From: Chakrabartyella piscis
GTDB taxonomy: Bacteria; Bacillota; Clostridia; Lachnospirales; Anaerotignaceae
Assembly: GCA_030067835.1 (NCBI GenBank)
Contig: CP092441.1
Span: 1,178,001-1,242,000 of the forward strand
Length of the DNA stretch: 64,000 nucleotides
Direction: 5' to 3'
In this document: in pieces, positions 1 to 64,000 of the stretch
Numbering within the stretch: position 1 is the first letter of the stretch
Layout: each line of letters begins with the position of its first letter
Program-made: the position numbers and the translations under genes
Notes under the pieces: generated by a model
Database searches by the model: none
Seen by the model: the letters and a program-made list of their open reading frames with translations, nothing else
Told to the model about the DNA's origin: nothing

Positions 1-95
1 TTCAAGGCTTGCAACTGTCTGGTGGACAATTGCACCTCTTGTTCGGTGGTATCATTTTGGATCAATTGATCGGAAGTGCCTTGTTTTTTAGGCAT
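1..95 (-). CDS. N-terminal fragment of an unidentified protein
   Basis: An open frame starts with ATG at position 95 and runs off the left edge, giving about 31 residues that begin MPKKQGTSDQLIQ. A good ribosome site (AAAGGACT, about 6 bases before ATG) supports the start. The visible residues are polar and Gln/Thr rich and show no family motif, so no function is assigned. It is divergent from the CoA-transferase operon, so it could be its regulator, but nothing seen proves that. Confidence 0.55.
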   Translation of the reverse strand, partial: MPKKQGTSDQLIQNDTTEQEVQLSTRQLQAL

Positions 96-333
96 ATATA
101 TCAGTCCTTTGCTGTGTATATTCGAGATAAAAGTTTCTTAATAGTAGTGTAGCACAGCTGGTGTATGATTGCAAAACAAATATAAGAAACGGTAAAGAGA
201 TAATATATAGTAGAAATGGTGATTTTATAGGCGTTTTTTTGAAGGAAAAGGATGAAAATTCGTCATAATGAACGTAGTTCAGTGAATGTGAATGTAGATA
301 TTACCAAAGTTCACAAAAAGCTGGAATTTAGGA

Positions 334-361
334 TTGACCTATGGAAAAAATATGGTATTAT
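334..361 (+). promoter_or_regulatory. Promoter of the CoA-transferase/POR operon
   Basis: TTGACC (334-339) and TATTAT (356-361) are 16 bases apart, followed by a 90-base leader to the ATG at 453. The 96-452 gap contains no gene. It does contain repeated AGTGAATGT/TTCAGTGAA words around 277-295 and 366-386 on both sides of the promoter, which could be regulator sites. Confidence 0.55.
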
Positions 362-452
362 ATAAGTGAATGTAATTCAGTGAAGGAAGTTCATAAAAAG
401 AAACGAAATGAAATAAAGAAATGTAAATGCGTATGAAGCAGGAGGAGATGCA

Positions 453-1769
453 ATGTTCGGTTCCAAAGAAGATGTGAAACAACTCTATGCAAAAAAATAC
501 ATGAAGGCAGAAGAAATTGCAGAACAAATCCAATCGGGTGATATTTGTGTCAGCTCAGATGCCTATGGAGAGCCACAAGGGATTGTGGAAGCAATCACAA
601 AACGAGCACAAAAAGGCGAGCTTGTTGGTGTGGAACATCATCTCCTTCTTGCAAACAGGCCATGGGAATATTTATCAGAGGACTTAGCTGGAAAGTTTAC
701 ACACACAGCTTGGTTTACCAGTGGATATAGCAGAGGGGCAGTACAAGGTGGATATGCAGACTTCTTGCCCAATAATTACAGCGATGTACCTACATTTTGG
801 AAAGAATGTATTAGCCCAGATGTTGCCTATATGATGGTATCTCCGATGGATGAACACGGATATTTTAGCTTTGGTCTTTCAGCATCACAAAACAGAGTGG
901 TCATTGAGAGGGCAGGGCGAGTATATTTGGAAGTCAATCAATATATGCCTCGTACATCAGGTGACAATTTCATACACATTCGAGAAGTGACGGGTGTATG
1001 TGAAAATCATCAACCATTGCCCACTTTGGGAGCCATTCCATTGAATGAAAAGGATCACAAAATTGGTGCAATGATTGCAGAGCGTATTCCAAATGGAGCA
1101 ACCATCCAATTGGGAATTGGCGGAATGCCAAATGCAGTTGGCAGTTATTTGAAAGACAAAAAAGACTTGGGCATTCACACAGAAATGTTTGTGGATAGCA
1201 TGGTGGATTTGTTGGAAGCGGGTGTCATCACAAATAGCAAAAAAGTTTTGGATCGTTATTCTTCCATCACTGCTTTTGCAATGGGTTCTCAAAGAATGTA
1301 CGATTACATTCACAACAATCCAGCCGTGAAGTTTTGTCCAGTGGATTATACCAATGACCCAAGGGTGATTGCACAAAATCCATATATGACATCCATCAAT
1401 GCTTGTGTGGAAGTGGATTTGTTGGGTCAAGTTTGTTCAGAATCCATTGGTAGCAAAAACATCAGTGGAGCAGGTGGTCAGTTGGATTTCGTGAGAGGTG
1501 CAAACTGGTCAAAGGGTGGACATTCTTATATTTGTACATATGCAACAGCAAAAGGCGATACTATCTCCAAGATTCGACCTACTTTGAATGTGGGAGCGCA
1601 TGTCACCACACCAAAAGGCGACGTGGATTGTATCGTAACAGAATATGGGATTGCAGAATTGAGAGGCAAATCCGCATCTCAAAGAGCAAAGGCGTTGATT
1701 GCCGTTGCACATCCAAAGTTTAGAGAAGAATTGACAGCAGAAGCAAGAAAAATGAACTTGATGATATAA
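453..1769 (+). CDS. Acetyl-CoA hydrolase/4-hydroxybutyrate-type CoA-transferase
   Basis: 438 residues, the usual length for the acetyl-CoA hydrolase/transferase superfamily (class I CoA-transferase fold), which moves CoA between an acyl-CoA and a carboxylate through a glutamyl-CoA thioester. The N-terminal half has the AHLE-type region; the C-terminal half shows GIGGMPNAV, then HTEMFVD with the likely catalytic Glu, then GAGGQLDF and EYGIAELRGKS, all typical of the family. The start has AGGAGGAG 6-7 bases upstream. It is the first gene before a 2-oxoacid:ferredoxin oxidoreductase, so a likely job is to conserve the acyl-CoA made by that enzyme as a free acid or another CoA ester. Substrate (acetate, propionate, butyrate, branched acid) cannot be told from sequence. 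Confidence 0.88.
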   Translation: MFGSKEDVKQLYAKKYMKAEEIAEQIQSGDICVSSDAYGEPQGIVEAITKRAQKGELVGVEHHLLLANRPWEYLSEDLAGKFTHTAWFTSGYSRGAVQGGYADFLPNNYSDVPTFWKECISPDVAYMMVSPMDEHGYFSFGLSASQNRVVIERAGRVYLEVNQYMPRTSGDNFIHIREVTGVCENHQPLPTLGAIPLNEKDHKIGAMIAERIPNGATIQLGIGGMPNAVGSYLKDKKDLGIHTEMFVDSMVDLLEAGVITNSKKVLDRYSSITAFAMGSQRMYDYIHNNPAVKFCPVDYTNDPRVIAQNPYMTSINACVEVDLLGQVCSESIGSKNISGAGGQLDFVRGANWSKGGHSYICTYATAKGDTISKIRPTLNVGAHVTTPKGDVDCIVTEYGIAELRGKSASQRAKALIAVAHPKFREELTAEARKMNLMI

Positions 1770-1811
1770 AATTGGAACAATCGGGCAATGGAATGTAAGG
1801 AGGTTATGGAC

Positions 1812-2375
1812 GTGGAAAAGATTAGATGGCATGGTAGAGGTGGCAATGGTGCTTTCTCAGCAGCAAAAATTTTAGGATATGCAGTATCTGTACATGGAAA
1901 TAAATATGCACAAGCATTTCCATCATTTGGACCAGAACGTAGAGGAGCTCCTGTTTTGGGATTCACTCGTATTTCAGATACAGTGATCAATGATCATAGT
2001 CAAATCAATATGTGTCATTGTGTAGTGGTTTTGGATGAAACACTCCAAGGGGAAGTGGATTTCACAGAAGGCATTGAAGATGGCGGAACATTGCTCATCA
2101 ATACAACAAAAACTTCTGAAGCAATCAAAGAAGAATTGCAAATCCGTGATGCTGTCAACGTGGTGGCAGTGGATGCAACAAAATTGGCAATGGAAGTGCT
2201 TGGCAGAAACATTGTAAACACCGCTTTGATGGGTGCTGCAATTGCAGTCAATGAAATGTGTGCCATCAGCGATGTGGAAAAGGCATTGGATGATATGATG
2301 AGTCCAAAATTGGCAGAGAAAAACAAACGATTGATTCGTATGGCATATGAACAAGTGAAGGGGGATTTGGCATGA
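1812..2375 (+). CDS. porG: 2-oxoacid:ferredoxin oxidoreductase, gamma subunit
   Basis: 187 residues if it starts at GTG 1812, which sits 8 bases after AAGGAGG; an in-frame ATG at 1788 lies before that ribosome site and the ATG at 1806 is too close to it. The protein starts with the family signature WHGRGGNGAFSAAKILG and has SFGPERRGAPV, typical of the gamma domain of pyruvate/2-ketoisovalerate ferredoxin oxidoreductases. The gene overlaps the delta gene by ATGA, so the subunits are translationally coupled. Order gamma-delta-alpha-beta matches the four-subunit POR/VOR class. Role: part of the complex that oxidatively decarboxylates a 2-oxoacid to acyl-CoA and reduces ferredoxin. Confidence 0.88.
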   Translation: MEKIRWHGRGGNGAFSAAKILGYAVSVHGNKYAQAFPSFGPERRGAPVLGFTRISDTVINDHSQINMCHCVVVLDETLQGEVDFTEGIEDGGTLLINTTKTSEAIKEELQIRDAVNVVAVDATKLAMEVLGRNIVNTALMGAAIAVNEMCAISDVEKALDDMMSPKLAEKNKRLIRMAYEQVKGDLA

Positions 2376-2677
2376 ACAAACCAGTTTGGCTGAAAGATTA
2401 TGTAATGCCCACTACCAAAGAAGAAGTACCTTTTGGTGCCAGCAATGAAGCAGGATTTTTGGTATTTAAAAATGCAGGGTTCCGTTCCATGAAACCTTCC
2501 ATCAACACAGATGTTTGCATCAAATGTATGATGTGTTGGGTGTACTGTCCAGAAGGTTGTATTGATAAAACAGGGGAAACATTGAAAATTGACTATGATT
2601 ATTGTAAGGGCTGTGGCATTTGTGCCAAAGAATGTCCAAAACAATGTATTTCTATGGTGAAGGAGGATGAGGCATAA
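2372..2677 (+). CDS. porD: 2-oxoacid:ferredoxin oxidoreductase, delta (ferredoxin) subunit
   Basis: 101 residues with two [4Fe-4S] ferredoxin motifs, CIKCMMCWVYCPEGC near residues 50-64 and CKGCGICAKECPKQC near 79-93, as expected for the electron-transfer delta subunit. Two clusters carry electrons from the thiamine-bound intermediate to external ferredoxin. It overlaps the gamma gene by four bases and the alpha gene by one (TAATG), so the operon is tightly coupled. Confidence 0.9.
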   Translation: MNKPVWLKDYVMPTTKEEVPFGASNEAGFLVFKNAGFRSMKPSINTDVCIKCMMCWVYCPEGCIDKTGETLKIDYDYCKGCGICAKECPKQCISMVKEDEA

Positions 2678-3845
2678 TGGGTAAAAGAGCATTTTTATCT
2701 GCAAATGAAGCAGCTGCATATGGCGTGAAATTGGCAAAACCAGATGTTGTTTCTGCATATCCCATCACCCACAAACCACTTTGGTGGAAAAGGTTGCGGA
2801 TTTCTTGGCAGAAGGCGAAGCAGATTATGAATATATGATGGTGGAAAGTGAACACAGTGCAATGGCAGCGGCTTTGGGTGTCAGCATGATGGGAGCAAGA
2901 GCTTTCACAGCAACATCTTCACAAGGGCTTATGTATATGGCAGAAATGCTCAACTACACAAGTGGAGGTCGCCATCCTGTGGTTATGGTAAATGCAAACC
3001 GTGCTTTGGCAATTCCTTGGAACATTTATGGCGATCATAGTGATGCCATGGCAATGCGTGATTGCGGCTGGATTATGTTGTTTGCAGAAAGTGGTCAAGA
3101 AGCATTGGATATGGTCATCCAAGCGTATAAAATTGCAGAAGACAAAGATGTTATGTTGCCTGTTATGGTCAATGTAGATGGATTTACTTTGACCCATACA
3201 TATGATGTAGTGGATATTCCAGAACAAGAATTGGTGGATGCATATTTGCCATCGTTTGATACCGCAAATAAAATGTGTTTGGAACATCCAAAAACACTTT
3301 GCCATTCTGTAGGACCTGATTATTATACAGAAGCAAAAATTGCACAACAAGAAGCGTTTGAGGTGGCAAAAGCAAAAATTGTGGCATGTGATGAAGAATT
3401 TGAAGCTATGTTCGGTAGAGGATATGGCGGTTTGATTGAAGAATATTGCTGTGACGATGCAGAGTATGCATTGGTTGCCATGGGTGGCACCGTTGGTACT
3501 GTGCGTGATGTGGTAGACGAATTGCGTGCAGCTGGTGAAAAAGTGGGCTTGATCAAAATCAGAGGGTTTAGACCATTCCCAGAAGAATATTTCCAAAGTG
3601 TCAAATCCAAATTCAAAGCTATGGGTGTCATTGACAGAAGCCTTTGCTTTGGTGTAGGTGGCACTGTGTTTGGTGAAGTGAAATCTGCATTATATGGTTC
3701 TGAAATGGGGCTCAAAGGATTTGTTTTGGGTCTTGGTGGTAGAGATATTTCCGTGGATATGATCAAAGAAATGTTTGCAGAATTGAAAGAATGCCCAGCA
3801 GGCGAATATTCAGATCAACCTATTTTTGTTGGAAGGAGATGGTAA
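2677..3845 (+). pseudogene. porA: 2-oxoacid:ferredoxin oxidoreductase, alpha subunit (single-base frameshift)
   Basis: The gene begins at ATG 2677 after AAGGAGGATG and reads MGKRAFLSANEAAAYG...AYPIT. At 2768-2770 the frame breaks: the family sequence AYPITPQTTLVEKVADF is recovered only if one C is added (ACCC to ACCCC). After that the frame is open to 3845, about 389 residues in all, the normal length. Family features include PITPQTT (restored), the ESEHSAM segment and TSSQGL, which fits the pyruvate-type alpha subunit. All flanking subunits are intact, so either this is an assembly error or a recent inactivation that would kill the complex. The stretch 2781-3845 is intact by itself but lacks the conserved N-terminus. 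Confidence 0.85.
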
Positions 3846-3847
3846 GC

Positions 3848-4750
3848 ATGGCAATCAATTTTAGAACACTTCCCGATCAAGAACTTCTCTATGGTGCAAG
3901 AACTTGTCAAGGCTGTGGCGCCGTTATGGCAGGTAGAATGGCACTTAAGGTTTTGGGTGAAAAAACATTTGTGGCAACACCAGCATGTTGTTTTGCAGCA
4001 ACCACATCTGTATTCCCTCAATCTGCTTTGTTTGTCAACAATGCAGTAACTGCATTTGCAGCATCCGCAGCAACTGGTTCTGGTATGTCTGTTGCAGCAA
4101 AAAAATTGGGCTTTGGTGATGATGTACAAATCATGGTCATTTCTGGTGATGGTGGTACCGTAGACATTGGCTTGCAAGCTTTGTCAGGTGCAGCAGAACG
4201 TAATGATAATATTATTTATTTGTGTTACGACAACGAAGCATATATGAACACAGGGGTACAAAGAAGTGGTAGTACCGCATACAATGCATGGACAACTACA
4301 ACACCTGTAGGTCCTGCGTCCAAAGGGGAAAAAACAAAATTCAAAAAGAGTTTGTTTGAAATCATGGCAGCACATCGTGTACCATATGTGGCAACCACAA
4401 GTGTCAGCCATCCAAGAGATTTCATGGAAAAAATGGAAAAAGCAAAAGCCATGAAAGGTTGCAAAGTCATTCATGTATTTGCACCTTGTCCAACTGGTTG
4501 GGGTCATGAAGTGGATTTGACTGTTGAAATGGGCAAACAAGCCGTGGAAACTGGTTTGTGGTACTTGGCAGAATATGAAAATGATACCTTCAAATTGAAC
4601 TATAGACCAAAAGAATTGAAAGACATTGCACCTTATTTGAAAGTGCAAAAAAGATTTGCCCATTTGAATGATGCAGATATCGCAGAAATGCAAGAAATTC
4701 GTGACCAAGAATGGGAACGTTTGAAAAAAGTATTTCGATTGGAAGACTAA
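3848..4750 (+). CDS. porB: 2-oxoacid:ferredoxin oxidoreductase, beta (thiamine-binding) subunit
   Basis: 300 residues from ATG 3848, preceded by GGAAGGAGATG; an upstream in-frame ATG at 3791 lies inside porA and is rejected. It shows CQGCGAVMAGR near the N-terminus (cluster/thiamine region), PACC, the ThDP motif GDGGTVDIGL ending in YDNEAYMN, and TGVQRSGSTAYNAWTTTTP. These place it in the PorB group of pyruvate/2-ketoacid oxidoreductases. It ends the four-gene por unit just before a terminator, so the EutH gene downstream is probably transcribed partly or wholly separately. Confidence 0.9.
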   Translation: MAINFRTLPDQELLYGARTCQGCGAVMAGRMALKVLGEKTFVATPACCFAATTSVFPQSALFVNNAVTAFAASAATGSGMSVAAKKLGFGDDVQIMVISGDGGTVDIGLQALSGAAERNDNIIYLCYDNEAYMNTGVQRSGSTAYNAWTTTTPVGPASKGEKTKFKKSLFEIMAAHRVPYVATTSVSHPRDFMEKMEKAKAMKGCKVIHVFAPCPTGWGHEVDLTVEMGKQAVETGLWYLAEYENDTFKLNYRPKELKDIAPYLKVQKRFAHLNDADIAEMQEIRDQEWERLKKVFRLED

Positions 4751-4766
4751 TTGAAAAAACAATAGT

Positions 4767-4811
4767 AAACGGCTTTGCTTCAGAGAATTGTCTGAGGGAA
4801 GCCGTTTTCTT
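4767..4811 (+). terminator. Rho-independent terminator after porB
   Basis: AAACGGCTT...CTTCAGA-attg-TCTGAGG...AAGCCGTTT forms a long stem followed by TTTTCTTT. It lies between porB and the EutH-like gene, so it may end the transcript or give partial read-through. Confidence 0.8.
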
Positions 4812-4836
4812 TATAGGAAGCGTTAGGGGGAATACC

Positions 4837-6060
4837 ATGTTTACAGAGTTGATGTCGGAATTGACCAATTGGACTATTTTGACAGATAGTATGCAACAAT
4901 ATGTGGAGAATATATCATTGAATTCCATCATCGTCACGATCATGATGATTTTTATGATTTTGGGGGCAGTGGATAAAGCTATGGGTAATCGTTTGGGCTA
5001 TGGCGAAGCATTTGATGAAGGGTTTCATGCCATGGGGCCGTTGGCAATCGCAATGGTGGGTGTCATTGCAGCAGCACCTGTGTTGTGTATGATTTTGGAA
5101 CCGATTGTAGCACCGATTTATATAGCCATGGGTTCGTCGCCGTCTGTATTTGCCACAACATTGCTTTTGGCAGATTCTGGTGGATATGCTTTGGCAACAC
5201 AAATGGCGGGGGATAATGTTGCCATGGGGCAATTTGCAGGTGTTGTGGTTGGATGTACCATGGGCTGTGTTTTGTTGTTTGACATTCCAGTTGCATTGAC
5301 CTTGTTGCGAAAAGAAGATAGACCCATTCTTGCGTGTGGTATCTTGGTGGGGGTCATCACAGTTCCCATTGGTTGTTTGGTTGGGGGTGTGATTATGACA
5401 TGGATGACACCATACCATATGGATTTTATGACCATGCTCTTTGCTATATTGCCTGTTATCTTGGTTGCTGTCTTGTTGGCTGTTGGCTTGTGGTGTAAAC
5501 CAGCAATGCTATTGAATGGATTTTCGAAATTTGGTGGGTTTATTACAGGCTTGATTGCCATTTTGGTGGCAGTGGCTGTTTTCCAATACGAAACAGGAAT
5601 CCGCTTCCCATTGTTCTATCAAATGGTGGAAGCTGGTGAGTCTGGAATTTCACCTTTGGAAGAAAGTGTGAAAATATTGGGGGACATTGCCTTTGTTTTA
5701 TTGGGTGCATTTCCAATGGTGGAGTGGATCAAAAGACATTTTGGAGCAGCATTGGCAAAAATGGGCAGCAAAATTGGAATGGATGAGGTGGCAAGTGCAG
5801 GGCTGGTTGCAACCCTTGCCAATAATATTCCAACTTTCAAAATGGTACAAGATATGAATCCAAAAGGGAAATTATTGAACATTGCATTTGCAACGGCAGC
5901 GGCGTTTATGTTTGGAGATCATTTGGGGTTTGTTGCTGGAGTAAATGCCTCGATGATTGTACCAATGATTGCAGCAAAGTTGGGAAGTGGAATTAGTGCA
6001 TTGTGGTTGGCAAATTTATTGTCGCCAAAGTTGTTGGAAAAAGCAGCATCTGTGGAATAA
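4837..6060 (+). CDS. eutH: EutH-family membrane permease
   Basis: 407 residues from ATG 4837, which has AGGGGGAA 6 bases upstream; the longer open frame from 4711 overlaps porB and the terminator and is rejected. About ten hydrophobic segments span the protein. DKAMGNRLGYGEAFDEGF near the N-terminus, the LLADSGGYALATQMA segment and GDHLGFVAG near the C-terminus are hallmarks of the ethanolamine-utilisation EutH family. EutH is known as an ethanolamine transporter/facilitator, but no other eut gene is in this window, so the substrate here may be another small amine or amino acid feeding the CoA-transferase/POR operon upstream. Confidence 0.8.
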   Translation: MFTELMSELTNWTILTDSMQQYVENISLNSIIVTIMMIFMILGAVDKAMGNRLGYGEAFDEGFHAMGPLAIAMVGVIAAAPVLCMILEPIVAPIYIAMGSSPSVFATTLLLADSGGYALATQMAGDNVAMGQFAGVVVGCTMGCVLLFDIPVALTLLRKEDRPILACGILVGVITVPIGCLVGGVIMTWMTPYHMDFMTMLFAILPVILVAVLLAVGLWCKPAMLLNGFSKFGGFITGLIAILVAVAVFQYETGIRFPLFYQMVEAGESGISPLEESVKILGDIAFVLLGAFPMVEWIKRHFGAALAKMGSKIGMDEVASAGLVATLANNIPTFKMVQDMNPKGKLLNIAFATAAAFMFGDHLGFVAGVNASMIVPMIAAKLGSGISALWLANLLSPKLLEKAASVE

Positions 6061-6093
6061 AAGTAATTATTATGATTTTTGTGCACTTGCCTT

Positions 6094-6230
6094 TGACTGA
6101 TAACATTTTGATAACAAAAATCCATAATAATCCCAATACCCATGATAATATGAAGAAAAGAAACCCCATTTTAAAGCCTTTTGAGACCTAAATGCCTTCA
6201 ATTAACAATTATCGGCGGCGAGTGGGAATG
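6094..6230 (+). repeat. Dispersed intergenic repeat, copy A
   Basis: This stretch starts CTGATAACATTTTGATAAC and ends GGCGGCGAGTGGGAAT. It matches 56799-56937 over about 135 bases with scattered changes. A third, weaker relative with the same architecture lies at 26224-26362. The 6061-6343 gap holds nothing else recognisable. Confidence 0.7.
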
Positions 6231-6343
6231 AAATGAGAAAACCCCGAAAGCCTTGGGTTAATAGCGGCAAGGAACTATCACATTCAACACACGTCAGCGG
6301 ATGATTATTGTGCATAATAATCAAAATAATGGAGATATTTAGA

Positions 6344-6584
6344 ATGCTAAAATCATGTGAATTTAATATAGACACAGGCTGTGTGGAGTTAATCTACGCC
6401 AACGGTACCGTGATTTCCATAGACTGTACTGCCGTGGAGAATGAAGTGGCAAATACTGTATCAGCGCAGCGAGCTGGATTGGCTGGTGTATAACGACCCT
6501 GTGGGGTATGTTGATTTGGTACTCAATGGCGACCTTGTGCAGTATTTGAAGGCTGTGACGGTGAATCGGCCTTTTGAGAATTAA
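6344..6584 (+). pseudogene. DUF6061-like small protein, frameshifted
   Basis: From ATG 6344 (GGAGA 8 bases before) the frame reads LKSCEFNIDTGCVELIYANGT and VISIDCTAVENEVANTV, then shifts near 6456. The second frame continues QRSELDWLVYNDPVGYVDLVLNGD to VTVNRPFEN and stops at 6584. Together they give an almost complete protein of about 79 residues that resembles the small DUF6061 family of Clostridia (from memory). Restoring two bases (GTAT to GTATAT, adding a Tyr before QRSELDW) joins the frames, so loss of one AT repeat unit is the simplest cause. Function unknown. Confidence 0.65.
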
Positions 6585-6674
6585 AAGTCCCATAAATTCA
6601 ACAGACTGAGTACCCTTGAAATGCAGGGGTAGGCGTATGGCTCAAAAGGACAACTTGGGAGGCAAGTTAAATAC

Positions 6675-6723
6675 GGCAAATAAGGAAGGCGCTGGGATCA
6701 TCCCGGTGCCTTCCTTGTTTGCC
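6675..6723 (-). terminator. Terminator of the tetR-type gene (bidirectional)
   Basis: GGCAAAtAAGGAAGGC and GCCTTCCTTgTTTGCC form a very strong stem. It sits just past the stop of the minus-strand TetR gene and could also stop the small plus-strand gene. Confidence 0.75.
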
Positions 6724-6763
6724 ATAATGGGGGCGGTTTTCGTGAAGCGCATTTCCTCTGGCT

Positions 6764-7327
6764 TCATCTGATGTGCAACATGGATTGAATTTGCAACACC
6801 AGTTCTTCTTTGGTGAGGGGGTAGTCTTCTCGCATCCACCACAGGAAACTGCCGAAGATGCCGTGGAGGTAAAAATTGAAGATGAATTGGGGGGATAGAC
6901 CGTGAATATCATTGGCACGCATACTTTCTTCAATGAGTGGCAAGAAATCTTGCTCCATTTCGTTGCGGATGGTATTGAGGATAATTTGTGTGGCTTGGCT
7001 ATTGACAACTGAGCGGAATATGGCCAAATTATCTGCCAAAAAGTCCACTGCATCCTTCACCAAATACCGATAAATATCCTCTGTGTTGCTGGCGGTTTCA
7101 AATTGCGCATAGGAGGGGAATTTTACATACTGACTGCGGACGCTATAGCCCAGCAGCTCATATTTATCGGCAAAATGGGTGTAGAATGTGGCACGGCGCA
7201 CCATGGCCTTGTCGCAAAGGTCTTGCACCGTAATATCCTCAAACCGCTTTTTCCCCAAGCTTTCCATCATGGTTTCTACCAAAGCTTTTTTGGTTTTGAT
7301 GACCCGCAAGTCGGTTTTTTCTGCCAT
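6764..7327 (-). CDS. TetR/AcrR-family transcriptional regulator
   Basis: 187 residues from ATG 7327, which follows GAGG at a 5-base spacing; an in-frame ATG ten codons upstream has no ribosome site. The N-terminal helix-turn-helix is clear (ITVQDLCDKAMVRRATFYTHFADKYELL, near residues 30-57). The C-terminal part with FNFYLHGIFGSFLWWMREDYPLTKEEL resembles the TetR C-terminal domain of YbiH/DhaS-like regulators. It is divergent from the MMPL exporter gene with overlapping promoters, so it most likely represses both itself and the exporter until a ligand, possibly a lipid or drug, binds. Confidence 0.88.
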   Translation of the reverse strand: MAEKTDLRVIKTKKALVETMMESLGKKRFEDITVQDLCDKAMVRRATFYTHFADKYELLGYSVRSQYVKFPSYAQFETASNTEDIYRYLVKDAVDFLADNLAIFRSVVNSQATQIILNTIRNEMEQDFLPLIEESMRANDIHGLSPQFIFNFYLHGIFGSFLWWMREDYPLTKEELVLQIQSMLHIR

Positions 7328-7394
7328 AGCATCCTCGTTTCTGGACAGTTTGCCCAATGTGTATCGTTATTTATCAAATTGCCAGTATTGTACG

Positions 7395-7444
7395 TTGTAA
7401 AATCTTGATGTGGCTATTATACTAACTTAACGAACAGTTGTCAA
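7395..7444. promoter_or_regulatory. Overlapping divergent promoters and likely TetR operator
   Basis: On the plus strand TTGTAA (7395-7400) and TATACT (7418-7423) are 17 bases apart and lead to the MMPL gene. On the minus strand TTGACA (7439-7444) and TATAAT (7416-7421) are 17 bases apart and lead to the TetR gene. The two -10 boxes overlap. An imperfect 16-base palindrome, AACTTAACGAACAGTT at 7424-7439, lies between them, so one bound dimer could block both directions. Confidence 0.75.
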
Positions 7445-7470
7445 TTAAAATTCAAATGTACGGAGGAACC

Positions 7471-9894
7471 ATGGACACCAAGCAAACTGATTTATTTTAT
7501 ACAATCGCAAAATTCATCGTCAGCAAACGCAATTTATTTTTCCTGATTTTTACGCTCTTGGCTGTGGGAAGCGTGTACGGTGCTACCTTAACCCAAGTGG
7601 AAAATGATTTGGTGGGGTATTTGCCTGAGGACAGTGGCACCTCCATTGGGCTTGATTTGATGGACGAACATTTTGTCACCTACGCCACTGCCAAAGTGAT
7701 GGTCAGCAATGTGGATTTTGCCACGGCCGAAACACTGGCCACTGCCATTGAAACGATCCATGGGGTAAAATCTATGGACTTTGCCCAGGACGATGACCAC
7801 TACTTAGAAGCCAACGCCCTCATCAATGTCACCTTTGTCGGGGACGAAGAAAACGCGGATGCCCTGTCTGCCATGGACGAAATCCGCCAGCTGACCCAAG
7901 GCTATGACGTGTCCTTTGACACAGAGGCGGGCAATAGCAGTGCCGACAATTTGGCGTCGGAGATGAGCGCCATTATGGTAGTGGCTGTGGTGGTCATCGT
8001 CTTGGTGCTGGGATTCACATCCAAATCCTTTGCAGAAATCCCCATTGTGCTCATTACCTTGGGGGCGGCGGCTCTGCTGAACAAAGGGAGTAACTTCATG
8101 CTAGGGGAAATTTCTTTTGTCTCCAACTCTGTGGGCATGGTGCTTCAAATTGCACTGGGCATTGACTATGCCATTATCCTGTGCCACCGCTTTGCTGAAG
8201 AACGAGAACAGCTCCCCGCCCAAGAGGCTTGCACCATGGCACTCTCCAAAGCCATTGTGGAGATTTCCTCCAGCAGTTTGACCACCGTTTGTGGGCTTTT
8301 GGCCCTGTCTTTTATGGTGTATGGACTGGGGAGTGACCTATCTCGGTGTCTCATTAAGTCGATTTTTATCATCCTGTTTTGTGTATTCACCCTGCTGCCT
8401 GGGCTGTTGGTGGTGTGGAGTAAATTCATGGATAAAACCCAACACCGCAACTTTGTCCCCTCCATCGCATGGCTAGGGAAGCTGTCTCTGAAACTCCGTG
8501 CCGTGTTGTTGCCTTTGTTTTTGGTGGTGGCAGTGGGTGGCTTCTACTTCTCTCAACAGACGGAGTATCTGTTTTCCGTAGATGATTTGCGAGCCGCCAA
8601 TCCCAGCGAAAGCGATGTCCAAATTGACCGCATTGCTGATGTATTTGGCACCACCAACGGTCTAGCCATGATGGTGCCATCAGGCGATTACATAAAAGAA
8701 GCAGAGCTGATTGCCGCCCTTGAGGGCTATCCTCAGGTGGAAAGTGTGATGGGGCTTGCCAACACCGAAGCCATAGACGACTATCTGCTCACCGATTTGC
8801 TCAATGCCCGTGAGCTGTCTGAGTTGATGGATTTAGACTATGAAATGGCAGCACTGCTGTACTCTAGCTACGCCATCGACCAAGAGGACTATGCAAAACT
8901 CATCAACCAGAGCGACGAATACGAACTGCCTTTGCTGGACATTGTCCTCTTTGCCGTGGATATGCTGGACGACGGTTATTTTAGCTTAGACGAAGAAGAC
9001 GAAGCTGATTTACGTGAGCAGGCAGACGACATCCGTGATGGGCAATTGCAACTGGAAAACGAAGGCTACAGCCGCATTCTGCTGTCGCTGAACCTACCAG
9101 TGGAGGGTGCAGAAACCTATGCTTTTTTAGACACCATCACCGCCGTTGCAGGGGACTATTATGAAGAAGTCTATCTGGCAGGCGATGCCACCAGCTGTTA
9201 CGATTTGTCCAGCGCCTTTGGGCGAGACAATCTGGTGGTGAGCATTTTATCCGCCTTATTTGTGATGTGCGTGTTGCTGTTCACGTTCGGCTCTGTGGCT
9301 GTGCCTGTGATGCTGATTGTGGTAATTCAATCCGCTATTTTCATGAACTTTGCCTTCCCATACTTAAATGGCTATGGCATTTTCTTTGTGGGTTATTTAA
9401 CGGTGTCGTCTATTCAAATGGGCGCCAACGTGGACTATGCCATCGTCATGACCAACCGCTTTTTAGAACTGAGAAAAACCATGGATCGAAAGCAGGCGGT
9501 GATCACGGCCCTAGACCAATCCTTTGCCACGATTCTGACCTCTGGCTGTATTTTATCCGCCGCAGGCATTGCCATTCAGAATCTGTCCAGCGATGGTTCT
9601 ATCACCGTTTTGGGCGAGTGCATCGGTCGTGGTACGCTGATTTCCATGGCACTGGTACTGGTTATTTTGCCCGAAATTCTATACGTAGGTGATGGGTTTA
9701 TTGAGCGCACCCGCTTTGCCATGGGATGGGGGCGCAAGCCACAGAAAGTGACAGGCAAGGTCATGGTGAATGGTCATGTGAGTGGCTATGTGTCAGGGTA
9801 TATCAACGGCTTTGTCACAGGTACCATTGATGGAGAAATTGATGCAAAAATGACAAACCAAAAGACTATTGAGGAGCACAGCCATGAAGCATAA
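7471..9894 (+). CDS. MMPL/RND-family membrane exporter
   Basis: 807 residues from ATG 7471, which follows CGGAGG; the open frame starts earlier at a TTG without a ribosome site. Two similar halves each have a large extracellular loop followed by a bundle of membrane helices; each bundle carries the conserved Asp-Tyr-Ala motif (ALGIDYAIILCHRF near residue 228 and GANVDYAIVMTNRF near residue 655). This is the MMPL branch of the RND superfamily, which uses ion gradients to export lipids or hydrophobic compounds. The last 60 residues are a soluble tail with repeated Gly-x-Val-x-Gly steps (NGHVSGYVSGYINGFVTG). It overlaps the GLUG-protein gene by 11 bases, so the two are made together. Confidence 0.88.
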   Translation: MDTKQTDLFYTIAKFIVSKRNLFFLIFTLLAVGSVYGATLTQVENDLVGYLPEDSGTSIGLDLMDEHFVTYATAKVMVSNVDFATAETLATAIETIHGVKSMDFAQDDDHYLEANALINVTFVGDEENADALSAMDEIRQLTQGYDVSFDTEAGNSSADNLASEMSAIMVVAVVVIVLVLGFTSKSFAEIPIVLITLGAAALLNKGSNFMLGEISFVSNSVGMVLQIALGIDYAIILCHRFAEEREQLPAQEACTMALSKAIVEISSSSLTTVCGLLALSFMVYGLGSDLSRCLIKSIFIILFCVFTLLPGLLVVWSKFMDKTQHRNFVPSIAWLGKLSLKLRAVLLPLFLVVAVGGFYFSQQTEYLFSVDDLRAANPSESDVQIDRIADVFGTTNGLAMMVPSGDYIKEAELIAALEGYPQVESVMGLANTEAIDDYLLTDLLNARELSELMDLDYEMAALLYSSYAIDQEDYAKLINQSDEYELPLLDIVLFAVDMLDDGYFSLDEEDEADLREQADDIRDGQLQLENEGYSRILLSLNLPVEGAETYAFLDTITAVAGDYYEEVYLAGDATSCYDLSSAFGRDNLVVSILSALFVMCVLLFTFGSVAVPVMLIVVIQSAIFMNFAFPYLNGYGIFFVGYLTVSSIQMGANVDYAIVMTNRFLELRKTMDRKQAVITALDQSFATILTSGCILSAAGIAIQNLSSDGSITVLGECIGRGTLISMALVLVILPEILYVGDGFIERTRFAMGWGRKPQKVTGKVMVNGHVSGYVSGYINGFVTGTIDGEIDAKMTNQKTIEEHSHEA

Positions 9895-12800
9895 AAAGAT
9901 AGGTTCCAGTTTCCTAGCGGTTCTTCTTCTCCTCCAACTCATCGCACCTAGTTTGGTGTTGGCGGTGGAGACGGAAGAGGTAGAGACCATTTCTATTTCC
10001 AATGTAGAAGAATTTTTGACCTTTGCAAAAAACTGCACCTTCGACCAGTACAGCGCTGAAAAAACCTTTGTGCTGACTGCAGACATTGACCTGACAGGCA
10101 GTGAATTTCAGGACATCCCTGTTTTTCTGGGTACATTTGATGGGGATGGGCACACCATTTCTGGCCTACAAACCGACCTAAACAAAGACTATCAAGGGCT
10201 GTTTCGCCTGATAGAACAAGGTGCCACGGTGAAAAACCTGTCTGTCTATGGCGAGTTGCAATCAGAGCACAACTATATCGCTGGCATCGCGGCGCAAAAT
10301 TACGGTACCGTTTCAAACTGCATCTTTCGTGGCATGGTCAGCGGAAAAGGCTACGTTGGTGGCATTGCGGCGGTGAATACGGGCACGATTTCCAACTGCA
10401 CCACCTATGGTGGCGTGTTTGGTGAAAGCCAAGTGGGGGGCATTGTGGGCGAAAACCAAGGCACCCTATTTCGCTGTACCAATCGCAGTGAAGTGAACAC
10501 AGATTTAAGCAATTTTGTCTTTGCATATGAAGGCAGTCTCATTGCCAGCGTGGGGGCTTCTAGCACCAATGCCGGCACCATCACCGACATTGGTGGCATT
10601 GCAGGGCTCAGCGATGGCACCGTCCAAGGCTGTGGCAACCTTGCCACCGTGGGCTACCCCCATCTGGGCTATAACATCGGGGGCATTGTGGGCAATCAGA
10701 GTGGCTACATTGCTGATTGCTACAACTGGGGCGACGTCTATGGATGGAAGGAAGTGGGGGGCATTGTGGGGCAATTTGAGCCCTATATCGACACCACATA
10801 CACCACCTCTAAATTGGAGGATTTGCGTGAAGAACTGAATTCCCTCAGCGATTTGTCCTCCAATTTAATCGACAGTGCCGACAGCAGCGGGGATGCGGTC
10901 AGCGATCAAGCCACCGCTTTGAAGGATGCAGTGGGCGTGAGCCGTGATCATCTGGAGGAGTTGCTTGACCAAATCCAAGCCATTTTCGACGGCAACATCG
11001 ACCAGCTCAATATCATCAGCGATGCCGTTTCTCAGCTCATCGACGATTTGGTGCCTGTCACCGATAGCCTAGAGGTTGTTTTTGGTCAGATGGAGGATGC
11101 CTTCAATGAACTAGAAGATGGGTTCCTCAACTTGGAAGATGCCCTGGATGCCATGGAAGATGTGCCAGAGATTGCCGAAGATTTTGGCGATGATATGGAT
11201 GACGCTCTGGCCTATATGAGCAAGGCGCAGTCTGCCCTGAAAACCGCTGTGGATATTGACCTTGGCGCAGATTTAGCGTCGTTATTGGACGGCTTATCCA
11301 CTACGATTACCTATCTCAAACAGAGTGCATCCTATGCAAATAGCGCAATTTCCTCGCTGAACAAGGCGATGACACACCTGGATGACCTCCCAGATATTGT
11401 GGCGGATACCCTCGATGAGCTGGAAGATGCCATGGATTGTTTTGCCCAAGCATCCAGCGAACTCTCTGACATGGCGGATGCCCTGGAGGAGACGTCATCA
11501 CTGCTTTCCGATTTGGTGGACAATTTGGATGCCCAAGAGGAGGTGGAGTTTGTGAAAACAGATGACCAGTTCGACGACACCAAGGATGCCCTCTCTGCGT
11601 CGCTGGACGTGGTATCAGAGGAAATGGAGGGGATGCAAGATGCCATTGGTGATGGATCTGACGTGATATTAGACGATTTGGAGTCCATCAACCAGCAACT
11701 GTCCACCGTCAGCGACACCATCATAGATTTGATACAAGATGTCACCTCTTTCGATGACAAAGAAGGTATTTTTGAAATCACCGATGTGTCCACAGCCTTT
11801 GCGACGACAGCCACCATGGGTAAGGTGGCAAACTGCACCAACCGTGGCAACATTGATGGCGACATCAGCGTAGGCGGTCTGGTGGGTGCCATGTCCTTTG
11901 AGTATGGCCTGACCTTTGCAGAGGAATTGTTCGATTTTGAGGGGGATAAAACCCAAACTGCCACAAGAAACGCCCTAGCCATTGTGGAAGACGGGGCGAA
12001 TTATGGCAATGTCACTGCCAAAAAAGACGGCGCTGGTGGCATTGTTGGGATGCAGGAGTTTGGTCTTGTGATGACCTCCCTCTCCCAATCTCGTGTGGAA
12101 AGCGTGGAGGGCGATTATGTGGGTGGCATTGCTGGGCAATCCACCGCCATTGTCCGTGATTGTTATTCCAAAAGCCGTCTCAGCGGCAACGATTCTGTGG
12201 GTGGCATTGTGGGCTACGGCCTAGAGGTATATGGATGCTACTCCCTATCATCTGCTGTGGCCAGTGATGGTAGCGTAGGCGGTATTGCAGGGGGAATAGA
12301 CAGCGAAGACAGCGTTTTGCAAGCAAACTACTTTGTCAGCGATGTTTTAGGCGGTGTGGATGGTCTGAGCTATCAAGGCAAGGCGGAACCCATCACCTAT
12401 CAGGCTTTGCTAGAAGTGGAGGGACTGCCTAGCGTGTTTGGAAGTTTGTCCATCATTCTCTATCAAGATGAGGTGTATTTGGACACCATCACCGTCAACT
12501 ATGGCGACAGCTATGACGGGGCATTGCTACCAGAAATCGTCACCACAGATGGCCATTACGGCCTGTGGGAGGATGTGGACTTGACCAACATCCAAACGGA
12601 TATTGAAGTGCATGGTGAACTGATTCCCCTGTCTACCACACTGGCTTTTCACGGGGAAGATGGCGCCATTTCCATGGTGCTGGTGGATGGTTGTTTCACC
12701 CAATGGGAAGCGCTTCTGGTGACACAGGCGGAGGATGGCTATACCCTGTGCGTGGAGGGCGCATACACAACCATTTCCAAGGTGCGCATCTACAATACCA

Positions 12801-13048
12801 TGGGCGAGCGTGCCTATTTAGAACAGCTTGTAGATGGCGCTTGGCAACCATTGGAGAGCACTGTCGAAGGGCTTTATGTCACGGCGGAGTTGTCAAATCA
12901 CGATGGGACACCCATCACCATACGACTGGCAGAGCAAGCCCCAGCCCAGTTTAGCTGGTGGCTCGTTGGAGGGGCTGTCCTCCTACTGGCAGTGACCGTA
13001 TATGGAGTACGCAAAAAAACCAGTCGTCATAAAGCAACAACATCATAA
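9884..13048 (+). CDS. GLUG-repeat surface protein with inserted coiled-coil domain
   Basis: 1054 residues from ATG 9884 (GAGGAG 7 bases upstream). A signal peptide covers residues 1-27. About residues 80-300 hold GLUG-type repeats of about 25-30 residues (GGIVGENQGTL, GGIVGNQSGYI and similar), a right-handed beta-solenoid pattern. Residues about 310-630 are an acidic helical region with heptads and many Asp/Ser/Leu. GLUG repeats then resume to about residue 810 (GGIVGMQEFG, GGIAGQSTAI, GGIVGYGLEV). After a beta-rich part there is a single membrane helix (WWLVGGAVLLLAVTVYGV) and a Lys/Arg tail, so the protein is anchored in the membrane facing outside. Co-translation with the MMPL exporter suggests a partner that receives or guides its cargo; this is inference. 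Confidence 0.8.
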   Translation: MKHKKIGSSFLAVLLLLQLIAPSLVLAVETEEVETISISNVEEFLTFAKNCTFDQYSAEKTFVLTADIDLTGSEFQDIPVFLGTFDGDGHTISGLQTDLNKDYQGLFRLIEQGATVKNLSVYGELQSEHNYIAGIAAQNYGTVSNCIFRGMVSGKGYVGGIAAVNTGTISNCTTYGGVFGESQVGGIVGENQGTLFRCTNRSEVNTDLSNFVFAYEGSLIASVGASSTNAGTITDIGGIAGLSDGTVQGCGNLATVGYPHLGYNIGGIVGNQSGYIADCYNWGDVYGWKEVGGIVGQFEPYIDTTYTTSKLEDLREELNSLSDLSSNLIDSADSSGDAVSDQATALKDAVGVSRDHLEELLDQIQAIFDGNIDQLNIISDAVSQLIDDLVPVTDSLEVVFGQMEDAFNELEDGFLNLEDALDAMEDVPEIAEDFGDDMDDALAYMSKAQSALKTAVDIDLGADLASLLDGLSTTITYLKQSASYANSAISSLNKAMTHLDDLPDIVADTLDELEDAMDCFAQASSELSDMADALEETSSLLSDLVDNLDAQEEVEFVKTDDQFDDTKDALSASLDVVSEEMEGMQDAIGDGSDVILDDLESINQQLSTVSDTIIDLIQDVTSFDDKEGIFEITDVSTAFATTATMGKVANCTNRGNIDGDISVGGLVGAMSFEYGLTFAEELFDFEGDKTQTATRNALAIVEDGANYGNVTAKKDGAGGIVGMQEFGLVMTSLSQSRVESVEGDYVGGIAGQSTAIVRDCYSKSRLSGNDSVGGIVGYGLEVYGCYSLSSAVASDGSVGGIAGGIDSEDSVLQANYFVSDVLGGVDGLSYQGKAEPITYQALLEVEGLPSVFGSLSIILYQDEVYLDTITVNYGDSYDGALLPEIVTTDGHYGLWEDVDLTNIQTDIEVHGELIPLSTTLAFHGEDGAISMVLVDGCFTQWEALLVTQAEDGYTLCVEGAYTTISKVRIYNTMGERAYLEQLVDGAWQPLESTVEGLYVTAELSNHDGTPITIRLAEQAPAQFSWWLVGGAVLLLAVTVYGVRKKTSRHKATTS

Positions 13049-13161
13049 AGGTCGAAAACCCACGGCGTTTTCAACATTGACAAGGCTATCCGCCTATATC
13101 TCCTAGTAGCGTTAGCGTGCAAGAACCCTTGTACCATCTCTGCAAAGCAGTGTGGTGCAAC

Positions 13162-13205
13162 CCTCTATCTTCCCATAGCCCATCATCGATATGGGAAGAT
13201 AGAGG
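13162..13205. repeat. Perfect 16-base inverted repeat (hairpin)
   Basis: CCTCTATCTTCCCATA and TATGGGAAGATAGAGG are separated by 12 bases. It sits in the 13049-13451 gap between the GLUG gene and the mobile element. No T run follows, so it may be a processing or recombination structure rather than a terminator. Confidence 0.7.
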
Positions 13206-13293
13206 ATGGGGCATCCAAAGGGGCTCCGCCCCTTGGCACACGATTTTGCTTGCAAAGTCTAGTGTGTTATACCTTCCCCACCGTCTGACGATG

Positions 13294-13349
13294 AAAAGGG
13301 CTGGTACGGAACTCTGCCAAGTAGCAGAGAAGCCGTACCAGCCCTTTTT
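13294..13349 (+). terminator. Strong terminator after the MMPL/GLUG operon
   Basis: AAAAGGGCTGGTACGG and CCGTACCAGCCCTTTTT form the outer stem, with an inner CTCTGC/GCAGAG stem, followed by T residues. It could work on both strands. Confidence 0.8.
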
Positions 13350-13359
13350 GTCGTTAGTA

Positions 13360-13405
13360 GCCTAGCGTATGATTGCAATGCCCCATCTGCAATCATATGC
13401 TAGGC
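13360..13405. repeat. 18-base inverted repeat near the element's left end
   Basis: GCCTAGCGTATGATTGCA and TGCAATCATATGCTAGGC pair except at one position, with a 10-base loop. It lies just outside the stop of the XRE gene and could mark the left boundary of the mobilizable element. Confidence 0.6.
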
Positions 13406-13451
13406 GAAGAAGGTGGGGGAGGTATATACAAGCCCCGTCTCACCGCAGTGA

Positions 13452-14318
13452 TTAACGTCTCTTGCGCTTCCCTTTGCCGTGTCTAGGCATTTGTCTTGCT
13501 CCACGCTTCGAACTACGCTCTAGCTCCTTCATGCTCGTTCTCATGTCCTTAGGTATGCGATTTATAAAGCTGGCCAATACAAGTTTCTCTTCTTCAGAAA
13601 CATCATCAGGGTTGATGCCATACATTTTGCACGTTAAATGTACTCGCTGTTCTACCTCGCTTTCGGGCATGGTAAGTGCCTCGTTTACGACGGCTTGCAT
13701 CTGTTCCACGATAGAGTCGGTATCTGCTGTGGTAGTATCCGTCTCGTGGTCTTTCTGGATGCCTTTCAAAATGACCGCCAAATGCTCATAGATGGACTTG
13801 GTGAAATACTCGTGTTCATCCACATGAGCGACTTTCAATGCCTCCACATAGAGGTCGGGAGATTGCGGCGCATGAGTAGCCTCTATTTGCTTGCGAGCTG
13901 CATCAACGTAATTATTGATGTGTTGAATCTGCATGCTGGCGATGCGGTCAACGTAGATTTCCATGTCAACCATTAAGTGGGGGAATGTTGGATGCTTTAA
14001 TAATTCCGAGAGAAGTCGCTTGTTCATTGGAGTACCAGCCAACACTTCCATCGCTTCATCATCCAGTCCCAGAGCAAGTTGCTCTGAGGCTGGATATTTT
14101 TTTGTCTCGATGATGCCCAGCAAATAATCAGTAGGGACTGCGTAAAATTGCGCCAAAGTTACGATGCTAAGTGGGCTGATGTCCCGTTGTTCATCCCCCT
14201 CATAATTACCCAATGCGGACTTGGAAATGCCTGTCTCCTGTGCCAACTGCTCTAGGGTTAGCCCTCGTTCTGTCCGCAAATCCTTTAATCGCTCTCCTAA
14301 AGTCAGCTTTACATACAT
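13452..14318 (-). CDS. XRE-family regulator of mobile element 1
   Basis: 288 residues from ATG 14318 with GGAGGG upstream. Residues 5-65 are a Cro/C1-type helix-turn-helix (LKDLRTERGLTLEQLAQETGISKSALGNYE) ending with YLLGI. The rest is a long helical domain and the C-terminus is very basic (GARQMPRHGKGKRKRR). It is divergent from the primase/helicase genes and a perfect palindrome lies in the shared upstream region, so it most likely represses its own promoter and controls element replication or transfer. Confidence 0.82.
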   Translation of the reverse strand: MYVKLTLGERLKDLRTERGLTLEQLAQETGISKSALGNYEGDEQRDISPLSIVTLAQFYAVPTDYLLGIIETKKYPASEQLALGLDDEAMEVLAGTPMNKRLLSELLKHPTFPHLMVDMEIYVDRIASMQIQHINNYVDAARKQIEATHAPQSPDLYVEALKVAHVDEHEYFTKSIYEHLAVILKGIQKDHETDTTTADTDSIVEQMQAVVNEALTMPESEVEQRVHLTCKMYGINPDDVSEEEKLVLASFINRIPKDMRTSMKELERSSKRGARQMPRHGKGKRKRR

Positions 14319-14347
14319 TTCTCAGCCCTCCGTCTGCTTTTTCTACC

Positions 14348-14378
14348 ATTATAGCACAATTTCCACGAACGTGGAAAT
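14348..14378 (-). promoter_or_regulatory. XRE promoter and palindromic operator
   Basis: ATTTCCACGAACGTGGAAAT (14359-14378) has perfect 9-base arms around AA. On the minus strand TATAAT lies at 14348-14353, so the palindrome covers the -35 region of the XRE gene. This fits autorepression. Confidence 0.75.
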
Positions 14379-14487
14379 CTCTTGTTTTTCACCCTGAAAT
14401 CCAACTTTATGGACATACGGGAAACCCTCTTCTTTTTTGTTACGATGTCTATACCTTGCAAGGTCATTCTGAACGCAGGAGGACATG

Positions 14488-15099
14488 ATGAATTTATTTC
14501 AAACACTAAAAGAACAACTTACCACCCATCAGGTGGCGGAATACTACGGGCTCACGATTGGACGCAATCGTATGGCCTGTTGTCCCTTCCACCCTGATAA
14601 AACCCCGTCTATGAAGCTTAACGACAGCTATTATTACTGCTTCGGCTGTAGTGCCCACGGAGATGTGGTGGATTTGGTGGCTGGCCTACTAGGGCTTAAG
14701 CCTTATGATGCCGCCAAACAGTTGGCCAGCGACTTCGGTATCTTGGAGGATAGCACCCTGATGCCAGCAGTATCTAAGCCAACCCCAAAGAAAAGTATGC
14801 GGATGATGGAGCAATTGTGTACCACCTATTTGACCCACTACCTATTGCTCTTGCGAGACTGGGAGCAGACATATTTGCCCAAGACGGCAGAAGATGGACT
14901 GGATTGGCGCTTTGCCATCGCCTGTCATGACCGCTCTTACGTAGAGCACCTACTAGACTGCATGGACGATGACCCAACCCAGATGACCCAGTGGATGTTG
15001 GACGAGGGGATTGTCAACAAGTTGCAGAAAAAGATTGACCCATATTTGAGAGAGGAGGGATACCATGCACGACACTCTACCACCACGTTGGCTCGATGA
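14488..15099 (+). CDS. CHC2 zinc-finger primase-like protein
   Basis: 203 residues if started at ATG 14488, which has AGGAGG at 5 bases; the ATG at 14485 is closer than usual. Residues 12-70 match the DnaG-type CHC2 zinc finger: CCPFHPDKTPSMKL, then YYCFGCSAHGDVVDLV, with Cys-His-Cys-Cys ligands. The remainder is helical and has no TOPRIM domain, so it is a primase zinc-binding accessory rather than a full DnaG. It overlaps the D5-like gene by 35 bases. Role: start of element DNA replication with the next gene. Confidence 0.83.
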   Translation: MNLFQTLKEQLTTHQVAEYYGLTIGRNRMACCPFHPDKTPSMKLNDSYYYCFGCSAHGDVVDLVAGLLGLKPYDAAKQLASDFGILEDSTLMPAVSKPTPKKSMRMMEQLCTTYLTHYLLLLRDWEQTYLPKTAEDGLDWRFAIACHDRSYVEHLLDCMDDDPTQMTQWMLDEGIVNKLQKKIDPYLREEGYHARHSTTTLAR

Positions 15100-16360
15100 T
15101 AAGAAGATTTTGGAGTCCCTCTTCTGTGAAGATTTTTTGACTGCTTACCCCATGATTGCCATCAACGGCACACTGTTCACCGTAGAAGGCAGAGTCTCTG
15201 ACGAGATGTGGGTGCGTCGAGAGATTTATCGGTGGCTCCGACCAGTGATGCCATCGGGGCTGGCGAAACGCAGTCAGACCCTACTGGATGCCATCCGTTT
15301 GGACTGCTATCAGCCCAACTTACCCCTACAACGTGACCGCATCCATGTGGCAAACGGCACCCTCTTTCTGGACGGCACCTTCGCTGAGACCAAGGAATTT
15401 TGTCGCAACCGCCTCCCTGTCGGCTACAACAGGGAGGCTCCCAACCCAGAGCGGTGGCTTCTATTTCTGGCGGAACTGCTCCACCCAGAGGACATCCCCA
15501 CCCTCCAAGAGTTTATGGGTTACTGCCTGATTCCCTCCACCAAGGGGCAGAAAATGCTCCTCATCACGGGCAAAGGTGGCGAGGGTAAAAGCCGCATCGG
15601 GCTGGTGCTTCGCTCGCTACTGGGGGACAACATGAACACGGGCAGTCTGTCCAAAGTGGAGACAAGCCCCTTCGCCCGAGCCGACTTGGAGCACCAGCTT
15701 CTCATGGTGGACGACGACATGAAGCTGGAAGCCCTCCCCCAGACTCACTACTTGAAATCCATCATTACCGCAGAACTACCCATGGATTTGGAACGCAAGG
15801 GAAAACAGAGCTATCAAGGGCAGTTATACGTCCGCTTTTTGGGGTTGGGTAACGGCAATCTCCAGTCCCTTTACGACAGAAGCGTGGGCTTTTTCCGTCG
15901 GCAGATTCTGCTCACCACCAAGGACAGAGACCCCGAACGAAAAGACGACCCCTATCTGGGGGAGAAATTGCAGTCTGAGGTGGAGGGCATCCTTCTCTGG
16001 TGTCTCACGGGCTTACATCGTCTAATTGCCCAGAATTATCAGTTCACCATCAGCCAGAGGGCGCAGGAAAATCTCGAGGTCTCCATGGCCGATGGATGCA
16101 ACGTGGCCGACTTTATGACCTCCGAGGGCTACATCAAACTGGACTGGACAGGAGAAGCCAGCTCCCGTGACCTGTACCGTGCGTACACAAACTGGTGCGA
16201 GGACAACGCCATGAAACCACTATCCCAACGGAGCTTCTCCAATCATTTGAATGAAAATACCGCCAAATATGGGCTAGATTACAACAATAACATCTATATC
16301 GGTGGAAAGCGCAGAGTCAGGGGGTATCACGGTGTCCAGATTATCGATGAATTTTTATGA
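15065..16360 (+). CDS. D5/P4-type replication ATPase (helicase)
   Basis: 431 residues from ATG 15065 with GAGGAGGG upstream. Central Walker A motif LLITGKGGEGKSRIGLVL (about residues 167-184), Walker B LLMVDDDM and a sensor region FLGLGNGNLQSLYD place it in the superfamily 3 helicases linked to phage/plasmid primases (P4 family, DUF5906-like). The C-terminal part looks like a winged-helix DNA-binding domain. Together with the CHC2 protein it makes a split primase-helicase that could let the excised element replicate. Confidence 0.82.
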   Translation: MHDTLPPRWLDDKKILESLFCEDFLTAYPMIAINGTLFTVEGRVSDEMWVRREIYRWLRPVMPSGLAKRSQTLLDAIRLDCYQPNLPLQRDRIHVANGTLFLDGTFAETKEFCRNRLPVGYNREAPNPERWLLFLAELLHPEDIPTLQEFMGYCLIPSTKGQKMLLITGKGGEGKSRIGLVLRSLLGDNMNTGSLSKVETSPFARADLEHQLLMVDDDMKLEALPQTHYLKSIITAELPMDLERKGKQSYQGQLYVRFLGLGNGNLQSLYDRSVGFFRRQILLTTKDRDPERKDDPYLGEKLQSEVEGILLWCLTGLHRLIAQNYQFTISQRAQENLEVSMADGCNVADFMTSEGYIKLDWTGEASSRDLYRAYTNWCEDNAMKPLSQRSFSNHLNENTAKYGLDYNNNIYIGGKRRVRGYHGVQIIDEFL

Positions 16361-16405
16361 TGTGTACGTACGTACGGATGCCACAGGATTGGAGGATGAT
16401 TTCAC

Positions 16406-17370
16406 ATGAATGCACAATACGCAATTCTGCGATTTGCTAAATATAAGGGTCCCGAGATTGGGCATATCGAAGCCCACAATGAGCGCACCAAGGAGAACTA
16501 TGCCAGCAATCCCGACATTATCAGTGAGAAACGTAAGGATAACTTTCATCTGATTACCCCAACCTGTGGCTACCGAGCAGGGGCAGAGGGACAGATTGCC
16601 GCCGCTGGATGCCGCACTCGAAAGGACAGCGTACGGCTGGTAGAAACCCTCGTCACTGCCAGCCCTGAATTCTTTCAGGGGAAGAAACTCTCTGAGGTAC
16701 GTGCCTTTTTCCAAGAGGCGGTGGACTTCCTCGCTGACCACCAGAGCAAAGAAACGATGCTTTCCGCCGTGGTACACATGGACGAGACAACACCCCATAT
16801 GCACCTCACCTTTGTGCCTTTGACGGCAGACGGACGATTAAGCGCCAAGGAGATTTTGGGCAACAAGAAGAAGCTGACAGAGTGGCAAGATAAATTTTGG
16901 AGCCACATGGTCAAGAAATTCCCCGACCTAGAGCGTGGCGAGAGTGCCAGCATCACAGGGCGCAGTCATATTCCACCAAGAGTATTCAAGGAGGCAGTCC
17001 ACCTCAACCGCCAAAAGGCCATGCTCACCGACTTACTAGAGGGAATCACCCCCTTCAATGCCAAGAAGCGATGCGTTGAAATTCAGGCTATCTTAGATAG
17101 CTATCTCCCCAACGTGGCCAAGATGAAAACGCAGATAAAGAAATATCAGGGGTATACCACCAGCTTCAGCAGGAAAATGAGGCACTTTCCCAAAAGGTAG
17201 AGGACAGTAAGGAGAGCGTGCTGGCACGGCTGAAGAACATGGAACGAATGAAGGAGTTGGAGGAGTTAGAAAAGGCCGTGGAGGGGATTCCAGAGGAAGT
17301 ATTACGGATGTATCAGCAACAAGGACAAGGAGGGTCAACCATTGAACACAGATATGAATCAAACCTATGA
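16406..17370 (+). pseudogene. MobV-family relaxase (single-base frameshift in C-terminal coil)
   Basis: The first 250 residues from ATG 16406 are a MobV/Pre relaxase: ILRFAKYKG at the N-terminus and HMDETTPHMHLTFVPL (about residues 131-146), the HxDExxPHxH metal-binding motif. The relaxase nicks oriT and carries the strand. Near 17142-17145 the frame breaks in GGGG; adding one G continues as YHQLQQENEALSQKVEDSK to a TGA at 17368-17370, a coiled coil normal for this family. Unrestored, the protein stops at 17200 with a foreign tail. The catalytic domain is complete either way, so it may still nick DNA. Confidence 0.82.
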
Positions 17371-17596
17371 GCACATCGACCTATGCGCCTGCTACGAACC
17401 CATCATTGATGTTCCCTCCTACCTTCTTGAGCAATGGCAGGATTCCGACGGAAAGGCTTCCCCTTTCGCTTGTACTGTGGCAAAAGAAATCGGTGGTACC
17501 GTGTATCAAATAGAGACAGAGTGTGGTGGTGGGGAACACTTGTCCCACAAGCTGAAGCGGCTTATTTTCTCTGATAGTGAGGTGAGTTGCAGATGA
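17342..17596 (+). CDS. Small hypothetical protein of mobile element 1
   Basis: 84 residues. A TTG start at 17342 fits best: AAGGAGGG lies about 7 bases upstream, while the internal ATG at 17354 is too far away. It overlaps the restored end of the relaxase by 29 bases. It contains Cys residues (LCACYEP, ECGGGEH) but no recognised motif. Position between relaxase and recombinase suggests a mobility accessory; no function is assigned. Confidence 0.5.
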   Translation: MNTDMNQTYEHIDLCACYEPIIDVPSYLLEQWQDSDGKASPFACTVAKEIGGTVYQIETECGGGEHLSHKLKRLIFSDSEVSCR

Positions 17597-17673
17597 CAAA
17601 TATGACAACCTATGATACAATATCGCCATGCACAACAAAATCATCCGCTGACCAACATACAAAGGAGGTTGCT

Positions 17674-19332
17674 ATGTTAGGTCAGCAAAAAATCACCATT
17701 CTCTATTGTCGCCTGAGTAATGAAGACTTGGGGGAAGGAGAATCTAACTCCATTCAAAACCAGAAAATTCTTTTGACCAGTTATGCGAAGAAACAGGGCT
17801 ATACCAATCTAAAAATCTTGGTAGATGACGGCTATACGGGGACGAATTTCAATCGTCCTGCCGTGCAGGAAGGGCTTGACTTGGTGAAGCAAGGACTTGT
17901 GAGCACTTGGATTGTCAAGGATATGAGTCGGTTTGGACGAGATTACCTCACCGTAGGGCAGTATACCGAGCTAGTTTTCCCCAGTCAGGATGTCCGTTTT
18001 ATCGCCGTCAACGATGGCGTAGACAGCATCTGTGGAGACAGCGATGGCTTTGCCGCTATCCGCAATTTGTTCAACGAGTGGTATCCCAGAGACACCAGTA
18101 AAAAAGTACGAGCTGTCTTTCAGCAAAAGGGTGCCAGTGGCAAGCACTTGGGCAGACCGCCCTACGGCTATCAGATTGACCCTTTAGACAAGGAACACTG
18201 GATTTTGGACGAAGAGGCCGCCCCCGTAGTCAAGCGAATTTTTGACCTATCCATCGCTGGAAAAGGTCCCTGTTCCATTGCACGGATACTAGAACAGGAC
18301 AAAGTGCTTACCGCCAAATCCCTCTATGCCCAGCGCAAGGGTAGACCGCTTCCCGAACGCCCCTACCATTGGATAGACCAGTCCATTGTAGGTATCTTGG
18401 AGCGAATGGACTATACTGGTTGTACCTGCAACTTTAAGTCCTATTCTAAATCATACAAGCTAAAAAAGCGTATCCCCACCCAAAAGGAAGAAATGGCTAT
18501 CTTTCCAAACACGCAAGAGGCCATTGTGGACAAGGCGCAGTGGGATAGGGTGCAGGAGCTAAGACAGCACAAGCGTCGTATGACCAAGGGCGACCGTCAG
18601 GGATTATTTTCTGGGCTACTGCGATGTGCCGACTGTGATGGAAACTTGCATTTTGCCACTAGCGCAAGCTATGGATACAAGCAAGACCACTATGTCTGTG
18701 GGCAGTACAAAAGCGGTCGAGGCACCTGCTCTGCCCACTACATCCGTGAGGAAGTTTTAAGAGCACTGGTACTAGACCGTATTCGAGCCGTCAACACATA
18801 CATCCGTCAAAACGTGGAGGGTTTCGAGGATGAGTGGATGCAGAGCTGTCGAGACCAGAGGGCGAAGAGCCAGCAGGAGCATAAGCGACAAATCGCCCAG
18901 ACCAAGAAACGTCTGGACGATATAGAAACCTTGCTGACTCGGTGCTATGAGGATATGGTTCTGGGAACCCTCAGTCGGGAGCGCTATCTAAAATTATCCG
19001 AAGGCTATGAAGTGGAGCAGGAGCAGTTGCAACTAGAGCTAGATGTGACTGAGGAATGGGTGGAACAGCAGGAGTCGCTAGAGCAAGATTTAAGGCAGTT
19101 TATAACCTTAGTGGATAAGTATATAGCTGTACCCGAACTGACACAGACCATTGTCAATGAGTACATCCACAAAATTCTGATCTATGCCCCCGAAAAGGCT
19201 GGGCGAATTCGGACACAACGGGTAAAGATTATCTTTAATTTTGTAGACGAGCTAGATATTCCTATGGTCAATCAAATTATCACCCACGAACAGCCCATCG
19301 GAACCAACGGAAAGAAGAAAAAGACGGCATGA
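17674..19332 (+). CDS. Large serine recombinase (element integrase)
   Basis: 552 residues from ATG 17674 with AAAGGAGG 5 bases upstream. The N-terminal resolvase domain has YCRLSNED with the nucleophile near Ser15 and DDGYTGTNFNRP and KDMSRFGRDY. A recombinase domain follows (KKVRAVFQQKGASGKHLGRPPYGY), then a zinc ribbon (LRCADCDGNLHF ... CGQYKSGRGTCSAHYI) and a coiled coil. This is the TnpX/TndX-like class that excises and integrates Clostridia elements at GA dinucleotides. It is the only complete recombinase in this element. Confidence 0.92.
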   Translation: MLGQQKITILYCRLSNEDLGEGESNSIQNQKILLTSYAKKQGYTNLKILVDDGYTGTNFNRPAVQEGLDLVKQGLVSTWIVKDMSRFGRDYLTVGQYTELVFPSQDVRFIAVNDGVDSICGDSDGFAAIRNLFNEWYPRDTSKKVRAVFQQKGASGKHLGRPPYGYQIDPLDKEHWILDEEAAPVVKRIFDLSIAGKGPCSIARILEQDKVLTAKSLYAQRKGRPLPERPYHWIDQSIVGILERMDYTGCTCNFKSYSKSYKLKKRIPTQKEEMAIFPNTQEAIVDKAQWDRVQELRQHKRRMTKGDRQGLFSGLLRCADCDGNLHFATSASYGYKQDHYVCGQYKSGRGTCSAHYIREEVLRALVLDRIRAVNTYIRQNVEGFEDEWMQSCRDQRAKSQQEHKRQIAQTKKRLDDIETLLTRCYEDMVLGTLSRERYLKLSEGYEVEQEQLQLELDVTEEWVEQQESLEQDLRQFITLVDKYIAVPELTQTIVNEYIHKILIYAPEKAGRIRTQRVKIIFNFVDELDIPMVNQIITHEQPIGTNGKKKKTA

Positions 19333-19352
19333 CCCTTCGGGGTCATACCGTC
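19323..19352 (+). terminator. Terminator overlapping the serine recombinase stop
   Basis: GACGGcATGACCC-TTCG-GGGTCATaCCGTC forms a compact stem with a stable TTCG loop. It overlaps the last codons and the TGA at 19330-19332. The T run downstream is weak. Confidence 0.6.
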
Positions 19353-19441
19353 TCATAGGAACAGTTCCTTATGCCTATTAACCCTTGATATTACAGGGTT
19401 TTTGGGGTTATTTTTTTGCCTAGAGTACTGAAAGCGTACTA

Positions 19442-19600
19442 TTATTTTAAAAGCTCTAACCGTTCCGCTACCTCCCCATGCTTGTTAGGGTAGAGGTGGG
19501 AATAGGTCTGGAGGGTGGTTTCTATGTTCTCATGCCCCAGCCTTTCAGAGATTAGGAGCGGAGAGAATCCAAGTTCAATCAGCAGGGAGGCGTGACTATG
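19442..19600 (-). pseudogene. C-terminal remnant of a tyrosine integrase
   Basis: On the minus strand 52 codons read HSHASLLIELGFSPLLISERLGH, then ENIETTLQTYSHLYPNKHG, and end in ELLK and TAA. This contains the conserved His of HSHASLL, the LGH motif and the catalytic Tyr of TYSHLYP from a Tn916/phage-type integrase. Upstream coding sequence is missing; the fragment breaks off before the HDLR motif. It shows that an older integrative element was cut away here, next to the end of mobile element 1. The rest of 19333-19833 holds AATTAAGACAAA words repeated at about 19613 and 19685 and an inverted TTTGTCTTA at about 19660. Confidence 0.85.
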
Positions 19601-19833
19601 CGAATACAGTATAATTAAGACAAATCGGAAAAGCCTTGATATATAAAGGGTTTTGAGGGTTTGTCTTATTCTTTTTCCAACAAATATTAAGACAAAAATG
19701 AGTAATATGACTTACTCAAAAAATAGCTAATGTTTCATTAGCACTAAAAAATAATATCAAAATAGCTATTTTGGAGGTAAATCGCTATACACGAACTAGA
19801 CTTAAAAAATTCAATTACGGAGGTACATTACTT

Positions 19834-20268
19834 ATGATTACAATTCAAAAGGCACTTACAGATTTAAAAGCTGTGAGTTATGATTTTAAGAAAATTGCGA
19901 AGCAAACAGGTTTTGAAGAATATGGAGATATGAGCCACCTTGAGGTGGATTACGATAATGCTGAACAAGTATTTTATGCTCATGAATTAAATAGCATCAT
20001 AGACAAAATTGACGATATGGTTCATCGCATTAACTATCTAAATAGACCTGTTTGTCAAACCACTACCCTTCATAAAAATAGCAATGGCAGATTTGAAACC
20101 GTAAGCGGTCACGAATACACTTGTGGCAGTGGCATTGAATGCTTGATAGATGATGATGGAGAACAGGAATGGGTGTGGGCAAGCGTTGAATATAGTGATA
20201 GATACTACATCACTTGCTATGGCAATCCTCCACTGAAAAGTGGTATGACAGTAAGGATAAGGGGGTAA
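19834..20268 (+). CDS. DUF5348-like protein
   Basis: 144 residues from ATG 19834, which follows CGGAGG; the longer open frame from 19771 lacks a ribosome site. The C-terminal half (LHKNSNGRFE, CGSGIECLIDDDGEQEWVWASVEYSDRYYIT, MTVRIRG) looks like the small DUF5348 beta domain found in Firmicutes conjugative elements, from memory. Function unknown. It is directly upstream of parA, so it belongs to the maintenance module of the decayed element. Confidence 0.6.
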   Translation: MITIQKALTDLKAVSYDFKKIAKQTGFEEYGDMSHLEVDYDNAEQVFYAHELNSIIDKIDDMVHRINYLNRPVCQTTTLHKNSNGRFETVSGHEYTCGSGIECLIDDDGEQEWVWASVEYSDRYYITCYGNPPLKSGMTVRIRG

Positions 20269-20273
20269 TTGCT

Positions 20274-21050
20274 ATGAAAACAATCGCTATTGTAAATCAA
20301 AAAGGTGGTGTCGGTAAAACTGTTACTTCGGTAAATCTTGCAATAGGACTTGCAAGACAAGGCAAAAAAGTTCTTGGAATAGACCTTGACCCACAAGGAT
20401 CATTTACTGTGAGTTTAGGCTTTACAGAACAAGATAAAATCCCTATTACTATTTCATCGTTACTTGAAAAAGTAATTGAAGATGAAGAAATAGACACTTT
20501 CGAGGGGATTTTACATCACGAAGAAAACATTGACTTTATCCCTGCTAATATAGAACTATCAGGACTTGAAGTTACCCTTATAAATACAATGAGTCGAGAA
20601 AGTGTTCTCAAAGAATATTTAAAATTAGTAACAGATAAATATGATTATTGCATACTGGACTGCTCCCCATCGCTCGGTATGGTAACAATCAATGCCCTTG
20701 CGTGTGCTGACAAACTAATTATTCCAGTGCAGCCACAATTCCTATCGGTAAAAGGCATGGAGCAACTTTTTAAGACCATCGGTAAAGTACGCAGACAGAT
20801 TAACCCTAAACTTGAAATCGGTGGTATTCTAATCACTATGGCTGATATGCGTACCAACTATACAAAAGACATCATCAGTCTATTGCAAACCACCTATAAG
20901 GACAAGTTGCATATCTTTGAAAGCATTGTGCCATTGTCTGTTAGAGCATCTGAAATCAGTGCGGAGGGTAAAAGCATTTATGCTCACGCACCTACTGGCA
21001 AAGTAGCTGTTGCCTACGAAAACATGGTATCGGAGGTGCTTTATGGATAA
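20274..21050 (+). CDS. parA: ParA/Soj-family partition ATPase
   Basis: 258 residues from ATG 20274 (AAGGGGG upstream). Deviant Walker A motif QKGGVGKTVTSVNLA at residues 9-23, switch region LDPQGSFT, and Walker B YCILDCSPSLG near residues 120-130. It drives segregation of plasmid-like DNA with a ParB partner. The next genes overlap or abut it, and the ParB gene of this operon is truncated by an IS3 copy, so the system is probably not working. Confidence 0.9.
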   Translation: MKTIAIVNQKGGVGKTVTSVNLAIGLARQGKKVLGIDLDPQGSFTVSLGFTEQDKIPITISSLLEKVIEDEEIDTFEGILHHEENIDFIPANIELSGLEVTLINTMSRESVLKEYLKLVTDKYDYCILDCSPSLGMVTINALACADKLIIPVQPQFLSVKGMEQLFKTIGKVRRQINPKLEIGGILITMADMRTNYTKDIISLLQTTYKDKLHIFESIVPLSVRASEISAEGKSIYAHAPTGKVAVAYENMVSEVLYG

Positions 21051-21690
21051 CAAAGAATTGCAAATTATATGTAGCAGAGTAAAAAATCTTTCAAAGCGAT
21101 TATCAATGTCACTTACTCCACTTGGATACAACTATGTTATTTTTAATAATCCACAGCATCTTTTTGAAAATATTAGTAAATATGAGGAATATGCAGATAG
21201 AGATGTTGCAAACATTTTAGATGGTATTGTCAGAAATGCTGATGGAAAGCTAGAGCCACAGTGTGGTTATTCTATTACTGAAATACTTTCTGATATTTAT
21301 GATACTCCTAAATGGGCAAGTGAAATCAAAGGCAAATGGAAAAAAGGTATGCTCATTATGCCTTATGAAGTTGGTGATATTATTGAGTATTATAAAAACG
21401 ATAAAGATGGTGACGAACATAGGTATATATCCAACATTGTATTGATAGATGGAAAGTATCAAATTTTCGGTGATGAAGATATAGACCTTGATAGCATAGG
21501 CATAGCAATAAGAAGAAATGAAGATGTAGATTATGAAATAGAGCAACTGGTATATAACGAAAAATGGAAAAAGTTCGTTGAAAAGAAAAATCCATATATT
21601 CCACTGATTGAACGCTTAGAAATTATGCTTGGTAGAGCTGATGAGTTAAGTGACTACTTTGAATCCGAACACGAGGAGGTGTCACGATGA
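21043..21690 (+). CDS. Hypothetical protein between parA and parB
   Basis: 215 residues from ATG 21043 with GGAGGTG 4 bases upstream; it overlaps parA by 8 bases and parB by four (ATGA). It is mostly charged and soluble, with no membrane segment and no motif I recognise. The tight coupling in the par operon suggests an element-maintenance role, but no function is assigned. Confidence 0.6.
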   Translation: MDNKELQIICSRVKNLSKRLSMSLTPLGYNYVIFNNPQHLFENISKYEEYADRDVANILDGIVRNADGKLEPQCGYSITEILSDIYDTPKWASEIKGKWKKGMLIMPYEVGDIIEYYKNDKDGDEHRYISNIVLIDGKYQIFGDEDIDLDSIGIAIRRNEDVDYEIEQLVYNEKWKKFVEKKNPYIPLIERLEIMLGRADELSDYFESEHEEVSR

Positions 21691-21815
21691 AATCAAGTGC
21701 TAGTAAAATCAAAATGACATCTTATGATGAACTTTTTGGCGAAGATACAGCACCACAAATAACCGAAGATAGCATTGTAAATCTTCCTATTTCTTCTCTA
21801 TTTGAGTTTGATAAT
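21687..21815 (+). pseudogene. parB: N-terminal fragment of a ParB-type protein, cut by IS3
   Basis: ATG 21687 overlaps the upstream stop. The 43 residues MKSSASKIKMTSYDELFGED, then a short acidic linker and IVNLPISSLFEF match the start of ParB/Spo0J-like proteins, where the last part begins the conserved ParB/sulfiredoxin domain. At 21816 an IS3 element begins and the frame ends seven codons later inside it. The rest of parB is not found on the other side of the IS, so DNA has been deleted as well as interrupted. Confidence 0.75.
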
Positions 21816-21892
21816 GGAATGGCTATACTTAACTAGACAGAAAAGATAAGGTCATGTAAAATAAAACTAATATAAAATAAGGAGATGATTAC

Positions 21893-22180
21893 ATGACTAA
21901 AAAACGACAACGAAGAGAATTTACAGAAGAATTTAAACAGCAGATGGTTCAATTATATAACAACGGAAAATCGAAAGCAGATATCAATCGTGAATACGAT
22001 TTAACACCATCGGCACTGAATCGCTGGATACAGCGTTACAATGCTACTGGTTCTACAAAAGAAGCTGATAATCGCACACCAGAAGAAGCTGAACTCATCA
22101 AACTTCGTAAAGAGCTACAACAGCTACGAATGGAAAATGACATACTAAAGCAAGCGGCGCTGATATTCGGACGAAAGTAA
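21893..22180 (+). CDS. IS3-family transposase OrfA (copy 1)
   Basis: 95 residues: helix-turn-helix (FTEEFKQQMVQLYNNGKSKADINREYDLTPSALNRWI) followed by a leucine-zipper helix (ELIKLRKELQQLRMENDILKQAALIFGRK). OrfA binds the IS ends and, by a -1 frameshift near its 3' end, is normally fused to OrfB. The start has AAGGAG at good spacing. Confidence 0.92.
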   Translation: MTKKRQRREFTEEFKQQMVQLYNNGKSKADINREYDLTPSALNRWIQRYNATGSTKEADNRTPEEAELIKLRKELQQLRMENDILKQAALIFGRK

Positions 22181-22221
22181 TTGTAATTCGAGCAAATCGA
22201 CACAAATACTCTATATCAGCC

Positions 22222-23004
22222 ATGTGTAAATGCCTTGAAATCAGCAGGAGTACCTACTATTACGAGGCTTCGTCCAAGAAAGATGATACGGAATTAGAAC
22301 AAGAAATTGAACGGATTTTTTATGAAAATAAAGAAGTCTACGGAAGTCGTAAAATGAAAAAAGAGCTGAAGAAGTTGGGCAAACAGGTTTCTAGACGCAG
22401 AATTTGCCGCATTATGAAACGTTTAGGGCTAATTTCGGTCTATACCGTTGCCAAGTTCAAACCACAAAAGCAACAATGCAATGAGTCGCCAGTAAAAAAC
22501 GAACTAGCTCGTCAATTTGATAACCAGCCTCCCAATGCAGTAATTGTTGGGGATTTGACGTATGTTCGAGTGAACTATAAATGGAACTATGTTTGTATCT
22601 TAATTGATTTATTCAACCGAGAAATCGTTGGATTTAGTGCAGGACTTCACAAAAATGCTCAGTTGGTATATGATGCTTTTGCAACAATCAAAGGGAATTT
22701 ATCTGAAATCGAGTTGTTCCATACGGATCGAGGCAGCGAGTTTAAAAACTATCTCATTGATGAAATGTTAGATGTGTTTCAGATCAAACGATCCCTCAGC
22801 ATGAAGGGCTGCCCCTATGATAATGCAGTTGCAGAAGCCAATTTCAAGGTATTCAAAACAGAATTTGTTCGAGGACGAAATTTCGTCAGTTTGGAGCAAT
22901 TGAAGTTAGAACTTGCAGACTATGTGCATTGGTTCAATAACATACGTTTGCATGGCTCTTTGGATTATAGAACACCAGCCGAATATCGGGTACTGACCTT
23001 ATAA
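22222..23004 (+). CDS. IS3-family transposase OrfB (copy 1, DDE integrase)
   Basis: 260 residues in the -1 frame relative to OrfA, with the frame open back into OrfA. It has the HTH_21 region (YGSRKMKKELKKLGKQVSRRRICRIMKRLGL) and an rve integrase core with acidic residues in VGDLTYV, HTDRGSEF and AVAEANF. All catalytic positions are present, so the copy may be active. Confidence 0.92.
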   Translation: MCKCLEISRSTYYYEASSKKDDTELEQEIERIFYENKEVYGSRKMKKELKKLGKQVSRRRICRIMKRLGLISVYTVAKFKPQKQQCNESPVKNELARQFDNQPPNAVIVGDLTYVRVNYKWNYVCILIDLFNREIVGFSAGLHKNAQLVYDAFATIKGNLSEIELFHTDRGSEFKNYLIDEMLDVFQIKRSLSMKGCPYDNAVAEANFKVFKTEFVRGRNFVSLEQLKLELADYVHWFNNIRLHGSLDYRTPAEYRVLTL

Positions 23005-23032
23005 AAATTGTCCAAAAAAGTGTTGACATTCC

Positions 23033-23557
23033 AACAGGGCAAATGACGTGAGGGAAGCCACAAAGGCTCTAGGGGGCATTGCGGAGCGTACAGGCTGTGC
23101 AATCGTACTTATCGGGCATATGAACAAGGGTTCGGGCGTTAAGGCTGCTTATCGAGGTATAGGCTCTGTGGACTTCTTTGCGGTGGCTAGGAGCGTATTG
23201 CTGATAGGTAAAATGCCAAAAGATGACACAAAGCGTGTTGTCTGCCAAATCAAAAGCAACCTAGCATTAAAAGGCGAAAGTTTAAGTTTTTCACTGACCG
23301 AAGATGGGTTCAAATGGACAGGGTTTTGTGATGTGACAGAGGACGAACTTCTGACTGGAATAAAAGCTGATACAAAATCGAATAAAGCTTGTGTATTTGT
23401 GACAGACATTTTAGAAGAATATGGGAAATACCCTGCTAAAGAAATTTTTGAAAAAGGCATTGCTTTGGGCATATCAAAACGCACGATTGAAAATGCAAAA
23501 CAAGAGCTTGGTATAAAATCATTCAAAGAAGGTAATCAGTGGTTCTGGAAGCAATAA
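23033..23557 (+). pseudogene. C-terminal part of a RepA/DnaB-like AAA ATPase
   Basis: The frame is open from the exact IS3 edge (NRANDVREATKAL) through ERTGCAIVLIGHMNKGSG, then AAYRGIGSVDFFAVARSVLLIGK to 23557. These are the Walker B/sensor and C-terminal parts of the AAA_25-type replication ATPases of Clostridia elements. The N-terminal half with Walker A is missing. It was probably deleted together with the end of parB when the IS3 element settled here, so this protein is dead. Confidence 0.82.
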
Positions 23558-23561
23558 ATTC

Positions 23562-23767
23562 AAGAACGCAACAACGCAAAGGTAACTAGAAAAAGCCAAA
23601 TGATACGGTATTGAAAAATATCATTTATCGCTTAAATGAATGTCTTAAAATATGCGATAAACCTTGTGTTTTCTAGGGATAATCAAGGCTATGTCAAAAG
23701 ATTTGAATTGCAAATTCAAGACCGAAAAATTCAAAAACTATTGACACTTTTGCGTTGTTGCGTTCTT
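23562..23767. repeat. Perfect 19-base inverted repeat spanning 206 bases
   Basis: AAGAACGCAACAACGCAAA at 23562-23580 is the exact reverse complement of 23749-23767. The interior has no gene. The position just after a replication ATPase suggests replication or transfer control, but this is inference. Confidence 0.8.
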
Positions 23768-23785
23768 CATTTTTGCCACCGCAGG

Positions 23786-23995
23786 TAATATGTTTTTCTT
23801 TTACTGCTTATGTCAAAACCTAGAAATTGCATAAGCAATAAAAAGAAAAAACGTGGAGTTTACAAAGGTGTAAACTCCTAATTTTTATGTCTTAGCAAGC
23901 ATAGGGAAATGTGCCCCCACTTTTGTGGTTTTCATTGCCCGCTTGTTAGTGGGAAAAGTTCCCCCTAATACCCCTTGCGTTATCACTGTGATTAG
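23786..23995. other. Structured intergenic region, candidate transfer origin
   Basis: Contains a long stem (TTCTTTTACTGCTTATG with GCATAAGCAATAAAAAGAA), then GGAGTTTACA-AAGG-TGTAAACTCC (23855-23878), then C-rich and G-rich patches around 23908-23975 (CCCCCACTTTTGTGG, GTGGGAAAAGTTCCCCC). Such clustered inverted repeats near replication genes are typical of oriT or single-strand origins. No nick site can be assigned. No gene lies in 23558-24072. Confidence 0.4.
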
Positions 23996-24013
23996 AAGAA
24001 TTGACAACAATAT

Positions 24014-24060
24014 AAAAGAGAAACAATATTAAATGATTTGGCAAATGTTGTTTCTCTTTT
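24014..24060. terminator. Bidirectional terminator
   Basis: AAAAGAGAAACA and TGTTTCTCTTTT pair around a loop, with A and T runs on either side. It lies just past the stop of the minus-strand membrane protein gene. Confidence 0.7.
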
Positions 24061-24072
24061 TCAATTATAATA

Positions 24073-24630
24073 TCAATCATCGAGGTCTGAAATTACAAAA
24101 TCATCAATTCTATTCATGACTTCCTCGTATGTAGGCTTGCGACCCAATTCGCTTTCAACGAGATTGGCAATATTCATAACAGTTTGGGGATTGGCTTTCA
24201 TGTTTTCTCGCATTTTTTGATTTGCTATCTCGTCCTCGGACATAGCCAGATGTTCATCATCAACTACAGGTTGTTTACGGGGAAGTATGCGTGCAAAAAT
24301 AGCCCCTTTGAAAATGCTCAATAGTACCAATACAATCAAAATAATGCATATAATATCTTCTGTAAGCCACGGTATGGCTAGGATGATTGTATCAAGCTTG
24401 TAGGCTAAAAATACTGATAACGCACCTGTTCCAACAAGGGCGATTAAATAGTTTTTTGTGAGGCTTAACACAATGCCAAATAAGGACGCAATTAGGTACA
24501 CGCCAGAAGCCATCACTAAACCACCAGTTATGGAGTCAAAATCAAATGTACCGTGGCTTACATCATAATATTGTAAATAAGAAAATACGCCGATAAACAG
24601 TATGATTTTTAATATTTTTGTATCTTTCAT
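24073..24630 (-). CDS. Four-helix membrane protein with cytoplasmic tail, unknown function
   Basis: 185 residues from ATG 24630 (GAGG 8 bases before). Four hydrophobic segments fall in residues 7-115 (ILKIILFIGVFSYL, GGLVMASGVYLIASLFGIVL, LIALVGTGALSVFLAY, IICIILIVLVLLSIF). The C-terminal 70 residues are soluble and acidic (RKPTYEEVMNRIDDFVISDLDD). It follows the minus-strand gene at 24645-25060 by 14 bases, so the two form an operon. I do not recognise a family. Confidence 0.6.
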   Translation of the reverse strand: MKDTKILKIILFIGVFSYLQYYDVSHGTFDFDSITGGLVMASGVYLIASLFGIVLSLTKNYLIALVGTGALSVFLAYKLDTIILAIPWLTEDIICIILIVLVLLSIFKGAIFARILPRKQPVVDDEHLAMSEDEIANQKMRENMKANPQTVMNIANLVESELGRKPTYEEVMNRIDDFVISDLDD

Positions 24631-24644
24631 TTTTCTAACCTCAT

Positions 24645-25060
24645 TTATTCTTCACCAAATTCAACGTAACGAATCAGATTGTCAATGGCTTTGTTGTGTC
24701 GCTTTGCCATCTCTTGGAGTTTTTCCATGTATAGACGTTCTTCTTCGTCCACTGGCTTGTAATCATCGTCATCATCATCGTCCTCTATATTATCCTGCAT
24801 TTCTGGGGTTCTTTCCAAAAAAATTGATGTGTTCGTTCCAAATGGATGATTGCATCAATGAAACCTATCAAGTGGAAGTATCGTTCGTTGGCTGTTAAAA
24901 ACAAATCCCCCGTTTCGTAGTAATGAGCCAACCTATACTTGCGTTCCATGAATTTTTTGAAATGTGGGTCAGAAGCCAACAGCACCTTGACACCTGCATA
25001 GCAATCTTCATAACTACAATGTGCAAGCTCACGCAAATCTTCGTACCGTTCTCTGTTCAT
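24645..25060 (-). pseudogene. Hypothetical soluble protein, single-base frameshift
   Basis: From ATG 25060 the frame reads MNRERYEDLRELAHCSYEDCYAG to ERTHQFF, then breaks in a 7-base A/T run (24817-24823 on the plus strand). Adding one T gives HQFFLERTPEMQDNIEDDDDD, then YKPVDEEERLYMEKLQEMAKRH to GEE and a stop at 24645, about 138 residues. The product is helical and acidic with an Asp run. It pairs with the downstream membrane protein gene. Family not recognised. Confidence 0.6.
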
Positions 25061-25208
25061 TTTACATCACATCTAGCATAATAATTTACTTTATATTCAT
25101 TATAACACATTATGGGTTAGTTATGCAACTATACAAGTTGAATAAGTGGTGTTTTTGGTTGTACATACCTTGTCAAGGAACACATATAATTATACTAGAG
25201 GTGATTAT

Positions 25209-25436
25209 ATGAAGATTCCTTACGAAAATGAATACAAGCAATTAGGTCTAAATATTGCATATTACAGAAAAAAACAAGGTTTAACCCAAGAAAATCTTGC
25301 TGAAATGATAGATGTGAGCAGAACGCATATGTCACGAATTGAAACAAGCTATAAGTCCACTGTTTCGTTAGATGTAGTGTTTGCAATCGCTAAGGCACTC
25401 GACATAGATGTGATAAAGCTGTTTGAAAAAAGATAA
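25209..25436 (+). CDS. Small XRE-family regulator
   Basis: 75 residues from ATG 25209, which follows AGAGGTG; the longer open frame from 25146 has no ribosome site. Almost the whole protein is one Cro/C1-type helix-turn-helix (LGLNIAYYRKKQGLTQENLAEMIDVSRTHMSRIE). It lies 75 bases upstream of the Fic gene in the same direction, which suggests a regulator-toxin style pair. Confidence 0.85.
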   Translation: MKIPYENEYKQLGLNIAYYRKKQGLTQENLAEMIDVSRTHMSRIETSYKSTVSLDVVFAIAKALDIDVIKLFEKR

Positions 25437-25511
25437 CACCTTATGTTGCATTTATTTGAAATTTTGTGTATAATAAGTATGATAAACTTAGTGCAATAAT
25501 GGGGTGAGAAA

Positions 25512-26183
25512 ATGAATATTATAGAATTTATCAGAGGAAATAGAGAGTATTTCGAAGATTTAACAACACGAGCTACTTATCATTCAAACGGTATCGAGGG
25601 TAGTACACTTTCTATGGCTGAAACTTACGCTATTATTTTCAATCAAAAAAATGTTAAGGTTACAGCAGAACCAAGAGAGCTATACGAAGCGATAAATCAC
25701 AAGTATGCGTTAGACTATATGTTCAATCGTATGAGTGACAGTCTAACTGAAAACGATATTATTAGTCTAGCGAAGATTATTAATAAAAATATAAATGAAA
25801 TTGACGGATATAGAAAAACACAAGTTTTTATAAGAGGTGCTGAACATATTCCGCCTGCAGCGAGCAACCTAAAGCAACAAATGATGTATTTTGTCTATAA
25901 CTATAATAATACATCTTACCAAGACATATTTGAAAAGATAGCTACAAATCATATTGCATATGAGCGTATACACCCATTTTCAGACGGAAATGGAAGAACA
26001 GGTAGGCTTATTATGTGGTATGAGTTGTTGAAAAACGACTTTGCACCTGCGATTATTACAAAAGACAATAAATTAGAGTATATAAATTATATTGCTAATA
26101 GCGACGTTACAGGTCTTGCTAATATGCTTAGAGAATTGTCTGAAAACGAAGTTGAAAGAATAAAGATTTTTGACGTAAAATAA
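25512..26183 (+). CDS. Fic-domain protein (class II-like AMP transferase)
   Basis: 223 residues from ATG 25512 with GGGGTGAG upstream. The Fic motif HPFSDGNGRTGR (about residues 154-165) has the catalytic His and the nucleotide loop. Near the N-terminus SNGIEG (residues 25-30) fits the class II inhibitory motif SxxxEG, whose Glu blocks ATP until released. Known Fic proteins transfer AMP or other nucleotide parts to Ser/Thr/Tyr of target proteins. The upstream XRE gene and the terminator just after it make a compact two-gene unit, perhaps an addiction or phage-defence module of the decayed element. Confidence 0.88.
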   Translation: MNIIEFIRGNREYFEDLTTRATYHSNGIEGSTLSMAETYAIIFNQKNVKVTAEPRELYEAINHKYALDYMFNRMSDSLTENDIISLAKIINKNINEIDGYRKTQVFIRGAEHIPPAASNLKQQMMYFVYNYNNTSYQDIFEKIATNHIAYERIHPFSDGNGRTGRLIMWYELLKNDFAPAIITKDNKLEYINYIANSDVTGLANMLRELSENEVERIKIFDVK

Positions 26184-26191
26184 ACTATCAA

Positions 26192-26220
26192 GGGAGTGTA
26201 TTTATATACATTCTCTTTTT
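26192..26220 (+). terminator. Terminator after the Fic gene
   Basis: GAGTGTAT-ttat-ATACATTC stem followed by TCTTTTT, starting a few bases after the Fic stop codon. Confidence 0.7.
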
Positions 26221-26223
26221 ATT

Positions 26224-26362
26224 GCTGAGTACACTTTGAGTACAATAAAAGCGATAAAAGAAAAAACATACTCAAAAATCGTGAAATATAAGCAATTTTA
26301 GCACCAAAAACACCTCAAAAACTACGGATAAAACATCTGTAATCCGAGTGGGAGTAATACTC
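26224..26362 (+). repeat. Diverged relative of the dispersed intergenic repeat
   Basis: Starts CTGAGTACACTTTGAGTAC followed by AATAAAA and ends CGAGTGGGAGTAATAC, mirroring the layout of the 6.1-kb and 56.8-kb repeats (CTGATAACATTTTGATAAC ... CGAGTGGGAAT) at a similar internal distance. The middle is not alike. The remaining part of the 26184-26471 gap is the left end of the IS21 element. Confidence 0.45.
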
Positions 26363-26471
26363 ACTGGTGTTTAATGTATAATAAAACTGTAACAAAGTGC
26401 AACCAGAAAGTGTAACACCCCTCTAAATCCGTTATCCTTGAGTTTGACAAGAACCAAGGAGGAAGAAAGGA

Positions 26472-27986
26472 ATGCTATCAATGGACGATATTAAGTATAT
26501 CAAAAGATTGTATGAAAAGGAAGATGTTTCAATCAGAGAAATCATGAGACGAACTGGTTATCACTATGAAACAATCAAAAAATATTTGGAATTAGAAGAT
26601 TTTAATGAGCCATTATATCCACCACTCATTAGACCCTCATTATTAGATCCGCTTAAGCCTATTATTGATGAATGGCTAACAGCTGATTTGACAGCACCTA
26701 GAAAACAACGACACACAGCAAAACGTATCTTTGAGCGATTACAAGAAGAATATCCTGAACAATTAGAAGTAAAGTTGCGAACAGTACAGGCTTATGTTTC
26801 AGAAAAGAAGAAAGAATTATTTCATGCACAGGAAAATAAAGCGAAGCTCCCTTTATATCATCCACCAGGGGAAGCACAAGTAGACTTCGGTCACTTCTCT
26901 TATTTTAATAATGCTGGTGAAATGATAGATGCTCTAAAACTAACCGTTTCGTTTCCATATAGCAACAAAGCTTACTGTCAAATCTTTGGAGGCGAAAATC
27001 AACAATGTTTACTACAAGGTATGAAAAATATATTTGAATATATTGGTAAAATACCTTATCGCATGGTATTTGATAATCTTTCGACTGCTGTTGCACATGT
27101 AGGAAAAGGACATGAACGTACTCTTACAGAAGGATTTAAGCGTTTCTGTGAACATTATAAATTCGAAGCTGCATTTTGTAATAGTGCGGCAGGATGGGAA
27201 AAAGGTAATGTAGAAAATAAAGTTGGTTACGAACGTAGAAATATGTTTGTTCCAATCCCTACTATACTAGATTTCAGTGAATTTAATCGAGAGCTATTGA
27301 AACGTTGTGATAAGGATGGTAATCGAGAGCATTATGTAAAGGAACTATCTATAAACGACTTATTTCAAGAGGAACTGGTGGAAATGTTACCACTAAATTC
27401 CATTCCATATGAAGTATTTATATTAGAAACAAGAATCACTGATAATTGGGCAAAATGTTCTTTTGATGGAAATCGTTATTCTACATCTCCACAATACAAT
27501 AAACAGACCATTTATCTAAAAGTAACCAGTGATACTGTAATTGTAATGAATGAAAAGTACGATGTAATCGTAGAACATCCTCGTCTCTATGGTAAGGGAC
27601 GTGAGTCTATGAAATGGCTTCCATACTTAAATCTAATGAGTCGAAAGCCAATGGCGATGAAATACACCAGTTTTTATGAAGAACTGCCAGATAATTGGCA
27701 AAAATTCTTACGTAATCAAGATACTGATGGTAAACGCAAAGGCTTAGCAGCATTACATACTATGCTGCTGAAACACGACCTGCATACTGCATCTGCTGCA
27801 TTAACTTATGCATTAGATAACGGAGTACATGATGCTGATAGTATTTTATCAGCATATCGAACGATTACATCACCGATGCAGCAACTGCAACCAATGCAAG
27901 TGCAACAGCTGCATAAGGATATACAAGATGTTCCGAGCTTTCCAGTTAACAATCATAAATATGATGACCTCTTTACAAAGGGGTAG
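26472..27986 (+). CDS. istA: IS21-family transposase IstA
   Basis: 504 residues from ATG 26472 (AAGGAGGAAG upstream). N-terminal helix-turn-helix (KEDVSIREIMRRTGYHYETIKKYLE), then the rve DDE core (GEAQVDFGHFSYF, MVFDNLSTAV, CNSAAGWEKGNVENKVGY) with the catalytic acids in place. It carries out strand transfer with the help of IstB. The istB gene follows at once. Confidence 0.93.
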   Translation: MLSMDDIKYIKRLYEKEDVSIREIMRRTGYHYETIKKYLELEDFNEPLYPPLIRPSLLDPLKPIIDEWLTADLTAPRKQRHTAKRIFERLQEEYPEQLEVKLRTVQAYVSEKKKELFHAQENKAKLPLYHPPGEAQVDFGHFSYFNNAGEMIDALKLTVSFPYSNKAYCQIFGGENQQCLLQGMKNIFEYIGKIPYRMVFDNLSTAVAHVGKGHERTLTEGFKRFCEHYKFEAAFCNSAAGWEKGNVENKVGYERRNMFVPIPTILDFSEFNRELLKRCDKDGNREHYVKELSINDLFQEELVEMLPLNSIPYEVFILETRITDNWAKCSFDGNRYSTSPQYNKQTIYLKVTSDTVIVMNEKYDVIVEHPRLYGKGRESMKWLPYLNLMSRKPMAMKYTSFYEELPDNWQKFLRNQDTDGKRKGLAALHTMLLKHDLHTASAALTYALDNGVHDADSILSAYRTITSPMQQLQPMQVQQLHKDIQDVPSFPVNNHKYDDLFTKG

Positions 27987-27992
27987 TTGCTC

Positions 27993-28715
27993 ATGCGGGA
28001 TAAAATATATGAATGTTGCAAAGAGTTGAGATTAAGTGCAACATTTGCAGACAATGCAGTTACACTTTCAGGGGACACACATCAAGAGTATTTAGTGAAA
28101 GTATTACAGGCAGAGCAAGAATATCGAAATAATAAAAGAAAAGAATTACATTTAAAACAAGCAGGGTTTGACGGGTTAAAGACCTTTGAGAATTATGATT
28201 TTGAAAAAATCGTTATCCCTAGTGCATTGAATACGGAAAATCTTAAAACAGCTGCATTTTTGGAACAAAAACAAAACCTGATATTGTACGGAAGAAATGG
28301 TGCAGGCAAGAGTCATATGGCAACAGCCATAGGAGTAGAAGCCTGTATACAAGGTAAAAAAGTAAAGTTTTACAAGACAGCAACACTTGTAAATGAGTTA
28401 TTGGATGCAAAAGCAGATGGATCCTTAACTAGAATGCTTAAGAGATTAAGTAAAATAGATTTATTAATATGCGATGAATGGGGATATCTCCCCTTCGGAG
28501 CTGAAGGTTCGCAATTATTGTTTCAAGTAATTGCAGATTGCTATGAGAAAAGAAGTTTAATCATTACAACGAATATCGAGTTCAGTAAATGGAATAGCAT
28601 CTTCTATGACGAACAATTAACCGCTGCACTCATAGACCGTTTGGTCCATCACAGTCACTTAATTGTGTTCGATAGAGAGAGCTGGAGATTCGAACATTCG
28701 TTGATGAAAATATAG
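27993..28715 (+). CDS. istB: IS21-family helper ATPase IstB
   Basis: 240 residues; ATG 27993 is chosen because AAAGGGG lies 9 bases before it, although the frame also has a TTG at 27987. AAA+ ATPase with Walker A LILYGRNGAGKSHMATAIG, Walker B LLICDEWGYLPF and sensor ITTNIEFSKW, all conserved in IstB/DnaC-like helpers that select targets for IstA. Complete. Confidence 0.93.
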   Translation: MRDKIYECCKELRLSATFADNAVTLSGDTHQEYLVKVLQAEQEYRNNKRKELHLKQAGFDGLKTFENYDFEKIVIPSALNTENLKTAAFLEQKQNLILYGRNGAGKSHMATAIGVEACIQGKKVKFYKTATLVNELLDAKADGSLTRMLKRLSKIDLLICDEWGYLPFGAEGSQLLFQVIADCYEKRSLIITTNIEFSKWNSIFYDEQLTAALIDRLVHHSHLIVFDRESWRFEHSLMKI

Positions 28716-28817
28716 TAACTATTAACCCAATATAGGTGTTACACTTTTGCATTGCATTTTGTTACACTTTGGGGTTGCAAAATACACTCACTGGTTTGCG
28801 TATACAAAAAATATACA

Positions 28818-28844
28818 GAAAACACTCTGTTTCAGGGTGTTTTC
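28818..28844 (+). terminator. Hairpin terminator right of IS21
   Basis: GAAAACAC-tctgtttcagg-GTGTTTTC followed by TTG. It may belong to the sequence that IS21 entered. Confidence 0.5.
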
Positions 28845-29399
28845 TTGCGTTTTACAACATATTATACTAAATTTATGAGAAATTATGCGATAGCATATTG
28901 CGACTGATAACAAAATGATAACATAATTTTTGTTGCCACACAATTTCAAAGCATCATAAACAATGATAACAAGCGGTTTTTTGCATAAATCACTGAGTAC
29001 AACTTGAGTGCAGTGGCTACAAATTGGCTACAAAATATTATGATAACAGGTTGCTTCCTTGGCGAGATTCGTGTAGATTGTACCTGATTTGGATCAGATT
29101 GAGTCGGGGTGGTTTGTGCAGCTATTGATAGAAATATATCGTTACTCCATTCGACAATACTAATCTTTGCCTTTTCGTAAAACGTTATAATGTAGGCGAA
29201 TAATATGGTTATGACTTACTATATTTTCTATGGAAGGAAATCTGTATGATTATATGTAGGAGGTTTGTTTTCGGCGGAGGTGAGTTTCGAAGAATTACGG
29301 GTTTTTAATGGTTCGTATTGCAAAAGTAGAAATGATGTGATACAGTGGTCTATAAGTTAAGTTAGATTAACTCATATTGAAATGGGGCGGGGGATGATT
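28845..29399. other. Gene-free region before the IclR gene
   Basis: No coding frame is convincing. GATAAC words recur at about 28907, 28918, 28963 and 29041, and CTGAGTACAACTTGAGTGCA at about 28992 resembles the CTGAGTACACTTTGAGTACA at 26224. It looks like leftover element-end or attachment DNA. The last 60 bases form the leader of the IclR gene. Confidence 0.45.
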
Positions 29400-30134
29400 A
29401 TGTCGGAAAAAGCAGAGGTTGTATTGAAGAATAAAATGGTCAGAAAGATTGTTGAGGTGCTAAACTGTATTGCGAAACATGATAACGGAGCAACTTGTTC
29501 AGAAATTGTAAAAGAGACAAAACTCCCAAAATCAACAGTTTTCGATATATTACAAGCACTATATGATACAGAATGTGTTTATTATAAAGATGAAAAAATT
29601 AAAAGTTATGCCATTGGTTCAACAATTTATATTTTGGGGAGTACTTATTCTCTCAATTCTACTTTGGTTAATTTGAGCAATGAATATATTAAAGATGTGG
29701 CAGAAAAAATCAATCAACCGGTATTGCTTTCCAAGTTTGCAATGGATAGAGCTGTTTACATTAATCGATATGATGCGGAGAAATCAATTATTAAAGCACC
29801 AGATGTTGGAAAATATGATGATGATTTGAAATCTGCAGTTGGGAAAGTGTTTTTGGCATTTATTGAAGAAGATTTATGTGGTCGTTTGGATATTGATGTT
29901 CCTAAAGAGGAGCTTAGAATGATTCAAAAAAATCGTTACTTGATGACGTATGATGAGGAATATGAACATACATATACGATTGCGGTCCCGATTTTTAACT
30001 TTGAAAGTAAGATATGTGGGGTGATTAGCACCATTGGGATACACATTTTGGGGCAAAATCACTACGAAGTGTTAGAAATGATTATGACTATGGCTAAGGC
30101 AATGTCGAAAAGCCTTAGATATAAAGAAGTTTGA
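29400..30134 (+). CDS. IclR-family transcriptional regulator
   Basis: 244 residues; ATG 29400 is chosen because GGGGG sits 6 bases before it, rather than the in-frame ATG at 29382. N-terminal winged helix (VEVLNCIAKHDNGATCSEIVKETKLPKSTVFDILQAL) and C-terminal IclR effector domain (VNLSNEYIKDVAEKINQPVLLSKF, SAVGKVFLAF, YTIAVPIFNFESKICGVISTIG). It lies upstream of the M24/TRAP operon, whose promoter has a clear palindrome, so it probably controls that operon in response to the imported compound. Confidence 0.88.
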   Translation: MSEKAEVVLKNKMVRKIVEVLNCIAKHDNGATCSEIVKETKLPKSTVFDILQALYDTECVYYKDEKIKSYAIGSTIYILGSTYSLNSTLVNLSNEYIKDVAEKINQPVLLSKFAMDRAVYINRYDAEKSIIKAPDVGKYDDDLKSAVGKVFLAFIEEDLCGRLDIDVPKEELRMIQKNRYLMTYDEEYEHTYTIAVPIFNFESKICGVISTIGIHILGQNHYEVLEMIMTMAKAMSKSLRYKEV

Positions 30135-30150
30135 TAAATTAATGTATATA

Positions 30151-30196
30151 AAAGCGATGCCTGTAAGTCTTTGGATTTATAGGCATCGCTTTTATT
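30151..30196 (+). terminator. Terminator of the IclR gene
   Basis: AAAGCGATGCCT and AGGCATCGCTTT form a perfect 12-base stem, followed by TATT. Confidence 0.88.
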
Positions 30197-30373
30197 AGTT
30201 GAAATGATTTGGTATATAAAAATGGGGGGGCGAGGTAACAGGTTTTGGATAAAAGTATATCACATATTGAAAAAAATAAACCAAATAAAATGCAATAATT
30301 ATAGAAATTCTGCTATTAATTTGTGAAAAAATAAAAAATAAATTGAAAAGAAGGAAAATATAACAAAAAAAGA

Positions 30374-30446
30374 TTGACAATCGGTGATTAAAAAGATATA
30401 ATCTCCATATAGTTCAATATATCGGACGACTTCCGAAATATCGGAA
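30374..30446 (+). promoter_or_regulatory. Promoter and IclR-type operator of the M24/TRAP operon
   Basis: TTGACA (30374-30379) and TATAAT (30397-30402) with exact 17-base spacing, a near-consensus promoter. Downstream of it TTCCGAAATATCGGAA (30431-30446) is a palindrome with 6-base perfect arms, and the half-site TCGGA repeats at 30422. Binding there would block transcription just past the start point. Confidence 0.82.
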
Positions 30447-30466
30447 TACAAATGGAGGAGTATAAA

Positions 30467-31615
30467 ATGACGGGATTTTCGGCTTTACCTATTAAAGTGT
30501 TTCAAAAAAGAGTTGAAGTATTGGTGGATAAAATCAAAGTGGAAGGCAAAGATGGATTTTTTATATTTTCTGATGAATATAGAACTGGTTATGCTACATA
30601 CATCTCTGATTTTAAACCAATCAATATGATTGAAGAGTCACCACAAGGCGTTTACATTGATGCAAAAGGAAAAGTTACTTTGTTCTTGGGTGCTATCAAT
30701 GCCCAAGCTGCTAAATCGGTTTCTTGGATTGAAGACATCAGATCGATTGAAATGATTGGAGAGTTTTTTGCGGATGAAGTGAACAAAGCTGGAAAAAAAT
30801 TAAATATCGGAATTTCTGGCGAAGATCTGCTTCCGACAAAATATTATAGAATCATAGAAAAAGCTTTAGCAGATAATGATTATGTAAATTGGGATGAAAT
30901 ATTACATGACATGAGAATGGTTAAATGTGATGAAGAAATCGAATTGCTTGCAAAAGCATGTCAAATTGGAGATGAATCCCTTAGAATTGCCATTAAAGAA
31001 CTTGCAACAGATAATGAAATCACAGAAATTGGTCTTTGCGCTGTATCTGAATATACAATGAAACAAATGGGTGGAGACTTAAGTTGTGCAACAGTTCTTG
31101 CTTCTGGTGAATATACAAGAAATCCAACATGGAGACCAACCCATAAGGTGATTGAACAAGGAGAAGCGATTTTGATTGATGTAGCTCCATCTTATAATGG
31201 TTATGCTACAGATGTTGCCATTACAATTTTCAGAGGTAAGGCGACGGATGAACAACAAAAAATTATCGATACTGCTCGAGATGTGGTGATTCGAACAGTT
31301 GATGCTTTGAAACCGGGCGAAAAGGGTTCTAGAATTTATGATGTGTTTTTAGAGGAATCAATTAAGCTAGGCGTAGATCATTTATTTAAGCCATATGCGG
31401 TAGGTTTTCGTGCGGTGGGTCACAGCATTGGACTTGATTGTGTTGAACGACCCAATTTAGGACCGGAATCAGACTTTACATTGGTAAAAGGAATGACTTT
31501 GGCACTAAAATACGATTTGCATGGATTTGACTGGGGTGGACTTAGAATTGAATCTGTAATGGTTGTAAAGGAAGATAAGTGTGAATTGTTAAATAGAATT
31601 CTTTATGAAATCTAA
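30467..31615 (+). CDS. M24-fold hydrolase 1 (Xaa-Pro peptidase/creatinase superfamily)
   Basis: 382 residues from ATG 30467; GGAGGAG lies 6 bases upstream, while the open frame's first ATG (30452) is part of that site. An N-terminal creatinase-like domain (residues 1-140) is followed by a pita-bread domain. Of the five metal ligands of M24 peptidases I see Asp in LIDVAP, Asp in YATDVA, His in VGHSIGLD and Glu in LRIESV, but the fourth, normally in TIEPG, is replaced (ALKYDLH). Creatinase, a member of this fold, works without metal, so this may be an amidinohydrolase or other C-N hydrolase rather than a peptidase. First gene of the TRAP operon. Confidence 0.8.
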   Translation: MTGFSALPIKVFQKRVEVLVDKIKVEGKDGFFIFSDEYRTGYATYISDFKPINMIEESPQGVYIDAKGKVTLFLGAINAQAAKSVSWIEDIRSIEMIGEFFADEVNKAGKKLNIGISGEDLLPTKYYRIIEKALADNDYVNWDEILHDMRMVKCDEEIELLAKACQIGDESLRIAIKELATDNEITEIGLCAVSEYTMKQMGGDLSCATVLASGEYTRNPTWRPTHKVIEQGEAILIDVAPSYNGYATDVAITIFRGKATDEQQKIIDTARDVVIRTVDALKPGEKGSRIYDVFLEESIKLGVDHLFKPYAVGFRAVGHSIGLDCVERPNLGPESDFTLVKGMTLALKYDLHGFDWGGLRIESVMVVKEDKCELLNRILYEI

Positions 31616-31698
31616 TGTTTATTATGGCTTGAAGTAGGCTGGTTGCCTGCAAGATATAAAATAAAAGGTCAATGTAAGTGAGAGGGAGGAATTTGATT

Positions 31699-32745
31699 AT
31701 GAAGAAATTTTTGGCTATGATTTTGGTAACATCCATGATGGTTTCCTTGGCAGCATGTTCTTCAGGTAGTGGAAGCTCATCTGAAAGCGCATCTTCATCT
31801 ACAGATGCAGAAACAACTATTTCTGATGAAACTTATGAACTCAGATTTGCTATTGTTTCTAGTGCAACTCATACACACAATAAATCAATTGTTGAGTGGG
31901 CAGAGGGTGTTTATGAAGATACGAATGGTAGACTTAGCATTACACTTTTAGATAGTGGTCAGTTGGGTGGAGAGCGTGACTATGTAGAAAGTTTGCAACT
32001 TGGCTCTTTGGACATGATGCAAGTTTCTGCTTCTGTAGTTGGAAACTTCTTGCCAGACTATAACATTATGTCTCTTCCATATTTATTTGAAACATATGAT
32101 GATATTGAGAACATCACTTCTGGGCCTATTGGCGAAAATTTGTTTGAACAGCTTGAAGGCATTGGGATTGTTGGATTAACTTGGTTCTCTAATGGATTTA
32201 GATCTGTATATTCCAATACACCAGATGTAACAACTCCGGCAGAATTGAACGGTGTTAAAATCCGAGTTATGGAAAGTACTGTTATGATTAATTCTTTGAA
32301 TGCGATGGGGGCATCTGCTGTTCCAATGTCATATTCCGAAGTATATACATCTATCCAACAAGGTGTTCTCGATGGTGCCGAAAATGCACTTGGGAATATT
32401 TTGTCTGATAAATTCTATGAAGTTTGCAAAGAGCTTACTTTGACAGAACATTTTGCGACTCCTGGTGTTGTTGCAATTAGCCAAAAATCATTTAATGCTC
32501 TTCCAGCAGATTTGCAAGAATATTTGATTGAAGCTTCTAAAGAATTAGGCGAAATTGAAATGGAAATGGACAAAGTGGATCAAGCAGCAGCTTTGGATGA
32601 ATTGGTAGCATTTGGTATGAATGTAACTGAAGTAGATAAAGAAAGTTTTGTTACAGCTGGTCAATCAATTTATGCTAGCTCTTGTGCAGATGTGTCAGAT
32701 GAAGTAAAGGGATTGCTCACATCTGAACTAGGAATTGAATTTTGA
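31699..32745 (+). CDS. dctP: TRAP transporter substrate-binding lipoprotein (DctP family)
   Basis: 348 residues from ATG 31699 after GAGGGAGG. Signal peptide with lipobox LAAC, Cys20, then a Ser-rich linker, so it is a lipoprotein on the outer face of the membrane. DctP-family features include HTHNKSIVEWAEGVYEDTNGRLSI, QLGGERDYVESLQLGSLDMMQVS, FSNGFRSVYS and the conserved LNGVKIRVMES with its ligand-binding Arg. TRAP binding proteins of this type bind organic acids or zwitterions through a carboxylate. Ligand unknown. Confidence 0.92.
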   Translation: MKKFLAMILVTSMMVSLAACSSGSGSSSESASSSTDAETTISDETYELRFAIVSSATHTHNKSIVEWAEGVYEDTNGRLSITLLDSGQLGGERDYVESLQLGSLDMMQVSASVVGNFLPDYNIMSLPYLFETYDDIENITSGPIGENLFEQLEGIGIVGLTWFSNGFRSVYSNTPDVTTPAELNGVKIRVMESTVMINSLNAMGASAVPMSYSEVYTSIQQGVLDGAENALGNILSDKFYEVCKELTLTEHFATPGVVAISQKSFNALPADLQEYLIEASKELGEIEMEMDKVDQAAALDELVAFGMNVTEVDKESFVTAGQSIYASSCADVSDEVKGLLTSELGIEF

Positions 32746-32754
32746 GGATAATTT

Positions 32755-33234
32755 ATGAAAAAATTAGGGGAAATATTTAATGGACTGCTAAATATAACGG
32801 TGATAATCTTTGTCATAGGTATGGTGATTGTAACTTTTTTGCAAGTTATCTTTAGATTTGCATTAAACAATCCGCTATCTTGGTCAGAGGAGCTTGCAAG
32901 ATGCTTATTTGTGTGGGTTACCTTTTTAGGTGCAGCTATATGTGCCAGAGAAAATGCTCACATTGGTATGGATTATTTAGTGAGTAAGCTGCCCCAAAAG
33001 CTTGCAAAGGGTATTGGCATATTGGGGTTTGTTTTAATCATTATAGTGTGTATTGCTATTGCATTTACTTCTTTTGATATTATTGCAATTAACATGAATC
33101 AAAAGTCAGCAGCCTTAAAGCTTAATATGGGTATGGTTTATACGGCAATTCCAATAGGATTCGCGTATATGATAGTATACTATATGAGGCATTTAATAAC
33201 CATAATAAAATCAAAAGAAGCGGGTGAAGAGTAA
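32755..33234 (+). CDS. dctQ: TRAP transporter small membrane subunit (DctQ)
   Basis: 159 residues with four hydrophobic helices and the DctQ signature NNPLSWSEELARCLFVWVTFLGAAICARENAHIGMDYL. It forms the membrane complex with DctM. It follows dctP by 9 bases and its stop overlaps the dctM start (TAATG). Confidence 0.92.
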   Translation: MKKLGEIFNGLLNITVIIFVIGMVIVTFLQVIFRFALNNPLSWSEELARCLFVWVTFLGAAICARENAHIGMDYLVSKLPQKLAKGIGILGFVLIIIVCIAIAFTSFDIIAINMNQKSAALKLNMGMVYTAIPIGFAYMIVYYMRHLITIIKSKEAGEE

Positions 33235-34508
33235 TGTTACCAGTTTTGTTTATAGTGTTTTTGGTGCTTGTGGCACTTAACTTGCCTATTGCTTTTGCAA
33301 TGCTTGTTGCATCGCTTGCGGCTCTCCTTGTTGGGGATTTGCCTCTGGCAATGGTGACAACAAGGCTATTTGTTCAAGTGGATTCCTTTTCTTTGATGGC
33401 AATACCATTCTTTATTTTTGCAGGGGACATCATGAACTCTGGTGGTATTACAAAAAGGATTGTAGCATTGGCGCAAACTTTGGTAGGACACATTAAAGGT
33501 GGTCTTGCACATGTTAATATTGTATCCAGCATATTTTTTGCGGGGATATCGGGTTCGGCAACAGCCGATACTTCAGCGCTTGGATCAATGTTGATTCCGA
33601 TTATGGAAGAAGATGGTTATCCTCCTGAATTTTGTGTCGCTGTAACTGCAGCGTCCTCCACGATAGGACCAATCATTCCGCCAAGTATTATGATGGTTAT
33701 GTATGCTGTTATTGCAAGTGAGTCGGTTGCTATGCTATTTATCGGTGGTTTGGTTCCGGGGATTTTGATTGGATTGACACAAATGTTTATGGCATATAAG
33801 ATATCCAAAAAACATGGATATGGTTCTCAGGGTAAATTTAGCTTTGGTGCTTTTGTGAATGCATTCAAGAGTTCAATTCTTGCGATAATTATGCCGCTTA
33901 TCATCTTGGGAGGTATCTTATCGGGTATATTCACAGCAACAGAAGCTGGAGTGATTGCATGTGTATATGCAATTATTGTAGGTGTATTTGTATATAAGGA
34001 AGTTACATTCAAAGAGCTTCCAGTGATTTTTTACAAATCTGCAAAAATTACAGCCCAAGCAATGTTTATTGTAGCCTCCGCTGCTATGTTTAGCTGGATT
34101 TTAGCGTGGACAGGTTTCCCATCGATGGTATTAGAGCTTTTATTATCCATTAGCACAAATCCAACAGTGGTATTACTATTAATTATTGGATTTATTCTGG
34201 TTTTGGGATTATTTGTTGAAGGGACACCAGTGCTGATTATTTTTGCACCAGTATTTGTTCCTGTAGTTCAAAGCTTGGGGATTTCCCTTGTGTTGTTTGG
34301 TGTACTGTTTGTAATGTCAGTTTTGGTTGGATCAATTACTCCGCCGGTTGGCGTGCTTTTATACTTGGGATCTAGCATTGCGGGTATTCCAGTTGCAAAA
34401 GCGAGCAAAGCTATTTGGCCATTTGTTTTAACGATTGTTGTTGTAATACTTTTATGTGTATTTGTACCACAAGTTATTACATTCTTGCCAGAACTTCTTT
34501 ATGGATAA
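33234..34508 (+). CDS. dctM: TRAP transporter large permease (DctM)
   Basis: 424 residues with about twelve membrane helices; typical DctM segments are AIPFFIFAGDIMNSGGITKRIV, SSIFFAGISGSATADTSALGSMLIP, and FCVAVTAASSTIGPIIPPSIMMV. It couples sodium entry to substrate import from the DctP protein. The start overlaps dctQ by one base. Confidence 0.94.
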   Translation: MLPVLFIVFLVLVALNLPIAFAMLVASLAALLVGDLPLAMVTTRLFVQVDSFSLMAIPFFIFAGDIMNSGGITKRIVALAQTLVGHIKGGLAHVNIVSSIFFAGISGSATADTSALGSMLIPIMEEDGYPPEFCVAVTAASSTIGPIIPPSIMMVMYAVIASESVAMLFIGGLVPGILIGLTQMFMAYKISKKHGYGSQGKFSFGAFVNAFKSSILAIIMPLIILGGILSGIFTATEAGVIACVYAIIVGVFVYKEVTFKELPVIFYKSAKITAQAMFIVASAAMFSWILAWTGFPSMVLELLLSISTNPTVVLLLIIGFILVLGLFVEGTPVLIIFAPVFVPVVQSLGISLVLFGVLFVMSVLVGSITPPVGVLLYLGSSIAGIPVAKASKAIWPFVLTIVVVILLCVFVPQVITFLPELLYG

Positions 34509-34516
34509 AAAATGAT

Positions 34517-34553
34517 AATATAACTCGCTATTTTATAGCGAGTTATATTTATA
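34517..34553 (+). terminator. Terminator/attenuator after dctM
   Basis: AATATAACTCGCTA and TAGCGAGTTATATT form a 14-base perfect stem followed by TATAAA rather than a pure T run. It lies 16 bases before the next M24 gene and probably lowers, rather than ends, downstream transcription. Confidence 0.75.
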
Positions 34554-34568
34554 AATGGGGGTTTTTGT

Positions 34569-35636
34569 ATGGTAGATACATTGAATAAAATAGAATACTT
34601 AAAAGAGTTGGTAAAAAAAAGAAATAAAATGGGTGTGGTTATCAAATCTTTTGCCAATTTATCTTGGTTGGGAATTAGAAGACCGCATGTGCTATCTGTT
34701 TCGGAATCTACGATAGTAAAACTCATAATAACTCTTGAAGGTGTGTTTTTGATTGCCAATAATATAGAGATGGATAGGTTGCTCAAGGAGGAATTGGACG
34801 AAGCGCTTGTTAAAATTGTGACCCCGATTACATTTATGTGGTATGAAGATTATAAATTCCCTTTTGTAGATCAAGAATTGTTGATAGATGAGGTTGAAAT
34901 CGAGGCTGAAATAAAACTTCGCCGTATGATTTTAACCGAAAAGGAGATGCTGAAGGCGTCGGTATTGGGGGCTGATTTGGCAGAGATTGCAGAAGGTGTT
35001 CTTCCGTACATTAAAAAAGGGATGACGGAGAGAGATATAAGTGGGATGCTTTATAAATTGTGTGTAGAGCGTTCTATAGAAGCGGGATTGGCTCTTTGTG
35101 CCAGCAGCAAGCGGGCATTGCTATATCGACATCCCATAGCAACAAGTGAAATAATTGATGACTTGGTAATGATTATTTTGACAGTTCGTCGTGATGGAAT
35201 GTATTCGTGTTTATCTCGCATGGTCGCTTTGGATCAGGTGGATGAAGAAGTATTGAGAAAAAGAGATGCGGTATTGGCTGTTGAATGTGCATATATGAAG
35301 TATTCGAAAGAAGGAATGAATATAAGAGATGTTTTTTATAAAGGTCAAGAAGTTTATAGAGAATATGGATTTTCTGATGAATGGAAAAATCACCACCAAG
35401 GTGGTATTACTGGATATTTGAGCCGAGAAGATAAAATGACGGGGCGTTCGGATATTATAATTAAGAATGGAATGAGCTTTTCGTACAATCCGACAGTTCC
35501 AGCTTACAAGGCGGAGGATACATTCTACTTAAAAGAGAATAAGCCGATTCTTACAACAGAAACAACCAATCTTCCGACGGTAAGGGTGGAATTTGAAGGT
35601 GAAATTTATCAAAGACCGGACATAATAAGGATGTAA
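34569..35636 (+). CDS. M24-fold hydrolase 2
   Basis: 355 residues from ATG 34569. It has the creatinase-type N-terminal domain and a pita-bread domain with KGMTERDISGMLYKLCVERSIE, a RHPIAT segment, NHHQGGITGYLSRE and KNGMSFSYNPTVPAYKAEDTF. HHQGG-GY is typical of one M24 subgroup, but the usual acidic metal ligands are mostly gone (ILTVRRDGMYSCLS in place of the Asp-Asp segment). It is therefore unlikely to be a standard metallopeptidase. Its place after the TRAP genes suggests action on the imported compound or on the product of M24 enzyme 1. Confidence 0.7.
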   Translation: MVDTLNKIEYLKELVKKRNKMGVVIKSFANLSWLGIRRPHVLSVSESTIVKLIITLEGVFLIANNIEMDRLLKEELDEALVKIVTPITFMWYEDYKFPFVDQELLIDEVEIEAEIKLRRMILTEKEMLKASVLGADLAEIAEGVLPYIKKGMTERDISGMLYKLCVERSIEAGLALCASSKRALLYRHPIATSEIIDDLVMIILTVRRDGMYSCLSRMVALDQVDEEVLRKRDAVLAVECAYMKYSKEGMNIRDVFYKGQEVYREYGFSDEWKNHHQGGITGYLSREDKMTGRSDIIIKNGMSFSYNPTVPAYKAEDTFYLKENKPILTTETTNLPTVRVEFEGEIYQRPDIIRM

Positions 35637-35646
35637 AGGTGGCGAA

Positions 35647-36752
35647 ATGGGGTATACAGGTATAGCAAAAGAAAAATTTGAAGAACGCATTTACAGAATA
35701 CGCAAGTGGATAACAGAAGAAAATTTAGATGGATTTTTCATATATAATGAAGAATTTCGACCGAGCCATAACTTGTATATTTCTGATTATATGCCAGTAC
35801 AAAATATTGAGTTTTCCCCTAATGTGATTTACTTGAATCAAGAAAGCGTCATCTTGTTTTTGGGGAAGCCAATGGGCAAATGGCAAAATCTGTGACTCAT
35901 ATAAAAGATATACGTCATATAGAAAGTATTGTGGACTTTCTTCAAGAAAAAAAGGGGGAAACTCTGGGATTATGTGGTGTGGAGAAATTGCCGGGATTTT
36001 ATAGAAAGCATTTAGAACAATTAGAGCAATTTGTAATTTTTCGTGACTGCGAGTTGTTTTTTGCAGGTTTACGACTGTATAAAGATGATGAAGAAATAGA
36101 AAAAATCATTACAGCTGCCTTTTATGCGAACAATATAATGCAAGAGGTATCGGGCAATATTAAAGAAGGAATTACGACGGAGAGAGAGATTGCAAACAAG
36201 GCGGAATATCTCATCAAAACAAAAGGTCTGGATGTGGGATATGATACTATAGTATCCGGAGGGTTGAACACAAGGGAGAATACCCATAGACCTACCGATG
36301 ACCATATTCATGAGGTGGTTACAGTTAATATTGTTCCTAGATACAAGGGGTATTCCTCGTTTTACACCATAACCAAAGGGCTGTCCAATTCGGAGTCAAA
36401 AAAGGTATGTGAAAGTTCTAAAAAAGTGATTTCTTATATGTTGGATAATTTGAAGGTGGGGGATAGCACAGAAAGAATTTTTGAACTGTACCAAGAAAAG
36501 ACTAGGGAATTTGGCTTGCTCTCTCATTTATTGCCGTTGTATAATAAAGAAGAATTTGTTGGGTGTAGTACAGGACTCGAACCAGTGGAATATCCGTATC
36601 TGTGCAAAGATAGTCATTTGATACTGAAAAAAGGGATGGTTTTATCATTAAAATATTATTTGGCGGGATTTTCTTGGGGAGATGTTAAGTTTGAATTTAA
36701 TGTTTTGATTGATGATAAGCCTATTCTGTTAAATGATATTTATATGGATTAG
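35647..36752 (+). pseudogene. M24-fold hydrolase 3, paralogue of hydrolase 1 (single-base frameshift)
   Basis: From ATG 35647 the first 75 residues align with hydrolase 1 (DGFFIYNEEFRPSHNLYISDYMPVQNIE). The frame breaks in GGGG at 35862-35865; with one more G it reads LFLGEANGQMAKSVTHIKDI, matching LFLGAINAQAAKSVSWIEDI of hydrolase 1, and stays open to 36752, about 368 residues. Metal positions are degraded: the Asp-Asp segment is VNIVPRYKGYSSFY, the His segment is GCSTGLE, and the Glu segment is SLKYYL. Only the last Glu (KFEFN) persists. It may be a non-catalytic partner or an enzyme with different chemistry, if the frameshift is not real. Confidence 0.75.
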
Positions 36753-36893
36753 GGGAATTGATTTCTAGGGAATTCTGCTTGTTTGGATATATGGCATTAG
36801 GTCGTATGTTGAAAAATGAGAGAAATATTAAATATGAAGCTAGAGGATAAAAAGAACGGATATACAATGGAAAAATAGATTTTTAATTTAATT

Positions 36894-36927
36894 TGGGATG
36901 AGGCCGCTTTTCGGTCTCATCCCTTTG
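36894..36927 (+). terminator. Terminator of the M24/TRAP operon
   Basis: GGGATGAGgCCG-CTTTT-CGGtCTCATCCC followed by TTTG. Between 36753 and here no gene is seen. Confidence 0.88.
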
Positions 36928-37231
36928 TTATTGATAAAATATGAATACAGATTGACCAACTTTAAATTGTTTTGAAATTGCTTGATATAAAAATGCTACC
37001 TCAAAGCGAAGCCGGGATACTGATATTTATTGAGTTTTGCATAGCTGTCTTTTTTCGAGAAGATCATACAAGAACATCGGTCTTTATCAAGTCAGTGGAA
37101 TGGTGATTACTAGGAACTTTTTGAAGTGACTATGGCAGATATGGTTTCGTTATCGGTTTCCTTCGAGGAAATGAAACTTATTAAAATGTAATGAATGAGG
37201 TCGATACAAACGGAGAACCACTGTCAAATAA

Positions 37232-37399
37232 TTTGAGGGCAAAGAAAAACAATTGTTCAATGAAATCTTAAATGCGTACTCAGTGATTCTTGGTGAAACT
37301 TCGGTGTCGCACTTTGAAATGGGTTTTAAGTTCGGTGCAAAGTTAGCTGTGGAAATTATGGATGAAGATATTGAAAACTGCTTGAGAAGTATGCTATAA
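37232..37399 (+). pseudogene. C-terminal remnant of a DUF6809-like small protein
   Basis: An open stretch of 55 codons without a start reads KEKQLFNEILNAYSVILGETS, then VSHFEMGFKFGAKLAVEIM and ends at TAA. This resembles the end of small DUF6809-type proteins of Clostridia (from memory). The frame is closed by TAA at 37229-37231 and no matching N-terminus is visible in 36928-37231, which otherwise holds nothing I can identify. Confidence 0.5.
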
Positions 37400-37406
37400 G
37401 AAAATC

Positions 37407-37447
37407 TCCCCACCTGGTTACGAATGGTCGGGTGAGGAGGTTTTTTA
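37407..37447. terminator. Bidirectional terminator
   Basis: CTCCcCACC ... GGTGaGGAG stem with AAAAT before and TTTTTTATTT after. It separates the DUF6809-like remnant from the stop of the minus-strand DUF6076 gene, which it slightly overlaps. Confidence 0.7.
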
Positions 37448-38641
37448 TTTCTTGATTTCTGTAACATATTCTTCAAATGAAATCTCATCGTTTTCTGCTT
37501 TGGTGCGCCACTCAACTGCCCAAGCAGACCACTTCTCAAATTCCGCCACGGTCATTTTCTTTTTCATATACCTTGCGTAGTGTGCCTTGTATGCCCTGTT
37601 GTAGGTTTGCCATACGGGATCGGTTTTGCACTTGTCATCGTATTTTTTGCGTGAGCCAATTTCTCTACAAGTTTTCGAATTATCTTGTGGAGCATGGCTG
37701 TCGCAGTAGTCGGTGTATTTTCCAGACTTGATTAAAAAATAAGTACCGCAGTTCATACACTTTTTGGGTATGTAATTCTGCTGGATACCATGGAATAAAT
37801 CGAAGTACAAAAAGGCACCGATGCTTTGGAATTCATATGATGCACAGAGAATGTTTTTCTTATCTTTTTTGATAACAGAATGAAAAAACTTTGAATAACC
37901 AGATGTGAATTTGAAATAATTCCTGTCTGGTTTTTTCTTTGTGCTGTCAATAAGTGAAATAAAAGCATTGGCAAGGCTATCGCTATCCAAAAACTTACTT
38001 TGTGCATTGAGGTAGTTGTCAACGAAATCGTGATACAGATGGATCACTCTCAAAATATCTTCTATAAAAGTCAAATAGGATTTGCAAAGATTTTCAACTT
38101 GTGCGTTCATATCCTCCAAATCCAAACTCATGCCGGCACAATCAAGACTATAACGCAATCCACTTGGAAAAAATTTATTCAGCTGTGAACGATATACATG
38201 GATGCCAGAAGAATCTAAATCTGGATAGCTAAATCCATAATCATTTACATAGTCATCATCCCAATCTGCATCCGTTTCGGAGCAAGGATTTTTCCAAATC
38301 TAAGTTATAGAAGAAAGTATAGCAAACAGTTTTTCTGTCTGTATGAACTCGCTGTTGGAAATGAGTTTGGATATGGAAAGTTTTTCGAAAAAGAAATCTA
38401 GATTGTTCATAACAGCTTGAATATTTTGTGCATAGGCATTGTAGCTTTCAATTTCAAAGTCAGACATATCACCAAAAAGACGTAAATATTGAGGCTCTTT
38501 CATCAAAACAGTTCGATAATGATTTAGGTCATCAGTAATGTCAAGATTCAATAATTCAGTTAAGAATTCATTGTTTTTGTACGCAAATTTCTTGTTTATG
38601 TATATTTCATTTTCATAAAAATGAGCTGTAAAAGAAAACAT
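37445..38641 (-). pseudogene. DUF6076-like protein with an in-frame stop
   Basis: The upstream part starts at ATG 38641 (GAGGAGGAATT before) and reads MFSFTAHFYENEIYINKKFAYKNNE to FAILSSIT, then TAG at 38300-38302. The same frame stays open beyond it: IWKNPCSETDADWDDDYVN and DYGFSYPDLDSSG run into the 37445-38158 part. That part has CMNCGTYFLIKSGKYTDYCDSH and TCREIGSRKKYDDK, a Cys-rich zinc-binding tail like that of DUF6076 proteins. No ribosome site is seen for the downstream part, so the simplest reading is one gene of about 398 codons broken by an amber codon. Two separate genes remain possible. Function unknown; cargo of element 2. Confidence 0.6.
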
Positions 38642-38961
38642 AATTCCTCCTCGAAAATAGATGTAGCACAATGGAAAAATAGAAAGTACACAAAATTTCT
38701 CAAAATAGATAATAAAATACGAGTAAATAGAGAATATACAATAATTCCATCACATCTATTTACAAAACGCAATGGAGCGTATACAGTTGAAAATAGATAA
38801 TGGCTATTCACAATTTGACATCTATCGTGTGAGATGAAAATAAAAAATAAAAAATAAAAGTTCAGCCTCATGTCATAAAAAACGCCTTCTCGTTGCCAAT
38901 ACAGTGAGGGGGTAAAAACAAAATAACAATACTGATCTTTACAACAAAGGAGGGATTTTAT

Positions 38962-39951
38962 ATGAAAAAATTTAAAACAATAACAGCAGCAGAAATTTTA
39001 TCAAAAGAGCTTGCAGAAATACCATTTGTGATAGAACACTTGTTGCCGAATGGTTTGAGTTTGCTTGCAGGTTCGCCAAAGGTTGGGAAAAGTTGGTTTG
39101 CATTATGGTTGTCCATTCAGATCGCAAATGGAGAAAAGGTTTTTGATTTTGAAACTGCAAAGGGAACAGTTTTGTTTTTGGCTTTGGAAGATAACGAAAT
39201 CAGAATTCAAAATCGGTTGTTGGAAATCATCGATATAGCACCAGATAACATTCATTTCTGTACAGAGATTTCGAAATTGGGTGGTGAGTTGGAAACACGA
39301 ATCAAAAATTTTGTTTGTGAAAATCAAAATACAAAGTTGATTATTATTGATACGCTTCAAACAGTACGCACTGGTACAGAGAGTAGTTATGCAAGTGACT
39401 ATTCTGATTTGATGATACTAAAAAAATTAGCAGATGAATACGGCATTGCAATTTTACTCATTCATCATTTCAGAAAACAAAAAGATAGTGATACCTTCCA
39501 TCAGATTTCAGGTAGCACGGGCTTGCAAGGCGTGGTGGACACCATGTTCACAATGACACAATCCAAACGAGGTGAAAAAGCGAGTGTGTTAAATTGCATT
39601 GGCAGAGATATCGAACCACGAGAGATGGAGATGGAACGGACCGATGAAAATTGTTGGATTAAACTTTCGGATAGCCTTTCGGAAACAACTTTATCAGATT
39701 TGAATTTCATCAATGCTGTGGATATTTTTATGAGTGATAAGGTGATTTTCAGTGGTTCTGCAACAGAATTATCGTCCCTGCTAAACGCAATAAGTGACGA
39801 AAATTTTTCCAATAAAGTGATTTCTAAAAACATTAAGAGATTATCCAAAAGGTTTGAAAAGCTTGGAATACTGGGTGTTTCGAGGCGAAGCAATGGTAAG
39901 AGAATTGTGGAACTCATCAGAGTGGGTGACGATAGTGTCGATGGAAAGTAG
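38962..39951 (+). CDS. RepA/AAA_25-type replication ATPase of element 2
   Basis: 329 residues from ATG 38962 (AAAGGAGGG upstream). RecA-like fold: Walker A LLAGSPKVGKSWFALWLSI (about residues 34-52), Walker B TKLIIIDTLQTV, and the LLIHHFRKQ and ISGSTGLQGVVDTMFTM segments typical of hexameric RepA-like ATPases of plasmids and mobile elements. The C-terminal 90 residues look like a winged helix. A paralogue is at 60232-61323. Role: replication of the excised element. Confidence 0.85.
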   Translation: MKKFKTITAAEILSKELAEIPFVIEHLLPNGLSLLAGSPKVGKSWFALWLSIQIANGEKVFDFETAKGTVLFLALEDNEIRIQNRLLEIIDIAPDNIHFCTEISKLGGELETRIKNFVCENQNTKLIIIDTLQTVRTGTESSYASDYSDLMILKKLADEYGIAILLIHHFRKQKDSDTFHQISGSTGLQGVVDTMFTMTQSKRGEKASVLNCIGRDIEPREMEMERTDENCWIKLSDSLSETTLSDLNFINAVDIFMSDKVIFSGSATELSSLLNAISDENFSNKVISKNIKRLSKRFEKLGILGVSRRSNGKRIVELIRVGDDSVDGK

Positions 39952-40444
39952 GTGTGGCAAAACGTTGTCCCTATCGCCCCTGTTTGCCTCTGTGTCGGCT
40001 TGTGTGAGGCTTTGCTGGCAGAGATGGGAGAGTTGCACCAAATGAGGGTTGAAGGGCACACACACCCAATGTACAACGGCGTTTCTGGCACTGGAAATAG
40101 TTTATAGGGTGTTTGCTCAACGGAGAAGTTATAAACGCAAATAAGCCAATGTACACCGATATTCAAGGGACTAGAATGCATCAAAGGCTAGAGTGATTTA
40201 CGGCAGTTTCTGGCAATTTATAGGTCGCATATTAAAGTGCGGGATAAAGTGGGTGCACCCACGGTTACATCGGACGGCAGTGCCGACCGTGTTTGCAAGA
40301 CCAAAAAGATAAAACCACAAAAAAGATGGGTACACCCAAGTGCTGTGAATGGTGCTGTTGGATGCTGAAAATCCCCCAAACAAGCCATTCTCTAGGTATA
40401 CCTTGAGGTGGTCGTAAAACGATATATAGGAATGAGGTGGGAAA
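39952..40444. other. Non-coding region, candidate oriT of element 2
   Basis: Immediately upstream of the mobilization genes. It contains GTGGGTGCACCCAC (40249-40262, perfect palindrome), CGGacGGCAgTGCCgaCCG (40271-40289), TGGGTACACCCA (40327-40338), and direct repeats CCAATGTACA (about 40069 and 40147) and GTTTCTGGCA (about 40080 and 40206). Clustered repeats next to a relaxase gene are the usual layout of oriT. Its base composition is less AT-rich than the flanking genes. Confidence 0.55.
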
Positions 40445-40789
40445 ATGAATGCAATTCGTACAAATATTTGGATTGATGAAAAACTGCTGAAAACAATGGA
40501 TCTATTGGTGGAAAAAGAGGATATGAAAAATCAAAGTGAGTTTGTCAATCGTGCAATCGAATTTTATTCTGGATACTTGCTGACACAAAATGCTACGAAA
40601 TTTATCTCAAATATCTTGATAGGTGAGATGCAAGGTGCAATCAAAAGCTGTGAAAATAGATTGCATAGACAGCTGAATCAAAACAAATTTCAACTGGATA
40701 TGGTGGTGAAAATTCTACAACTTGCTTACAAATTGGATGGAAATGATATGGAAAATTTGGCTGTTCAGATTGGAAAAGGCGGTGATTAA
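40445..40789 (+). CDS. Ribbon-helix-helix mobilization accessory protein
   Basis: 114 residues from ATG 40445 with GAGGTGGG upstream. The first 45 residues (AIRTNIWIDEKLLKTMDLLVEKEDMKNQSEFVNRAIEFYSGYLL) are a ribbon-helix-helix DNA-binding unit; the rest is helical. It ends one base before the relaxase gene. Such proteins bind oriT and help the relaxase, and often repress the mob operon. Confidence 0.78.
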   Translation: MNAIRTNIWIDEKLLKTMDLLVEKEDMKNQSEFVNRAIEFYSGYLLTQNATKFISNILIGEMQGAIKSCENRLHRQLNQNKFQLDMVVKILQLAYKLDGNDMENLAVQIGKGGD

Positions 40790-41977
40790 ATGCCTAAAGT
40801 TATTTTGAAATCCAACTACATCAAAGGTGGGGGTGCTCATGGTGGAAATCTTGTGAACTACATTGGCACACGAGATGGAGTGGAGAAACACGTCCAGAAA
40901 TACGTTGATTATATCGCAAATCGAAAAGGTGTTGAAAAAGTTTCCAATCACGGATTGTTCACCAGTGGCAATGACAAGATTGTTTTATCCAAGGTGCAAG
41001 AAGAAGTGGCAAACCATACGGGCAATATTTGGCTGCCAATCATTTCTCTTACTCGTGAAGATGCCATCAGAACAGGCTTCGACAATGGCACTGCATGGAA
41101 AAATATGTTGTCACAAATCGCACCAAAGATTGCAGATTACTACAAAATCAAGATTGATAACCTCCAATGGTATGCCAGCTTTCATAATGAGAGTCATCAC
41201 CCTCATGTGCATATGGTGGTCTATTCTAAAAATCCCAATGAGGGTTATCTCACGAAAAAGGGTATTGATCAATTCAAATCTCTAGTGACAAAAGAGGTGT
41301 TTTCTCTAGAGTTGGAACAAGTATATGCAATGCAATCCATGCAACGTGATGAGGTAAAGCAGAAATGCAAAGATATATTCCAAGACATTAAAGTGCAACC
41401 AAGTAATGAGATATTGCAGTTGATTTATGATTTAAACCATGCAATGCAAAACTATAAGGGCAAAAAATCCTATGAATATTTGAAAAAATCAGACAAAACA
41501 AAGGTGGATAAAATCGTAGACGAACTTGCAAAACTGCCAGAAATCAAAGAGGCTTATGATATGTGGTACGATACCAAATTTGAAATTTATAGCAGTTATA
41601 CAACAGAAAAACCTGAAAAACTACCACTGTCTGAACAGGCTGCATTCCGCTCAATCAAAAATATGATTCTGAAAGAGGTGGAGCAGATGGATATGGATTT
41701 AGATATGGGTTTGAGTTTGAATTTGGATATGAATTACGCACAAATACCACAAAAAGCAGAAGCAAAAAACGATAATAGCACTGCGATCGGTGTTGGTATT
41801 TTGAACGTTTTAAAATCAATAGAAAAAGTATTTACCGATGAAATAATAAAGGATTGTACTACAATGAATCAACGTATAGATAAAAAAATATTGGCAAAGA
41901 GTATTGAGAAAAAAGAAGCACTAGGTATGAAACATACAGGTGAAGATTTACAAAACCAACAAGAAATGAGTATGTAA
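40790..41977 (+). CDS. MobP3-type relaxase
   Basis: 395 residues from ATG 40790. The N-terminal 200 residues hold the relaxase fold: SNYIKGGGAHGGNLVNYIGTRDGVE, a conserved Trp/Ser region and the three-His motif SHHPHVHMVVYS (about residues 138-149). This fits the MobP3 group of Firmicutes elements. The C-terminus is helical and basic-acidic mixed. It nicks oriT and leads the strand into the recipient using a helper conjugation machine. The frame is intact. Confidence 0.82.
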   Translation: MPKVILKSNYIKGGGAHGGNLVNYIGTRDGVEKHVQKYVDYIANRKGVEKVSNHGLFTSGNDKIVLSKVQEEVANHTGNIWLPIISLTREDAIRTGFDNGTAWKNMLSQIAPKIADYYKIKIDNLQWYASFHNESHHPHVHMVVYSKNPNEGYLTKKGIDQFKSLVTKEVFSLELEQVYAMQSMQRDEVKQKCKDIFQDIKVQPSNEILQLIYDLNHAMQNYKGKKSYEYLKKSDKTKVDKIVDELAKLPEIKEAYDMWYDTKFEIYSSYTTEKPEKLPLSEQAAFRSIKNMILKEVEQMDMDLDMGLSLNLDMNYAQIPQKAEAKNDNSTAIGVGILNVLKSIEKVFTDEIIKDCTTMNQRIDKKILAKSIEKKEALGMKHTGEDLQNQQEMSM

Positions 41978-42026
41978 AAGCAAAAATAAATCGCCAAAAT
42001 TTGTTGCTTGTATAATGGCTCAGTTG

Positions 42027-43320
42027 TCAAGACAAAAAAACAATTCTTTTTTAATGAACTCAATTTAATAAAGGAAAGAGTAACCCCTCCTCTTATGCTG
42101 CCATTGGTAACAGTTGCATGGGATAATACATGGATGCTGGTGTCTGGTAGTCCAGCGCCGAATGAAGACGTTCAAAGTTATATGTGTGAATATACTTTGC
42201 TATCTCTATTCGAGCCTGCTTAATGGATGTATATTCTGTCAAATATGCTTCTTCGTATTTGAAGCTGCGAAACCATCGTTCAATCATGATGTTATCAGCC
42301 CATCGCCCTTTGCCATCCATGCTTTGTTTGATTTTTTGTTCCTTCAAAAAGGCTCTGTATTCATTGCTTGTAAATTGAGAGCCCTGGTCTGAATTCAATA
42401 TGATAGGTGTTGCTACTTTCAATGCCTTTTTGACCGCATTCATAACCATATGAGTGCTTAATGTATCATCCACTTCCCAACCAACAATGCAACGACTATA
42501 CCAGTCGATGATGGCTGTTAGATACAGAAATCCGTGTTTTGTTCCAATATAGGTGATGTCGATTGACCACGCCTGATTGGGACGTTCGATAACCGCATTA
42601 CGCAATAGATAGGGGCATATCTTTGCCTCCTGCATGCGTTTGGAAAGGTTCATCTTTGGATAAATCGGATCAATGGCCATTTCATTCATGTAACGTCTAG
42701 CACGCTTGCGACCTACGTTATGGTTGCGTTGTTTCAGTTGTGCTGACATCTGCCTTGCACCCCAAGTGGGATGTTCTGTGTGTAGCTGATCAATGATTCG
42801 TTTGCATTCCAATTCCTCAGCGGATATCGCTGGCTTTTCATAGTAGATGCTGGTACGATTCACCGATAACAGCTTTGCACCTGTAGATACAGGTATATCC
42901 TTAGTCTTCGAAAGGTTTTGGAGAATACTTCGTTTCGTAGTCTGGTCCAAGAACTTCTTCAGATTTTTTTTTGAGCCAGTCCACTTGCATTGTAAGTTGA
43001 CCGACTTTTTTGGCATATGCTTCTTTTTCCTTACGCTCTTGTTGTAATTTTTCGTTCGTTTTTTCCATACGAGTATCATCAAATGCAGCAGATGCATTGG
43101 ATAAAAATTCTTTTTTCCAATTTCTTAACAGGTTAGGCTGGATGCAATTTTCGGTAGCCAATGTGTTTAAATCTTTTTCGCCTTTCAGCAACTCAATCAC
43201 CAAATCGGCTTTGAATTGAGCGGTGAAACTTCTTCTTGTTCGAGACATGTGTGAGCACCTTCTTTCTGATGTTGTTAGTATAACAAATTCATTAAGAATT
43301 GTCTCGAAAATTGTCTTAAA
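42027..43320 (-). mobile_element. IS3-family insertion sequence (IS150-like), single copy
   Basis: Ends are approximate. TCAAGACAA...ACAATTCTT..TTAATGAA on the left pairs in reverse with TTAAGACAA...ACAATTCTTAATGAA on the right. One transposase unit on the minus strand fills it. It lies between the MobP3 gene and the IS110 element. No target duplication was found. Confidence 0.82.
42093..43248 (-). CDS. IS3-family transposase OrfAB (programmed -1 frameshift)
   Basis: OrfA (115 residues, 43248 to 42901) has an HTH (FTAQFKADLVIELLKGEKDLNTLATENCIQPNLLRNWKKEF) and a coiled coil. A run of nine A (42964-42972 on the complement) in the LKKK codons lets ribosomes slip -1 into OrfB, which continues KNLKKFLDQTTKRSILQNLSK and carries the DDE core (WSIDITYIGT, LNSDQGSQFTS, DNIMIERWF) to TAA at 42093. 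The GKGRWADN segment is where GNPYDNA-like motifs sit in relatives. All catalytic acids are present. Confidence 0.9.
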
Positions 43321-43538
43321 TCACGGTACCATTATATTGTGTAGAAGTTGCAACGTGATAACCACTAACACTAGCTATTGTAAAAAACTTAGGGTATTGT
43401 GTGTTTGGAAAGACTAACTATATGAAGTCAATAGAAAAATGATAAAAAGTTAGATAAACTTACAAAAGTCAGTTGATTAGAAAAAAGGCATAGCAAACAG
43501 AGCAACCATTAGTTGCTCGAAAAAACAAATACAAAAAA
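43321..43538. other. Gene-free stretch and IS110 right end
   Basis: No gene seen. GAGCAAC-catta-GTTGCTC (43500-43518) is a perfect hairpin about 20 bases past the IS110 transposase stop and could be part of the IS110 end or a terminator. The IS110 edge cannot be placed from this window. Confidence 0.5.
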
Positions 43539-44717
43539 CTAGTGTTGAGGAATATAGGAACAATTATTCTTTAACAAAGAATGAATCAGTCTAACAAGCT
43601 TCTTGCCAGCGTGGCTAATAGCAACATAATAATGCTTACCCTGTGACTGTTTGTGGTTAAGATAGTTTTTAAAAGAAACATCACGCATAGCAACAAGGCG
43701 AACAGCTTGCAAAATAGCCCAACGCAAATAAGTGGACCCACGCTTTACCATAGGAGTATTAGAAGCATTAAATTTACCTGATTGATAGGTAGAAGGTTCC
43801 ATACCAGCAAAAGCTAAAAGCTTAGCAGGATTGGAAAAACGATGGATATCACCAATTTCGGCTAAGATGATAGCACCCAAAGTAAAAGAGATACCAGGGA
43901 TAGACATAATAGGTGAATCGATTTCTTGCATAACAAGTTTAATCTGAGCATCCAAAGCATCAATTTCAGACTGAACAGACTGAACTAATCGAATAGTTTG
44001 TTGCAATTCAAAACAAATAGATCTGCTTGAAGAACCAATAGAATTGGAAGCAACGCTTTTAAATGCAATTGCTTTTTCTTTTCCATATTTACCTCTTGAA
44101 GCCTTAGAAAGCAAGTTAGTAAGTTTAGTAAGGTGACAATTAGAGATGTCGGTTGGAGAAGGCAGCTCCAAAAGTACAGCATAAGAAGACGCTTGATGAA
44201 TAGACCACACCAAAGAGGGTAGCTCTGGGAAGATAATATCAATTAATCTAGTAATAGATATTTTCAGTTTTGAGCGATATCCAACCATACGATAACGATG
44301 TCTTGTTAGTGACTTTAGCTCAGAAATTTGGTATGATACTGGTGAATAGGATTTTGAATCATCAGTAAAAAGCATAGCAGCAATCACTCTAGCATCTGTC
44401 TTGTCCGTTTTGGTCTTTCTGAGCGTGTGGGCTTTACGAAAAAGATTAGTAGATAAAGGATTCAAGGTAGTGACTTGAAAACCTTTAGCAAGTAGAAAGT
44501 TAGTGATATTAGTGCTGTAATGCCCTGTTGATTCAAGTCCTATTTTTACGTTAGAAATATCTTTAGAGTCTAAGGCTGAATAGATAGATTCAACTAAAGA
44601 ATCAAAGCCTAGTTTTGAATTTTCAATGCGTAAAGAATCATTGTGAAGAACACCATCAGAATCAATAATACAACAATCATGTTTGCTTTTAGCAACATCA
44701 ATACCTACAAATAACAT
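43539..44717 (-). CDS. IS110-family DEDD transposase
   Basis: 392 residues from ATG 44717 with AAAGGAG 9 bases upstream; a TTG three codons earlier overlaps the spacer. N-terminal RuvC-like domain (FVGIDVAKSKHDCCI, IGLESTGHYS, KTDKTDARVIAAML) supplies the DEDD acids, and the C-terminal Transposase_20 domain (MSIPGISFTLGAIILAEIGDIHRF, LAFAGMEPSTYQSGK) has the catalytic Ser in the expected Ser/Gly-rich region (NASNTPMVKRGSTYLRWAI). IS110 transposases are guided by a bridge RNA made from the element end. A truncated second copy begins at 63791. Confidence 0.92.
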   Translation of the reverse strand: MLFVGIDVAKSKHDCCIIDSDGVLHNDSLRIENSKLGFDSLVESIYSALDSKDISNVKIGLESTGHYSTNITNFLLAKGFQVTTLNPLSTNLFRKAHTLRKTKTDKTDARVIAAMLFTDDSKSYSPVSYQISELKSLTRHRYRMVGYRSKLKISITRLIDIIFPELPSLVWSIHQASSYAVLLELPSPTDISNCHLTKLTNLLSKASRGKYGKEKAIAFKSVASNSIGSSSRSICFELQQTIRLVQSVQSEIDALDAQIKLVMQEIDSPIMSIPGISFTLGAIILAEIGDIHRFSNPAKLLAFAGMEPSTYQSGKFNASNTPMVKRGSTYLRWAILQAVRLVAMRDVSFKNYLNHKQSQGKHYYVAISHAGKKLVRLIHSLLKNNCSYIPQH

Positions 44718-44724
44718 AGAAAAC

Positions 44725-44940
44725 AACTCCTTTAAATTTATTTGATACTACGTTCCACGAACTCTATGTTAAATGTATCCTTGCTCTATATAAAACGTCT
44801 ATGCGTTATCTAACTAATCAACAATTAAACATAGAGCCATGGTTAGAGCCTTTACGAACCAGTCAGCTAAGCTGCTGTAGGAGAAATCACTAATCCATAG
44901 CATCTATTTAAATTATAGTAAATAAAAAATCAAATGAAAA
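44725..44940 (-). ncRNA. Candidate IS110 bridge RNA region
   Basis: The roughly 220 bases upstream of the transposase have no coding frame. On the minus strand TATAAT (about 44918-44923) is followed by a structured stretch: CAGC-tta-GCTG, GGTT...AACC, a long stem GCTCTAT...ATAGAGC enclosing CTATG...CATAG, and GTTC-gtg-GAAC. In the IS110 group the bridge RNA is encoded in this left-end, 5' non-coding region (published work on IS621). The loops that would pair with target and donor are not determined here. Confidence 0.5.
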
Positions 44941-44979
44941 CTTAGAATTTACTATGTTTTCATTATACAAGGAGAATCT

Positions 44980-45171
44980 ATGGAGAAAAAGATGTTTGTA
45001 TCGGCAAGTGAAATGGCAGAAAGCCTTGAAATATCAAGGGCACACGCATACAAAATCATCAAAAAATTAAACTTGGAGTTAGAACAAAAAGGATTTATGA
45101 CATTAACAGGTAAGGTGAGTAGAATATATTTTGAAGAAAAGTTTTATGGAATTGTAGACGAATCGAGGTGA
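44980..45171 (+). CDS. Excisionase-like HTH protein of element 2
   Basis: 63 residues from ATG 44980 with AAGGAG before it. It is a small helix-turn-helix protein (FVSASEMAESLEISRAHAYKIIKKLNLELEQKGFMTLTGKVS). It ends 4 bases before the integrase gene. Position and size fit an Xis that directs excision. The same arrangement is at 58639-58833, where the protein is clearly similar. Confidence 0.8.
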   Translation: MEKKMFVSASEMAESLEISRAHAYKIIKKLNLELEQKGFMTLTGKVSRIYFEEKFYGIVDESR

Positions 45172-45175
45172 GAGT

Positions 45176-46252
45176 ATGTCGGTAAATAAAGATCCGTCGA
45201 AGAATGGTCAATGGCTTGTGTCGGTTAGGTATCAAGATTATACGGGGCAGATAAAGCAGAAGTGTAAGCGTGGTTTCAAAACCAAACGAGAAGGCTTGGA
45301 GTGGGAAAGGGAGTTTATCAAAAAGTCCCAAACGAACCTCGATATGACTTTCAAAAGTTTTGTAGAAATCTATGCTGAGGACACAAAACATAGGGTAAAG
45401 CAGAATACTTGGAGAACCAAAGAAAGTATCATAGAGAACAAGCTGTTGCCATACTTCAAGGATAAAAAGATGGATGAAATCAAGCCAGCAGATATTATAA
45501 AGTGGCAAAATCAAATGATGAAACGCAAAGGGAATAATGGAAAACCTATGTCACCGGTGTATCTAAAAACCATTCACAATCAACTTTCTGCAATCTTCAA
45601 TCATGCAATCAGATACTATGAATTGCCATCCAACCCAGCCCAAAAAGCTGGGAATATGGGCAAGGAAAAAACGAAGGAAATGTTATTCTGGACAAAAGAA
45701 GAATACTTGCAATTCTCTGAAGCCATGATGGATAAGCCAATGAGCTACTACATTTATGAGGTGTTGTACTGGACAGGAATTCGTAGTGGCGAACTTCTTG
45801 CACTTACAAAAGGAGATTTTAACTTCGAAAAATCCACTTTGAGAATCAATAAAAGCTATCAAAGAATCAGTGGTGAAGATATCATCACTGATCCCAAAAC
45901 ACCAAAAAGCAATCGCATCATTTCCATGCCAGACTTCTTGTCAGAAGAACTTCAAGAGTACATCAATAGCCTTTACAAAGTGAAAAACGATGATAGAATA
46001 TTTCCAGTAACAAAATCGTATTTGCAAAACGAAATGACACGAGGGTGCAAAGAAACTGGTGTCAAAAAGATACGAAACCATGATTTGAGACATTCACACT
46101 GTTCCCTTTTAATCAATATGGGATTTAGTGCAGTAGCAATAGCCGATAGATTGGGGCACGAAAGCATAGACATTACATATCGATATGCACATTTGTTCCC
46201 AACCAAACAGGGAGAAATCGCAGACAAACTGTCAATAGAAAGAGGGTTTTAA
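45176..46252 (+). CDS. int: Tyrosine integrase of element 2
   Basis: 358 residues from ATG 45176. AP2-like arm-binding N-terminus, SAM-like core-binding domain (TFKSFVEIYAEDTKHRVKQNTWRTKESII), and catalytic domain with Arg in YWTGIRSGELLAL, HDLRHSHCSLL, LGHESIDIT and the nucleophile Tyr in YRYAHLF. Highly similar to the 58.8-kb integrase. It integrates and excises the element. Intact. Confidence 0.93.
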   Translation: MSVNKDPSKNGQWLVSVRYQDYTGQIKQKCKRGFKTKREGLEWEREFIKKSQTNLDMTFKSFVEIYAEDTKHRVKQNTWRTKESIIENKLLPYFKDKKMDEIKPADIIKWQNQMMKRKGNNGKPMSPVYLKTIHNQLSAIFNHAIRYYELPSNPAQKAGNMGKEKTKEMLFWTKEEYLQFSEAMMDKPMSYYIYEVLYWTGIRSGELLALTKGDFNFEKSTLRINKSYQRISGEDIITDPKTPKSNRIISMPDFLSEELQEYINSLYKVKNDDRIFPVTKSYLQNEMTRGCKETGVKKIRNHDLRHSHCSLLINMGFSAVAIADRLGHESIDITYRYAHLFPTKQGEIADKLSIERGF

Positions 46253-46253
46253 T

Positions 46254-46553
46254 ATGAGTCAAAAAGCAGTAGACCAGAAAAACAGATGGCGAAGTAAAAC
46301 AGTTGCATTCAGGGTATCGCCAGAAGAATGGGAGGAAATTGAAAGACTTGTGAAGCTGAGTGGCATGAGTAAACAGGGATATATTATGCATCGGTTGCAG
46401 AATACGGAGATGACGATACAGGCGAATCCTAGGGTTGTGAAAGTGCTGCGACAAGAGTTACAAGCAATGTCAAATATGTTAATGGACGTACGAAATGGAG
46501 AAGTGATAGAAAATGAACTTAGAAATCTCATGCGCTTGATAAGAGTCAAATGA
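46254..46553 (+). CDS. MobC-like relaxosome protein
   Basis: 99 residues starting one base after the integrase stop. Ribbon-helix-helix type N-terminus (KNRWRSKTVAFRVSPEEWEEIERLVKLSGMSKQGYIMHRL) and a helical tail, as in the MobC family of plasmid mobilization proteins. A paralogue with the same KNRWRSKTVAFR start occurs at 59910-60245, again directly after an integrase. It may bind oriT or control int expression. Confidence 0.8.
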   Translation: MSQKAVDQKNRWRSKTVAFRVSPEEWEEIERLVKLSGMSKQGYIMHRLQNTEMTIQANPRVVKVLRQELQAMSNMLMDVRNGEVIENELRNLMRLIRVK

Positions 46554-46707
46554 AGAAATATAATGTTGTAAAAATAGAGAAAGGTGAGAAATTAGGGGAT
46601 AAATCATAGATTTTGATTGGAAACAATGGCAATACTGCTTGTATTCTATCTGCAAATGTGATAGTATCAGTGATAGAAAGATATAATACAGATAGAAAGG
46701 AGATATT

Positions 46708-48005
46708 ATGAATTTTATTGAGAATGAAAATACGGAATTGAAAGAATGTTTTACTTCTGATATCAAAAAAGAAGTACTTGCGTTTATCAATACAAGTGGT
46801 GGAATAATATATGTTGGTGTTGCTGACGATGGAAAAGTAATTGGGGTAGAGGACTTGGATGATACCATGCTTAAAATTACAAATACGCTCCGTGATAGTA
46901 TTAGACCTGATATTATGATGTTTGTGAAACTAGAAGTGATAGAAATAGATGGGGAAAATATTATCAAAGTATCTGTAAGCGAGGGGACAAGAAAGCCATA
47001 TTACTTGATAGACAAGGGCATGAAACCTTCTGGTGTTTATGTAAGACAAGGAGCATCTAAAGCACCTGCGTCAGAGGATGCCATTCGAAATATGATAAAA
47101 ATTTCTGATGGTGATTCATTTGAAACCAACCGTTGCTTAGACCAAGACTTGAGCTTTAAGGAACTTGAAAAAGAAATGAAGGCTCGAAATTTAGAGTTTA
47201 CAGATATACAAAAAAAGAATTTAGGGATTTTATCTCAAGATGGAATGATTACAAATATGGGGCAAATTGTTTCAGACCAGTGCAAACATTCAATCAAGCT
47301 AGGGGTTTTCAAGGAGAGGATAAAACTGTATTCAAAAGCAGAAAAGAATTTACAGGATCAGTATTCAATCAACTAAATGATGCTTATTACACAATTGATT
47401 TGCACAACAACACAAAAGCGACATTCAATGAACTGCTAAGAGTAGACCATAGGGACTATCCTTTTGATGCCATACGAGAAGCCTTACTCAATGCGATTAT
47501 CCATCGTGATTATAGTTTTAGTGGTAGCATTTCCATCAATATTTATAGCAATAGAATGGAAATTATTTCACTAGGTGGTCTGGTATCAGGGTTGTCAATT
47601 GAAGCTGTTATGATGGGTGCATCGCAACCAAGAAATGAAAAATTAGCAAATTTATTTTATAGAATGAAGTTGATAGAATCCTATGGAATTGGTATTGGTA
47701 AGATTATGAGTGCTTACAAAGAAAGTGATATAAAACCTATATTTGACCATGCTGAAGGTGCGTTTAGGGTAACATTACCCAATATGAATACTTCCACAAA
47801 AGCACTAACAGAAGCACAAAACAAGGTTGTAGAACACCTAAAGATACAGAACGAGGTTGCAAGAGCTGAGATTGAAGAATTGTTGCAAGTTGGATTGACA
47901 AGAGCAAATGCAATCATCAAAGAGATGCTGGAAATGGGAATCATTATAAAAGTTGGCAATGGAAAAAATACGAAATATGTTTTGACTTCGAATGACAAGG
48001 TTTAA
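46708..48005 (+). pseudogene. AlbA_2/Schlafen-type ATP-binding regulator (single-base frameshift)
   Basis: ATG 46708 follows AAAGGAGATATT. Residues 1-110 are an AlbA_2 domain (ENTELKECFTSDIKKEVLAFINTSGGIIYVGVADDGKVIG). After SIKLGVF the frame breaks near 47311; with one C added it reads VFQGEDKTVFKSRKEFTGSV, as family members do, and continues with a HATPase-like segment (PFDAIREALLNAIIHRDYSFSGSISINIY) and a C-terminal winged helix (TEAQNKVVEHLKIQNEVARAEIEELLQVG), about 432 residues in total. Such proteins are found as regulators and in defence islands. Upstream TATAAT at 46682-46687 and repeated GATAG words suggest own control. Confidence 0.8.
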
Positions 48006-49504
48006 TATTGGTTTAAGCACTTTTTTAACAAGATATAACGTGAATATAAAAATCCCCCTTGAATCTTATGATTTAAGGGGGATTTCAGACTGTCAAAGAA
48101 CCCTATTCCGCACCTTGGAATAGGGTTCTTTCGTATAAATAACGCATATTCTACAAACAACATATACTGCTTACTACTCCATGTTGCCAGTTTTTTTAAG
48201 TTCATTGCAGCGAATTTAAGCTTCACCCATTTTGAAACCTGAGCCAAGCCTTTATGATATGTATATCGCATTGCGTGCTTCTCCTTTGCGTCTGCAAAAA
48301 CCCGTTCTATGGTTTGGCTCCTCAACGCATAGGTGTCTTTTCCTAATGGAGAATGCCGCACATCCTCTGCCTTTTCTAAATATTTCCACCAGATGTGCTT
48401 GGTGACTACCTTTCTGTGGTCTTTGCTTTCGGTACACCTTGAAAGATTTTCACATTTTTCGCAAATATAACTGTAACTTTTAAATTCTCTATAGCCATCT
48501 CGATTGGTGGTTGTATATGGTAAAACGTGATATTCTGGGCAAATGATGCAGTTGTAGTATTCATCAAAAACATACTCATACCATGGTGAATTTCCTTTTT
48601 TCGTCACTGGTCTTTTGTAAGGCAAAGAGGGTATTCTTCCATCATCAAATATTTGCTTGCAAATCCATGGGGTTTTGTATCCTGCATCAGCTGTAATCAC
48701 TTGTATTTCTGGATATTTTTCTGTCACTTTATGATAAACCTCATCAAATACAACACTATCATGGATGTTTCCAGGTGTTACAACGGTTTCTAATACAAAG
48801 TTATTTTTATCGCAAACGGTATGTGCACCATATGCAAAGCACTTTTTATGTTCGCCCTTATGGAACAAACCGCTGTCTGGATCTGTTGTAGAAGTGGTGA
48901 TTGTTTTTGTTCTTGGAGGGTCATTTTTATCATCAAAAGGCTTTTTTCCATTATCTTCTCTGTCTTTATTGATTTCTTCAAAAAGTTGCTTTTCATACTT
49001 TTTAGTTGCAACAGGTATTTCTTTTTTGATGTTTTTCTTTAAATTTGCATTTGCCTTGATATGCGTTGCATCTATAAACACAACTTCTGGACGTAAATAT
49101 CCTTTTTTCTCAACTTCACCTAAAATCCAAGCGAAAATTTTTTCTACCACTGTTTCTTTAAATCTATTGTTGAAGTTATAACTAATGGTAGCAAAGTGCG
49201 GAATACTATCATTGAGGGTATAGCCCAAAAACCAGCGATAGGCAATATTCATTTCAATTTCTTTTACCGTTTGGCGTAAAGAGCGAATTCCATACAAATG
49301 TTGGATAAACACCATTTTAAAGAGAACAACAGGGTCAACGCTAGGTCTGCCGTTGTTTGAGCAGTACAAATCTTCCACAAATGAATAAATTTCATTAAAA
49401 TCTACGGCTTTATCTATTTTTCTTAATAAATGATTTTCTGGAACGAGCATATCTATGTTTATGATTTCTACTGATGTTCTTTTGATTTCTTCTTTACTCA
49501 ACAT
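48002..49504 (-). CDS. IS1182-family transposase
   Basis: 500 residues from ATG 49504 (GGTGATG upstream). DUF772-type N-terminus (PENHLLRKIDKAVDFNEIYSFVEDLYC, NNGRPSVDPVVLFKMVFIQHLYGIRSLRQT) and a DDE_Tnp_1 core (PEVVFIDATHIKANAN, IQVITADAGYKTPWI, RSQTIERVFADAKEKHAMRYTYHKG). The reading frame has no stop before the IS end: GFFDSL is encoded by the inverted repeat and about 27 more residues come from the flanking terminator and beyond. The catalytic part is complete. Confidence 0.9.
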   Translation of the reverse strand: MLSKEEIKRTSVEIINIDMLVPENHLLRKIDKAVDFNEIYSFVEDLYCSNNGRPSVDPVVLFKMVFIQHLYGIRSLRQTVKEIEMNIAYRWFLGYTLNDSIPHFATISYNFNNRFKETVVEKIFAWILGEVEKKGYLRPEVVFIDATHIKANANLKKNIKKEIPVATKKYEKQLFEEINKDREDNGKKPFDDKNDPPRTKTITTSTTDPDSGLFHKGEHKKCFAYGAHTVCDKNNFVLETVVTPGNIHDSVVFDEVYHKVTEKYPEIQVITADAGYKTPWICKQIFDDGRIPSLPYKRPVTKKGNSPWYEYVFDEYYNCIICPEYHVLPYTTTNRDGYREFKSYSYICEKCENLSRCTESKDHRKVVTKHIWWKYLEKAEDVRHSPLGKDTYALRSQTIERVFADAKEKHAMRYTYHKGLAQVSKWVKLKFAAMNLKKLATWSSKQYMLFVEYALFIRKNPIPRCGIGFFDSLKSPLNHKIQGGFLYSRYILLKKCLNQY

Positions 49505-49604
49505 TTGTCATCACCTCAACCTCATTATACCAAAAAAAGCCAGCTTATGCTGACTTTTTTGACAGTCTGAAATCCCCTTGAATCTTATGATTTAAGGGGG
49601 ATTT
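48050..49604. repeat. 36-base direct duplication flanking IS1182
   Basis: AAATCCCCC...AAGGGGGATTT at 48050-48085 recurs at 49570-49604 with one C fewer. Each copy is itself a hairpin with 11-base arms around gaatcttatgattt, the terminator of the upstream regulator gene. IS1182-family elements are known for variable, sometimes long duplications. Confidence 0.88.
48086..49569 (-). mobile_element. IS1182-family insertion sequence
   Basis: Inverted ends CAGACTGTCAAAGAA (48086) and, reversed, CAGACTGTCAAAAAA (ending 49569). One transposase on the minus strand. It has landed in, and duplicated, the terminator hairpin downstream of the AlbA_2 gene. Confidence 0.9.
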
Positions 49605-49720
49605 GACAATGTGTACATGTTGATTTTGGCAAAGTAGTTTATTTATCAACTTTTTATATTAATAACTAAAGAGGAAAATGCATAAAGATGAAATTATTTA
49701 ATAAAGGTTAATTGTATAAT
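49605..49720. other. Short spacer between IS1182 and IS30
   Basis: AT-rich, no gene and no clear structure. With the IS parts on either side it fills the 49505-49811 gap. Confidence 0.5.
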
Positions 49721-50896
49721 CAAATTGAACACATAAAAAAGTCCACAGTGAATGGATTTTCTGTTAGAATAAAGTTACCACACAAGATTCTAAGAGAAGG
49801 AGCCAAATACTATGGACAATACCAATTATAGCACAAATCCAGTAGAACGCAAGAAGGGGCAACACTTAGGAGCGGAAGAGCGTGGAGCAATCCAACACCT
49901 ACACAAACTGGGTTACTCTAATAGAGCAATCGCTGGTGAGCTGAATTGTAGCCCTTCCACAATAGGATATGAGTTGGAAAGAGGCACGCCAGCTTACTCC
50001 GGTCGTGGGAGAAAGCCTACTTACTCTGCAAAGAGAGGCGCTACCGTTTACAAAGAAAATCGGAGCCGTTGTCGTCGTCCTAAGAAGTCATTTCAGGATT
50101 CGCAGTTTATTTCTTGGTTGGTAAAGCAAGTGAAAGAACACAAAAGGTCGTTTGATTCTTGCGTGGGTCGTGCAAGGTTGCTTGGGTTATTTCCTCCAGA
50201 CACCATTCCATGTACCAAAACACTCTACAACCGATTGAGAAGCGGAGAATTGCCCCTCTCTTTATTCGACCTTCCAGAAATATTGACACGTCGACCACAG
50301 GGAAAACCCCGTATTTCTAAGCGTTTATACGGAAAAAGTATAGAAGAACGTCCTCTTGAAGTTGTCCTCAGAAACACCTTTGGTCACTGGGAATCTGATA
50401 CCGTTTTGGGTCAAAAAAAGAAGGGCGAAGCAGCCGTTTTCAGCATTGTTGAACGGCTGACGGGTTACTATATTACCCTGCGTATTGATGAAAAAACCGC
50501 TGACGGAGTTGCCTCTGCAATGAAACAGCTCCATCAACAGTTTGGAGACAAATTCAATCAAGTGTTTCGTAGCATTACCACAGATAACGGAAGTGAATTT
50601 GCCAGTTTTTCAGACTTCGAGAATCTAGGTAGCGAGGTTTATTTTGCCCATCCATATTCTTCTTGGGAGCGTCCGGTGAATGAGCGGTCAAATCGTGTTT
50701 TGCGTAAATTCATTCCAAAATCCACCTCTATCACAAAATTTTCTCCCGAGCAAATCTTGGCGTTTTCGGATGAAATCAACGCAACCCCAACAAAGAGATT
50801 GGGATATTACACACCAGAAGAATTATTTGAAGATCAGCTTGATCAAATTTATAGAAGAACCAAGCAGTAAACTTTATTTCAAAAGTGTTCAATTTG
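49721..50896 (+). mobile_element. IS30-family insertion sequence
   Basis: CAAATTGAACAC at 49721-49732 and its exact reverse complement at 50885-50896 mark the ends. One transposase inside. No clear target duplication. Confidence 0.87.
49812..50870 (+). CDS. IS30-family transposase
   Basis: 352 residues from ATG 49812 (AAGGAG 8 bases upstream). N-terminal HTH_38 (HLGAEERGAIQHLHKLGYSNRAIAGELNCSPSTIGYEL) and DDE core: GHWESDTVLG, ITTDNGSEFASF, HPYSSWERPVNERSNRVLRKFIPK. Intact. Confidence 0.94.
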   Translation: MDNTNYSTNPVERKKGQHLGAEERGAIQHLHKLGYSNRAIAGELNCSPSTIGYELERGTPAYSGRGRKPTYSAKRGATVYKENRSRCRRPKKSFQDSQFISWLVKQVKEHKRSFDSCVGRARLLGLFPPDTIPCTKTLYNRLRSGELPLSLFDLPEILTRRPQGKPRISKRLYGKSIEERPLEVVLRNTFGHWESDTVLGQKKKGEAAVFSIVERLTGYYITLRIDEKTADGVASAMKQLHQQFGDKFNQVFRSITTDNGSEFASFSDFENLGSEVYFAHPYSSWERPVNERSNRVLRKFIPKSTSITKFSPEQILAFSDEINATPTKRLGYYTPEELFEDQLDQIYRRTKQ

Positions 50897-50912
50897 TTAT
50901 TGCAATTTTCAA

Positions 50913-51566
50913 TTATTTAATAAAATATCTACCAGTTAAACTATATAGACCATTTAAGATATTTGCTTCAATTGCATCTGCAAATTCTTTTATATCGCGT
51001 TTTTCCAATGCCTCAATAATTCGAGTGTGTTCATCCAAAGAACTTTTTATACGTGCATCGGACATGCTATTTTTGATACCCAGCATAAAAGCACGATCGT
51101 ATAGTGGATTGATTACTGCGGTTACTTCATAGTTTTTGTTTTTTTCTAAAATATATTTATGGAAAAAAATATCTGCTTCCATAAATGCAACAGAATCTTT
51201 ACGTTCAATGGCAGAATATTGTATCTGTATGGAATCTTTTAAAATTCTAATGTCTTCTGCTGTGATTAGATTTATAACTCTCTTTGCATTATATGATTCT
51301 ATAGCAGCGCGTAATTCATAAATACCACAAGCTGCTTCTATAGAAATGGTATTGACAATAGCCCCTTGCTTTGGAAGGATTGTCAAAAACTTTTCGTGTT
51401 CTAGTCTTTGGCACGCATTGGTAACGGGGGTACGACTGATTTGAAGGGATTCAGCCATAGCACTGATGCTAATTGCTTGACCTTGTTTCAATTCGCCATT
51501 TAAAATCATACGTTTAATGGATTCATATGATTCAATGCTCAGATTTTGTTTTTCATTTATATTCAT
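50913..51566 (-). CDS. GntR-family regulator (FadR/FCD type)
   Basis: 217 residues; ATG 51566 is preferred, with GAGG 11 bases upstream, over a GTG at 51578 that overlaps the site. Winged helix (SIKRMILNGELKQGQAISISAMAESLQISRTPVTNACQRLE) followed by an all-helical FCD effector domain (ELRAAIESYNAKRVI, FHKYILEKNKNYEV, HTRIIEALEKRDIKEFADAIEANI) with His residues that usually bind a metal and a carboxylic acid ligand. Two near-identical palindromes lie in front of this gene and of the divergent catabolic operon, so it probably represses both. Confidence 0.87.
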   Translation of the reverse strand: MNINEKQNLSIESYESIKRMILNGELKQGQAISISAMAESLQISRTPVTNACQRLEHEKFLTILPKQGAIVNTISIEAACGIYELRAAIESYNAKRVINLITAEDIRILKDSIQIQYSAIERKDSVAFMEADIFFHKYILEKNKNYEVTAVINPLYDRAFMLGIKNSMSDARIKSSLDEHTRIIEALEKRDIKEFADAIEANILNGLYSLTGRYFIK

Positions 51567-51617
51567 TTTTTGTTGCACCTCAATTCATTTGCATAGGGAT
51601 AAATAAAATATAATTCA

Positions 51618-51648
51618 TTATATCAGAGTCAATTCTTGCGTGCAAGAT
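51618..51648 (-). promoter_or_regulatory. GntR gene promoter and operator 1
   Basis: On the minus strand TTGCAC (51641-51646) and TATAAT (51618-51623) are 17 bases apart. TCTTGCGTGCAAGA (51635-51648) is a perfect palindrome that covers the -35 box, which fits autorepression. Confidence 0.75.
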
Positions 51649-51708
51649 GTATTTATAAAGAATATATACAAAGTTTATAAAAAAATCTAAAAAAAGCTAA
51701 AAATACTA

Positions 51709-51764
51709 TTGACAATGTGGAATAATTTGCATATACTTAACTTGTATTCTACTTGCATGTAAGA
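51709..51764 (+). promoter_or_regulatory. Catabolic operon promoter and operator 2
   Basis: TTGACA (51709-51714) and TATACT (51732-51737) with exact 17-base spacing. TACTTGCATGTAAGA (51750-51764), very like operator 1, lies just past the expected start of transcription, so a bound GntR protein would block the polymerase. Confidence 0.8.
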
Positions 51765-51820
51765 TGAATGCGAATTAAGTATATATAGAATGCCAGATCG
51801 TTTATGTGAGGAGGAAATGT

Positions 51821-52782
51821 ATGCACGAGATACCTAAAGCAGCCAATGTTCTTTTAACAACATGTTCAAATTGTCAAAAAGAAGAAAAGATTTTATTTGT
51901 AACAGACCCTACAAGCTATGAGATTGCGAAGCTTGTATATGATGCAGCAAAAGATTTTCCAAATAAAACAATGGTTATGATGGATGAACGTTCCATGCAT
52001 GGTGAAGATGCTACAAAGTTGGTGTCAGCAGCAATGTTAGAAGCAGATGTTATTTTTGGGCAACTAAATTTTCTTTATATCATTCAAAAGCGAGAAAAGA
52101 AGCAGTTGCCAAAGGTGCTCGATTTGTAAATATGGCAGATTATGATTTGAGTATGATGTATGCTGGTGGTTTATATGCGGATTTTGCTGCAGCAAGAGCA
52201 ACATGTAAAAGAATTGCAGATGTTGAAGATGGTGCAAAAACATTGAATATCACCTGCGAAAATGGTTCACACTTCACATGTTCTATTGCAGGTAGAAAAC
52301 CATTGCCACAATATGGACGAAGTGTTGAAAAAGGGGTTGCATCTTCTCCACCAGATGTGGAATGTGCAACTTGTGCAGTTGAAGGGACGGGTTATGGTGT
52401 AGTTTATATAGATGGAAGTATTCCACATCCAAAGCTTGGATTGATTCATGATGAAATCAAAATCACAATTGAAGCAAGCAAGATTACAAAAATTGAAGGA
52501 GGAAAACAAGCTGAAATTTTTGCTGAAGTGATGGAATCCTTTGGAGATGAGAATGTTTACTGTGTTGGTGAAATTGGAATTGGTTTGAATCCTATGTGTG
52601 AGCTCAATGGAAGAATGCTTGAAGACGAAGGTTGTGGTGGTACTGTACATTTTGGTTGTGGTGACAACGTTGGTTTTGGAGGTACCGTCAGTTGTCCAAT
52701 ACATATTGACTTAATTTTTAAAAATCCAACATTGACTGTGGATGATACTGTTGTTTTGGAGGCAGGAATCGTTAAGGTTTGA
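51821..52782 (+). pseudogene. M29/NicX-like metallo-hydrolase (single-base frameshift)
   Basis: ATG 51821 follows GAGGAGG. After ADVIFGQ the frame breaks near 52063; adding one A (CAA to CAAA) gives QTKFSLYHSKARKEAVAKGAR and links to the frame that runs to 52782, about 320 residues in all. The C-terminal half has SPPDVE, GEIGIGLNPMCELNGRMLEDEG, GTVHFGCGDNVGFGG and HIDLIF, with the Glu, His, His and Asp expected for the metal site of thermophilic aminopeptidases (M29) and NicX-type 2,5-dihydroxypyridine dioxygenases. Substrate unknown; the linked PLP enzyme and acid transporters suggest an amino-acid derivative. Confidence 0.78.
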
Positions 52783-52840
52783 TGATTATATTACACTATA
52801 ATATAATTGACGATGAGATGAGAAAGTTGAGGTACTACGT

Positions 52841-54121
52841 ATGAATGAAACTAAAGGTATTTTATTTGACAGTGTATTGGTACAAGAATTGAAAAATCAA
52901 TTTTTTATGCCAAATGAAGATCCAAGAGATGGGGAAAGACTTTTCTTTGATAACTCAGGCGGGTCTTTGCGTTTGCAAAAAGCAGTTGAGGTGAAAGCGG
53001 ATTTGGAACGCTACCCAGATTGTCCCGAAAGAGACCATGAAAGAGGTTTGACATTAAAGGCGTATGTACAAGAAGGTACAAAAGAACTTTTGGATATTGT
53101 TTTCAATGCAAAAAGCGGTGCTTTGATGTCCGAATTGACAGCTTCTCAATGTATGTTCCAAATTGTTGATTTAATTATGGACAACGTAGAAGGTACCAAT
53201 GCAGTTGTTTCCGTTTTGGAACATCCGTCTGCATTTGATGCTATGCAATTCCATTGCAAAAAACATGGTCGTGAATTGCGAGTTGCACAAGCAAATAAAG
53301 AAACTGGCAGAATTGATCCAGATGAAGTTGCAAGATTGGTGGATCAAAATACCTGTTTGGTTAGTATTATGTCTGCTTCCAATATTTCTGGTAGTGTTAT
53401 GGATATGGAAGGAATTGTAAAAGCTGTTAGAGCAATAAAACCTGATATTTACATCATCAGCGATGCGGTGCAACATGCACCACATATGATTATGGATGTA
53501 GAAACACTTGGTTTAGATGCTATGAATTTTGCACCATATAAATTCTTCAGTGTTCGTGGTTGTGGATTTGCATATGTATCTGATCGAGTTGCTCATATGC
53601 CTCATCATAAAATCATTGCAAAAGATCCAAAAGTATTTGAATTGGGGACACCAGCTCCTGGTAATTTTGCAGCAATGATGGCAGTTGTTGATTATGTATG
53701 TTCTATCGGCAAAAAATTTATTGCAAGCGAAAATAGAAAAGAATTGTATTATGAAGGAATGAAAAGAATTCATTTGCAAGAAAGAGCGCTTTTGCACTAT
53801 ATGTTGGAAGGAACAAAAGAAATTCCTGGTTTGCGTCATATTCCTGGCGTTGCAATCAGTGCAGATACTGATTCAGTAGAAGGTCGAGATTTGATTGCGG
53901 GTATTCGTATTGAAGGAATGGATGTCATTGAATTGGGCGAAGAATATCAAAGACGAGGTGTCACTACTGCTGCACGTGCAGCAACCAGTATTTATTCTAA
54001 GCGTATTGTTGAAGCTTTGGGGGCTGACAAAGGTTTGGTTCGTGTATCACCAATGCACTGTCATGGCACAGAAGATATCGATAAATTCTTGAATATTACG
54101 AAAGAAATTGCAACTAGATAA
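52841..54121 (+). CDS. Class V aminotransferase-fold PLP enzyme
   Basis: 426 residues from ATG 52841 (GAGG 8 bases upstream). The fold type I pattern is clear: SELTASQCMFQIVDLI, SVLEHPSAFDAM, SIMSASNISGSV, ISDAVQHAPH with the Asp and His that hold the cofactor, and NFAPYKFFSVRGCGFAYVS with the PLP Lys. It is related to cysteine desulfurases, kynureninases and isopenicillin-N epimerases; a Cys persulfide loop typical of desulfurases is not obvious. In this operon it may transaminate or cleave the product of the M29-like enzyme. Confidence 0.83.
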   Translation: MNETKGILFDSVLVQELKNQFFMPNEDPRDGERLFFDNSGGSLRLQKAVEVKADLERYPDCPERDHERGLTLKAYVQEGTKELLDIVFNAKSGALMSELTASQCMFQIVDLIMDNVEGTNAVVSVLEHPSAFDAMQFHCKKHGRELRVAQANKETGRIDPDEVARLVDQNTCLVSIMSASNISGSVMDMEGIVKAVRAIKPDIYIISDAVQHAPHMIMDVETLGLDAMNFAPYKFFSVRGCGFAYVSDRVAHMPHHKIIAKDPKVFELGTPAPGNFAAMMAVVDYVCSIGKKFIASENRKELYYEGMKRIHLQERALLHYMLEGTKEIPGLRHIPGVAISADTDSVEGRDLIAGIRIEGMDVIELGEEYQRRGVTTAARAATSIYSKRIVEALGADKGLVRVSPMHCHGTEDIDKFLNITKEIATR

Positions 54122-54169
54122 ATGATTTTCAAGACGTGGGCACAGAATGCGACCAAAGGAGATGAAAGT

Positions 54170-55525
54170 ATGGAACAAAGAAAAGAAAATAAATTGATTC
54201 GTCAAATGATAATAGCTTTAATTGCTTCATTTACCATAGGTTTTATACTAATGATATTAAATGAAAAATTAAACGCTAGTGGAAATGAAACAATTTGGAA
54301 TTTAATATATTACATTTTATTGGCAGATGTAACAGCTGAATCAGGAGTAGGTATTTTATTTGTAATCCAAACACTTTTCTTGAATGGGCTGAAATTAATC
54401 ATTACTCCACTTGTATTCACTTCGTTGTTATTGGCTATGGATAGCATTACAGATTTGAAAAAATTAGGAAGAATGGCATATAAAACTGTAGGCGGATTTT
54501 TAGGTGTCTATATTTTAGGTTGTATTGTAGCAAGTTTTGTTTCGACTTGGTGTGTAAAAGTAGGTATTTTTACTGTTTCGGACTCTATTGTGAAAGACGT
54601 CACCAATTTGACAACCGTTAGCAGTGCAAATCCCATGTCTATTTTAATTGCAATGGTTCCAGATAATATCATTACCACATTTTCAAATAACAATGCAATT
54701 TTAGCTGTTGTGTTTATTGCTGTTGTTTGTGGAATTAGTTTGAATACTATGGGTAAAGAAGGCGAGTCATTTAAAAATCTTATCAAAAGTGTTGCTAAGT
54801 TGATTCAAATTTGTGTTGATTTCTTAATCAATAAAGTTGGTCCAGTTGCAATTTTTGCTATGATTACAAGAGCGATGGCACTGTATGGTTTGGAAGAAGT
54901 GAAATCTGTACTTGTATATGTAGCTGTTACTTGTGCAGTATTAATCATTTATTTGATTTTTGGATATACTTTGATTATATTTGGTGTCACAAAACTAAAT
55001 CCAGTTATTTTCTTAAAGAAAATTGCGAAAGTAGGTTTGTTTGCGTTTTCAACTATTTCTTCAGCAGCAACAATGCCTTTGAATCGAAAAACAACTACAA
55101 CAGAATTGGGTATCAAAGAAGACATTGCAGATTTTGTATTGCCATTAGGCATGACCATTAACATGAATGGTACAGCAATTATGCATGTAATTGGAACTAC
55201 TTTTATTGCAACTGTAGCTGGCTATAGTGTTTCTCCTGCTGATTTTATGATGATGTCTTTGTTGGCAATTATGGCTTCGGCTGGTACACCTGCAATTCCA
55301 GCAGCTGGTTCTGTACTTTTGCTTACAGTGGTTACGGGTATGGGCTTTACAAACGAAATTGCAATGATGACGTATGCGCTTATTTTGGCAATCAATAAAC
55401 CGGTAGAAATGGTTCTTACATCTTTAAATGTAGTTGGGGATGCAAGTGTTGCTTTGATGGTTGCAAATTCAGAAGGTGATTTAGATAAAGATGTGTATTA
55501 CAATAGGAAGTCTTTAGATATGTAA
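54170..55525 (+). CDS. DAACS-family dicarboxylate/amino acid:cation symporter
   Basis: 451 residues from ATG 54170, which follows AAAGGAGATG; the first in-frame ATG at 54122 directly abuts the previous stop and has no ribosome site. About eight membrane helices; family motifs LPLGMTINMNGTAIM (the NMDGT motif with Asn for Asp) and AGTPAIPAAG. These carriers import Glu, Asp, other amino acids or C4-dicarboxylates with Na+ or H+. It probably supplies the substrate for the two enzymes upstream. Confidence 0.9.
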   Translation: MEQRKENKLIRQMIIALIASFTIGFILMILNEKLNASGNETIWNLIYYILLADVTAESGVGILFVIQTLFLNGLKLIITPLVFTSLLLAMDSITDLKKLGRMAYKTVGGFLGVYILGCIVASFVSTWCVKVGIFTVSDSIVKDVTNLTTVSSANPMSILIAMVPDNIITTFSNNNAILAVVFIAVVCGISLNTMGKEGESFKNLIKSVAKLIQICVDFLINKVGPVAIFAMITRAMALYGLEEVKSVLVYVAVTCAVLIIYLIFGYTLIIFGVTKLNPVIFLKKIAKVGLFAFSTISSAATMPLNRKTTTTELGIKEDIADFVLPLGMTINMNGTAIMHVIGTTFIATVAGYSVSPADFMMMSLLAIMASAGTPAIPAAGSVLLLTVVTGMGFTNEIAMMTYALILAINKPVEMVLTSLNVVGDASVALMVANSEGDLDKDVYYNRKSLDM

Positions 55526-55675
55526 GATTTATTTACTGTATGTGAAAAATGCAATTATTGAGACAAATGGTGCTAGATAAAGTTCTTTGATTTGAGATGC
55601 TATAAATCTACGCTATTTGTCTCGACATAAAGAGGATAGCTTATGATGCAATTTAGCTTGTATTGAGGTAAACAA

Positions 55676-56614
55676 ATGGATGTTTTTTATTTATCATTTT
55701 CAGTGGTATTTCCTCTGGTTTGCATGATGGGACTGGGGTATGTACTGCAACGTATTGGTATTTTTAATGACCTATTTTTAAAGCTATTGAATAGTTTGTG
55801 TTTTAAGGTTTTTTTACCTATATTACTATTTATCAATATTTATCAAAGTTCTTTTGATCTGACCACGGCACTTCCAATGGTTTCGTTTGGTGTTATCAGT
55901 ATATTGGCGATCTATTTATTTTTGATGTGGATAATACCACATTTTGTATCTGAAAATCGAGATCGTGGTGTTATGATACAAGGAATTTTTCGTAGTAATT
56001 TTATTTTATTTGGTGTACCGATGACTATTTCCTTATTCGGAGATACAATGGTCAGTGTGACGGTCATTATGATTGCTTTTGTAATTCCAATGTTCAATAT
56101 ACTTTCGGTAATCGCGCTAGAAATGTACTCTGAACAAAAAATGAATGTTGTTGTAATCATAAAAGAAGTAGTAAAAAACCCTTTGATTATTGCTTCCATT
56201 CTGGGGTTTGTGTTTCTTGGGTTTGAAATACATATACCATTTCTTTTAGAAGATGTACTTGTAGATATTTCTAAAGTTACAACACCTCTTGCATTGATTG
56301 CTTTGGGTGGTTGTTTTCAGTTCAATGGCTTTGTCAAATTCAAGAAATTATTATATACAGCTATTTTGGGAAAGTTGATACTAGTACCTTTGATTGGGAT
56401 TTCTATAGCAATTTTTATGGGGTTTAGAGACATAGAATTGGCAATATTGATGGCGATGTTTGCAAGCCCTACAGCTGTTTCGAGCTTTACAATGGCACAA
56501 AGTATTGGTGTAAATGATGAATTGGCAGGTCAAATTGTATTTTGGGACTCGATACTATCTATTTTTACAATTTTCACATGGGTTACTATTTTGCAATATA
56601 TGAACCTGTTGTGA
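55676..56614 (+). CDS. AEC-family membrane transporter (auxin efflux carrier-like)
   Basis: 312 residues from ATG 55676 (GAGG 7 bases upstream). Ten membrane helices in two five-helix repeats, with MMGLGYVLQRIGIFND, FRSNFILFGVPMTISLFG, TPLALIALGGCFQF and ASPTAVSSFTMAQSIGVNDELAGQIV typical of the AEC family that moves malate, malonate or other carboxylates. It follows the DAACS gene by 150 bases without a clear terminator, so it may be the exporter or second importer of the pathway. Confidence 0.88.
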   Translation: MDVFYLSFSVVFPLVCMMGLGYVLQRIGIFNDLFLKLLNSLCFKVFLPILLFINIYQSSFDLTTALPMVSFGVISILAIYLFLMWIIPHFVSENRDRGVMIQGIFRSNFILFGVPMTISLFGDTMVSVTVIMIAFVIPMFNILSVIALEMYSEQKMNVVVIIKEVVKNPLIIASILGFVFLGFEIHIPFLLEDVLVDISKVTTPLALIALGGCFQFNGFVKFKKLLYTAILGKLILVPLIGISIAIFMGFRDIELAILMAMFASPTAVSSFTMAQSIGVNDELAGQIVFWDSILSIFTIFTWVTILQYMNLL

Positions 56615-56798
56615 AAACAATATTGATGTTATAGGGGAAAGGATATATCAAATATAAATTTTGATACAGTAATGTTTGTGTAAATGTTGAGATATTTTGT
56701 TTTTTTGGTTATGTCAGTTTTTATGTTGTTGACTTAAAAAGAAGTGGGTTATTATACTTTAAACTTATATAATAAAATAGTTTTAAGTAACAATAAAT

Positions 56799-56937
56799 CA
56801 CTGATAACATTTTGATAACAAAAACTCATAATAATCCCAATACCTATAATAATATGAAGAAAATTAACCCCGCTTTACAGCCTTTTTAGATCTAAATGCT
56901 CCTATTTAACAATCAACGGCGGCGAGTGGGAATAATA
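56799..56937 (+). repeat. Dispersed intergenic repeat, copy B
   Basis: Matches 6094-6230: CTGATAACATTTTGATAAC, then ATAATAATCCCAATACC, AATATGAAGAAAA and GGCGGCGAGTGGGAATA. It lies between the AEC gene and the third mobile element and might be its attachment region. The part 56615-56798 is AT-rich without a gene. Confidence 0.7.
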
Positions 56938-56943
56938 CCAAGA

Positions 56944-56990
56944 AACCTCACAAACCCAGTAATAATGCGGGTTTGTGAGGTTGTTTTTTT
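56944..56990 (+). terminator. Strong terminator after repeat B
   Basis: AACCTCACAAACCC-(11 bases)-GGGTTTGTGAGGTT then GTTTTTTT. It starts right at the end of repeat B. Confidence 0.88.
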
Positions 56991-57190
56991 GCTCATGATA
57001 TTAAATTGATATTAAAAATTATTCTTGCAAGAATGGTCATCGACTTAAATTTTGCTATTAAAATGATATTGAAAAGTCTTGCAACTGATAATAATAGAGC
57101 GAAAATTGATAAATTCACTTGTAAAACATAAAGAAAATCAAAGGAAAATACCTACAATACATTTCCATTTTTCGAATTCGAATAAAATGC

Positions 57191-57250
57191 AAAAACCTCG
57201 TAAAGCCTTGAAATATAAGGACTTGCGAGGTTTGTTTTTTGTCGGTGATA
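57191..57250. terminator. Bidirectional terminator at the end of the HNH gene
   Basis: AAACCTCGtaaagcc ... ggacttgCGAGGTTT with TTTTTT on one side and, read on the other strand, GAGGTTTTTG. It lies 12 bases past the HNH stop. The rest of 56991-57190 shows no gene. Confidence 0.7.
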
Positions 57251-57261
57251 TTAAATTGATA

Positions 57262-57978
57262 TTAAAAAGTAATCATGTCTTTTAATTCATCAATTGTAAT
57301 GTTCTTTCCGTTAAGTTTTCTATGTAGCATCGCATGGCAATTAGGGCAAACGGGTATTAAATCATTAATAGGATCAACGATGTACCCTTCTTTAATTTCG
57401 TGCAAAGGTTTTATATGGTGAACATGTATGAATCCGTTTCCTAATTCACCATAAACTTTTTTAAAATCAAGATTACAGATGTGACAATAACAGCCATGAT
57501 GGTTAATACATTTTTGCCGAGCTTCGAGATTTCTTTCGTAACGATTAACTGTTACAGTTGTTTTAGCACCTTCATAGCAATCGTTGAGATCTGCTGTTTC
57601 GGGATAAATGGATTGGATAATATATTGTGCACCAAAATTTAAAACATTGGCATACGTTTCTTCTGGATTATTTATAATGAAATATATCATATTTAAAAGA
57701 TCTTCAAAAGTAAAATTATGAAGATCTTTAGCAATTTGCACAGTTAGTGTGTTTGGTGGTCGTTTTGAAAAACCCGTTCTGGTACTACGGCTAGAAGGTA
57801 ATGCTGCAAATTCATCACGACGTAATCTTAAATAATCATCATTTAATTTGAAAAAAGACGATACTCCTTCAAAACATAATTTTCGATTTTTATAACCAAG
57901 TGCTTTTACAGCTTCCAAATCGTATTCAGACAAAAAATAAGCAATGATAGACATGGATTTTCTTGAATTTGAATTCAT
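57262..57978 (-). CDS. HNH endonuclease
   Basis: 238 residues from ATG 57978. The C-terminal third is a classic HNH nuclease with four zinc-binding Cys: CYCHICNLDFKKVYG, then FIHVHHIKPLHEI with the catalytic His pair, then DLIPVCPNCHAMLHRKLNG. The N-terminal 130 residues are a separate alpha/beta domain with FSKRPPNTLTVQIAKDLHNFTFEDLL. This arrangement is common in restriction-type nucleases, some aimed at modified DNA. It starts three bases after the XRE stop, so the two genes form an operon carried as cargo by the element. Confidence 0.82.
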   Translation of the reverse strand: MNSNSRKSMSIIAYFLSEYDLEAVKALGYKNRKLCFEGVSSFFKLNDDYLRLRRDEFAALPSSRSTRTGFSKRPPNTLTVQIAKDLHNFTFEDLLNMIYFIINNPEETYANVLNFGAQYIIQSIYPETADLNDCYEGAKTTVTVNRYERNLEARQKCINHHGCYCHICNLDFKKVYGELGNGFIHVHHIKPLHEIKEGYIVDPINDLIPVCPNCHAMLHRKLNGKNITIDELKDMITF

Positions 57979-57981
57979 CTA

Positions 57982-58446
57982 CTACCCCTCCATCCAATCT
58001 GGTTTATTAGGCCAATTCATACGCCATTCGTTATATTGTTCTAAAGTTATCTCTCCTCGTTGGAGAGCTTTTTTGATTTTCGTCCATTCACTAAAATAAT
58101 AGTTTAGTTGAATATCAGTCATATAGTTATCGGTGCAAGGGTTTCCTTGGATATTAGTATATTCTTCTTCATGAAAACGCACAGTATTTTCTTTATCAAG
58201 ACTTAATAGCATATGCATGATATCTTGAGCTATTAATGTTTCAGATGTTGATAAAAATTTAGGGTGTACTTGTAATGCGAATGCTAATTTTTCTATAATA
58301 TCTGGTTTAGGAATACGAGCATCAGCTTCATATTGTGCTATTCTTACGTCGGCAGATGATTTAGGAAAACCAGCTGCAATGCCGAGTTCTTTCATCGTCA
58401 TTCCTCTATATGTTCTGAGATTTCTCAGTTTAATACCAATACTCAT
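57982..58446 (-). CDS. XRE-family regulator next to the HNH nuclease
   Basis: 154 residues from ATG 58446, with AGAGGTGCAACT upstream. N-terminal Cro/C1 helix-turn-helix (IKLRNLRTYRGMTMKELGIAAGFPKSSADVRIAQYEADARIP) followed by a helical region with Trp-rich tail (YNEWRMNWPNKPDWMEG). It is divergent from the Xis/Int genes, and AAACTAAC words lie in both promoters, so it probably controls itself, the nuclease and excision. Confidence 0.82.
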   Translation of the reverse strand: MSIGIKLRNLRTYRGMTMKELGIAAGFPKSSADVRIAQYEADARIPKPDIIEKLAFALQVHPKFLSTSETLIAQDIMHMLLSLDKENTVRFHEEEYTNIQGNPCTDNYMTDIQLNYYFSEWTKIKKALQRGEITLEQYNEWRMNWPNKPDWMEG

Positions 58447-58471
58447 AGTTGCACCTCTATTATACTTAAAA

Positions 58472-58610
58472 GTTAGTTTTATAAATATAGTATACTATAC
58501 ATAATTTAGATAAGTCAAATAAAACTAACAAATAAATTTAGTTTTTAATAAAAAATGCTTGACGCTAAGCAAAATGTTTAGTATAATAAAAATGAACTAA
58601 CAAACCAGTT
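58472..58610. promoter_or_regulatory. Divergent promoters and repeated operator words
   Basis: Plus strand: TTGACG (58559-58564) and TATAAT (58582-58587), 17 bases apart, for the Xis/Int genes. Minus strand: TTGACT (58513-58518) and TATACT (58489-58494), 18 bases apart, for the XRE gene. GTTAG/CTAAC words at about 58472, 58521 and 58596, two of them arranged as inverted repeats (AAAACTAA...TTAGTTTT; AACTAAC...AGTTAG), are likely XRE binding sites. Confidence 0.75.
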
Positions 58611-58638
58611 AGGAATATTGTAAAAAGGAGGACAACAT

Positions 58639-58833
58639 ATGAACACAAACAGCCGCTTCATGCATGCAAGTGAAGTAGCTGAGGAATTAGGAATATCAGT
58701 GGCACACGCATATAAAATTGTGCGTGAGTTAAACAAGGAGTTAAGCAAAGATGAGTATCTGACTATTTCTGGTAAAGTCAGCAGAGATTACTTCTATGAA
58801 AAAATTTATGTAAAACAAAGAAGGGAGGGTTAA
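58639..58833 (+). CDS. Excisionase-like HTH protein of element 3
   Basis: 64 residues from ATG 58639 (AAAGGAGG 7 bases upstream). HTH core FMHASEVAEELGISVAHAYKIVRELNKELSKDEYLTISGKVS, clearly similar to the 44980 protein of element 2. It ends one base before the integrase gene, typical of xis-int operons. Confidence 0.82.
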   Translation: MNTNSRFMHASEVAEELGISVAHAYKIVRELNKELSKDEYLTISGKVSRDYFYEKIYVKQRREG

Positions 58834-58834
58834 A

Positions 58835-59932
58835 ATGTCAGCGTACAAAGACTCAAAAACTGGTAAATGGTATGTGTTTTTCTATTACCGAGATTTTACT
58901 GGTGCAAACAAAGGCAAAACAAAACGAGGATTTGCAACTAAAAAAGATGCTTTAGCATGGGAACGAGAGTTTTTACAGAAAAAAACTGCCGACCTAGAAA
59001 TGAACTTTAGTGCTTTTGTAGATATTTATAAAAGCGACTTAAAAGACAGACTAAAGCTCAATACATGGCTCACGAAAGAGAGTATTATTGACAACAAGAT
59101 ATTGCCATATTTCAAAGATAGGCAAATGAATGATATTAAGCCAGCAGATGTGATTAAATGGCAAAATATCATAATTAAAAGTGTAGATAAGAATGGGAAA
59201 TCACCATCGCCAACATATTTGAAAACAATTCATAATCAGTTGTCAGCAATATTTAACCACGCTGTTAGGTTTTATGAATTAAAATCTAATCCTGCACAAA
59301 AAGCAGGAAATATGGGTAAAGAGCAGACTGACGAAATGTTGTTTTGGACAAAAGAAGAATATCTGAGATTTTCAGATGCTATGATGGATAAACCGATTTC
59401 ATTTTACGCTTTTGAAATGCTATATTGGTGTGGTATTCGTATGGGTGAGCTGTTGGCATTAACACCGAAAGACTTTGATTTTACTGCCAATACTGTGAGA
59501 ATAAGCAAGTCATATCAAAGGATAAAAGGCGAAGATATTATCACTGATCCCAAAACACCAAAAAGTAAACGAACCATACAAATGCCAGATTTTCTAAGTG
59601 AAGAAATCCAAGAATACATCGGCTCTATTTATAAAGTGCGAAAAAATGACCGTATTTTTATGGTGACTAAAAGCTATTTGCACCATGAAATGGATAGAGG
59701 AAGTAAAAGTGCCGAGGTAAAGAGAATTCGTATACATGACCTTAGACACTCTCACGTTTCACTATTGATAAATATGGGGTTTGATGCAGTGGCAATAGCT
59801 GGTAGAGTTGGACATGAAAGTATTGATATTACATATCGTTATGCACATTTATTTCCATCAAAGCAACTTGAAATGGCAGATAGATTACAACTGGAAAGGG
59901 GTGATAATAGTGTCAATGAAAACATTGGATAA
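58835..59932 (+). CDS. int: Tyrosine integrase of element 3
   Basis: 365 residues from ATG 58835 (GGGAGGG 5 bases upstream). Same domain order as the element 2 integrase: arm-binding domain, core-binding domain (NFSAFVDIYKSDLKDRLKLNTWLTKESII) and catalytic domain with YWCGIRMGELLAL, HDLRHSHVSLL, VGHESIDIT and YRYAHLF. The two integrases are close paralogues and may recognise related attachment sites. Confidence 0.93.
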   Translation: MSAYKDSKTGKWYVFFYYRDFTGANKGKTKRGFATKKDALAWEREFLQKKTADLEMNFSAFVDIYKSDLKDRLKLNTWLTKESIIDNKILPYFKDRQMNDIKPADVIKWQNIIIKSVDKNGKSPSPTYLKTIHNQLSAIFNHAVRFYELKSNPAQKAGNMGKEQTDEMLFWTKEEYLRFSDAMMDKPISFYAFEMLYWCGIRMGELLALTPKDFDFTANTVRISKSYQRIKGEDIITDPKTPKSKRTIQMPDFLSEEIQEYIGSIYKVRKNDRIFMVTKSYLHHEMDRGSKSAEVKRIRIHDLRHSHVSLLINMGFDAVAIAGRVGHESIDITYRYAHLFPSKQLEMADRLQLERGDNSVNENIG

Positions 59933-60245
59933 GAAAAACAGATGGCGAAGTAAAACTGTGGCTTTTAGAATGTCACCAGAGGAAGCGAAACAGCTAGACC
60001 AATTTGCAAAATTATCTGGTTTATCAAAGCAAGAATATCTAATAAATAGAGTTTTACAGGTTGATGTGATTGTGCAAGGCAATCCACGAACATATAAGTT
60101 ACTGAGAAATCAGCTACAAGATGTTTTAGTGGAACTGCAAAGAATTGAAATAGCGACAGATGAACATTCAGATTTAATAGAGCTGATTGCATATATCTCT
60201 AAAATTTTAAATGGATTTAGTGGAGGTGCATATGGTGAACAATGA
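59910..60245 (+). CDS. MobC-like relaxosome protein of element 3
   Basis: 111 residues from GTG 59910, chosen because AAAGGGGTG is 6 bases upstream and because the start then aligns residue for residue with the element 2 paralogue (MSQKAVDQKNRW versus MSMKTLDKKNRW). It overlaps the integrase end by 23 bases. RHH-type start KNRWRSKTVAFRMSPEEAKQLDQFAKLSGLSKQEYLINRV, helical tail. Likely binds oriT or the int promoter. Confidence 0.78.
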   Translation: MSMKTLDKKNRWRSKTVAFRMSPEEAKQLDQFAKLSGLSKQEYLINRVLQVDVIVQGNPRTYKLLRNQLQDVLVELQRIEIATDEHSDLIELIAYISKILNGFSGGAYGEQ

Positions 60246-61323
60246 AAAAAAGACCATTTCCAAATCATCTACGGCAATAGATGGGAAACAGTCTTTCGAT
60301 AAAAATATCACTTTTAATATACCACAAATAAGCGAAAAAATCAATCCGTATGCGCTTGAAACCATGAATATGGACGAGCTATTAGATACTGTTTTTCCAC
60401 CTAAAATACCTATTGTTGCAAATATACTAGATGTTGGTACATACCTATTTGTAGGTTCTCCCAAGGTGGGTAAATCGTTTTTTATGGCACAGCTTGGATA
60501 TTCAGTTAGTACAGGAACAGACTTGTTTGGGTTTAAAGTATCTAAAGGCGATGTGCTTTATTTGGCACTAGAAGATAATTATGCAAGACTACAAAGACGA
60601 TTATCAACTATGTATGGTACTGATAGCACATCAAATTTTCATCTCGCTATTTCTGCAAAAACATTAAACAGTGGACTTCGTGAGCAATTAGAAGATTTTA
60701 TTCATAATCACCCATCTACTAAATTGATTGTGATTGACACATTGAAAAAAATTCGTGATACAGTGCAAGAACAATTTTCTTATAACAGCGATTATGAAAT
60801 TATTGATGGTTTGAAAGATTTTGCTGAAAAACATAAAATCTGTTTGCTTGTGGTTCATCATACAAGAAAACAAGCTGCTGATGATATATTTGACACAATT
60901 TCTGGCAGTAATGGACTTATGGGTGCTGCTGATGGTGCATTTGTTATGACAAAGAAAAATCGAATATCTTCAAAAGCAATGCTAGATATTGTAGGTAGAG
61001 ATAATGCTGACCAAAGATTTCAATTAGAGTTTAATCGTGAGCAATGGGTATGGGAGTTGCTAGAGGTAGTAAATGAGGTTTTGGAAGTTCCCAAAATCCA
61101 ACTATTAGAAGATATAAATACGATGCTAACAGTGGAAACACCTACTTTTAATGGTTCGGCAAATGAGTTGATAGAAAAGCTAAATAGCGATGAATACTCA
61201 CCAAGTACGATTACACGCATATTGAATGTAAATGTCGACCAGCTCTTGAATGATTATGGCATTTCTTTAGATTACAAGCGAAACAAGGATGGCAGAAAAA
61301 TTATATTAACAAGAATTAACTAA
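60232..61323 (+). CDS. RepA/AAA_25-type replication ATPase of element 3
   Basis: 363 residues from ATG 60232 (GGAGGTG before), overlapping the MobC-like gene by 14 bases. Walker A LFVGSPKVGKSFFMAQLGY (about residues 80-98), Walker B TKLIVIDTLKKI, LLVVHHTRKQ and ISGSNGLMGAADGAFVM. It is a paralogue of 38962-39951. It likely unwinds or loads at the element's origin. Confidence 0.85.
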   Translation: MVNNEKKTISKSSTAIDGKQSFDKNITFNIPQISEKINPYALETMNMDELLDTVFPPKIPIVANILDVGTYLFVGSPKVGKSFFMAQLGYSVSTGTDLFGFKVSKGDVLYLALEDNYARLQRRLSTMYGTDSTSNFHLAISAKTLNSGLREQLEDFIHNHPSTKLIVIDTLKKIRDTVQEQFSYNSDYEIIDGLKDFAEKHKICLLVVHHTRKQAADDIFDTISGSNGLMGAADGAFVMTKKNRISSKAMLDIVGRDNADQRFQLEFNREQWVWELLEVVNEVLEVPKIQLLEDINTMLTVETPTFNGSANELIEKLNSDEYSPSTITRILNVNVDQLLNDYGISLDYKRNKDGRKIILTRIN

Positions 61324-61353
61324 AAGTGTTGGTGGCAGTTAATGGTATATATA

Positions 61354-61798
61354 ACCTGTCATCTGTCACCTGTCACTATATAAAAGCGTGCATAAATGTT
61401 AATGCACAGCGAAAGGAGTAGCATATGTTATATATTGAATATGAAGAAGTAGATGGATTGTTATACCCTCGTTTAGATATGGGGTTGCATGGAATTGATA
61501 CCCTTGGCAAGTTTGGAAAAGCGAAGATGGAATATATCTATAATCACAAGATTGAAATGTATAGAGAGTTATTATTAAGTGGAAAACTGTTGCAATATTT
61601 AACTGGGATAGATGAAAAAGGCTATAAGCAATCAGAAGAATTACAGCAAAAATATCTATTTAAGTATGATCTGTCGCTTTTAGAATTCAATGAAGTGGTA
61701 CAGCTAAGAACACAGGCGCGTAACTGGGCAGATGAAATTGTTATGACGGAAATGACAGATGACAGGTCTTAGAGATATGGATAAAAGCGTGCATAAAT
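61354..61798. repeat. Direct and inverted repeats framing the TnpV gene
   Basis: ATAAAAGCGTGCATAAAT occurs at 61380-61397 and again at 61781-61798. ACCTGTCATCTGTCA at 61354-61368 is the exact reverse complement of 61753-61767, which overlaps the 3' end of tnpV. Both repeats lie outside or at the ends of the gene. Confidence 0.88.
61425..61772 (+). CDS. tnpV: TnpV-family protein
   Basis: 115 residues from ATG 61425 (AAAGGAG 6 bases upstream). Matches the small TnpV family first described in Tn4451-type elements: GLLYPRL, LGKFGKAKMEYIYNHKIEMYRELLLSGKLLQYL, and a C-terminal RTQARNWADEIVMTEM. Its role is not known; it is common on Clostridia mobile elements. It is enclosed by direct and inverted repeats, so it may have moved as a cassette. 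Confidence 0.8.
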   Translation: MLYIEYEEVDGLLYPRLDMGLHGIDTLGKFGKAKMEYIYNHKIEMYRELLLSGKLLQYLTGIDEKGYKQSEELQQKYLFKYDLSLLEFNEVVQLRTQARNWADEIVMTEMTDDRS

Positions 61799-61826
61799 AA
61801 TTTAAAAACTAGTGGAGGTGTCATTT

Positions 61827-62363
61827 ATAGGTCTTTTTGATAAGCGCGAAAAAGAATTAGAGGAAGAAAATAATAACTTAAAATATGAAATATCTTCCCT
61901 TAAAAAGAAATTACTGATAGCAGAAACAAATATCGAGCAGTCAAAAGAATATCTAGAACTGAAAAGTAGATTAGATAAGCGTATTCAATTAAACAATGAA
62001 ACACGAGAAATGTTACATAACATTGAGCTTGAAAAAGCAAAATTAGAACGATATATCAAGCGTGACACTATTTCTATTTTTGCTCATAACGATGAAATTA
62101 AAAAGCGTGATGAAATCATTAGAACACTTGAAATGAAATTATCGGCGAAAGTTGATTTTCTTCCAAAAACTAAAGTTGGCAGAAAATCTAAAATCAACGA
62201 TAGTGTTATAAACCGAGTGAGAGAGCTAAAGGGCGAAAATAAAAGTCTGATGGGAATTGCTGAAATCTTGAAAAAAGAAAATGGCATCACTTACAGCAAA
62301 AGCACTGTAAAGAAGATTATTGATAACTATATTAAAGGCGATAAAGTGTGCGAAAACAAATAA
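61827..62363 (+). CDS. Coiled-coil protein with C-terminal HTH
   Basis: About 178 residues. The best ribosome site (GGAGGTG, 61814-61820) is 6 bases before ATA 61827, where the protein would read (M)GLFDKREKELEEENN, a natural start; the nearest standard start is GTG 61812, which lies before that site. So either ATA is used or an ATG has mutated to ATA. Residues 5-100 are a long charged coiled coil; residues 115-170 (KTKVGRKSKINDSVINRVRELKGENKSLMGIAEILKKENG) look like the helix-turn-helix found at the end of some resolvases. Function unknown. Confidence 0.65.
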   Translation: MGLFDKREKELEEENNNLKYEISSLKKKLLIAETNIEQSKEYLELKSRLDKRIQLNNETREMLHNIELEKAKLERYIKRDTISIFAHNDEIKKRDEIIRTLEMKLSAKVDFLPKTKVGRKSKINDSVINRVRELKGENKSLMGIAEILKKENGITYSKSTVKKIIDNYIKGDKVCENK

Positions 62364-62432
62364 GCACGATGAAGTCAGTACTTCAAATTATGGTTATCCA
62401 ATACCAAATTAACTTTCTTTTACGCTATTAAA

Positions 62433-62563
62433 AAGTCGCTTGCGACTTAAAGTATCCGTAGGATACATAAATCCTTTATGATGAAATCTAAGATTTAGGA
62501 GTAAAGGCAGGAATAGAGGGGTTCTCACCTCTCGTAAAAACAGCTTGTAGCCATAGGCTACAA
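62433..62563. other. Tandem hairpin cluster
   Basis: Five close-set inverted repeats: AAGTCG-cttg-CGACTT (62433-62448), GTATCC-gta-GGATAC (62452-62466), CCTTTA...AAATCTaAGATTT...TAAAGG (62473-62507), AGAGG...CCTCT (62515-62532) and TTGTAGCC-ata-GGCTACAA (62545-62563). It ends 10 bases before the IS3 copy. Candidate single-strand origin, transfer origin or structured RNA. Confidence 0.6.
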
Positions 62564-62650
62564 CGGGGTTATTGGAATGGCTATACTTAACTAGACAGAA
62601 AAGATAAGGTCATGTAAAATAAAACTAATATAAAATAAGGAGATGATTAC

Positions 62651-62938
62651 ATGACTAAAAAACGACAACGAAGAGAATTTACAGAAGAATTTAAACAGCA
62701 GATGGTTCAATTATATAACAACGGAAAATCGAAAGCAGATATCAATCGTGAATACGATTTAACACCATCGGCACTGAATCGCTGGATACAGCGTTACAAT
62801 GCTACTGGTTCTACAAAAGAAGCTGATAATCGCACACCAGAAGAAGCTGAACTCATCAAACTTCGTAAAGAGCTACAACAGCTACGAATGGAAAATGACA
62901 TACTAAAGCAAGCGGCGCTGATATTCGGACGAAAGTAA
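62651..62938 (+). CDS. IS3-family transposase OrfA (copy 2)
   Basis: 95 residues, identical in translation to the 21893-22180 protein. Helix-turn-helix and leucine zipper complete. Confidence 0.92.
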   Translation: MTKKRQRREFTEEFKQQMVQLYNNGKSKADINREYDLTPSALNRWIQRYNATGSTKEADNRTPEEAELIKLRKELQQLRMENDILKQAALIFGRK

Positions 62939-62979
62939 TTGTAATTCGAGCAAATCGACACAAATACTCTATATCAGCC

Positions 62980-63762
62980 ATGTGTAAATGCCTTGAAATC
63001 AGCAGGAGTACCTACTATTACGAGGCTTCGTCCAAGAAAGATGATACGGAATTAGAACAAGAAATTGAACGGATTTTTTATGAAAATAAAGAAGTCTACG
63101 GAAGTCGTAAAATGAAAAAAGAGCTGAAGAAGTTGGGCAAACAGGTTTCTAGACGCAGAATTTGCCGCATTATGAAACGTTTAGGGCTAATTTCGGTCTA
63201 TACCGTTGCCAAGTTCAAACCACAAAAGCAACAATGCAATGAGTCGCCAGTAAAAAACGAACTAGCTCGTCAATTTGATAACCAGCCTCCCAATGCAGTA
63301 ATTGTTGGGGATTTGACGTATGTTCGAGTGAACTATAAATGGAACTATGTTTGTATCTTAATTGATTTATTCAACCGAGAAATCGTTGGATTTAGTGCAG
63401 GACTTCACAAAAATGCTCAGTTGGTATATGATGCTTTTGCAACAATCAAAGGGAATTTATCTGAAATCGAGTTGTTCCATACGGATCGAGGCAGCGAGTT
63501 TAAAAACTATCTCATTGATGAAATGTTAGATGTGTTTCAGATCAAACGATCCCTCAGCATGAAGGGCTGCCCCTATGATAATGCAGTTGCAGAAGCCAAT
63601 TTCAAGGTATTCAAAACAGAATTTGTTCGAGGACGAAATTTCGTCAGTTTGGAGCAATTGAAGTTAGAACTTGCAGACTATGTGCATTGGTTCAATAACA
63701 TACGTTTGCATGGCTCTTTGGATTATAGAACACCAGCCGAATATCGGGTACTGACCTTATAA
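62980..63762 (+). CDS. IS3-family transposase OrfB (copy 2)
   Basis: 260 residues, identical in translation to the 22222-23004 protein, with the same DDE residues. Identity of two copies 40 kb apart means recent movement or gene conversion. Confidence 0.92.
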   Translation: MCKCLEISRSTYYYEASSKKDDTELEQEIERIFYENKEVYGSRKMKKELKKLGKQVSRRRICRIMKRLGLISVYTVAKFKPQKQQCNESPVKNELARQFDNQPPNAVIVGDLTYVRVNYKWNYVCILIDLFNREIVGFSAGLHKNAQLVYDAFATIKGNLSEIELFHTDRGSEFKNYLIDEMLDVFQIKRSLSMKGCPYDNAVAEANFKVFKTEFVRGRNFVSLEQLKLELADYVHWFNNIRLHGSLDYRTPAEYRVLTL

Positions 63763-63790
63763 AAATTGTCCAAAAAAGTGTTGACATTCC

Positions 63791-64000
63791 AGAATCAGTC
63801 TAACAAGCTTCTTGCCAGCGTGGCTAATAGCAACATAATAATGCTTACCCTGTGACTGTTTGTGGTTAAGATAGTTTTTAAAAGAAACATCACGCATAGC
63901 AACAAGGCGAACAGCTTGCAAAATAGCCCAACGCAAATAAGTGGACCCACGCTTTACCATAGGAGTATTAGAAGCATTAAATTTACCTGATTGATAGGTA
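63791..64000 (-). pseudogene. Truncated second copy of the IS110 transposase
   Basis: From 63792 the sequence matches 43579 onward of the complete IS110 copy (SNTPMVKRGSTYLRWAILQAV to SHAGKKLVRLI on the minus strand) and runs off the right edge. The last 13 or so codons are missing and the frame now reads into the IS3 end (LECQHFFGQFL). Whether the 5' part is intact lies beyond the window. Confidence 0.88.

What the first reader, a model, noticed from the sequence alone, without database searches (positions are those of the whole stretch)
30467..36752. TRAP transporter flanked by three M24-fold proteins with decayed metal sites
Hydrolase 1 lost one of five metal ligands, hydrolase 2 most, hydrolase 3 four. 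Loss is graded but the folds and gene order persist, so new function is likelier than decay. Creatinase shows that this fold can cleave C-N bonds without metal, and ectoine hydrolase and a DMSP lyase belong to the same fold. The locus may import and open a guanidino, cyclic or quaternary-amine compound, and the degenerate copies could form a mixed complex.
Basis: partly seen in the sequence, partly recalled or inferred. Interest (0 to 1): 0.8.

Follow-up and report, generated by a model that had tools for sequence, protein, structure and literature searches.

The report
Lysine-swapped M24 enzymes in sugar-acid locus
Three proteins with the fold of proline-cutting peptidases lie beside an importer that likely takes up a sugar acid; their metal-binding residues are replaced, one by a lysine kept in relatives from several phyla, so they are predicted to process sugar acids or sugars rather than cut peptides.

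Summary
IclR – M24#1 – DctP/Q/M – M24#2 – M24#3 spans 29382-36752, and the five M24 metal ligands are altered as described: one lost in #1, four in #2, four in #3. The "graded decay" picture does not hold. M24#1 belongs to an old clade in which the fourth ligand (Glu) became Lys (87 of 91 aligned rows) while the other four stay. M24#3 is an offshoot of that clade and lost more; its frame is interrupted here, but intact relatives exist. M24#2 belongs to a separate, widespread family. Context points to sugar acids, not guanidino or quaternary amines. Of 18 Lys-type loci, nine hold a TRAP system close by and nine hold uronate/hexarate-type genes, among them a Leisingera plasmid with galactarate dehydratase. 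The nearest solved DctP proteins are, from recall, sugar-acid binders. UxaC occurs in 11 of 12 carrier genomes tested against 19 of 62 others. M24#2's relatives that I viewed mostly lie among sugar genes, unlike ordinary M24 genes of the same genomes. Best reading: a likely horizontally acquired cassette that imports a hexuronate-like compound, which a one-metal, lysine-bearing M24 enzyme converts. Substrate and reaction are untested.

The parts
29382..30134 (+). IclR-family regulator
   Evidence: Pfam IclR_C 41.8 bits (cut-off 24) and HTH_IclR 34 (22); IclR genes also end the Lys-type M24 + TRAP cassettes L019 and L020 (30 and 33% identity)
30452..31615 (+). M24#1 (H1), Lys-type M24-fold protein: D243, D254, H324, K353, E367
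31678..32745 (+). DctP solute-binding lipoprotein of the TRAP system
   Evidence: TIGR00787 225.5 bits (cut-off 175.05); 46-55% identical to six DctPs next to Lys-type M24 genes elsewhere, at most 33% to the seven of eleven own-genome paralogues compared
32755..33234 (+). DctQ small TRAP permease
   Evidence: Pfam DctQ 123.4 bits
33234..34508 (+). DctM large TRAP permease
   Evidence: TIGR00786 421.2 bits (cut-off 268.45)
34569..35636 (+). M24#2 (H2), metal-ligand-poor M24-fold protein with RHPI, HHQGG and NP..K.ED motifs
35647..35895 (+). M24#3 (H3), N-terminal domain, in a frame other than the rest; ATG follows an AAAGGTGG ribosome-site-like stretch
   Evidence: 80% identical to residues 1-74 of P0126; sequence
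35880..36752 (+). M24#3 (H3), catalytic-domain part: N150, F161, C229, K258, E272
   Evidence: Pfam 74.2 bits; 84% identical to residues 79-368 of P0126; ligand columns

Best explanation
The locus is likely a horizontally acquired cassette with a TRAP system that likely imports a hexuronate-like sugar acid or its conjugate, and M24#1, an M24-fold protein with lysine in place of one metal ligand, is predicted to convert that compound into one the cell's hexuronate pathway can use. Shown: the gene order, the ligand changes, their conservation, the tree, the recurrence with TRAP and uronate/hexarate genes, and absence from sampled relatives. Inferred: M24#1 holds one metal (D243, D254, E367), and K353 puts a positive charge where the second metal sat, next to H324. 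That would be an acid/base pair rather than the Glu-assisted two-metal water of peptidases. Inferred: M24#2 works on sugars without metal, as its sugar-operon relatives would. Inferred: M24#3, an offshoot of the M24#1 clade that keeps the N-terminal domain motif, is a partner subunit or regulator of M24#1, and is split in this genome. Substrate class about 0.5 likely; the one-metal Lys site about 0.4; the partner role of M24#3 about 0.25.
For: Lys at the fourth ligand in 87 of 91 rows with the other four ligands kept, in 47 of 49 rows of a second, overlapping set and in both plasmid relatives, against Glu in 12 of 12 and 29 of 30 ordinary M24 proteins (the odd one has Asp). One Lys-type clade, H1 plus H3, SH-aLRT 98. 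Of 18 Lys-type loci, 9 hold a TRAP system within about one gene, and 9 hold UxaA/GarD-, UxaB-, UxaE- or IolB-type genes. Among these a Leisingera plasmid has the M24 gene between DctM and DctP, followed by galactarate dehydratase (802.4 bits, cut-off 730.85), tartronate-semialdehyde reductase (TIGR01505, 390.9 against 340.75) and a GarL/HpaI-like aldolase (under its cut-offs). Desulfobacterales L024 has UxaE (197.7 against 27.1). Bacillus L031 has tagaturonate reductase (632.9 against 359) and IolB (247.1 against 205). The window's DctP is 46-55% identical to the Lys-type-linked DctPs of L019-L021, L024, L025 and L149, but at most 33% to the seven own paralogues compared. Best PDB hits of DctP are 4x8r, 4p47, 4p9k, 4n8y; their sugar-acid ligands are recalled. 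A review passage says that TRAP binding proteins took D-glucuronate/D-galacturonate and six-carbon aldonic acids (PMC5812351). UxaC in 11 of 12 carrier genomes tested against 19 of 62 others, Fisher p = 1.1e-4, and in this genome but in 0 of 16 sampled family members. M24#2-like genes sit among sugar kinases, aldolases, transaldolase, sugar transporters and the Thermus xylAB operon, while neighbours of ordinary M24 genes of the same genomes include Adk, SecY, EF-P and dehydroquinase.
Against: No uronate enzyme was found in window 20001-50000, and several M24 + TRAP cassettes (L019, L020, L021, L025) have none in the stretch held. The nine uronate-type loci are not independent: seven are Bacillales, six of them in one clade of the tree (the seventh, L150, was not in it), so about three independent contexts; L027 and L029 show IolB alone; L024, L031 and L149 supplied the queries themselves; and the stretches searched differ in length from those of the M24#2 control. 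The farthest Lys-type loci (L026, L028, L029) have DctPs only 30-33% identical, so substrates may differ. Ligands of the solved DctPs are recalled, and several bind pantoate or erythronate rather than uronate. The UxaC control was hand-picked, genome sizes differ, relatedness is not corrected for, not every carrier genome was tested, and against the 14 well-known control genomes (7 of 14) p is only 0.036. Gloeothece's M24#2 relative is not in a clear sugar operon. No coordinates were available to check the Lys geometry, and the loop around H324 is modelled poorly.
Confidence: 0.45

Rival explanations
1. M24#1 is a hydrolase that would split an amide- or ester-linked uronate conjugate (for example an amino-acid uronamide), with the lysine helping to hold the carboxylate; the released uronate enters the UxaC pathway.
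For: Fold of prolidase, EutD and creatinase, all hydrolases; no other sugar-acid enzyme recognised beside the TRAP system in L019, L020, L021 and L025; UxaC elsewhere in 11 of 12 carriers tested.
Against: The Glu replaced by Lys is kept in 12 of 12 and 29 of 30 ordinary M24 proteins aligned and, from recall, is needed in aminopeptidase P and used in creatinase.
Confidence: 0.25
2. One reading: the locus imports and opens a guanidino, cyclic or quaternary-amine compound by metal-free chemistry like creatinase or EutD.
Against: M24#1 keeps four metal ligands. Ectoine-hydrolase models score far under their cut-offs. The creatinase Glu that meets the guanidinium (recalled) would be Lys or Asn. Neighbours of several relatives are sugar-acid genes.
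Confidence: 0.07
3. M24#2 and M24#3 are decaying, functionless copies carried on a mobile region; only M24#1 and the TRAP system matter.
For: M24#3 is split between two frames here, has lost a further ligand (His to Cys) together with P0126, and its nearest hit is the least alike of the three (84% against 88% and 96%). The region is full of mobile genes.
Against: M24#2 is open, models at pLDDT 94.1 and keeps its family's motifs. M24#3 is intact in relatives at 42-49% identity, with conserved N, F, K and E columns. The split may be an assembly error beside a short run of T and G.
Confidence: 0.2
4. Ordinary peptide scavenging: the TRAP system brings in a peptide-like acid and M24#1 cuts it.
For: Some source names call the relatives Xaa-Pro dipeptidase.
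Against: One of five ligands is replaced throughout the clade; the PepQ model scores 106.7 bits against a cut-off of 630; contexts are sugar-related.
Confidence: 0.05

Closest known systems
Archaeal/bacterial prolidase PepQ and aminopeptidase P (MEROPS M24)
   Different: Five-ligand two-metal site not complete in any of the three; sugar-acid or sugar gene contexts instead of housekeeping ones
Ectoine hydrolase EutD/DoeA
   Different: 16% identity; model scores 34.6 and 36.4 bits against cut-offs of 613 and 575
Creatinase
   Different: M24#1 keeps D, D, H and E; the creatinase active-site Glu position (recalled) is Lys or Asn here
DMSP lyase DddP
   Different: Not among the sequence matches listed (best 60 shown); DddP keeps the metal ligands (recalled)
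Sugar-acid TRAP transporters (glucuronate/galacturonate/aldonate SBPs surveyed by Vetting et al. 2015, seen through a passage in PMC5812351)
   Same: Nearest solved DctPs (ligands recalled); TRAP genes adjoin galactarate genes in Leisingera
   Different: The ligand of this DctP is untested; 46-55% identity only within the Lys-type-linked group

Membership tests
M24 / creatinase-prolidase fold | Pfam PF00557 over its cut-off and full-length fold match | tested here: met
M24 metallopeptidase (prolidase, aminopeptidase P) | All five metal ligands D, D, H, E, E | tested here: not met
   #1 keeps four, #2 one, #3 one; 12 of 12 and 29 of 30 ordinary M24 proteins keep five
M24 metallopeptidase (prolidase, aminopeptidase P) | Metal-dependent Xaa-Pro cleavage | not testable with these tools
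   needs purified protein
Ectoine hydrolase DoeA/EutD | NCBIfam TIGR02993 / NF038259 over cut-off | tested here: not met
   34.6 against 613 and 36.4 against 575 for #1; no match listed for #2 and #3
Creatinase | Active-site His, Glu, Glu of creatinase (recalled) at the matching columns | tested here: inconclusive
   The fourth-ligand column is Lys, Asn, Lys; that creatinase keeps Glu there is recalled, no creatinase was in my alignment
DMSP lyase DddP | DddP-specific metal ligands and sequence | tested here: inconclusive
Sugar-acid TRAP system | DctP/DctQ/DctM of the TRAP type | tested here: met
   TIGR00787 225.5 against 175.05; TIGR00786 421.2 against 268.45; Pfam DctQ 123.4
Sugar-acid TRAP system | Binds a uronate or aldonate | tested here: inconclusive
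   Nearest solved chains 4x8r, 4p47, 4p9k, 4n8y; their ligands are recalled, and none was docked or measured

The most novel reading that the evidence does not exclude
The peptidase fold has given rise to sugar-acid enzymes: a Lys-type M24 clade in which lysine stands in for the second metal ion and works with histidine and one remaining metal as an acid/base pair on hexuronates (isomerase, epimerase or lyase chemistry, functionally like the enolase superfamily), with a metal-free offshoot as its partner and a second, independent metal-free M24 clade serving sugar operons in bacteria and archaea.
Probability: 0.25. Interest if true: 0.85.

Novelty: new variant of a known kind. Interest (0 to 1): 0.62.

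Why it matters
Proteins of these two clades carry names such as Xaa-Pro dipeptidase, Xaa-Pro peptidase family or M24 family metallopeptidase in public records, yet they lack the full peptidase metal site and mostly sit in sugar or sugar-acid loci. If the reading holds, a sizeable set of database names is wrong. The fold gains a new kind of chemistry with a metal-to-lysine swap that can be tested directly, and the missing step of a sugar-acid uptake route gets a candidate enzyme. The Leisingera plasmid locus, with transporter, M24 gene and galactarate genes together, gives a ready system for the test.

Tried and rejected
Single-sequence scan of genome contigs with M24#1 found nothing; the alignment A1 then found 16 loci. 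Viral contigs gave none. Rfam found no RNA element in 28700-37200 at gathering scores. I looked for a missing UxaC as a sign that M24#1 replaces uronate isomerase; UxaC is present in 11 of the 12 carrier genomes tested including this one, so that idea was dropped. UxaE is absent from this genome at E <= 0.001. At E <= 1e-40 A1 also finds ordinary prolidase-like proteins; of the 30 other loci fetched, 29 keep D, D, H, E, E and L124 has Asp at the fourth ligand. Print searches that combined M24 with TRAP, creatinase, galacturonate, altronate, uronate, sugar operons or metal-ligand terms listed no paper on Lys-type M24 proteins in the open-access library (listings only); most subscription papers are not held, so novelty in print is not shown. 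Creatinase residue numbers were sought in print without result.
Full report
What is there. On the + strand: an IclR regulator (29382-30134), M24#1 (30452-31615), DctP (31678-32745), DctQ (32755-33234), DctM (33234-34508), M24#2 (34569-35636) and M24#3. M24#3 is in two pieces: an N-terminal domain at 35647-35895 and the rest at 35880-36752 in another frame. The offset lies beside a short run of T and G (sequence), a place where long-read assemblies often err, so a real break and an assembly error cannot be told apart. Full-length relatives exist: P0126-P0129 and P0131, 368-373 aa.

The ligands. Aligned with 12 ordinary M24 proteins from genomes of the same order, which all keep D, D, H, E, E, M24#1 has D, D, H, K, E; M24#2 has I (or a neighbour), C, G, N, E; and M24#3 has N, F, C, K, E. 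The 12 were chosen from 53 PF00557 places in 11 genomes; methionine aminopeptidases and 600-residue forms were left out. A second control: of the 30 other loci fetched by the M24#1 profile keep all five; L124 has Asp at the fourth ligand and seems to have lost both Asp ligands. In M24#2 the two His of HHQGG do not fill the His-ligand column; by the prolidase alignment that column is the last Gly.

Not one decay series. For M24#1, 94 homologues were found. I aligned 90 of them plus the query, leaving out P0078, P0089, P0090 and P0092. The fourth ligand is Lys in 87 of 91, Glu in the two lowest-scoring hits, Thr in one and a gap in one; each of the other four ligands is kept in 90 of 91, the remaining row being a gap. 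M24#2-type rows (42): the fourth ligand is Asn in 38, Phe in 3, Tyr in 1; the His column is Gly in 41 and Ala in 1; the last Glu is kept in 39; the first Asp is never kept, the second in one row. M24#3-type rows (7): N, F, K and E in all, His in five and Cys in two, the window and P0126. A tree of 105 of the 114 rows (quick method, SH-aLRT only; the window's own M24#3 was among the nine left out and is placed through P0126) puts all M24#2-type rows on one side of a branch (100), M24#3-type rows in one clade (100) inside the M24#1 clade, and M24#1 plus M24#3 together (98), apart from P0093, which has Glu and falls with the ordinary proteins. It has long branches and the root is arbitrary. So Glu-to-Lys most simply happened once, M24#3 is a later offshoot of that clade, and M24#2 is a separate old lineage.

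Fold. M24#1 (pLDDT 85.5, with residues 318-326 around H324 under 50) and M24#2 (94.1) model as the full two-domain fold. Best scores for M24#1 are EutD/DoeA 33.0, prolidase 32.5 and creatinase 32.4, which tie; for M24#2, prolidases and a dipeptidase at 31.7-31.3. The fold does not separate peptidase, creatinase and ectoine hydrolase.

Gene set. H1, H2 and H3 homologues share exact contig lengths in eight cases (for example 61865, 213164, 13691 with all three, and 14891 with the locus tags CVV00_09385 and CVV00_09390), which points to conserved linkage. The set is absent from close kin sampled: among the other 97 relatives the best M24#2 match is 27% identical, and no M24#1 match at E <= 1e-60 other than the window's genome appears among 398, 392 and 391 genomes of phylum, order and class samples, which overlap. 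The region is rich in mobile genes: Mob_Pre, serine recombinase, IS21-type, MobL, integrases (IS21 naming is mine).

Lys-type M24 elsewhere. Sixteen chromosomal or MAG loci and two plasmid loci all keep Lys. A TRAP system lies within about one gene in 9 of 18: L019, L020, L021, L024, L025, L026, L028, L029, L149 (in L026 an unknown gene and in L028 and L029 a LacI gene lies between). L022 and L023 are on short contigs or contig ends. UxaA/GarD-, UxaB-, UxaE- or IolB-type genes occur in 9 of 18: L024, L027, L029-L033, L149, L150 (L027 and L029 show IolB alone; L024, L031 and L149 supplied the queries; stretches held run from 3.7 to 21 kb). The same queries hit 13 M24#2-type loci (11-17 kb) once, a GarR-like match in L100, apart from ABC, LacI and iron-ADH genes. 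Seven of the nine are Bacillales, so the independent contexts are about three. The clearest case is Leisingera thetidis plasmid pBMJM1_2: LacI, DctQ, DctM, M24, DctP, oxidoreductase, GarL/HpaI-like aldolase, tartronate-semialdehyde reductase, galactarate dehydratase and an SMP-30 protein; the oxidoreductase, the aldolase and a glycerate-kinase-like gene nearby stay under their NCBIfam cut-offs.

Transporter. The window's DctP is 47-55% identical to DctPs of L019-L021, L024 and L025, 46% to that of Leisingera, and at most 33% to the seven own-genome paralogues compared, of eleven. DctPs of L026, L028 and L029 are at 30-33%, so they may differ in ligand. Best PDB matches are 4x8r, 4p47, 4p9k, 4n8y, 4pdh, 4pdd, 4p1l, 4x04; I recall D-glucuronate, D-galacturonate, D-erythronate and pantoate as ligands of these and near entries, and no call gave them. 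A review passage says that TRAP binding proteins of the 2015 survey took D-glucuronate/D-galacturonate and six-carbon aldonic acids (PMC5812351, passages seen).

UxaC. I tested 12 carrier genomes: this one and those of L019, L020, L024-L028, L030-L032 and L034; those of L021-L023 and L033 and the two plasmid hosts were not tested, and L029 lies in the genome of L026. PF02614 is found in 11 of the 12 (missing in that of L030), in 19 of 62 others not known to carry the gene, and in 0 of 16 of these from the window's own family; Fisher p = 1.1e-4, and 0.036 against the 7 of 14 well-known control genomes. The 62 were picked by hand, carriers tend to have larger genomes, and relatedness is not corrected for.

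M24#2 family. In the order sample 12 of 392 genomes, this one included, have a match at E <= 1e-40. Neighbours within about 1.5 kb (32 proteins of 12 of 13 loci; L047, a near copy, and some small ORFs left out) include zinc ADH (3), FGGY kinases (2), iron ADH (2), transaldolase (2), ROK (2), transketolase (2), L-fucose isomerase C domain (2), aldolase, ketohexokinase and a sugar-type permease, beside AraC and PocR regulators (first 25 of 40 families shown). Forty-seven neighbours of ordinary M24 genes in the same genomes (near copies and some small ORFs left out) include adenylate kinase (4), shikimate kinase (4), SecY (3), EF-P (3), dehydroquinase (2) and ribosomal proteins, with single carbohydrate genes (polysaccharide deacetylase, GH127) (25 of 58 families shown). 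Of 37 plasmid records with an M24#2 relative I viewed six: two Thermus with xylF-xylA-xylB-M24, Deinococcus with L-fucose isomerase (98), Halomicrobium with sugar-binding-domain proteins (97), Pantoea with ROK, a sugar porter and oxidoreductases (96); Gloeothece is an exception (94).

Mechanism. In ordinary M24 enzymes two metals are held by D, D, H, E, E, and the fourth ligand, Glu, binds one metal and helps activate water (recalled). Losing it to Lys while keeping D, D, H and E would leave one metal and put a positive charge in the other place. With H324 nearby that makes an acid/base pair suited to sugar acids, but the reaction is not shown. The rival is hydrolysis of a uronate conjugate. 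M24#3, from the same clade and still carrying the N-terminal motif (DEFRPS..L.ISDY.P in relatives) that in this fold reaches the partner subunit (recalled for creatinase), could be a partner of M24#1.

Verdict. Observation confirmed; interpretation partly supported; a new variant of a known fold family with a sugar-acid link that can be tested directly.

Noticed in passing
window 17587-19332 and L148 10-1665 (G000:C1, about 1966010-1967665): Serine recombinase ORFs whose first 70 shown residues are the same lie in the window and near the genome's UxaC + TRAP locus, so both uronate-type loci may be mobile cargo.
   Followed up: partly
window 50913-56614: A second catabolic-looking cargo: GntR, a 216-aa protein without Pfam or NCBIfam match, a class V aminotransferase-like protein, an SDF symporter and an auxin-carrier-like protein (GntR and auxin-carrier naming is mine).
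   Followed up: partly
window 22222-23004 and 62980-63762: The same 260-aa IS3-type transposase ORF (my naming) occurs twice with identical translation.
   Followed up: no
L088 4702-7057 (G760): A tandem pair of M24-fold genes beside a sugar ABC system and an FGGY-like kinase (my reading); His and the last Glu kept, both Asp lost.
   Followed up: partly
L089 4702-6647 (G773): An M24-fold gene followed by a protein that looks like a creatininase (my reading of the N-terminus) in a sugar-transport locus.
   Followed up: no
L124 (G801:C11:35445-36575): Another M24-fold protein with Asp at the fourth ligand and altered first ligands, 25% identical to M24#1.
   Followed up: no
L026 11193-12485: A 430-aa protein without Pfam or NCBIfam match lies between a Lys-type M24 gene and a TRAP system in Ammoniphilus.
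   Followed up: no
G000 whole genome: Twelve DctP-family binding proteins in one 3.4-Mb genome.
   Followed up: no
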